Positions 1 through 25,658 of a DNA stretch of 25,658 nucleotides are shown one piece after another (position 1 is the stretch's first letter; each line of letters begins with the position of its first letter). Made by a program: the position numbers and the translations under genes. The stretch is from a virus, in the IMG/VR virus record IMGVR_UViG_3300017714_000144, positions 1 to 25,658 of that record; one strand, written 5' to 3'. Under the pieces are notes generated by a model. That model saw nothing but the letters and a program-made list of their open reading frames with translations, was not told the DNA's origin and made no database searches.

Positions 1-430
1 TATATTGTTCTTTTTGCCACTCTGATACAAAAATAAATTTATCTGGGAAGAATATTTTATTATTTGTGTCCATTGAGGAATCATGAGATGTTTCTATTAA
101 AGAATAAGATCTATTTTGATTGTATAATTTTTTAGCAATTTCAAAATCCATAAAATACTCAGGGATTTCTTCTAAATGAATTACATCAGGTTGAATCTTA
201 TCTATAATATTAAAAAGTTCAGTTTTATCTTCACCTAAAACAAAAAAACGTTCAGATGGAATCATTTCCTGTAAACGATTTTTTTGAACAACTAGAACAC
301 CTCCAGTTAAATTATCCCATTCAATTAAATAAATTTCAAATTCATCTTTTATTAATTCTACTTTTTTAGTAAGATATTGTGGTAACCCTCCTGTTGATAA
401 ATGAGGTGCTATACAAAGCAATTTTTTCAT
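1..430 (-). CDS. Glycosyltransferase, GT-B type, N-terminal part (partial)
   Basis: The gene starts at the ATG complementary to 428-430 and is open to the left edge, giving 143 residues of the N-terminal domain. It shows the usual layout of a GT4-like glycosyltransferase N-terminal Rossmann domain: a first beta strand with a Gly-Gly loop (LLCIAPHLSTGGLPQYL, residues 4-20), a PDVIHLEE strand (81-88), an ETSHDSS segment (113-119) and the KFIFVSEWQKEQY stretch (131-143) that precedes the linker in this fold. The sugar-binding C-terminal domain lies outside the window. The enzyme would act in the host cytoplasm and transfer a sugar from an activated donor. Its place directly after two Ser/Thr-rich collagen-like fibre genes makes those proteins plausible acceptors, but this is inference. 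The upstream motif at 459-475 suggests it has its own late promoter. Confidence 0.8.
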   Translation of the reverse strand, partial: MKKLLCIAPHLSTGGLPQYLTKKVELIKDEFEIYLIEWDNLTGGVLVVQKNRLQEMIPSERFFVLGEDKTELFNIIDKIQPDVIHLEEIPEYFMDFEIAKKLYNQNRSYSLIETSHDSSMDTNNKIFFPDKFIFVSEWQKEQY

Positions 431-458
431 AAAACTAATTTTAATAATAATATAATAA

Positions 459-475
459 CTTATTTATACATATCC
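459..475 (-). promoter_or_regulatory. Candidate late promoter of the glycosyltransferase gene
   Basis: The sense strand reads GGATATGTATAAATAAG, about 33 nt before the ATG. It combines the window-wide motif ATAT-K-TATAA with an exact TATAAATA, the T4 late promoter consensus, here in the sense direction. The rest of the 58-bp gap (431-488) is A/T-rich and holds no other clear signal. Confidence 0.5.
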
Positions 476-488
476 AAATTATAATATA

Positions 489-3400
489 CTATGGTTGAAT
501 CCATGCTGGTAGATAATAATCAATACCTCCAATTTGTACTATTACCCATCCTCTAGCTATTAAACCTGTATTATCAGGAACCTCTGGTTCAAAAAATCCC
601 CATACATCAGGGTTGTTTGATGCTGCTGTGAATGAGTGAGGTGTACCACCTCCACCACTACCACTTGTACCTGATGTACCTGGTGAACCCGAACCTGAAG
701 TACCATTTGAACCTTGAATGGAAGCTCCTGAAGTATTAGATTGTCCAGATGTACCAGCAGTACCTGTAGTTCCTGATGTATTAGAACCACCTGAATTACC
801 CCCCAAACCTGAAGTACCTGTTGATCCAGATGATCCACTTTTACCTGATGTTTTTGAAGCCCCAGTTGTACCTGCAGTACCACTTGATCCTGAAGTTCCA
901 TTTTTACCAGATGTACGAGAAGCACCTGTTGTACCTGAAGTACCTGAAGAACCAGATGTTCCTGATTTACCTGATGTTTTTGAAGCTCCAGTTGTACCTG
1001 CAGTACCTGAAGAACCTGATGTTCCTGCTTTTCCTGATGTACGAGAAGCACCTGTAGTACCTGATGTACCTGATGAACCAGATGTTTTACTTGAACCTGA
1101 AACACCTGCTATACCACTTGTACCTGTAGAACCACTTGTACCAGAAGTACCTGCTGTACCTCCTACACCTGAAGAACCTCCTGAACCTGATGTGCCGGAT
1201 TCTCCTGAAGAACCACTTGCACCTACTGTACCTGAAGTACCTGTAGAACCACTTGTACCTGATGTTTTACTTAATCCTGAAGCTCCTGAAATACCAGAAG
1301 TACCTGTAGAACCACTTGTACCTGAAGTACCTGAAGTTTTGCTTGCACCCGAAGAACCTGTAGAACCACTTGTACCTGAAGTACCTGAATTTCCTGATGT
1401 ACGAGAAGCACCTGTAGTACCTGATGTACCTGATGAACCAGAAGTACCACTTTTACCTGATGTTCTTGATGCACCAGTTGTACCTGAAGTTCCTGAAGAA
1501 CCTGAAGTACCTGATTTTCCTGAAGTTCTTGATGCACCAGTTGTACCTGAAGTTCCTGAAGAACCAGATGTTTTACTTGAACCAGATGCCCCTGAAATAC
1601 CAGAAGTACCTGTAGATGCTGATGTACCTGAAGTGCCTGATGTTTGGCTTGCACCTGAAGAACCTGTAGAACCACTTGTACCTGAAGTACCTGAATTTCC
1701 TGAAGTTCTTGATGCTCCTGTTGTACCTGATGTACCTGAAGAACCTGATGTTCCTGATTTTCCTGATGTACGAGAAGCACCTGTTGTTCCTGCAGTTCCT
1801 GAAGAACCTGATGTACCACTTTCACCTGAAGAACCTGAAGCACCTACTGTACCTGAAGTACCTGTTGAACCTGAAGAACCAGATGTTTTACTTGAACCAG
1901 ATGCCCCTGAAATACCAGAAGTACCTGTTGAACCTGATGTACCTGACTTTCCGGAAGTACCATTAGCACCTGAAGATCCTCCTGAACCTGAAGTACCTGA
2001 TTCTCCTGAAGAACCACTTGCACCTACTGTACCTGAAGTACCTGTTGAACCACTTGTACCACTTGTTTTACTTGAACCTGCAGCACCTGCTATACCACTT
2101 GTACCTGTAGATCCTGATGTACCCGCTGTACCTGAAGTACCTCCTACACCTGAAGAACCTGATGTACCACTTTCACCTGAAGAACCTGAAGCACCTACTG
2201 TACCTGAAGTACCTGTTGAACCTGATGTACCTGAAGTAGCACTTCCACCTGCAACACCTGCTATACCTGAAGTACCTGTTGAACCACTTGTACCTGAAGT
2301 ACCTGAAGTACCTCCTACACCTGAAGAACCTGAAGTGCCTGATTCACCTGAAGAACCACTTGCACCTACTGTACCACTTGTACCAGTTGAACCTGAAGTA
2401 CCTGATGTTTTACTTGATCCTGCAGCACCTGCTATACCTGAAGTACCTGTAGAACCACTTGTACCAGAAGTACCTGCTGTACCTCCTACACCTGAAGAAC
2501 CTCCTGAACCTGATGTGCCTGATTCTCCTGAAGAACCTGAAGCACCCCCTGTACCTGAAGTACCTGTTGAACCTGATGTTTTACTTAATCCTGAAGCTCC
2601 TGCTATACCAGAAGTACCTGTAGATCCTGATGTACCTGAAGTACCTGCTGTACCACCTATACCTGAAGATCCTCCTGAACCTGATGTGCCACTTTCACCT
2701 GAAGAACCTGAAGCACCTATTGTACCCGAAGTACCAGTTGAACCTGATGTTTTACTTAAACCTGAAGCTCCTGAAATACCACTTGTACCTGTTGAGCCAC
2801 TTGTACCAGAAGTACCTGAAGTACCTCCTACACCTGAAGATCCTCCTGAACCTGAAGTACCTGATTCTCCTGAAGAACCACTTGCACCTATTGTACCACT
2901 TGTACCAGTTGAACCTGATGTTTTACTTGAACCTGAAGCTCCACTTATACCTGAAGTACCATTTGAACCTGAAGTACCTGATGTAAATGATGTTCCTGAT
3001 GAACCTGAAGTACTTCCTGAAGTACCAGATGTTCCTGATTCTCCTGAAGAACCACTTGCACCTACTGTACCTGAAGTACCTGTTGAACCTGAAGTACCTG
3101 ATGTATTTGATATACCTCCAGCACCAGCTGAGCCTGAAGAACCTGAAGTTGTTGAATTACCTTGAGTACCTGATGTACCTGAATTACCATTAGAACCTGA
3201 TGTGCCCCCTATACCTGAAGAACCTGAGGTTCTACTTAAACCTGCAGTACCTGATGTTCCTGAAGTTCCAGAAGTTACATTACCTCCTGATGAACCTGAT
3301 GTACCATTTGATCCACCACCACCTCCAGATCCTCCTATAACTGAAACTACACGACCATCTTTATCAGTAGCTAAAACTCTATCTGTTCCTGGATCTGAAG

Positions 3401-3497
3401 TAGAACCTGTAGGGACACTTAAAAGGAACAAATCTTGTTTAAAAACTGATTGTCCTGGTGAATCTCGTCTACTGGAAAATTTTCTCTTTTCAGCCAT
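489..3497 (-). CDS. Collagen-like Gly-X-Y repeat fibre protein (1002 aa)
   Basis: Residues 1-54 are a charged, non-repetitive head (MAEKRKFSSRRDSPGQSVFK...), which could anchor the protein to the virion. A glycine linker leads into about 890 residues of Gly-X-Y triplets in which X and Y are almost always Ser, Thr or Ala, with essentially no proline. The last ~50 residues (952-1002) form a small tip rich in aromatic residues, with DVWGFF and a final LPAWIQP. The repeats are ordered in longer units: one of about 57 residues (containing GASGSSGESGTSG and GSTGTSGISGASG) and one of about 21 residues (TSGKSGTSGSSGTSGTTGASR), where K or R replaces a glycine at the junction. I infer a trimeric collagen-type fibre or a mucin-like stalk carrying a small adhesin. 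It sits between a terminator and the glycosyltransferase. No S74 chaperone domain is present, so folding must be helped otherwise. The exact role (tail fibre, head fibre, collar) is unknown. Confidence 0.85.
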   Translation of the reverse strand: MAEKRKFSSRRDSPGQSVFKQDLFLLSVPTGSTSDPGTDRVLATDKDGRVVSVIGGSGGGGGSNGTSGSSGGNVTSGTSGTSGTAGLSRTSGSSGIGGTSGSNGNSGTSGTQGNSTTSGSSGSAGAGGISNTSGTSGSTGTSGTVGASGSSGESGTSGTSGSTSGSSGTSFTSGTSGSNGTSGISGASGSSKTSGSTGTSGTIGASGSSGESGTSGSGGSSGVGGTSGTSGTSGSTGTSGISGASGLSKTSGSTGTSGTIGASGSSGESGTSGSGGSSGIGGTAGTSGTSGSTGTSGIAGASGLSKTSGSTGTSGTGGASGSSGESGTSGSGGSSGVGGTAGTSGTSGSTGTSGIAGAAGSSKTSGTSGSTGTSGTVGASGSSGESGTSGSSGVGGTSGTSGTSGSTGTSGIAGVAGGSATSGTSGSTGTSGTVGASGSSGESGTSGSSGVGGTSGTAGTSGSTGTSGIAGAAGSSKTSGTSGSTGTSGTVGASGSSGESGTSGSGGSSGANGTSGKSGTSGSTGTSGISGASGSSKTSGSSGSTGTSGTVGASGSSGESGTSGSSGTAGTTGASRTSGKSGTSGSSGTSGTTGASRTSGNSGTSGTSGSTGSSGASQTSGTSGTSASTGTSGISGASGSSKTSGSSGTSGTTGASRTSGKSGTSGSSGTSGTTGASRTSGKSGTSGSSGTSGTTGASRTSGNSGTSGTSGSTGSSGASKTSGTSGTSGSTGTSGISGASGLSKTSGTSGSTGTSGTVGASGSSGESGTSGSGGSSGVGGTAGTSGTSGSTGTSGIAGVSGSSKTSGSSGTSGTTGASRTSGKAGTSGSSGTAGTTGASKTSGKSGTSGSSGTSGTTGASRTSGKNGTSGSSGTAGTTGASKTSGKSGSSGSTGTSGLGGNSGGSNTSGTTGTAGTSGQSNTSGASIQGSNGTSGSGSPGTSGTSGSGGGGTPHSFTAASNNPDVWGFFEPEVPDNTGLIARGWVIVQIGGIDYYLPAWIQP
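648..3335 (-). repeat. Tandem-repeat tract encoding Gly-X-Y triplets, array 2
   Basis: Nearly the whole tract is built from 9-nt units of the kind GGT-ACT-TCA or GGT-ACA-AGT, combined in larger units of about 171 bp and 63 bp. Serine is encoded by both TCA and AGT (and TCT) at equivalent positions, so the DNA copies have diverged while the amino acid is kept. Such tracts are prone to length change by slippage. Confidence 0.9.
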
Positions 3498-3523
3498 TTA
3501 AGGTCAATTGATTTATTTTATGG

Positions 3524-3535
3524 TGATAAATATTA
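3524..3535 (-). promoter_or_regulatory. Candidate late promoter of the 1002-aa fibre gene
   Basis: The sense strand reads TAATATTTATCA, 26 nt before the ATG at 3497 and just downstream of the terminator at 3542-3561. It matches the motif found before seven other transcription units in the window, with C for A at position 11. Confidence 0.5.
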
Positions 3536-3541
3536 AAATAA

Positions 3542-3561
3542 GAAAGGGCGTTAGCCCCTCC
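3542..3561 (-). terminator. Intrinsic terminator after the adhesin operon
   Basis: In the sense strand GGAGGGGC and GCCCTTTC form an 8-bp stem (with two G-U pairs) around a TAAC loop, followed by TTATTTT. It lies 24 nt after the stop codon of the 49-aa gene and just before the candidate promoter of the 1002-aa fibre gene. The U tract is interrupted, so efficiency may be moderate. Confidence 0.6.
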
Positions 3562-3584
3562 AAATCTTATTTAAGAATAAAAAA

Positions 3585-3734
3585 TTATTTTTTAGTAGAT
3601 TTTTTAAGGAGTTTTTTTCTTAATTCTTCATTACTTATAAAGGTTGATTGTGAAAATTCTTCTAAAGTTAATCTTATAACTGGTTTACCACTAGTTTTTA
3701 TTTTTTCTTCTATTTCAGGTGTTGATTTTATCAT
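3585..3734 (-). CDS. Small basic protein (49 aa), unknown function
   Basis: The 150-base frame ATG (3732-3734) to TAA (3585-3587) encodes a 49-residue protein beginning MIKSTPEIEEKIKTSGKPVI and ending in a lysine-rich tail (RKKLLKKSTKK). I accept it because it fills the otherwise empty gap after the 75-aa gene (27 nt before it), shares strand and A-rich leader with its neighbours, and is followed directly by a terminator. It has no signal peptide or membrane segment. The middle (VIRLTLEEFSQSTFISNEEL) looks like a short strand plus helix; the basic tail could bind nucleic acid or an acidic protein. I recognise no family. Being last in the fibre operon, it may be a small accessory or chaperone of fibre assembly, but there is no direct evidence. 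Confidence 0.6.
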   Translation of the reverse strand: MIKSTPEIEEKIKTSGKPVIRLTLEEFSQSTFISNEELRKKLLKKSTKK

Positions 3735-3761
3735 ATTATTTTTATTTTTTATTAAGCCAAG

Positions 3762-3989
3762 TTAGGGTTCAACCCAAATAAAATCCCCATCATAGAGGGT
3801 ACTTGTACTACCATTTCCCCAATCTAAAGTGATATAGTTTTCATTTAAATTAATTACTGGTAATTCATTTTCTGTTAGACTACCAGTATAATATTGTTGA
3901 AGGATAGAACCATTATACCCCCAAACATCCATATCTTCTTCTTCAAATTGAATAAGAGAACCACTATTTAAATTTGTTAAAACTCCCAT
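3762..3989 (-). CDS. Small beta-rich virion-type protein (75 aa)
   Basis: This short acidic protein begins MGVLTNLNSGSLIQFEEEDM and is predicted by eye to be mostly beta strand, with NYITLDWGNGSTSTLYDGDF near its end. It carries DVWGYNG at residues 21-27 and finishes in FIWVEP. The C-terminal tip of the 1002-aa fibre also has DVWG and finishes in AWIQP, so the two may share a small fold. It follows the LamG-like gene after 2 nt and precedes the 49-aa gene, so it should be cotranslated with the adhesin. A GGAG sequence inside the upstream gene lies 7 nt before this ATG; it is one of the few Shine-Dalgarno-like sequences in the window. Function is unknown; a tip, cap or binding partner of a fibre is plausible. 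Confidence 0.7.
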   Translation of the reverse strand: MGVLTNLNSGSLIQFEEEDMDVWGYNGSILQQYYTGSLTENELPVINLNENYITLDWGNGSTSTLYDGDFIWVEP

Positions 3990-3991
3990 AA

Positions 3992-4948
3992 TTAAACTCC
4001 GTAATATGATCTTGTTGCATCTTTTAAATCTATCATATTTGCTGATGGTTGATCTGTATTAAATACATACCACCCTCCATAAATACCCATCCATTCTCTA
4101 GCTCCTGCTGCCATAGGGGATACTGTCCAAGGATCTTCACTTTGATAATCTAATGAACCTCCGGTTCCAGATAAAAAACTAGCACCTGCTTGCCAACCAT
4201 TCTGTATGTTCCAAATGTACATATAATTAGAGGTAGTTCCAATAGTAGTACTATTATCTTTACCTTGCCAAACTACAAAATTCCATGCACTTAGTTCTAC
4301 AGTACCAGAAGATTGAAAAGTCCTTCTATTAGTAGAACTAGTACCACCACCATCTCCTCGTAAGACTCTTATGCGATTTGATGTAGTAACATCCATTCTA
4401 TAACCCCTATAATCTCTAACCCCTCCATGAGGTATATCATTTCCTAAAACTGATGTTTGACCAGAACCATTCTCATTAAAGAAAAGCCAACCACACATTA
4501 CCATAGTTCCACTTTGTCCTTGTTTATAAGATTCCCCTGCGGAAACTGGATCATATTGACCATAAGCAAATGAACCTAAACCTGGATAATCCCAAGTGTT
4601 TGTTGGGGTGCCTGGATTACCCCCATTATTGGTATAGGGAACTCCCCCACCATTAACTCCAAAATAATCAGGGTTAAGATCTTGATATGTTTCAGCATCT
4701 GCTGTAACTGGGGGTGAAAAACGGAATGTCATAGCATCATGATCATAATTTTGCCAAGAACTCATATTAACTTGAGTCCCGGAACCACCAACAGTAGCAA
4801 ATGAGGGAGTACCTGAGTAGTCGTTATGCCCATATTGGGCTTGTCCTAAAGAAACGTTGTTTTGGTTAAACTGTTTTCCCATTTCTTTATAAAGACCATT
4901 ATTAGTAGCATCACCTCTTAAAAATAAATCCGTTGTTCCTAAAGGCAT
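3992..4948 (-). CDS. LamG/concanavalin-like adhesin, tail- or fibre-associated (318 aa)
   Basis: Residues 1-35 (starting MPLGTTDLFLRGDATNNGLY) resemble the short leader segments of phage tail proteins. Residues about 40-145 are rich in Gly, Asn, Pro and Tyr. From about 146 the sequence follows a LamG/concanavalin-A-like jelly roll: a strand with GTMVMCGWLFFNENG (147-161), SVLGND (166-171), YRMDVTTSNRIRVLRGDGG (183-201), and SAWNFVVWQGKDN (220-232), which matches the 'gkWhhvavv' strand of LamG domains, then MYIWN (243-247). Such domains bind glycans, so this is a candidate receptor-binding protein. The ATG overlaps the stop codon of the 2386-aa fibre by one base (TAATG), which indicates translational coupling and roughly matched production of the two. 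The family call rests on pattern reading alone. Confidence 0.65.
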   Translation of the reverse strand: MPLGTTDLFLRGDATNNGLYKEMGKQFNQNNVSLGQAQYGHNDYSGTPSFATVGGSGTQVNMSSWQNYDHDAMTFRFSPPVTADAETYQDLNPDYFGVNGGGVPYTNNGGNPGTPTNTWDYPGLGSFAYGQYDPVSAGESYKQGQSGTMVMCGWLFFNENGSGQTSVLGNDIPHGGVRDYRGYRMDVTTSNRIRVLRGDGGGTSSTNRRTFQSSGTVELSAWNFVVWQGKDNSTTIGTTSNYMYIWNIQNGWQAGASFLSGTGGSLDYQSEDPWTVSPMAAGAREWMGIYGGWYVFNTDQPSANMIDLKDATRSYYGV

Positions 4949-7900
4949 TATTTATTATCTATTTTAGTATTTAATTCTTTAATAGCTTCAATTAACAGTG
5001 CTACTAATTTTTCGTATTTAACTGCTTTATACCCATTATCTCTAGTATTTACTAATTCAGGTAATACTTTTTCAATTTCTTGGGCAATAACTCCAACATC
5101 ATGTCCTGTATATGAAGATTGTTTATTATTCCAATCAAACTCATACCCACCAATTTGGTTAAGTTTTTCTAATGAATTGGTAATAGGAGTTACATTATCT
5201 TTAAATCTTCTATCTGATGAATAGAATGCAATAATATCACCTGTTGCTCTTAATTCACCACTAACTGTCATTACGTTAGTAGTATTATTAACTGTAACAA
5301 AACTAACTGATGATACTTGAGTTGCCGAATCGGTTTTAACTAAGAAATCTGGGGAGTTTGCAAATGCACCACCACTAATACCACTTGTACCATTTATACT
5401 TGTACCTGAAGTTCCTGCAACACCTGTTGTACCTGAAGTACCATTATTTCCGCTTTGTCCATTTGTACCTGCGTTACCTGAAGAACCGTTTGTACCTGAT
5501 GTACCTGAAGTACGGCTTACACCATTTACACCATGATTACCTGCAGTACCATTTGTACCTGATGTACCTGATGTACCTGAAGTAAAGGATCCTGAACCAC
5601 TTGTTCCTTTTACCCCTGTAGTACCAGAAGTTCCTGAAGTTCCTGAAGTTCCTGTAGTTTTACTTGCACCTGAAGTACCTGCTGTTGATCCAGTTGTTCC
5701 TGAAGTACCATTTTTACCTGAGGTACCTGAAGTTTTGCTTTGTCCTGAGGTACCTGCTGTACCACTTGTACCTGATGTAAATGATCCTGAACCACTTACA
5801 CCATTATTACCTGAAGTACCGTTTGTACCTGATGTACCTGAAGTTCGACTTGCACCTGAAGCCCCCTTATTACCTGTAGTACCATTTGAACCTGAAGTAC
5901 CTGAAGTACCTGAAGTTTTATTAGCTGCTCCACTAGTAGCATTAACCCCGGTAGTTCCTGAATTTCCTGAAGTACCTGAAGTACCTGAGGTTTTACTTTG
6001 TCCTGAAGTACCGTTTGTAGCACCTGTAGTACCTGAAGTACCATTTTTACCTGAAGTACCATTAGTACGGCTTACACCCGAAGTACCTGCAGTACCACTT
6101 GTACCTGATGTAAATGCTCCTGAACCACTTTGTCCTGCTGCTCCATTATTACCTGTTGTACCCGAAGTACCATTTGTACCTGAAGTTTTGCTTAAACCTG
6201 AACCTCCTGCATTACCTGTTGTACCTGAAGTACCGTTTGTACCTGAAGTTTTACTTAGACCTGAACCTCCTGCATTACCTGAAGTACCTGAATTACCTGT
6301 TGTACCACTAGTACCATTAGTACCACTTGTTTTACTTAAACCTGATTGACCAGCTGCTCCAGCATTACCTGTAGTTCCGTTTGAACCATTAGTACCTGAA
6401 GTTTTGCTTACACCACTTTGTCCTGCTGCTCCAGCAGCACCTGTTGAACCATTTGTACCATTAGTACCTGAAGTTTTACTTGCTCCACTTTGACCAGCAT
6501 TACCATTGTTACCTGTAGTACCTGAAGTACCATTAGTTCCACTTGTTTTGCTTAAGCCTGAACCTCCTGCATTACCTGTTGTACCACTAGTACCATTTGT
6601 ACCACTTGTTTTACTTAAGCCTGATTGACCAGCGTTTCCTGCAGCACCTGTTGTACCATTTGAACCATTAGTTCCAGAGGTTTTACTTGCTCCTGATTGA
6701 CCTGCATTACCATTATTACCTGTTGAACCATTTGTACCATTTGTACCTGAGGTTTTACTTAAACCTGATTGACCAGCTGCTCCAGTATTTCCAGTTGTAC
6801 CTGAAGTACCATTTGTACCACTTGTTTTACTTAAACCTGAACCTCCTGCGTTACCTGAAGTACCTGAGTTACCTGTAGTACCTGATGTACCATTTGTACC
6901 TGAAGTTTTACTTACCCCACTTTGACCAGCATTACCTGCTGCTCCTGTAGTACCATTTGAACCATTAGTTCCTGAGGTTTTACTTGCACCACTTTGTCCT
7001 GCTACTCCAGCTGCTCCTGTTGAACCATTTGTACCATTAGTACCTGAGGTTTTGCTTAAACCTGATTGACCAGCATTTCCATTATTACCTGTTGTACCTG
7101 AAGTACCATTTGTACCTGAGGTTTTGCTTAAACCTGAACCACCAGCATTACCTGAAGTACCTGAGTTACCTGTAGTACCTGAGGTACCGTTTGTACCACT
7201 AGTTTTACTTAAACCTGATTGACCAGCGTTTCCAGCTGCTCCTGTAGTACCATTTGAACCATTAGTTCCTGAAGTAGCACTTGCTCCTGATTGACCAGCA
7301 TTTCCATTATTTCCTGTTGAACCTGAAGTACCGTTTGTACCTGAGGTTTTGCTTAATCCACTTTGTCCTGCGTTACCTGAAGTACCTGAGTTACCTGTAG
7401 TACCTGAGGTACCATTTGTACCTGATGTTTTGCTTAAACCTGATTGACCAGCATTTCCAGCTGCGCCTGTAGTTCCGTTTGAACCATTTGTACCTGATGT
7501 AGCACTTAATCCACTTTGCCCTGCGTTACCTGCAGCACCTGTTGTACCATTTGAACCATTTGTACCTGAAGTAGCACTAACACCTGATTGACCTGCATTA
7601 CCATTATTTCCATTTGAACCATTAGTACCTGAAGTACCTGAGGTTTTACTTAATCCACTTTGTCCAGCATTTCCTGAAGCACCTGTTGAACCTGAAGTAC
7701 CATTTGTACCTGATGTTTTACTTAAACCTGATTGACCAGCATTTCCATTATTTCCAGTAGTACCATTTGAACCATTAGTTCCTGAAGTAGCACTTAAACC
7801 ACTTTCTCCTGCTACACCTGCATTACCAGTTGAACCTGAAGTACCACTAGTTCCTGATGTTTTACTTTCACCACCTTGACCTGCATTTCCTGATGAACCC

Positions 7901-10900
7901 GTGGTACCAGATGTACCACTTGTAGCACTAGATTCACTTTCACCAGCTTCACCTGCTGAACCTGTTGTTCCTGAAGAACCACTAGTTCCTGATGTTTTAC
8001 TTAAATTACTTGCTCCAGCATCTCCTGCTGAACCTGTTGTACCTGATGAACCTGAAGTACCAGATGTTTTACTTTCACCACCTTGACCAGCATTACCATT
8101 TGAACCTGTAGTACCACTTGTACCTGAAGTATTACTTAATGCACTTTGTCCTCCATCTCCAGCAGTACCATTTGAACCTGTTGTTCCTGATGATCCTGAT
8201 GTAGCTGAAATACCTGAAGTACCTGATTCACCACTTGTACCTGAACCTGCTCCTGTACCGCTTGAACCTGTAGTACCACTTGTACCTGCAGTACCTGAAG
8301 TACTACTTAAATTACTAGCACCTGCTTCACCTGCTGAACCTGTTGTACCACTTGAACCAGAAGTTCCTGATGTTTTACTTTCACCACCTTGACCAGCATT
8401 ACCATTTGAACCTGTAGTACCACTTGTACCTGAGGTAGCACTTAAAGCACTTGCTCCAGCATCTCCTGCTGAACCAGTTGTTCCTGATGAACCTGAAGTA
8501 CCTGAAGTTTGGCTTAAATTACTTTCACCTGCTTCACCTGCTGAACCAGTTGTACCTGATGATCCACTAGTCCCACTAGTAGCACTTAAATTACTTGCTC
8601 CAGCATCTCCTGCTGAACCTGTAGTACCTGAAGTACCACTTGTACCACTTGTTTTACTTAATGCACTAGCACCTGCTTCACCTGCTGAACCTGTTGTACC
8701 TGATGATCCTGAAGTTCCTGATGTTTTACTTAAACTACTTTCCCCAGATGTACCATCAACACCACTTGTACCTGAACTTCCTGTTGATCCAGAAGTACCT
8801 GATGTTTTACTTTCCCCACTTGTACCTGCTACACCATCAGCTCCTTGTGAACCTGAAGTACCTGAAGAACCTGATGTTGCTGAGATACCTGAAGTGCCAC
8901 TAGCACCTGAAGTACCAGAACCAGCTCCAGTTCCTGAAGAACCTGTTGTACCACTTGATCCTGCTGTTCCTGATGTATTACTTATATTACTTTCACCAGC
9001 TGCACCTGCTGAACCAGTTGTACCTGAAGAACCACTAGTTCCTGATGTTTGACTTAAATTACTAGCACCTGCTTCACCTACACTACCTGTTGTTCCTGAT
9101 GTGCCTGATGTACCCGATGTTTTACTATCACCACTTTCTCCAGCTTCACCTGCTGAACCTGTTGTACCACTTGAACCAGAAGTACCTGAAGTCATACTTT
9201 GGTTACTTGCTCCATGTGATCCTGCAGTTCCTGTAGATCCAGATGTACCTGAAGTACCAGATGTTTTACTATTACCACCTTGACCAGCTTCACCATTTGA
9301 ACCTGTTGTTCCTGATGAACCACTAGTTCCACTAGTAGCACTTAAATTACTTGCTCCTGCTTCACCTGCTGAACCCGTAGTACCTGAAGAACCTGATGTT
9401 CCTGATGTTTTACTATCACCACCTTGACCAGCTTCACCATTTGAACCTGTTGTTCCTGATGAACCTGAAGTACCTGAAGTAGTACTTTCACCACCTTGAC
9501 CTGCAATTCCTGAACTACCTGTTGAACCAGAAGTTCCTGAAGTACTGCTTAATGCACTTTGACCTCCATCTCCAGCAGTACCATTTGAACCGCTTGTACC
9601 TGATGTGCCTGATGTATTACTTTCTTCACTTGAACCTGCATCACCTGATGATCCAGTTGTACCACTTGAACCAGAAGTTCCTGAAGTAGCACTATTACCT
9701 CCTACTCCTCCAGCTCCTTGTGAACCTGAAGAACCTGAAGAACCTGAAGTAGCACTTATACCTGAAGTACCTGATTCACCACTTGTACCTGCTCCTGCAC
9801 CCGTTCCTGAAGAACCTGTTGTACCACTTGAACCTGCAGTACCTGATGTTTTACTTTCTCCACTTTGACCAGCTTCACCTGCTGAGCCTGTAGTACCTGA
9901 TGAACCGCTTGTGCCTGAAGTAGCACTTAATTCACTTTCACCTGCAGCTCCCGTTGATCCTGTTGTACCTGAAGAGCCTGAAGTACCTGATGTTCTACTT
10001 TCACCACCTTGACCTGCTTCTCCATTTGAACCTGTAGTACCTGATGTACCACTTGTATTGCTTAAATTACTTGCTCCAGCATCTCCTGCTGAACCTGTTG
10101 TACCTGAAGTACCTGAAGTACCACTTGTATCACTTATATTACTTTCACCTGCTGTACCAGCATTACCAGTTGTACCTGAACTACCATTTGAACCAGATGT
10201 TCCTGAAGTACCACTTTCACCACTTGTACCTGCTACTCCATCAGCTCCTTGTGAACCTGAAGTACCAGCTGAACCTGAAGTAGCACTTATACCTGAAGTA
10301 CCTGATTCACCACTTGTACCTGCTCCAGCACCTGTTCCTGAAGAACCTGTTGTACCTGAGGAACCAGCAGTACCTGAAGTAGCTGAATTACCACTTTCTC
10401 CAAGACTACCTGCTGTACCTGTAGTACCTGAAGAACCTGATGTTCCTGAGGTAGCACTTTGATTGCTTGCTCCAGCATCTCCTGCTGAACCTGTAGTACC
10501 TGAAGTACCACTTGTACCTGATGTTTGACTTAAATTACTTTCACCTGCAGTTCCTAAAGAACCAGATGAACCTGAGGAGCCACTAGTTCCAGATGTTTTA
10601 CTTTCATTACTTAAACCAGCACTACCTGTTGTACCTGTAGTACCTGAGGTGCCTGATGTGCCTGATGTTTTACTATCTCCACTTGTACCATTTACTCCTG
10701 AACTACCTGATGAACCAGAAGTTCCTGATGAACCTGATGTGCTATCATCACCTGAAGTACCTACAGAACCTGATGTCCCTGAAGTACCTGATGATCCACT
10801 AAACCCACTAAAACCATCTTCACCCGCAGATCCATTAGTACCTGTTGATCCTGAAGTTCCTGAAGTAGCTGAATTACCACTTGAACCATTTGCACCTGAA

Positions 10901-12108
10901 CTACCATTTGAACCTGATGTTGCAGATACACCTGATGTACCACTAGCACCTGAACTACCTGCTCCTGCACCTGTTCCTGAAGAACCTGTTGTACCACTTG
11001 AACCTGCTGATCCTGATGTTTTACTTTCTCCGCTTTGTCCGGCTTCACCTGCTGAACCTGTAGTACCACTTGAACCAGAAGTACCTGATGTATTACTTAA
11101 ATTACCTTGACCTCCATCTCCAGCTGAACCTGTAGTACCGCTTGTACCTGATGTACCTGATGTACCACTTTCTTCACTTTCTCCTCCATTACCTGAAGAA
11201 CCAGCAGTTCCTGTTGTTCCTGAAGAACCACTAGTTCCACTAGTAGCACTTAAATTACTTTCACCTGCTGCGCCTACTGAACCTGTTGTACCACTTGATC
11301 CTGCAGTACCACTTGTACCACCTTGACCAGCTTGACCTGCTGAACCTGAACTACCAGATGAACCTGAACTACCTGATGTATCACTTCCACCACTTGAACC
11401 TACAGTACCTGTTGTTCCGGATTCACCAGATGTACCTGATTGACCATTTGAACCATTTTCTCCTGAAGTACCTGAAGTACCAGCAGAACCTGAAGATCCT
11501 GATTGACCTGCATCTCCAGTACTACCTGATGAACCTGATGTTCCTGAAGTAGCACTTTGGTTGCTTCCTCCTGCTTCACCTGCTGAACCTGTAGTACCTG
11601 AAGAACCACTAGTTCCTGATGTTTTACTTTCTCCTGCTTGTCCTACTTCACCAGATGAACCTGAACTACCAGATGAACCTGATGAACTTGCTAAAGCTGA
11701 TTCACCTGATGATCCTCCAGTTCCAGATGAACCAGAAGCTCCACCACTTGTACCTGATGTACCAGTTGTTCCTGAAAATCCACTTGAACCTGATGATCCA
11801 TTTGATCCACTTAATCCTGAAGTACCTGCTTGACCTGAAGAGCCAATATTACCTGAAGTACCAGCACTACCAGAAGAACCTGATGAACCCGTAGTACCTG
11901 CAGAACCTGATGTTCCTGAAGTACCTGAAGACCCAGATGAGCCTGAAGAGCCTGAAGAGCCTGAAGAGCCTGATCCCCCAGAACTACCAGTAGAACCTGA
12001 GCTACCTGCAGAACCTGAAGAACCAGATTGTCCTGATTCGCCATTATTGCTTCCTTGACCTTGAAATGAAGCTATTGGTACTTGGTCTAAAAATCTTATA
12101 TTGGCCAT
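4948..12108 (-). CDS. Giant collagen-like fibre with C-terminal S74 autoprocessing chaperone (2386 aa)
   Basis: Domains in order: a short N-terminal segment, MANIRFLDQVPIASFQGQG (1-19), probably for docking; about 2,225 residues of Gly-X-Y triplets (19-2243); a non-repetitive stretch with NSPDFLVKTDSATQVSSVSF (about 2251-2270); and a peptidase S74/intramolecular chaperone domain (about 2285-2386). The last contains the hallmark SDRRFK motif (Ser2298, Asp2299, Lys2303), a GVIAQEIEKVLPELV segment and a helical end. In this family the domain trimerises the fibre and then cuts itself off near that Ser, here leaving about 89 residues to be released. The triplets are saturated with Ser, Thr, Ala and Asn and contain no proline. 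A glycine is missing about every 24 residues, often in the form LSKTSG. Three repeat types follow one another (Ala/Glu-rich, Asn-rich, mixed with FTSG hinges). It follows gp15 and is coupled to the LamG-like gene. Confidence 0.9.
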   Translation of the reverse strand: MANIRFLDQVPIASFQGQGSNNGESGQSGSSGSAGSSGSTGSSGGSGSSGSSGSSGSSGSSGTSGTSGSAGTTGSSGSSGSAGTSGNIGSSGQAGTSGLSGSNGSSGSSGFSGTTGTSGTSGGASGSSGTGGSSGESALASSSGSSGSSGSSGEVGQAGESKTSGTSGSSGTTGSAGEAGGSNQSATSGTSGSSGSTGDAGQSGSSGSAGTSGTSGENGSNGQSGTSGESGTTGTVGSSGGSDTSGSSGSSGSSGSAGQAGQGGTSGTAGSSGTTGSVGAAGESNLSATSGTSGSSGTTGTAGSSGNGGESEESGTSGTSGTSGTTGSAGDGGQGNLSNTSGTSGSSGTTGSAGEAGQSGESKTSGSAGSSGTTGSSGTGAGAGSSGASGTSGVSATSGSNGSSGANGSSGNSATSGTSGSTGTNGSAGEDGFSGFSGSSGTSGTSGSVGTSGDDSTSGSSGTSGSSGSSGVNGTSGDSKTSGTSGTSGTTGTTGSAGLSNESKTSGTSGSSGSSGSLGTAGESNLSQTSGTSGTSGTTGSAGDAGASNQSATSGTSGSSGTTGTAGSLGESGNSATSGTAGSSGTTGSSGTGAGAGTSGESGTSGISATSGSAGTSGSQGADGVAGTSGESGTSGTSGSNGSSGTTGNAGTAGESNISDTSGTSGTSGTTGSAGDAGASNLSNTSGTSGTTGSNGEAGQGGESRTSGTSGSSGTTGSTGAAGESELSATSGTSGSSGTTGSAGEAGQSGESKTSGTAGSSGTTGSSGTGAGAGTSGESGTSGISATSGSSGSSGSQGAGGVGGNSATSGTSGSSGTTGSSGDAGSSEESNTSGTSGTSGSNGTAGDGGQSALSSTSGTSGSTGSSGIAGQGGESTTSGTSGSSGTTGSNGEAGQGGDSKTSGTSGSSGTTGSAGEAGASNLSATSGTSGSSGTTGSNGEAGQGGNSKTSGTSGTSGSTGTAGSHGASNQSMTSGTSGSSGTTGSAGEAGESGDSKTSGTSGTSGTTGSVGEAGASNLSQTSGTSGSSGTTGSAGAAGESNISNTSGTAGSSGTTGSSGTGAGSGTSGASGTSGISATSGSSGTSGSQGADGVAGTSGESKTSGTSGSTGSSGTSGVDGTSGESSLSKTSGTSGSSGTTGSAGEAGASALSKTSGTSGTSGTTGSAGDAGASNLSATSGTSGSSGTTGSAGEAGESNLSQTSGTSGSSGTTGSAGDAGASALSATSGTSGTTGSNGNAGQGGESKTSGTSGSSGTTGSAGEAGASNLSSTSGTAGTSGTTGSSGTGAGSGTSGESGTSGISATSGSSGTTGSNGTAGDGGQSALSNTSGTSGTTGSNGNAGQGGESKTSGTSGSSGTTGSAGDAGASNLSKTSGTSGSSGTTGSAGEAGESESSATSGTSGTTGSSGNAGQGGESKTSGTSGTSGSTGNAGVAGESGLSATSGTNGSNGTTGNNGNAGQSGLSKTSGTNGTSGSTGASGNAGQSGLSKTSGTSGTNGSNGNNGNAGQSGVSATSGTNGSNGTTGAAGNAGQSGLSATSGTNGSNGTTGAAGNAGQSGLSKTSGTNGTSGTTGNSGTSGNAGQSGLSKTSGTNGTSGSTGNNGNAGQSGASATSGTNGSNGTTGAAGNAGQSGLSKTSGTNGTSGTTGNSGTSGNAGGSGLSKTSGTNGTSGTTGNNGNAGQSGLSKTSGTNGTNGSTGAAGVAGQSGASKTSGTNGSNGTTGAAGNAGQSGVSKTSGTNGTSGTTGNSGTSGNAGGSGLSKTSGTNGTSGTTGNTGAAGQSGLSKTSGTNGTNGSTGNNGNAGQSGASKTSGTNGSNGTTGAAGNAGQSGLSKTSGTNGTSGTTGNAGGSGLSKTSGTNGTSGTTGNNGNAGQSGASKTSGTNGTNGSTGAAGAAGQSGVSKTSGTNGSNGTTGNAGAAGQSGLSKTSGTNGTSGTTGNSGTSGNAGGSGLSKTSGTNGTSGTTGNAGGSGLSKTSGTNGTSGTTGNNGAAGQSGSGAFTSGTSGTAGTSGVSRTNGTSGKNGTSGTTGATNGTSGQSKTSGTSGTSGNSGTTGVNATSGAANKTSGTSGTSGSNGTTGNKGASGASRTSGTSGTNGTSGNNGVSGSGSFTSGTSGTAGTSGQSKTSGTSGKNGTSGTTGSTAGTSGASKTTGTSGTSGTSGTTGVKGTSGSGSFTSGTSGTSGTNGTAGNHGVNGVSRTSGTSGTNGSSGNAGTNGQSGNNGTSGTTGVAGTSGTSINGTSGISGGAFANSPDFLVKTDSATQVSSVSFVTVNNTTNVMTVSGELRATGDIIAFYSSDRRFKDNVTPITNSLEKLNQIGGYEFDWNNKQSSYTGHDVGVIAQEIEKVLPELVNTRDNGYKAVKYEKLVALLIEAIKELNTKIDNK
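4951..5253 (-). other. Peptidase S74 (ICA) domain region of the giant fibre
   Basis: This segment encodes roughly residues 2286-2386. The SDxRxK motif lies at 5200-5217; its Ser codon (TCA) is complementary to 5215-5217. The downstream part has alternating helix and turn, with GHDVGVIAQEIEKVLPEL and KYEKLVALLIEAIKEL, as in endosialidase and neck-appendage C-terminal chaperones. Both key residues of the Ser-Lys pair are present, so self-cleavage is expected. Confidence 0.85.
5380..12054 (-). repeat. Tandem-repeat tract encoding Gly-X-Y triplets, array 1
   Basis: This 6.7-kb tract is built from 9-nt triplet codes and a higher-order unit of mostly 72 nt (24 residues), sometimes 63 or 81 nt. Three blocks can be told apart. 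About 12054-7790 encodes units like TSGTSGSSGTTGSAGEAG. About 7790-6130 encodes units like TSGTNGTSGTTGNNGNAGQ. About 6130-5380 has units separated by GSG(S/A)FTSG. Units within a block are more alike than between blocks, which suggests growth by local duplication. Confidence 0.9.
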
Positions 12109-12128
12109 TTATAAATCTTTGTATTTGG

Positions 12129-12140
12129 GTATAAATATTA
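12129..12140 (-). promoter_or_regulatory. Candidate late promoter of the giant fibre operon
   Basis: The sense strand reads TAATATTTATAC, 20 nt before the fibre ATG, in the 35-bp gap after gp15. It matches the motif ahead of other units in the window. A related GATTTATAA lies directly against the ATG, which itself has no Shine-Dalgarno sequence. Confidence 0.5.
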
Positions 12141-12143
12141 AAA

Positions 12144-13079
12144 CTAAGATATAGTTGTAGTTCTTTTTTTAGCTTCTTGGTTAGAAACATCAGTAGTTAC
12201 TATTCTACCACCATCATTAGTACCCTCAAAGAATTCTTCATTTTCAATAACTTCCATAGAAAATATTATTTTTGATTTTTCATTAAATTTACTTACAGAA
12301 ACTAGTGATTTTTGTACTACTTCTGGTATTATATATCCGTTTAATTTTATATTAAATGTTGTCTTTACTGATCTTTCTGCCCCTTTAGTAGTTTCTACTA
12401 CATTAGTATAATCATTAATCATTGCCCTAAACTTAAAACGTTCAGGATCTCCCCAATATGAATCAGAAGCATAATTAATTGCTTCAACTATTTTGTTCAT
12501 TTGATCTACATAATATGTAGATATAGCGCAGCTATATGTAATATTTACATAATCAGGATAAACAACAGCTACAAATTGCTTTGTAGGTATTCTATTATTT
12601 AATACGGTAAAATTATCATAAGCATTTTGTCCAGAATATCCTTTTTGGAAAATACCAAAATTATTAGGGTTATTAGAATCTATTTTATTACCTATGCTTC
12701 TTACTTTTTGAATATTATCACGTTTAAACATGATCATAGGGAACATTATTTTACCGTTTTTATCGCGGTATTTACCGTCTTTTTGGAACGATTTCCATCT
12801 TTCCGGTGAACCATATATAATTGGAACTTCAATGCGTTCACCATTTTGAACTACAGAAGGTTGAATTACATTTTTAAAATAATAAATAATGGCTTCATCA
12901 ATATCTTGTATACCAACTGTAAATGGTTTTGTGCTATCTCCCCTCCAAGAAAGTTGTGTACCTCTATTAGGAACAGTAGATAAATTAGGATTACCCATTT
13001 GAGGATCATAAGGTTTTATCAAACTATTTGATATCTCTTTTTGGGATTTTGGGGTTGGTTTATTTTGTTTTTGCGCCAT
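12144..13079 (-). CDS. 15: gp15-like tail terminator / tail sheath stabiliser
   Basis: The 311-aa protein follows the gp14-like gene with a one-base overlap. Several stretches line up, in order, with what I recall of T4 gp15: ERIEVPIIYGSPERWKSFQ (like RVPITYASKEH), a MFPMIMFKRDNI strand (like ILPRINLHL), VNITYSCAISTYYVDQMNKIVEAIN (like IYELSIFTRYEDDMFQIVEQ) and SVKTTFNIKLNGYIIPE (like IEWSLTFEVNGWMYPP). gp15 forms a hexameric ring that caps the finished tail and binds the neck. The N-terminal ~35 residues are polar and Pro/Lys-rich, probably disordered. The gene order gp13-gp14-gp15 is the same as in T4, which supports the call. The last residues (EAKKRTTTIS) are polar as in T4. Confidence 0.75.
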   Translation of the reverse strand: MAQKQNKPTPKSQKEISNSLIKPYDPQMGNPNLSTVPNRGTQLSWRGDSTKPFTVGIQDIDEAIIYYFKNVIQPSVVQNGERIEVPIIYGSPERWKSFQKDGKYRDKNGKIMFPMIMFKRDNIQKVRSIGNKIDSNNPNNFGIFQKGYSGQNAYDNFTVLNNRIPTKQFVAVVYPDYVNITYSCAISTYYVDQMNKIVEAINYASDSYWGDPERFKFRAMINDYTNVVETTKGAERSVKTTFNIKLNGYIIPEVVQKSLVSVSKFNEKSKIIFSMEVIENEEFFEGTNDGGRIVTTDVSNQEAKKRTTTIS

Positions 13080-13627
13080 TATAATCTTTGTAATGTTATT
13101 CCTACTTTATCAGATGGAACATAATGAGTATTACAGATAATTTGTTGATTCCATCCAAATTTATCAAGATCTCCTTCAAATGGGTTTACCATATTAGGAT
13201 AATCTGGGTTTTTACCTACAAAATATCTATTAGCATTTGTATCATCTACCTCAAAATATGATTTATTATATAATATAATATCTCCTGCTTGTGGTACTAA
13301 ATCAGCTCCGTATAATGCAGTATCAACATTAAAATCTTTTGCCTTACCTAATAAATCATCTCTTAAAAATCTAAATTGAATATTCCATTCAAAATCTACC
13401 CCATATTCAGTATCAGGATTAGTTTGGTCTTCTCTTTCTATTAAACAATTTAATAAAACAGGACCCATATAAAATTTAGTCCCAGAAGCTTCACCATAGA
13501 TATTAGTTTTAGTTTCTTCTAATTCAAATTTATAGAAAGCTGCTTGTTGGGAAATTACATTTCCCATCAACTCACGGTTTACAGTTCTAAGTAAACTTAT
13601 GTCTCTTGCAGCTCCAAATAATGCCAT
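13079..13627 (-). CDS. 14: Neck protein gp14-like
   Basis: This 182-aa protein is shorter than T4 gp14 (256 aa) but has the features of the cyanophage-type neck protein: YKFELEETKTNIYGEASG near the start, a middle EYGVDFEWNIQFRFLRDDL, then AGDIILYNKSYFEVDD and a C-terminal NPFEGDLDKFGWNQQIICNTHY. It belongs to the ring that joins the filled head to the tail. It overlaps the gp15-like gene by one base and follows the gp13-like stop by one base, so the three are read from one transcript. The call rests on motif recall and on gene order; the exact length difference to T4 is real. Confidence 0.75.
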   Translation of the reverse strand: MALFGAARDISLLRTVNRELMGNVISQQAAFYKFELEETKTNIYGEASGTKFYMGPVLLNCLIEREDQTNPDTEYGVDFEWNIQFRFLRDDLLGKAKDFNVDTALYGADLVPQAGDIILYNKSYFEVDDTNANRYFVGKNPDYPNMVNPFEGDLDKFGWNQQIICNTHYVPSDKVGITLQRL

Positions 13628-13628
13628 A

Positions 13629-14807
13629 TTATCCTATATAAATTGTAAAGGGTACTCTACCTAATTCTTTTTCTAAAAAGTCAGATTCTTGTGTTCTTCT
13701 TTCTAATAATTTTTCTCTTGAGGTTTCATCAAGATATGCTCTTAATCTATCTATTAGTGCTTCTTTTTCTGCTGTAGCAGCAGTTATTAAATCACTTTGG
13801 TTTAATGTTACATCTGCCCCTGGAATTGGAACTGTACTATATTTACCTCTTACATATCCTAACATTTCTTTACATAATGCTAATGTATATTCAAATATCC
13901 AACTTCTACCTACAGAATTAATATCTGAATATATGGGGTTTACATAAGGTACATCACTAATAACTTTAATTCTTCCATTACCATCAACAAAAGCAGCATC
14001 AGCTTCTTCTGATTTTAAAAGATATTGAATTTTTAATTTAGATTTATAAGTACCCCCAGCTATATTACGTGGGATTGGGAATATTCTTAGTTTATTATTA
14101 TGTACTTCAAACGAAAAATTAGATCTTCTAACTGTATCATTAAATTCAATAGCTTGAACGGTTGCAATAGTATAATTAACAGGCATTAATACAAAATCAA
14201 GTCCTGCAGCTGAGTAGGCTCCAAACCCAAATGTATCTAATCCTGCTGATATATCTCCTCCTGCAGCACCACCACCTGCAAAAGGATCATAATATCTTAC
14301 AATAGCAGGGGTTGCTTCAAAAAATACTCTCATAATTTGAAGATCACCTTTTTTATAATGAGGGATATTTTTATCAGCCCATTCGTTTAGATCGTATTCT
14401 TGTTTTCCTTCTTCTAGGTCAATCATACCATCATACCAATCAACATTTCCTCCTGAACCTGCTTCTACACCATATTGTTCTGAAATAGCAATTATACGTG
14501 CTAAAGTTGGGGTAATGATTTTTTCATTAATATCAACAGTATCATCAGCACCTTCTAAAGAAAGATAATTTTCTCTTACTTTATAAGCATAGATTTCATT
14601 ACCATACACAGTAACAGCTTCTTCAAAAGCGGTATAAAATTGAATATCTTGAAGTTCAATATCTACAATAGGATATCCTAATCTTTGTGCACAAAATTTT
14701 GCTACTTTATCTGCATCTTTTTCAAATTCTAAATCATTATCATAAAACCCAAAAGGTGTTTCTCCTGGGTGGAATGAACTTGATCCTGGCCATATTGGTA
14801 TATTCAT
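13629..14807 (-). CDS. 13: Neck protein gp13-like
   Basis: This 392-aa protein starts MNIPIWPGSSSFHPGETPFG, followed by a stretch typical of gp13 of T4-like marine phages (GFYDNDLEFEKDADKVAKF, then LGYPIVDIELQDIQFYTAFEEAV, residues about 44-66). gp13 works with gp14 to close the head after packaging and to join it to the tail. It is longer than T4 gp13 (309 aa); part of the extra length is a Gly/Ala-rich loop (FAGGGAAGGDISAGLDTFGFG, about 176-196). The C-terminus (about 340-385) is a charged helix. It lies 9 nt after the 150-aa gene and 1 nt before the gp14-like gene. Its position next to gp14- and gp15-like genes is the strongest support. Confidence 0.7.
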   Translation of the reverse strand: MNIPIWPGSSSFHPGETPFGFYDNDLEFEKDADKVAKFCAQRLGYPIVDIELQDIQFYTAFEEAVTVYGNEIYAYKVRENYLSLEGADDTVDINEKIITPTLARIIAISEQYGVEAGSGGNVDWYDGMIDLEEGKQEYDLNEWADKNIPHYKKGDLQIMRVFFEATPAIVRYYDPFAGGGAAGGDISAGLDTFGFGAYSAAGLDFVLMPVNYTIATVQAIEFNDTVRRSNFSFEVHNNKLRIFPIPRNIAGGTYKSKLKIQYLLKSEEADAAFVDGNGRIKVISDVPYVNPIYSDINSVGRSWIFEYTLALCKEMLGYVRGKYSTVPIPGADVTLNQSDLITAATAEKEALIDRLRAYLDETSREKLLERRTQESDFLEKELGRVPFTIYIG

Positions 14808-14816
14808 GATATTTTA

Positions 14817-15269
14817 TTAAGCGTTTACAAGCACGTATTCTACATCTATACTAGCACTAATAGCAAAAACATCAACTGATGTTAAGGCTGAACCTGAAAA
14901 CCCACCATTAAATTGACTACCAGTAGCATTTGCACTTGCCCACATAAGTGAGGAAGTTGGTGTTAAATCTTGGGTCCAATAAGCTCCATCTGAGTTTTCA
15001 AAAGTAACTGCTAAAGATGCTGAATTATCTAAATTAGTAATTCTAGCATATTTTACACTACTTGAAGGAAATAAACCAGCTCCGGGGTTGGGACCATTAA
15101 AGTCTATTAAATTGATAGAAGTTGTTTCAGGACAAGTTACTATTCTTCTATCTACATTAGTTACATCAGCAACTCTATAGAAAGTTTCATTAATAGTTCT
15201 TACATTTTTAATAACGTGCTCTTCTTTTATTTTAACTTGAAAAGTACTAGGTGTTAGTGTAGATGCCAT
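14817..15269 (-). CDS. Putative virion structural protein, beta-rich (150 aa)
   Basis: The protein starts MASTLTPSTFQVKIKEEHVI and looks like an all-beta fold. The middle has SVKYARITNLDNSASLAVTF, and the end has SSLMWASANATGSQFNGGF before a final strand pair ending IDVEYVLVNA. Proteins with this 'LTPSTFQVKI' start and 'ITNLD' strand are, as I recall, found among structural genes of marine T4-like phages, but I know no assigned function. It is the first gene of the unit that continues into gp13, gp14 and gp15, so a neck, decoration or completion role is plausible. The leader is very short: the candidate promoter ends only 9 nt before the ATG. No Shine-Dalgarno sequence is present. Confidence 0.6.
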   Translation of the reverse strand: MASTLTPSTFQVKIKEEHVIKNVRTINETFYRVADVTNVDRRIVTCPETTSINLIDFNGPNPGAGLFPSSSVKYARITNLDNSASLAVTFENSDGAYWTQDLTPTSSLMWASANATGSQFNGGFSGSALTSVDVFAISASIDVEYVLVNA

Positions 15270-15278
15270 GCTTTTTTG

Positions 15279-15292
15279 GTTATAAATATTAG
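15279..15292 (-). promoter_or_regulatory. Candidate late promoter of the neck operon
   Basis: The sense strand reads CTAATATTTATAAC, ending 9 nt before the ATG of the 150-aa gene in the 40-bp gap after phoH. If transcription starts a few bases downstream of the motif, as for T4 late promoters, the mRNA would be nearly leaderless. Confidence 0.5.
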
Positions 15293-15309
15293 AAAGGGTT
15301 GTTTAATTA

Positions 15310-16044
15310 TTATTTTTTTGATTTTCCACTACTACCTGATGATCCTAATTTAATACCTTGAGCACTTGCTTCTTCATATACTTGAATTAAATCATCTACA
15401 ATTGGATCTCTATGGTTTTGTAATAATGTTATTCCAATTGCGTTTTTAATTGTACGCATTGATTTATATAAAAATCTAAATCCAGATTCTCGTTTTGATT
15501 TTAAATCAACTTGATGATCATCACCACATATAATCATTTTAGAACGCAAACCAATTCTAGTTGCTATCATTTCCATTTGCTCATGAGTAACATTTTGGGC
15601 TTCATCTACAATTATACATGAATCTAAGAATGTTCTACCTCTCATAAATGCTAAAGGTACAATTTCAATTTTGCCATCTTCAATAAGTTTTTCTACTTTT
15701 ACTTTATCATATAAAGCAAACATGTTTTGATAGATTGGTTGAATCCATGGATCCATTTTTTCTCTTAAATCACCAGGTAAGAATCCTATTTCTTCTTTCG
15801 ATACTGTAGGTCTAGTGATAATTATTTTTTCATAATGTCTTCTAAGAAGACCATCTAAAGCAACTTGAACCGCCAATAATGTTTTACCCGAACCTGCTTT
15901 ACCAGCTAGCATCGTTATAGTATTTTCTAATATTTTAGCTTTAGCTTCTTTTTGTTCTTCGTTTAATGTAATTTTAAATTTAATGGGGTTTTTCACTACT
16001 CTTTGTTTTCTATGAACTTCATCTGTGTGAGGTTTCGATGCCAT
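15310..16044 (-). CDS. phoH: PhoH-like P-loop ATPase
   Basis: The 244-aa protein has Walker A GKAGSGKT at residues 48-55, a GFLPGDLREKMDPW signature (87-100) typical of PhoH proteins, Walker B CIIVDEAQ (143-150) followed by THEQMEM, and ICGDDHQVDL (172-181). It lacks the extra N-terminal region of bacterial PhoL-type proteins, as is usual for phage versions. PhoH proteins hydrolyse ATP and have been linked to RNA metabolism; their role in phage infection is not settled, and phosphate control has been proposed but not proven. It is a common gene of marine phages. The C-terminus ends in a Ser/Gly/Lys tail (GSSGSSGKSKK). It stands alone between the capsid terminator with its own candidate promoter and the next promoter, so it may be expressed separately from the head genes. 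Confidence 0.9.
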   Translation of the reverse strand: MASKPHTDEVHRKQRVVKNPIKFKITLNEEQKEAKAKILENTITMLAGKAGSGKTLLAVQVALDGLLRRHYEKIIITRPTVSKEEIGFLPGDLREKMDPWIQPIYQNMFALYDKVKVEKLIEDGKIEIVPLAFMRGRTFLDSCIIVDEAQNVTHEQMEMIATRIGLRSKMIICGDDHQVDLKSKRESGFRFLYKSMRTIKNAIGITLLQNHRDPIVDDLIQVYEEASAQGIKLGSSGSSGKSKK

Positions 16045-16076
16045 AATTTACGTTTTTTATGTAATAACTCTTTCAG

Positions 16077-16088
16077 TTATACATATTA
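16077..16088 (-). promoter_or_regulatory. Candidate late promoter of phoH
   Basis: The sense strand reads TAATATGTATAA, 32 nt before the phoH ATG. It lies immediately after the U tract of the capsid terminator, so the terminator and the promoter are back to back. Confidence 0.5.
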
Positions 16089-16116
16089 AAAAAAAAGCCC
16101 CGCTTGCGCGGGGCTT
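16088..16116 (-). terminator. Intrinsic terminator after the major capsid gene
   Basis: The sense strand has a perfect 9-bp stem AAGCCCCGC / GCGGGGCTT with a GCAA tetraloop, followed by a run of T's. It lies 33 nt after the gp23 stop codon and isolates the scaffold-capsid transcript from phoH. Confidence 0.93.
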
Positions 16117-16149
16117 AATTTCATTTGACTAAACTATTAGTTCAATTGA

Positions 16150-17769
16150 TTACAGAGTATTTAAACCTGCAACATCAATTTTACCATAGAATTCCGGACG
16201 GATCATCTTCTTAGCGTAACGAGTTAAGAGACCTTTACGTGGAGTAAATGTATCTGGATCGTACACTAGAGGAGTCATAATTAATGGAATGTATGGAGCA
16301 AATACAGCACCAGTTTCCAAGAATTGGCTACCTCTGTAACCCATAAGAATTGTATTCTCAGTCATGTATGGGTTTTTGTATACATCGTAACGGCTATTAA
16401 TAGCACCTACTTTTTGTACACCAAACGCATACTTCATTTTAGCAGCATCACCATCTGAGTTAGAAGCAAATCCTGGGATTGATTCTAATACAGTAGCAAC
16501 AGTTGGAGAACATACTAAGAAATTAGCACCACCTCTAAGAGTTAACTGGTGAATTTTGTTAGATACTTTCTGCAATTTAGTTCCTAAAGTTTGGAACCAC
16601 TGACCTTGTGAGTTATAGAAACCTAAATCAGTAGTTGTAGCACCTGAAAGAGCTTCATTGTTTTTAGCTGACCATACTTCAGTATTTGAAGATGGTACAG
16701 ATTGAATCAACATATCAAGGATCTCTAAATCGATTTCCATTGCGATATATTCACTCATAATTGAAGTTAATTCAGCTTCAGCATCTAAAGATTGGTAAGC
16801 GTTCAAATCTTGAGCAAACTCAGGAGTCCAAACAGCTTTCAATTTTCTAGTCTTAGCAACAATTGCTTCAGATTTCAACTTAACGTTGATTTCAGGAATA
16901 GAAATTGGAGAGTTATTACCATTCAATACGTCGTTTTGATCTTCGAAATCACCACGCTCGTTATCAAGAGGTTGTAACTGGTAAGTAAGTGTATCATCTG
17001 CTGCCAAGTTGTTGTTTGGAGAGAAGAAAATTACTTCAGTATCAGTGTTTCTAGTAAACGTTTGAAGAATACCTTCGTTGTTGATACCACCTGAACCAGA
17101 AATGATAAATGCTCTTGAACCTAAGAAATCACCATTTGGAATTGCAGTTTTAGCAACAGCAAGTTTCTTGTAAGTTCCGTCAATTGCAGAAGCACTAAAC
17201 GCTGCATCGTAGTTAAAGTCTTCCCAAGTTGTTGAACTTGAAGTTGAAACTATAATACCTACAGAAGCAGTGTTATTGATAGAATATCCGAATCTACCAG
17301 CACCATAAAGACCTTCTGATGGAGCATCTCCTTCAGTCAAACCGTACATTGAACCTGAACCATAAACATCTCCACCTGCGGTGAAAGGAGTTTTAGTAGT
17401 TCCGTACTGGAAATCTAAGAAGAAAACTAGACCTGAAGGCAAGTTCATAGGTTGAACTGATACGAACTCTTGAGCAGCAATTTGTCCAAATACTTTACGT
17501 ACCATTGGAAGTGCTACACCAGCCCATTGTTCACCTGTTCCTGGGGTAAAAGTACCTCCAGCTACGCCTCCACCTGAAAGTGAAGCCTCAGTTACTAATT
17601 GCTTAGCCTGATTTTCAAGGATCATAGACATATTGTTTTTCTCAATCTCGTTATCGAGACCTTCTAACAATCCTGTTCTATTCCATTTGCCAGCTAATCT
17701 GGCAGCATCTGACTGTAGGTTCTTCCATGAACCAGCAGATGACTCTAATAATGAATTTAATTGTGACAT
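16150..17769 (-). CDS. 23: Major capsid protein gp23
   Basis: This 539-aa protein (T4 gp23 has 521) forms the hexamers of the icosahedral shell, with an HK97-type fold. Recognisable stretches include GPAVMGMVRR-like WAGVALPMVRKVFGQIAAQEF (about 82-101), VQPMNLPSGLVFFLD, SRQLKAAYSIELAQDL-like TRKLKAVWTPEFAQDLNAYQ, DAEAELTSIMSEYIAMEID and the VYKNPYMTENTILMGYRGS region. The N-terminal ~61 residues are the part removed in maturation: QLVTE|ASLSGG at 57-67 matches the T4 site FLTE|AE (after Glu65), so cleavage after Glu61 by gp21 is expected. It is preceded by gp22 with a 34-nt gap and followed by a strong terminator. The leader is A-rich without Shine-Dalgarno. A pentamer-specific gp24 paralogue is not in the window. 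Confidence 0.97.
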   Translation of the reverse strand: MSQLNSLLESSAGSWKNLQSDAARLAGKWNRTGLLEGLDNEIEKNNMSMILENQAKQLVTEASLSGGGVAGGTFTPGTGEQWAGVALPMVRKVFGQIAAQEFVSVQPMNLPSGLVFFLDFQYGTTKTPFTAGGDVYGSGSMYGLTEGDAPSEGLYGAGRFGYSINNTASVGIIVSTSSSTTWEDFNYDAAFSASAIDGTYKKLAVAKTAIPNGDFLGSRAFIISGSGGINNEGILQTFTRNTDTEVIFFSPNNNLAADDTLTYQLQPLDNERGDFEDQNDVLNGNNSPISIPEINVKLKSEAIVAKTRKLKAVWTPEFAQDLNAYQSLDAEAELTSIMSEYIAMEIDLEILDMLIQSVPSSNTEVWSAKNNEALSGATTTDLGFYNSQGQWFQTLGTKLQKVSNKIHQLTLRGGANFLVCSPTVATVLESIPGFASNSDGDAAKMKYAFGVQKVGAINSRYDVYKNPYMTENTILMGYRGSQFLETGAVFAPYIPLIMTPLVYDPDTFTPRKGLLTRYAKKMIRPEFYGKIDVAGLNTL

Positions 17770-17803
17770 TGTTTTTTTTTTGTTTTAAAATTATACTTAT
17801 TTT

Positions 17804-19054
17804 TTACTTAATTCCAGCTAATTTTTGCCATCTAGAAACCTGAGAATTAACTTCCATAATAGGTTTCTTTTGAGCTACACCAGCTGATTTTGAAGCTCTA
17901 CCTAGATTTTCTTTAACTACTGATTTTTTAGTGGTTGCTAAATTATCAGAAATTGTTTCAAATACTAGTTTAACTTCTTTAACTGTTTGAGCTTTATCAA
18001 ATGCACTAAGTACTTTTGTTTTTTGGCTCTCAGTTAAATTTTTAGAACGGAAGATTTTGTTAGTATAGAGAAGTTTAGAGTTCAATAAATTAATTTCATT
18101 TAATTCACTTCTTAAAGTTTTAACAGTAGCATAAGCTTCTTTTAATTCTTCTTTAGTTTCATAAAGATCTTCATCCATTTCATCTTTAGCTTCATCCATT
18201 TTAGAATCACCGGCATATTTTCTTTTACCGTCAGCTTTTTCCATGTTTTCAGAATCAGCTCTTCTTTGAGCCATATCTTGTTTCTTTTTACCATGTTTAG
18301 CACCTTCAGCATCATCTAATCTGTCGTTGTACCCTTGTTTTTCTTCAACTTCTTCTTTTTCTTCAGTGATTTCAACGTCGTCTTCAACGTTAATATCTAC
18401 TTCTTCTTCGTCATCAACATCCATTTCCTCACCAGCTTCTAATTCACCAGCTTTGACCATGTCTGCGATTACGTCTTCGATGAAATCTTTAAGGTCGTCT
18501 TCTGACATATCTTCTAGATCAATTTCTTCATCTTCGTCTTTGTCTTCTTCGTCCTCTTTTTCGTCTTTCATACCATCCAAATAGCCTTCTTCTTCAGCAT
18601 CAGTACGTTCGTCCTCTTTCAAGTCCTCTTTTTCGTCTTTCATACCATCTAAGTAGCCTTCTTCTTCAGCATCTGTACGAGCGTTTTCATCTAACTCTTT
18701 TTCTAGTTCCGATAAAATTTCGTCTAAGTCCATTTCTTCATCCATTTCCTCTTTGTCACCTTCTTCCATGCTACGCATGTATTCAGTTTCACGTTCTGGT
18801 TCATCATCACCTTTAAGGCCATGACGCATTACAGGATTAGAAAGTTCTTCGACAGCATCTTTACCGTAACCTTCTTCTACTTCAGCTTCAGCACCTTCAT
18901 CCATATCATCCATCTCTTGTAGCTTTGCAGCAAACATAGATTTTAGTTGTGGGTTGAATGCTTCTTCTAAAGCAGCTTTTGCGTTTGCGATAGCCATTTC
19001 TTTAACAGCTTTTGCATCAGCGATTGCTTCTTTAAACATTTCTCTGTTGTTCAT
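17804..19054 (-). CDS. 22: Prohead core scaffolding protein gp22-like
   Basis: This 416-aa protein is much longer than T4 gp22 (269 aa). It begins with a Ala/Lys helix (MNNREMFKEAIADAKAVKEM, then AIANAKAALEEAFNPQLKSM) that I associate with scaffold proteins of T4-like marine phages. Residues about 55-240 are extremely acidic (Asp/Glu with Met, Lys); 300-360 is a likely coiled coil; the end (QVSRWQKLAGIK) is basic and aromatic and could contact the capsid protein. A 19-residue segment is duplicated (126-144 and 150-168). Its role is to form the inner core around which gp23 assembles, then to be degraded by gp21. It lies directly before gp23 in the same transcript, flanked by terminators. The scaffold call is based on composition and position more than on sequence identity. 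Confidence 0.88.
   Translation of the reverse strand: MNNREMFKEAIADAKAVKEMAIANAKAALEEAFNPQLKSMFAAKLQEMDDMDEGAEAEVEEGYGKDAVEELSNPVMRHGLKGDDEPERETEYMRSMEEGDKEEMDEEMDLDEILSELEKELDENARTDAEEEGYLDGMKDEKEDLKEDERTDAEEEGYLDGMKDEKEDEEDKDEDEEIDLEDMSEDDLKDFIEDVIADMVKAGELEAGEEMDVDDEEEVDINVEDDVEITEEKEEVEEKQGYNDRLDDAEGAKHGKKKQDMAQRRADSENMEKADGKRKYAGDSKMDEAKDEMDEDLYETKEELKEAYATVKTLRSELNEINLLNSKLLYTNKIFRSKNLTESQKTKVLSAFDKAQTVKEVKLVFETISDNLATTKKSVVKENLGRASKSAGVAQKKPIMEVNSQVSRWQKLAGIK
18551..18679 (-). repeat. Direct duplication inside the scaffold gene
   Basis: Two 57-bp copies (18551-18607 and 18623-18679) differ at only about four bases and are separated by 15 bp. Each encodes RTDAEEEGYLDGMKDEKED. The frame is kept, so the protein simply gains one more acidic unit. 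Confidence 0.9.
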
Positions 19055-19083
19055 TTTTCCAAAAAATTTAATTGTTTGTGGAG

Positions 19084-19142
19084 TACGATTATTAGGAATC
19101 GTAATTTAGATTAATTTAAGTGAATACCATATGAGATGGTAT
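19084..19142 (-). promoter_or_regulatory. Structured 5' leader of the scaffold-capsid operon
   Basis: Two perfect 7-bp inverted repeats lie in the leader: TACGATT / AATCGTA (19084-19103, 6-nt loop) and ATACCAT / ATGGTAT (19124-19142, 5-nt loop). They fall between the candidate promoter and the gp22 ATG at 19054. They could be mRNA hairpins that affect stability or translation, or protein-binding operators. Function is unknown. Confidence 0.45.
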
Positions 19143-19158
19143 ATTGTTCACGTATAAT

Positions 19159-19170
19159 GATACATATATG
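19159..19170 (-). promoter_or_regulatory. Candidate late promoter of the scaffold-capsid operon
   Basis: The sense strand reads CATATATGTATC, a weaker match to the window-wide motif, 104 nt before the gp22 ATG and 22 nt after the terminator. Its greater distance from the start codon sets it apart from the other copies. Confidence 0.35.
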
Positions 19171-19192
19171 AAAATATTTTAAAATCGCAAAG

Positions 19193-19220
19193 AAAAAAAA
19201 AAGCCCGCTTTCGCGGGCTT
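19193..19220 (-). terminator. Intrinsic terminator after the prohead protease gene
   Basis: The sense strand has a perfect 8-bp stem AAGCCCGC / GCGGGCTT with a GAAA tetraloop, followed by about ten T's. It lies 33 nt after the gp21 stop and ends the head-core transcript. Confidence 0.93.
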
Positions 19221-19253
19221 AACCAAAGGAATAAAATCCTAAGGGGGGGAGGG

Positions 19254-19859
19254 TTATATAATCGGGCACTGCCCGTTGGAGCAAAGTATTTCTGTTATAA
19301 TAGAATTAACTTTAGAATATTTATTTTGTGAAGTAAAATCTAAACCTTCTTTAATTAAATGCATAAATGAATCTGGATTAGAAGGTGTTGAAACAAAATC
19401 CCAACATAATAATTCAAAATCGTCTTGTACTTCTAATATACCACCTTTATCTTCTAATGAACCCATACCACGAGAAGATACACCTACTGTAATACCACTT
19501 TCAACTAATGCTTTAAGTATATTACCTGCTGGGGTAGGTAAGATTTCAATTTTACCCATTACATTATCTCCATCCCACCACATATCAGCTATATTGTGAG
19601 ATACATTTTGTAAATTAATTACTGTAGAATCTGGGTGGTCTAATTCACCCATAGCTCTATGTTCTTTAACTAGGTTTTGGTATTTATCTATTTCGCGCTC
19701 CCATAAATCTTTTGAGTAATAACGACCATTACCATTTTTAACTTCAGCCGTCGCTAAAATACCTTCAACTAAAGGTAAGCCTCTTTCTGATGTTTTTCCT
19801 TCAGAAAGCATTATACCTTTAGGTTTAAAAAGTTGAGTTTCTACTAATAATTTACTCAT
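19254..19859 (-). CDS. 21: Prohead core protease gp21
   Basis: This 201-aa protein matches the T4 prohead protease family (S80/herpesvirus-assemblin-like fold) in length and motifs. GELDHP at 71-76 supplies the catalytic His75, and GVSSRGMG at 126-133 supplies the catalytic Ser (128 or 129). An early VEGILATAEVKNGNGRYY and a late LLCWDFVSTPSNPDSF are also typical. It digests the scaffold and core proteins and trims gp23, so that the head can expand and fill with DNA. It is the last gene of the unit started upstream of the 285-aa gene and lies 12 nt after the 347-aa gene. The final residues overlap a short inverted repeat (CGGGC / GCCCG). Confidence 0.93.
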   Translation of the reverse strand: MSKLLVETQLFKPKGIMLSEGKTSERGLPLVEGILATAEVKNGNGRYYSKDLWEREIDKYQNLVKEHRAMGELDHPDSTVINLQNVSHNIADMWWDGDNVMGKIEILPTPAGNILKALVESGITVGVSSRGMGSLEDKGGILEVQDDFELLCWDFVSTPSNPDSFMHLIKEGLDFTSQNKYSKVNSIITEILCSNGQCPII

Positions 19860-19871
19860 AGATCTGATATT

Positions 19872-20915
19872 TTATTTATTTAAAGATAAATCTGGGGCTA
19901 CATCCATACCTGTGCCATTCTTTAAATCCCAAGAAGTAGCATCCATTTCATCTATTACTTCTTCTTTAGTATAAGATTTACCACACATTTTTTCGTAAAG
20001 TTTTTCCATTTTAGCCTTTCTTTTTTCAAGGTCTTTAACTTCACGTTGCATTAATTTCATTTTCTTTTTATCTACTAATTCAGATAAACTATCATCTTCA
20101 GTAACCATTGAAATTCTTTCTTTTTTACTTTCAATAATTTCATCTAAAGCTTCAATTTGCATTTCCAATGTAGTAACTTTACCTGCTTTTTCAATTTCAG
20201 ATAATTTAGATTCAATTGATTCTTTTTTAGCTTTTTTAGGTTTTTTACCTTCTTCGTTTTCGTTAATAAGATTTAATAATGAGATCATTTTATTTTCTTT
20301 TAATTCAATATATCCTGTTGCTACTTCACCTTCAGGAAAATCTTTTTTAGTAGCATCACCATATCCACTTCCATCTTTAGATTTAACTTCTTTAGGTACT
20401 AAAGCTACAGCATCTTCAGTATAACCAGCTTCAACCCCAAACATTCCATTTTTAGTATAGTAAATTGGATCTTTTTCTAAATTTTTCTGTACTATCTTTT
20501 TAATATCTTCTAAATCTTTTTCTGGTGCTTGTTTTGCTTCAAAATATACACCATTTTGGAATTGGTCGAAAATTAAATTATTTTGATTATCTTTATCAGC
20601 TGTATCATATCCGTGAGATGCATCTTCTTCTACTTCTTTAGATACTTTCTTTTCTACAGCTTTAGCTTCTTCAGATAAAAATGAAGAAAATGCATTTTCA
20701 AATCCTTGTTTAGGAGTAGAAATATTATTAATAGGTTGCAAATCTACATAATTTTCTGAAATGATGCCTCTTCTTTTAAGTTCATTTGTAGCTTCATCAA
20801 AATTAGCAATTTTTCTAATTCCGTTAGGGAACATTCTTTTTGCTTCTTTTAAAAAGACATCTTTATGTCCTTTTCCTTCTTTAATAAGGTTATATTGAGT
20901 TTGTAATGTTTTCAT
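19872..20915 (-). CDS. Head-region protein, probable prohead core component (347 aa)
   Basis: I do not recognise this family. The protein is highly charged. Residues about 70-110 are Glu/Lys-rich, about 205-225 carry KENKMISLLNLINENEEGKK, and about 225-315 form a long Lys/Glu coiled coil (EKAGKVTTLEMQIEALDEII, VKDLEKRKAKMEKLYEKM). It lies where T4 has gene 68, just upstream of gp21, and overlaps the previous gene by four bases (ATGA). Composition and place suggest a core protein that is packed in the prohead and cut by gp21; sites of the type L/I-x-E are present but are not diagnostic alone. It is far larger than T4 gp67 or gp68. Confidence 0.65.
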   Translation of the reverse strand: MKTLQTQYNLIKEGKGHKDVFLKEAKRMFPNGIRKIANFDEATNELKRRGIISENYVDLQPINNISTPKQGFENAFSSFLSEEAKAVEKKVSKEVEEDASHGYDTADKDNQNNLIFDQFQNGVYFEAKQAPEKDLEDIKKIVQKNLEKDPIYYTKNGMFGVEAGYTEDAVALVPKEVKSKDGSGYGDATKKDFPEGEVATGYIELKENKMISLLNLINENEEGKKPKKAKKESIESKLSEIEKAGKVTTLEMQIEALDEIIESKKERISMVTEDDSLSELVDKKKMKLMQREVKDLEKRKAKMEKLYEKMCGKSYTKEEVIDEMDATSWDLKNGTGMDVAPDLSLNK

Positions 20916-21802
20916 TCTTCTGTTTTTAAAATACTTATAATATCATTTAAATAATCAACGATTAAATCTGTTCCATATACTACTGCATATGATTTTGGGT
21001 TTTTTATATAATAATCTTCTGTTTCTTTTTTAGCGTCTTTAAGTAAAGGTTGAATTTGACCTAATAAATCTCCTATACGATCAAACCCTTCCATTCGTTT
21101 ATGGTGGAAATCCTTTACAGATTGTCCTTCTTCTTCTTTAAATAAATTTTTAACTTCTAATCCAGAACCTTTCTGAACATAGTTTCCATTTCTATCTTTA
21201 GGTACTAATTTATACTTAAATGCTTTTACGTAATAATTATCTTTAACTCCATCCTCAGATGCTTTAGGGCCTGGACCTAAATCAGCACCTATTCCTTCTT
21301 TAACTTCTTTATATCCTAATTCTTTATAAGCTTCATCATTTGGTTTAGACCCTTTTAATCTAAAAGCATATGGTGTTAAATAAGATCCTCCAGCTGCTGA
21401 GGTAGACATTTCTTCTAATTGTCTTTTAATTTCTTCATATTGGTCAGGATAGTTTTTTCTTAAATGTGATCTATATTGATTAAACACATCTTTTAAACTA
21501 CGAGCAACATCTCTAATATTTTGATCTTTTTCTGCCTCATCAGTAGTCATTAATATTTTTAATGCTTTAACGGCACTAGACATTTTTTCTAATGAATCAC
21601 CAAATGAAGCTAACTTAATTATTTTATGTTGGACAGAATTTGTTTCTGGGTTTATTTCATCTGTTTTGAAATAAGTATCTAAATTAGCAGAAAAGAAATC
21701 ATTTTTCATATCCACAGGACCATAAGCTGTTTCTAACCTTTTAATTAAAGAAGGTTTTACATCTTTAGGTTTTAAAATATTTGAAGTATCTATATCAGCC
21801 AT
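20912..21802 (-). CDS. Head-region protein of unknown function (296 aa)
   Basis: The N-terminal half is helical and charged (LEKMSSAVKALKILMTTDEA, then a FNQYRSHLRKNYPDQYEEIKRQL helix near 105-130). A short small-residue linker, EMSTSAAGGSYLTPYAF (130-146), resembles segments in structural proteins of T4-like marine phages. The C-terminal half is mixed, ending in a helix (YGTDLIVDYLNDIISIL). No known catalytic motif is visible. It overlaps both neighbours (8 bases with the 285-aa gene, 4 with the 347-aa gene), so the three are coupled. A head-core or portal-associated role is likely from context only. Confidence 0.65.
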   Translation of the reverse strand: MADIDTSNILKPKDVKPSLIKRLETAYGPVDMKNDFFSANLDTYFKTDEINPETNSVQHKIIKLASFGDSLEKMSSAVKALKILMTTDEAEKDQNIRDVARSLKDVFNQYRSHLRKNYPDQYEEIKRQLEEMSTSAAGGSYLTPYAFRLKGSKPNDEAYKELGYKEVKEGIGADLGPGPKASEDGVKDNYYVKAFKYKLVPKDRNGNYVQKGSGLEVKNLFKEEEGQSVKDFHHKRMEGFDRIGDLLGQIQPLLKDAKKETEDYYIKNPKSYAVVYGTDLIVDYLNDIISILKTEE

Positions 21803-22652
21803 TTGTTTTTTGTAATTCTTCTACTAATGAATAATATTGTAACAAATTAACTAAATGATTATCATTTATTTTTGAATTTTTATCAGCTTCAGTAATGATA
21901 TTTATAGTTTCTTTTAATTTAATTTGAACCGCAGCATCTTTAACACTTTTATTTAATTTAGTAAGTGTAGATTTAATTTCATTAATTTTAGAATTATAAA
22001 ATTCCCTTAATGCTGGGTTTGAATCGACTGATTCAATAAATTCTTTAAGAACTGTTTTTTGGTTTGAATTTAATTTATCATATTTACCATTAAATTTTTC
22101 TAAAATTACACGGTAAGTTAACATACGAAGATCTTTATCGTAATTTTTAAATTCTTCTATAAGATTATCTTCAACTTGTTTTTTATTTATAGATTTAGAT
22201 GTAAGATGTTCTAATAAAGTAACTTTATGATCTATAATTGTTGTAGGATTTGTTAATTTTTCATTATTATAAATTTCCATTAACAAATATAATGAAGCTT
22301 GAACTTTATAATGTGGGAGTTTAGTTTTAAAAAACTCATTTAAATTATAATGTTTTTTTATTTCATTAATTAAATTATATTTTTCTCTTTTTAGGGAAGA
22401 TTTATTTAATTTTTTAGCTGATTCTAAAATTGTATTAACTACTAGATCAGCTTTTCCTTCTGTTAAACCAACTTTTTTGAATAAAATTTCATAAAGTCTA
22501 TATTCTTTAGATAATTCAGATTTTACAAAATATTTTTTCATAATCCCTGTTGCGGGTGATGATTTTCCAGATAAAGTATCTGATGTAATTTGTCTAACTA
22601 GTAGTTCAAATAAAATACCAGTATTTTTATATTTTGAATGTTTAAATTTCAT
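21795..22652 (-). CDS. Conserved T4-like head-region protein (285 aa), unknown function
   Basis: The start (MKFKHSKYKNTGILFELLVRQ, then ITSDTLSGKSSPA) is of a kind I recall next to the portal gene in T4-like marine phages. The rest is Lys/Asn/Leu-rich and almost wholly helical (for example KADLVVNTILESAKKLNKSS and EIKSTLTKLNKSVKDAA). It is basic, unlike the acidic scaffold, which could suit a partner of the acidic core or of DNA. It is the first gene after the portal, 34 nt downstream, with its own candidate promoter. AAGGA directly abuts the ATG, too close for a normal ribosome binding site. Function is not known; a role in prohead initiation is an inference from position. Confidence 0.65.
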   Translation of the reverse strand: MKFKHSKYKNTGILFELLVRQITSDTLSGKSSPATGIMKKYFVKSELSKEYRLYEILFKKVGLTEGKADLVVNTILESAKKLNKSSLKREKYNLINEIKKHYNLNEFFKTKLPHYKVQASLYLLMEIYNNEKLTNPTTIIDHKVTLLEHLTSKSINKKQVEDNLIEEFKNYDKDLRMLTYRVILEKFNGKYDKLNSNQKTVLKEFIESVDSNPALREFYNSKINEIKSTLTKLNKSVKDAAVQIKLKETINIITEADKNSKINDNHLVNLLQYYSLVEELQKTNG

Positions 22653-22668
22653 TCCTTAAGAGGGTTTG

Positions 22669-22680
22669 ATTATAAATATA
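22669..22680 (-). promoter_or_regulatory. Candidate late promoter of the head-core operon
   Basis: The sense strand reads TATATTTATAAT, 16 nt before the ATG of the 285-aa gene in the 34-bp gap after the portal gene. Confidence 0.5.
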
Positions 22681-22686
22681 TAGAGA

Positions 22687-24567
22687 TTATTGTTCCTTAA
22701 TATTAGATTCATCAAGGAGCGAATCTCCTTTATTATCATTTTCAAATACTAACTTTTTAGTATTTATAGGAATTTTACTTAATAATGTTTCTAACGCAAG
22801 AGGAGATTTTCCTTTATAAGATGATTTAGGTTCATTTGGGTCATTTTTCATTCCTTTAGCACCTAATCTATCTTTCCCAAAAGCACTATCTTGGGTATTA
22901 CGATTTGACACTTTTTCTTTTGGACGACCTAATTTAGGATCAATAGTACCTTGATCATAACCATCAGGAACATTTGTTGGATCCGAATCATATCTACCTT
23001 TCCCATATAATGAAGCTAAATCATGTGGAGTACCATACGATTTACCAGTTTCAACTGGATCATTACCTTCAGCTTCAATTTGAGCTAATCTAAATCTACG
23101 TTTAGCATCTTCACTAATAAGATCTCTGTATTCATCATACTCATTTTCACTAAATCTAAAGATATTATCATAAATCCAATCTGTAGGAAGTAATTTAGTT
23201 TCTATCATTTGAGCAGCTAAATCTACTTTTTCTTTCATTAATGCTATACGTTCTTGATCGTATATAATTGATGGAGTAGTTAAAGTTAATTCAAAATTTG
23301 ATAATTGTTCTCCTGTATATCCTTGAGTATATAAATGTACTGTTGCTATTTTATATAATTCTGATGTTACAATTCTTTGGATTCTATCAATTGTACGACC
23401 AAAACGAATATCTTCAGCTGCTAATGTAGCTTTACCTTCTGTTGTTTCATCATACCCTAAAAATGCTTTAGGTACTTTTAATGCCGCAAATAATTTATCT
23501 CTTAAATACTCAACATCAGCAATACCATCATAATCTAAACCTTTTGTAGTATCAATTTTAGTAGCAGAATCATTACCTCTAACTGGGATGAAGAAATCCT
23601 CCATCATATTCTGCATATTATATTTTAGGTTATAATCACCTGTTTGTTCATCAATATATGGAGCACGTTTCATTTTAGAAACTGTTTTTTCCATAAATGC
23701 ATCTACTTCGTTTGGTGGAATACCTCCAACATTGATATAGTAAATACGTTTTTCAGGTGCGCGAACGATTCTATGTACTAACATAGCATCCTCCATTAAT
23801 GAATATTGTTTATATAATTTACGAGCTGGTTCAATATATGATCTACCATAAGGTAAATAATTAGCATCTGCTAATAAACGGAAATGAGCCATTTCATAAT
23901 TATCAAAATAAATATAATTACCATTTTCTGTATCTAAACCAACTACAGTACCATATCCTCCATAAGTACCACCAGCACCTTGGCCATTTGGGTCATATTG
24001 GAAAACTATTTGACTTGGATTATCTGGATCAGATCCTTCTATTCTTGATATATTATAAGCTGTATAAGGAATAACATTATAAACACCATACTTTTCAGCA
24101 ATTTCTAATTTAAGGAAAAAATCACCATATTTACACATTTGGCGAACCCACATCCATAAATTAAATTCAATATTAAGAACATCGTAAAATAAATTATATA
24201 ATACTTTTTGGATATCTTCATCAGGTGATTTAATACTTAATACCTCACCCATATCATCTTTTAAGGTGCTTTCATCAGCAATAATATCAAGAGCTGAAGC
24301 TACAATAGCATCAGTATCCATAGCTTCATAATCCCCATACAATTCAACTCTCATTGTTTGATAGTTAAATGCTAAATTATTATAGGGATATTGACTTGTA
24401 GTATATAGTCTAGCAAATCTATCTGTAAGAGCATTAGTTTCAAGCTCACCAGCTTGCTGGATTGAGTTTGTATCAATTACTTTTAATTGATTACCTCCTA
24501 CATTACGAATAATAACATCCGTAGAGAATAATCTTTTTAATCTTGTAAATACACTTTTATCAGCCAT
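22687..24567 (-). CDS. 20: Portal vertex protein gp20
   Basis: This 626-aa protein is the dodecameric portal through which DNA enters the head; it also starts prohead assembly on the membrane. The central part matches T4 gp20 closely: RIVRAPEKRIYYINVGGIPP (266-285, T4 RAPEKRVFYVDVGNLPP), YNMQNMMEDFFIPVRG, then a KLFAALKVPKAFLGYD segment and EDIRFGRTIDRIQ. The first ~60 residues and the C-terminal ~115 residues (from about 510; Lys, Asp, Gly, Pro-rich) are hydrophilic, and the latter makes it longer than T4 gp20 (524 aa). The gene follows gp17 after 26 nt; genes 18 and 19 (tail sheath and tube), which separate these two in T4, are absent here. Confidence 0.96.
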   Translation of the reverse strand: MADKSVFTRLKRLFSTDVIIRNVGGNQLKVIDTNSIQQAGELETNALTDRFARLYTTSQYPYNNLAFNYQTMRVELYGDYEAMDTDAIVASALDIIADESTLKDDMGEVLSIKSPDEDIQKVLYNLFYDVLNIEFNLWMWVRQMCKYGDFFLKLEIAEKYGVYNVIPYTAYNISRIEGSDPDNPSQIVFQYDPNGQGAGGTYGGYGTVVGLDTENGNYIYFDNYEMAHFRLLADANYLPYGRSYIEPARKLYKQYSLMEDAMLVHRIVRAPEKRIYYINVGGIPPNEVDAFMEKTVSKMKRAPYIDEQTGDYNLKYNMQNMMEDFFIPVRGNDSATKIDTTKGLDYDGIADVEYLRDKLFAALKVPKAFLGYDETTEGKATLAAEDIRFGRTIDRIQRIVTSELYKIATVHLYTQGYTGEQLSNFELTLTTPSIIYDQERIALMKEKVDLAAQMIETKLLPTDWIYDNIFRFSENEYDEYRDLISEDAKRRFRLAQIEAEGNDPVETGKSYGTPHDLASLYGKGRYDSDPTNVPDGYDQGTIDPKLGRPKEKVSNRNTQDSAFGKDRLGAKGMKNDPNEPKSSYKGKSPLALETLLSKIPINTKKLVFENDNKGDSLLDESNIKEQ

Positions 24568-24584
24568 TTTTTATTATATTATTG

Positions 24585-24596
24585 TTATAAATATTA
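24585..24596 (-). promoter_or_regulatory. Candidate late promoter of the portal gene
   Basis: The sense strand reads TAATATTTATAA, overlapping the terminase stop codon and ending 17 nt before the portal ATG. It matches the motif found before the other transcription units. The spacing is like that of the head-core unit. Confidence 0.5.
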
Positions 24597-25658
24597 CTTA
24601 AGAAGCCAACTAATGTCTTCTTTTCCCCCATATGGGTTATCTATTTTATAAGGGTTTTCTACACTATTTCTAGAATATACACCTGTATAAGCGGTTGTTG
24701 ATTTATTCATTGCATTTAAAGATGCTTTAGTTAAATCTATACCTTGTTGTCTAAATTTAAAAGCAGTATCACGCATAAACATAGCAATAGAGAATGACAT
24801 AACCAAGTCATCATTATAACCAATTTGAGCTTCTGCTCTACCATTTTTCCAAATAAAGACTTTCATTTCATCTATTAATCTTTTTGATTGGATAGTAACT
24901 CCTTTATCACTAATGTATTCTTGAAACTTACCAATTGTCATTGGTCTTGTCCTTGATGACATAGTAAACCCTGCAGTCATTTTACTTGTATCCATATATT
25001 GGTCAAAATACGAATCAGCTGTTATGTTTCCACTCTTAGGTGAATAATAAAGGTTTGGGTAATTATTTTCTATTAATACTTGTAAAGTAGCCCAACCAAT
25101 ATTAGCATTTTCAACTACCATTAAAGCATTATTATATTCAACACCAATTCTATAAAGTAATTCACCATATTCTTTAGTGCCAATTTGACCCTTATACTCA
25201 ACTACTTGAACATTATTTTCAACATCTATAATATGGAATGCAGAATAATCTTTCCCATCACCTCGAGCTACATCTGCTACAACCATATAAGTTCTAGAAT
25301 AATCAGCTGGTTCCCAGATCCATAAATTTTGGTCTACTCCTCTTCTTTCTAATGGGTCTTTAATGTATGTTTTTTCATAAAAATCTATATACTCAGGATA
25401 AAATACAATATCTCCTGAAGTACTAAAATCACAATCACACTCTTGTGCTGCCATTCTAGGATCACCTAATAATTCATCTTGAGAATCCCTCCAATCCTGG
25501 TCACGTTCAGGATGAACAAACCAAGGTAATTTAATAGGTAAAAATTGGTTTTCACCATTTTCAGCTCTAACCCATGTTTGATGAAACCAATTACCTGTAC
25601 CATAAGGAGTAGATAATGCTATACACCCACCACCAGTAGCAAGTGTTTGTTGAGCTGA
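24594..25658 (-). CDS. 17: Terminase large subunit gp17, C-terminal part (partial)
   Basis: The frame is open to the right edge; the Met at 25454 is internal, because the 68 codons before it are also terminase sequence. The window holds 354 C-terminal residues. CIALSTPYGTGNW (12-24 of the visible part) matches the ATPase coupling motif region of T4 gp17 (ISTPNG). The RNase H-like nuclease domain follows, with its acidic residues in place: Asp in MVVADVARGDGKDYSAFHIID (T4 LDCSEGRGQDYHALHIID), Glu in MVVENANIGW (T4 YIELNSTG) and Asp in IGYNDDLVMS (T4 GYHDDLVMS). It drives DNA into the prohead through the portal and cuts the concatemer. The Walker A and B motifs lie outside the window. Confidence 0.95.
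   Translation of the reverse strand, partial: SAQQTLATGGGCIALSTPYGTGNWFHQTWVRAENGENQFLPIKLPWFVHPERDQDWRDSQDELLGDPRMAAQECDCDFSTSGDIVFYPEYIDFYEKTYIKDPLERRGVDQNLWIWEPADYSRTYMVVADVARGDGKDYSAFHIIDVENNVQVVEYKGQIGTKEYGELLYRIGVEYNNALMVVENANIGWATLQVLIENNYPNLYYSPKSGNITADSYFDQYMDTSKMTAGFTMSSRTRPMTIGKFQEYISDKGVTIQSKRLIDEMKVFIWKNGRAEAQIGYNDDLVMSFSIAMFMRDTAFKFRQQGIDLTKASLNAMNKSTTAYTGVYSRNSVENPYKIDNPYGGKEDISWLLK

What the first reader, a model, noticed from the sequence alone, without database searches (positions are those of the whole stretch)
4948..12108. A 2386-residue proline-free collagen-like fibre ending in a self-cleaving chaperone
About 2,225 residues are Gly-X-Y triplets with Ser, Thr, Ala or Asn in X and Y and no proline at all, followed by an S74 chaperone with an intact SDRRFK motif. 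At the collagen rise of about 0.29 nm per residue, a fully triple-helical trimer would be about 630 nm long, several times the T4 long tail fibre. Collagens normally need proline or hydroxyproline for stability, so either the fold is different, or the fibre is stabilised by another feature such as glycosylation or low habitat temperature.
Basis: partly seen in the sequence, partly recalled or inferred. Interest (0 to 1): 0.75.

Follow-up and report, generated by a model that had tools for sequence, protein, structure and literature searches.

The report
Giant proline-free collagen-like phage tail fibre
A marine T4-like virus of bacteria encodes a very long, collagen-patterned tail fibre without proline, and across its relatives such fibre genes sit beside enzymes that attach sugars to serines of proteins, which suggests that these phages build sugar-coated collagen fibres.

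Summary
It is not uninterrupted Gly-X-Y. In the 1,875-residue core, 102 of 625 triplets lack Gly. The breaks keep register, and 61% are spaced exactly 24 residues apart (random 5%), usually with an aliphatic residue two positions before the break. Gly codons are under strong purifying selection (1 of 224 changed, 52 synonymous); 45 break sites vary but none becomes Gly; indels are 24, 24 and 3 residues.

It is not unique. Dozens of phage contigs carry proline-free Gly-X-Y ORFs, one complete at about 2,943 aa. The main new result is context. The ORF cut by the window's end (2-430) is the start of a glycosyltransferase. In relatives, fibres are followed by three glycosyltransferases including a TibC-family protein O-heptosyltransferase: 28/50 proline-free-fibre records against 1/98 controls, and 21/27 against 1/32 among contigs of at least 35 kb.

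Best reading: trimeric collagen-like tail fibres, segmented every 24 residues, whose serines the phage itself O-glycosylates. Triple helix and glycosylation are inferred, not shown.

The parts
4948..12108 (-). fib1: 2386-aa Gly-X-Y tail fibre with C-terminal S74 domain
   Evidence: Pfam Collagen 511 bits, S74 62 bits
12043..12108 (-). Short N-terminal segment MANIRFLDQVPIASFQGQGSNN (residues 1-22), conserved in relatives; probable virion attachment end (inferred)
   Evidence: MAN[IV]R[FY]LDQV found in 35 contig stretches
6118..11742 (-). Core repeat, residues 123-1997: 625 triplets in one phase, 102 Gly-less, 24-residue super-repeat, no proline
5371..6117 (-). Distal Gly-X-Y part, residues 1998-2246, with phase shifts
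   Evidence: per-30-residue phase
5218..5370 (-). Short non-repeat tip, residues 2247-2297, expected C-terminus of the mature fibre after S74 cleavage
   Evidence: cleavage inferred from the S74 family
4951..5217 (-). S74 chaperone/autoprotease, residues 2298-2386, Ser2298 and Lys2303
   Evidence: best solved relative 6F45_A, phage S16 gp37
3992..4948 (-). 318-aa protein, 1-nt overlap with the fib1 stop; candidate distal adhesin in the gp38 position
   Evidence: no family; a 319-aa protein with a similar start (MPLSTTNLYLRG) sits in the same place in L501
3762..3989 (-). 75-aa protein following the candidate adhesin; a 74-aa protein with a similar start lies next to it in L501
489..3497 (-). 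fib2: second Gly-X-Y fibre, 1002 aa, 747-aa proline-free core, no S74
2..430 (-). First 143 aa of a glycosyltransferase, cut by the contig end
   Evidence: 66-77% identical to the N-termini of longer relatives; full-length relatives hit PF00534
12144..13079 (-). gp15-like tail sheath stabiliser; upstream boundary of the fibre block
   Evidence: PF16724 26 bits (cut-off 25)

Best explanation
fib1 is a trimeric tail fibre of a T4-like myovirus whose nearest cultured relative infects Flavobacterium. A short N-terminal segment attaches it to the virion, a very long Gly-X-Y shaft follows, and the S74 domain registers three chains at the C-terminus and then cuts itself off. The shaft is collagen-like: Gly every third residue packs three polyproline-II strands. 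It is built from 24-residue modules of about seven normal triplets and one in-register Gly-less triplet, usually with an aliphatic residue two positions before it; the breaks probably act as hinges or small hydrophobic clasps. In place of proline, Ser residues, above all the Y-position Ser before Gly, are O-glycosylated by glycosyltransferases encoded directly downstream, including a TibC-type protein O-heptosyltransferase. This would stabilise, stiffen and hydrate the fibre. Shown: ORF, repeat geometry, selection, S74, gene linkage in relatives, conserved catalytic residues in the relatives' enzyme. Inferred: trimer, triple helix, glycosylation, host, and that this phage has the whole cassette, since the window holds only the start of its first gene.
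For: Gly codons: 1/224 amino-acid changes with 52 synonymous, against 55/537 for X and Y; Fisher p 6e-8. Register is kept through breaks: Gly gaps of 3 (513), 6 (54) and 9 (23) dominate. Whole-module indels: 24, 24 and 3 aa, and 96 = 4x24 aa between two contigs otherwise 100% identical. Spacing of exactly 8 triplets 61% against 4.9% random, maximum 15.8% in 10,000 draws; the same spacing and the aliphatic at -2 in divergent phages L173, L204, L103, L275, L205. S74 and its dyad. TIGR04414 over cut-off in 28/50 proline-free-fibre records, 1/48 capsid-matched controls, 0/50 S74-matched controls; length-restricted to 35 kb or more, 21/27 against 1/32. The cassette lies next to or within about two genes of the fibre genes in relatives. 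L320's enzyme: 316.9 bits against a 200 cut-off, TibC E 2.7e-56 over the full length. Residues equivalent to TibC Asp110, Lys230, Arg286 and Trp305 are invariant in 11 phage copies, Thr226 being Ser. The only isolated phage among 4 TibC-positive records out of 50,697, Microcystis phage Mel-JY01, has a Ser/Thr-rich Gly-X-Y ORF one gene away.
Against: No structure: AlphaFold2 of one chain gave pLDDT about 40 in the repeat, uninformative for a trimer. Some relatives carry glycosyltransferase genes between gp15 and sheath with no Gly-X-Y gene there (L487-L491), and 22 of 50 fibre records show no TibC match, not all explained by short contigs. TibC itself was shown to modify Ser but not Thr. The donor sugar of the phage enzymes is unknown. 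The fibre records were sampled by sequence pattern and include near-identical contigs, so counts are not fully independent. The selection counts rest on two close relatives.
Confidence: 0.58

Rival explanations
1. Collagen-like triple-helical fibre that needs no glycosylation. The glycosyltransferases modify something else, such as host surface glycans to block superinfection, or another virion protein.
For: Glycosyltransferases near phage tail genes have been read as modifiers of the host O-chain (PMC7029224). Related phages carry glycosyltransferase genes in the same locus without a Gly-X-Y gene.
Against: The linked enzyme belongs to a protein O-glycosyltransferase equivalog, not an LPS family, and tracks proline-free fibres. 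With no proline and few charges (106 in 1,875 residues) there is no other evident source of stability.
Confidence: 0.2
2. The repeat is not a triple helix but another polyproline-II assembly (polyglycine-II-type bundle), with the 24-residue breaks as turns.
For: Gly-rich polyproline-II bundles occur in T-even phage adhesins such as S16 gp38 (PMC8409303), and S16 gp37 is the best solved relative of this S74 domain. Regular breaks every 24 residues could be turns.
Against: The bundle motif is given as GGX against GXX for collagen (PMC13243192); GG is rare here, 22 in 1,875 residues. Breaks keep the triplet register, which turns would not require. Some relatives have about 2,000 residues or more without a single break. 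S74 argues for parallel trimers.
Confidence: 0.12
3. A disordered, mucin-like, heavily glycosylated brush, with Gly only as spacer or acceptor context.
For: S+T 44% of the core and a linked protein O-glycosyltransferase.
Against: Strict triplet register over 1,875 residues and strong selection on Gly are not expected of a disordered brush.
Confidence: 0.1

Closest known systems
T4-like long tail fibre distal subunits with S74 (Salmonella phage S16 gp37, PDB 6F45; PHROG 33119)
   Same: C-terminal S74 chaperone; followed by a small gene in the gp38 position
   Different: The shaft here is some 2,200 residues of proline-free Gly-X-Y
Collagen-like phage side-tail proteins of E. coli O157:H7 (EPclA; PMC3368898)
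   Same: Trimeric phage tail collagen made in bacteria, no hydroxyproline
   Different: Those are rich in proline (48% of X) and charged residues; this one has no proline, few charges and regular Gly breaks
TibC/AAH autotransporter heptosyltransferases (BAHT family, TIGR04414; eLife 03714)
   Same: The phage enzymes of relatives score over the equivalog cut-off and keep the catalytic and sugar-binding residues
   Different: Encoded in a phage tail block beside collagen-like fibres instead of beside an autotransporter; acceptor and donor untested
Mimivirus L230 and its collagen-like proteins (reviewed in PMC9614988)
   Same: A virus that glycosylates its own collagen-like protein
   Different: L230 acts on hydroxylysine; here Ser is the likely acceptor and lysine is scarce
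Bacillus BclA exosporium collagen (PMC8968730)
   Same: Bacterial collagen with O-glycans thought to help stability
   Different: Spore protein, not a phage fibre

Membership tests
S74 intramolecular chaperone fibres | C-terminal S74 domain over the curated cut-off | tested here: met
   62.3 bits, cut-off 22
S74 intramolecular chaperone fibres | Ser/Lys dyad at the cleavage site | tested here: met
   S2298 and K2303 invariant in 24 sequences
S74 intramolecular chaperone fibres | Autocleavage and trimer | not testable with these tools
   No biochemistry; single-chain model only
Collagen-like proteins (PF01391) | Gly at every third residue | tested here: met
   523/625 core triplets begin with Gly, one phase, strong selection; 102 in-register exceptions
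Collagen-like proteins (PF01391) | Imino acids in X/Y (usual, not strictly defining) | tested here: not met
   No proline in the repeat
Collagen-like proteins (PF01391) | Triple helix | not testable with these tools
   Needs CD, melting or a trimer prediction
Gly-rich polyproline-II (polyglycine-II) bundles | GGX-rich strands | tested here: not met
   22 GG in 1,875 residues
TibC/BAHT protein O-heptosyltransferases (linked gene in relatives) | TIGR04414 equivalog cut-off | tested here: met
   316.9 bits against 200 for L320; 28 records over cut-off
TibC/BAHT protein O-heptosyltransferases (linked gene in relatives) | Catalytic Asp110, Lys230, Arg286, Trp305 and the Cys cluster | tested here: met
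   Equivalents D114, K236, R294, W313 and aligned Cys invariant in 11 copies
TibC/BAHT protein O-heptosyltransferases (linked gene in relatives) | Present in the window's own phage | tested here: inconclusive
   Contig ends after 143 aa of the first cassette gene; the sister contig ends inside fib2

The most novel reading that the evidence does not exclude
Phages have evolved a proline-free collagen in which phage-encoded serine O-glycosylation by a TibC-type enzyme, together with a clasp every 24 residues, replaces proline and hydroxyproline as the source of triple-helix stability, giving tail fibres several hundred nanometres long.
Probability: 0.4. Interest if true: 0.87.

Novelty: new variant of a known kind. 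Interest (0 to 1): 0.72.

Why it matters
Collagen stability without imino acids is an old question, and phage collagens have mostly been noticed as short or proline-containing stretches. Here a widespread class of giant proline-free fibres is genetically tied to a protein O-glycosyltransferase family so far described for bacterial autotransporters. Glycosyltransferases near phage tail genes are usually read as tools for altering host LPS or protecting DNA; this gives a direct, testable alternative, that they coat the phage's own fibres. It also offers natural, length-modular collagen sequences with a 24-residue unit for biophysics and biomaterials.

Tried and rejected
AlphaFold2 of the 318-aa neighbour (pLDDT 29) and of the fib1 C-terminus (pLDDT 44): too poor to interpret, so no fold search was run. 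tblastn of repeat segments against phage records returns nothing, as expected with the low-complexity filter, so isolates cannot be surveyed that way. Scanning bacterial genomes with a degenerate repeat pattern gave mostly single scattered matches and was not pursued. A collagen-galactosyltransferase-like (GT25) domain in the ~900-aa glycosyltransferase was considered and dropped: sub-threshold in every copy where it appeared. Host-guest estimates of triple-helix melting were not made, because no table was found to cite. No paper found links phage collagen-like fibres with protein O-glycosylation, but the library lacks most subscription journals.
Full report
WHAT IS THERE. The reported protein is read on the minus strand, window 12108 to 4948, 2386 aa. 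Prolines lie only at 11, 2253, 2308 and 2350. Pfam gives Collagen over the repeat (511 bits) and Peptidase_S74 at residues 2298-2353 (62.3 bits, cut-off 22). Ser2298 and Lys2303 of SSDRRFK are invariant in 24 aligned sequences. A second contig, IMGVR_UViG_3300017743_000090, matches window 1555-15379 with 7 mismatches in 13,825 bases and no gap, so the length is not a quirk of one assembly.

THE REPEAT IS SEGMENTED. In the core (residues 123-1997) Gly holds one phase, but 102 of 625 triplets lack it. The breaks almost always keep register: distances between successive Gly are 3 (513), 6 (54) and 9 (23), with few others. Spacing between breaks is exactly 8 triplets in 61% of cases; random placement gives 4.9% on average and at most 15.8% in 10,000 draws. 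The consensus of a module reads T-S-G T-S-G [TS]-S-G T-T-G S-A-G x-A-G Q-S-G L-S-[K/A]. The position two before the break is Leu, Ile or Val in about 56% of modules. The same spacing and aliphatic position recur in phages with unrelated N-termini (L173, L204, L103, L275, L205), while other phages carry about 2,000 or more residues with no break at all (L282, L284). Breaks are therefore an option, not a necessity of the class. Shared ancestry of repeat units cannot be excluded as a cause of the common spacing.

SELECTION. Against relative L167 (same gene, about 92% identical), Gly codons show 1 amino-acid change in 224 with 52 synonymous changes. X and Y show 55 changes in 537 (Fisher p 6e-8). 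The 45 break sites show 10 changes, none to Gly. Indels are 24, 24 and 3 residues. Two near-identical contigs, L205 and L209, differ only by one 96-residue indel, four modules, a caution as well as a clue since repeat collapse in assembly is possible. The triplet geometry and the existence of breaks are thus both maintained.

SURROUNDINGS. The window carries a T4-like head and neck block: terminase fragment, portal, prohead protease, major head protein, PhoH-like, neck proteins and a gp15-like sheath stabiliser. The closest cultured relative by major capsid protein is Flavobacterium phage immuto (59%); the host of this phage is inferred, not known. After gp15 come fib1, a 318-aa protein whose start overlaps the fib1 stop by one base, a 75-aa protein, fib2 (1002 aa, a second proline-free Gly-X-Y protein) and the start of a glycosyltransferase cut by the contig end. 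In most relatives whose gp15-sheath interval is covered by the held pieces the two genes are a few hundred bases apart; the fibre block is an insertion there.

THE GLYCOSYLTRANSFERASE CASSETTE. The 143-aa fragment at 2-430 is 77% and 66% identical to the starts of longer proteins in L307 and L320; full-length relatives hit PF00534 over its cut-off. In relatives the order is fibre(s), zero to two small genes, a ~900-aa glycosyltransferase, a ~316-aa one, a ~400-aa one, then tail sheath, with some additions (an FkbM methyltransferase). L502 keeps fibre and cassette together beside the capsid gene instead. The ~400-aa enzyme of L320 matches TIGR04414 (autotransporter O-heptosyltransferase, TibC/AAH) with 316.9 bits against a cut-off of 200, and the TibC crystal sequences over its full length at E 2.7e-56. 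Catalytic Asp110 and sugar-binding Lys230, Arg286 and Trp305 of TibC (named in eLife 03714) correspond to D114, K236, R294 and W313, invariant in 11 phage copies; Thr226 is Ser. In the best-matching crystal sequence position 110 reads Ala, presumably the catalytic mutant.

IS THE LINK REAL? TIGR04414 is over cut-off in 28 of 50 records with a long proline-free (or nearly proline-free) Gly-X-Y ORF, 1 of 48 records chosen by capsid relationship without such an ORF in the held piece (5 at E below 1e-3), and 0 of 50 records chosen by a related S74 domain. Among contigs of at least 35 kb it is 21/27 against 1/32 (counting the weak control match). Two fibre contigs from the window's phage group checked because they lacked the cassette, G073 and G078, end inside the fibre gene. 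Among 50,697 annotated phage records only four hold a TibC-like protein. The one isolated phage, Microcystis phage Mel-JY01, has a Ser/Thr-rich Gly-X-Y ORF one gene upstream; it crosses the record's end and is overlain by an annotated CDS on the other strand. Limits: the fibre set was drawn by sequence patterns and contains near-duplicates, and some relatives have glycosyltransferases in this locus with no Gly-X-Y gene beside them.

MECHANISM. Most likely three chains are aligned by S74 at the C-terminus and zip into a collagen-type helix that S74 then leaves. Half of all Y positions are Ser, and TibC is known to modify Ser (not Thr) in its own substrates. Glycosylation of these serines during late infection would take the stabilising role of proline. 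This step is inferred from gene linkage and family membership. The expected length is at most about 630 nm, less if the breaks bend or loosen the rod.

COMPARISON AND NOVELTY. Phage collagens are known; those of E. coli O157:H7 prophages are proline- and charge-rich (PMC3368898). Proline-free giant Gly-X-Y ORFs are common in the sampled contigs (96 of 127 distinct ORFs, pattern-biased), and one complete S74 example of about 2,943 aa exceeds the window's. A study of pelagimyophages noted glycosyltransferases by tail fibres and took them as O-chain modifiers (PMC7029224). Mimivirus L230 shows that a virus can glycosylate its own collagen (PMC9614988). No paper found joins these for phages. Hence: new variant of a known kind.

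Noticed in passing
window 489-3497: A second proline-free Gly-X-Y protein without S74; homologues follow fib1 in L205, L307 and L320.
   Followed up: partly
window 3992-4948: 318-aa protein with no family match, translationally overlapping fib1; its place is taken by other genes (155+604 aa in L169, 111+119 aa in L307, none in L205), like a swappable adhesin.
   Followed up: partly
L487-L491: Relatives with a different set of large glycosyltransferase and sugar-nucleotide genes between gp15 and sheath but no Gly-X-Y gene there.
   Followed up: partly
L517 (Microcystis phage Mel-JY01, 1-3052 and the record's end): Long Ser/Thr-rich Gly-X-Y ORF spanning the record ends, missed by the deposited annotation, which places a CDS on the opposite strand.
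   Followed up: yes
L518 (LR756501, 735-kb uncultured phage genome): TibC-like and P0006-like glycosyltransferases in a 735-kb phage record, with no Gly-X-Y ORF within the ~30 kb examined.
   Followed up: no
L205 against L209: Two contigs differ only by a 96-residue (4 x 24) indel in the fibre: natural length variation or repeat collapse in assembly.
   Followed up: partly
L282, L284: Uninterrupted proline-free Gly-X-Y runs of about 2,000-2,500 residues, a class without the 24-residue breaks; their records also hold TibC-like enzymes.
   Followed up: partly
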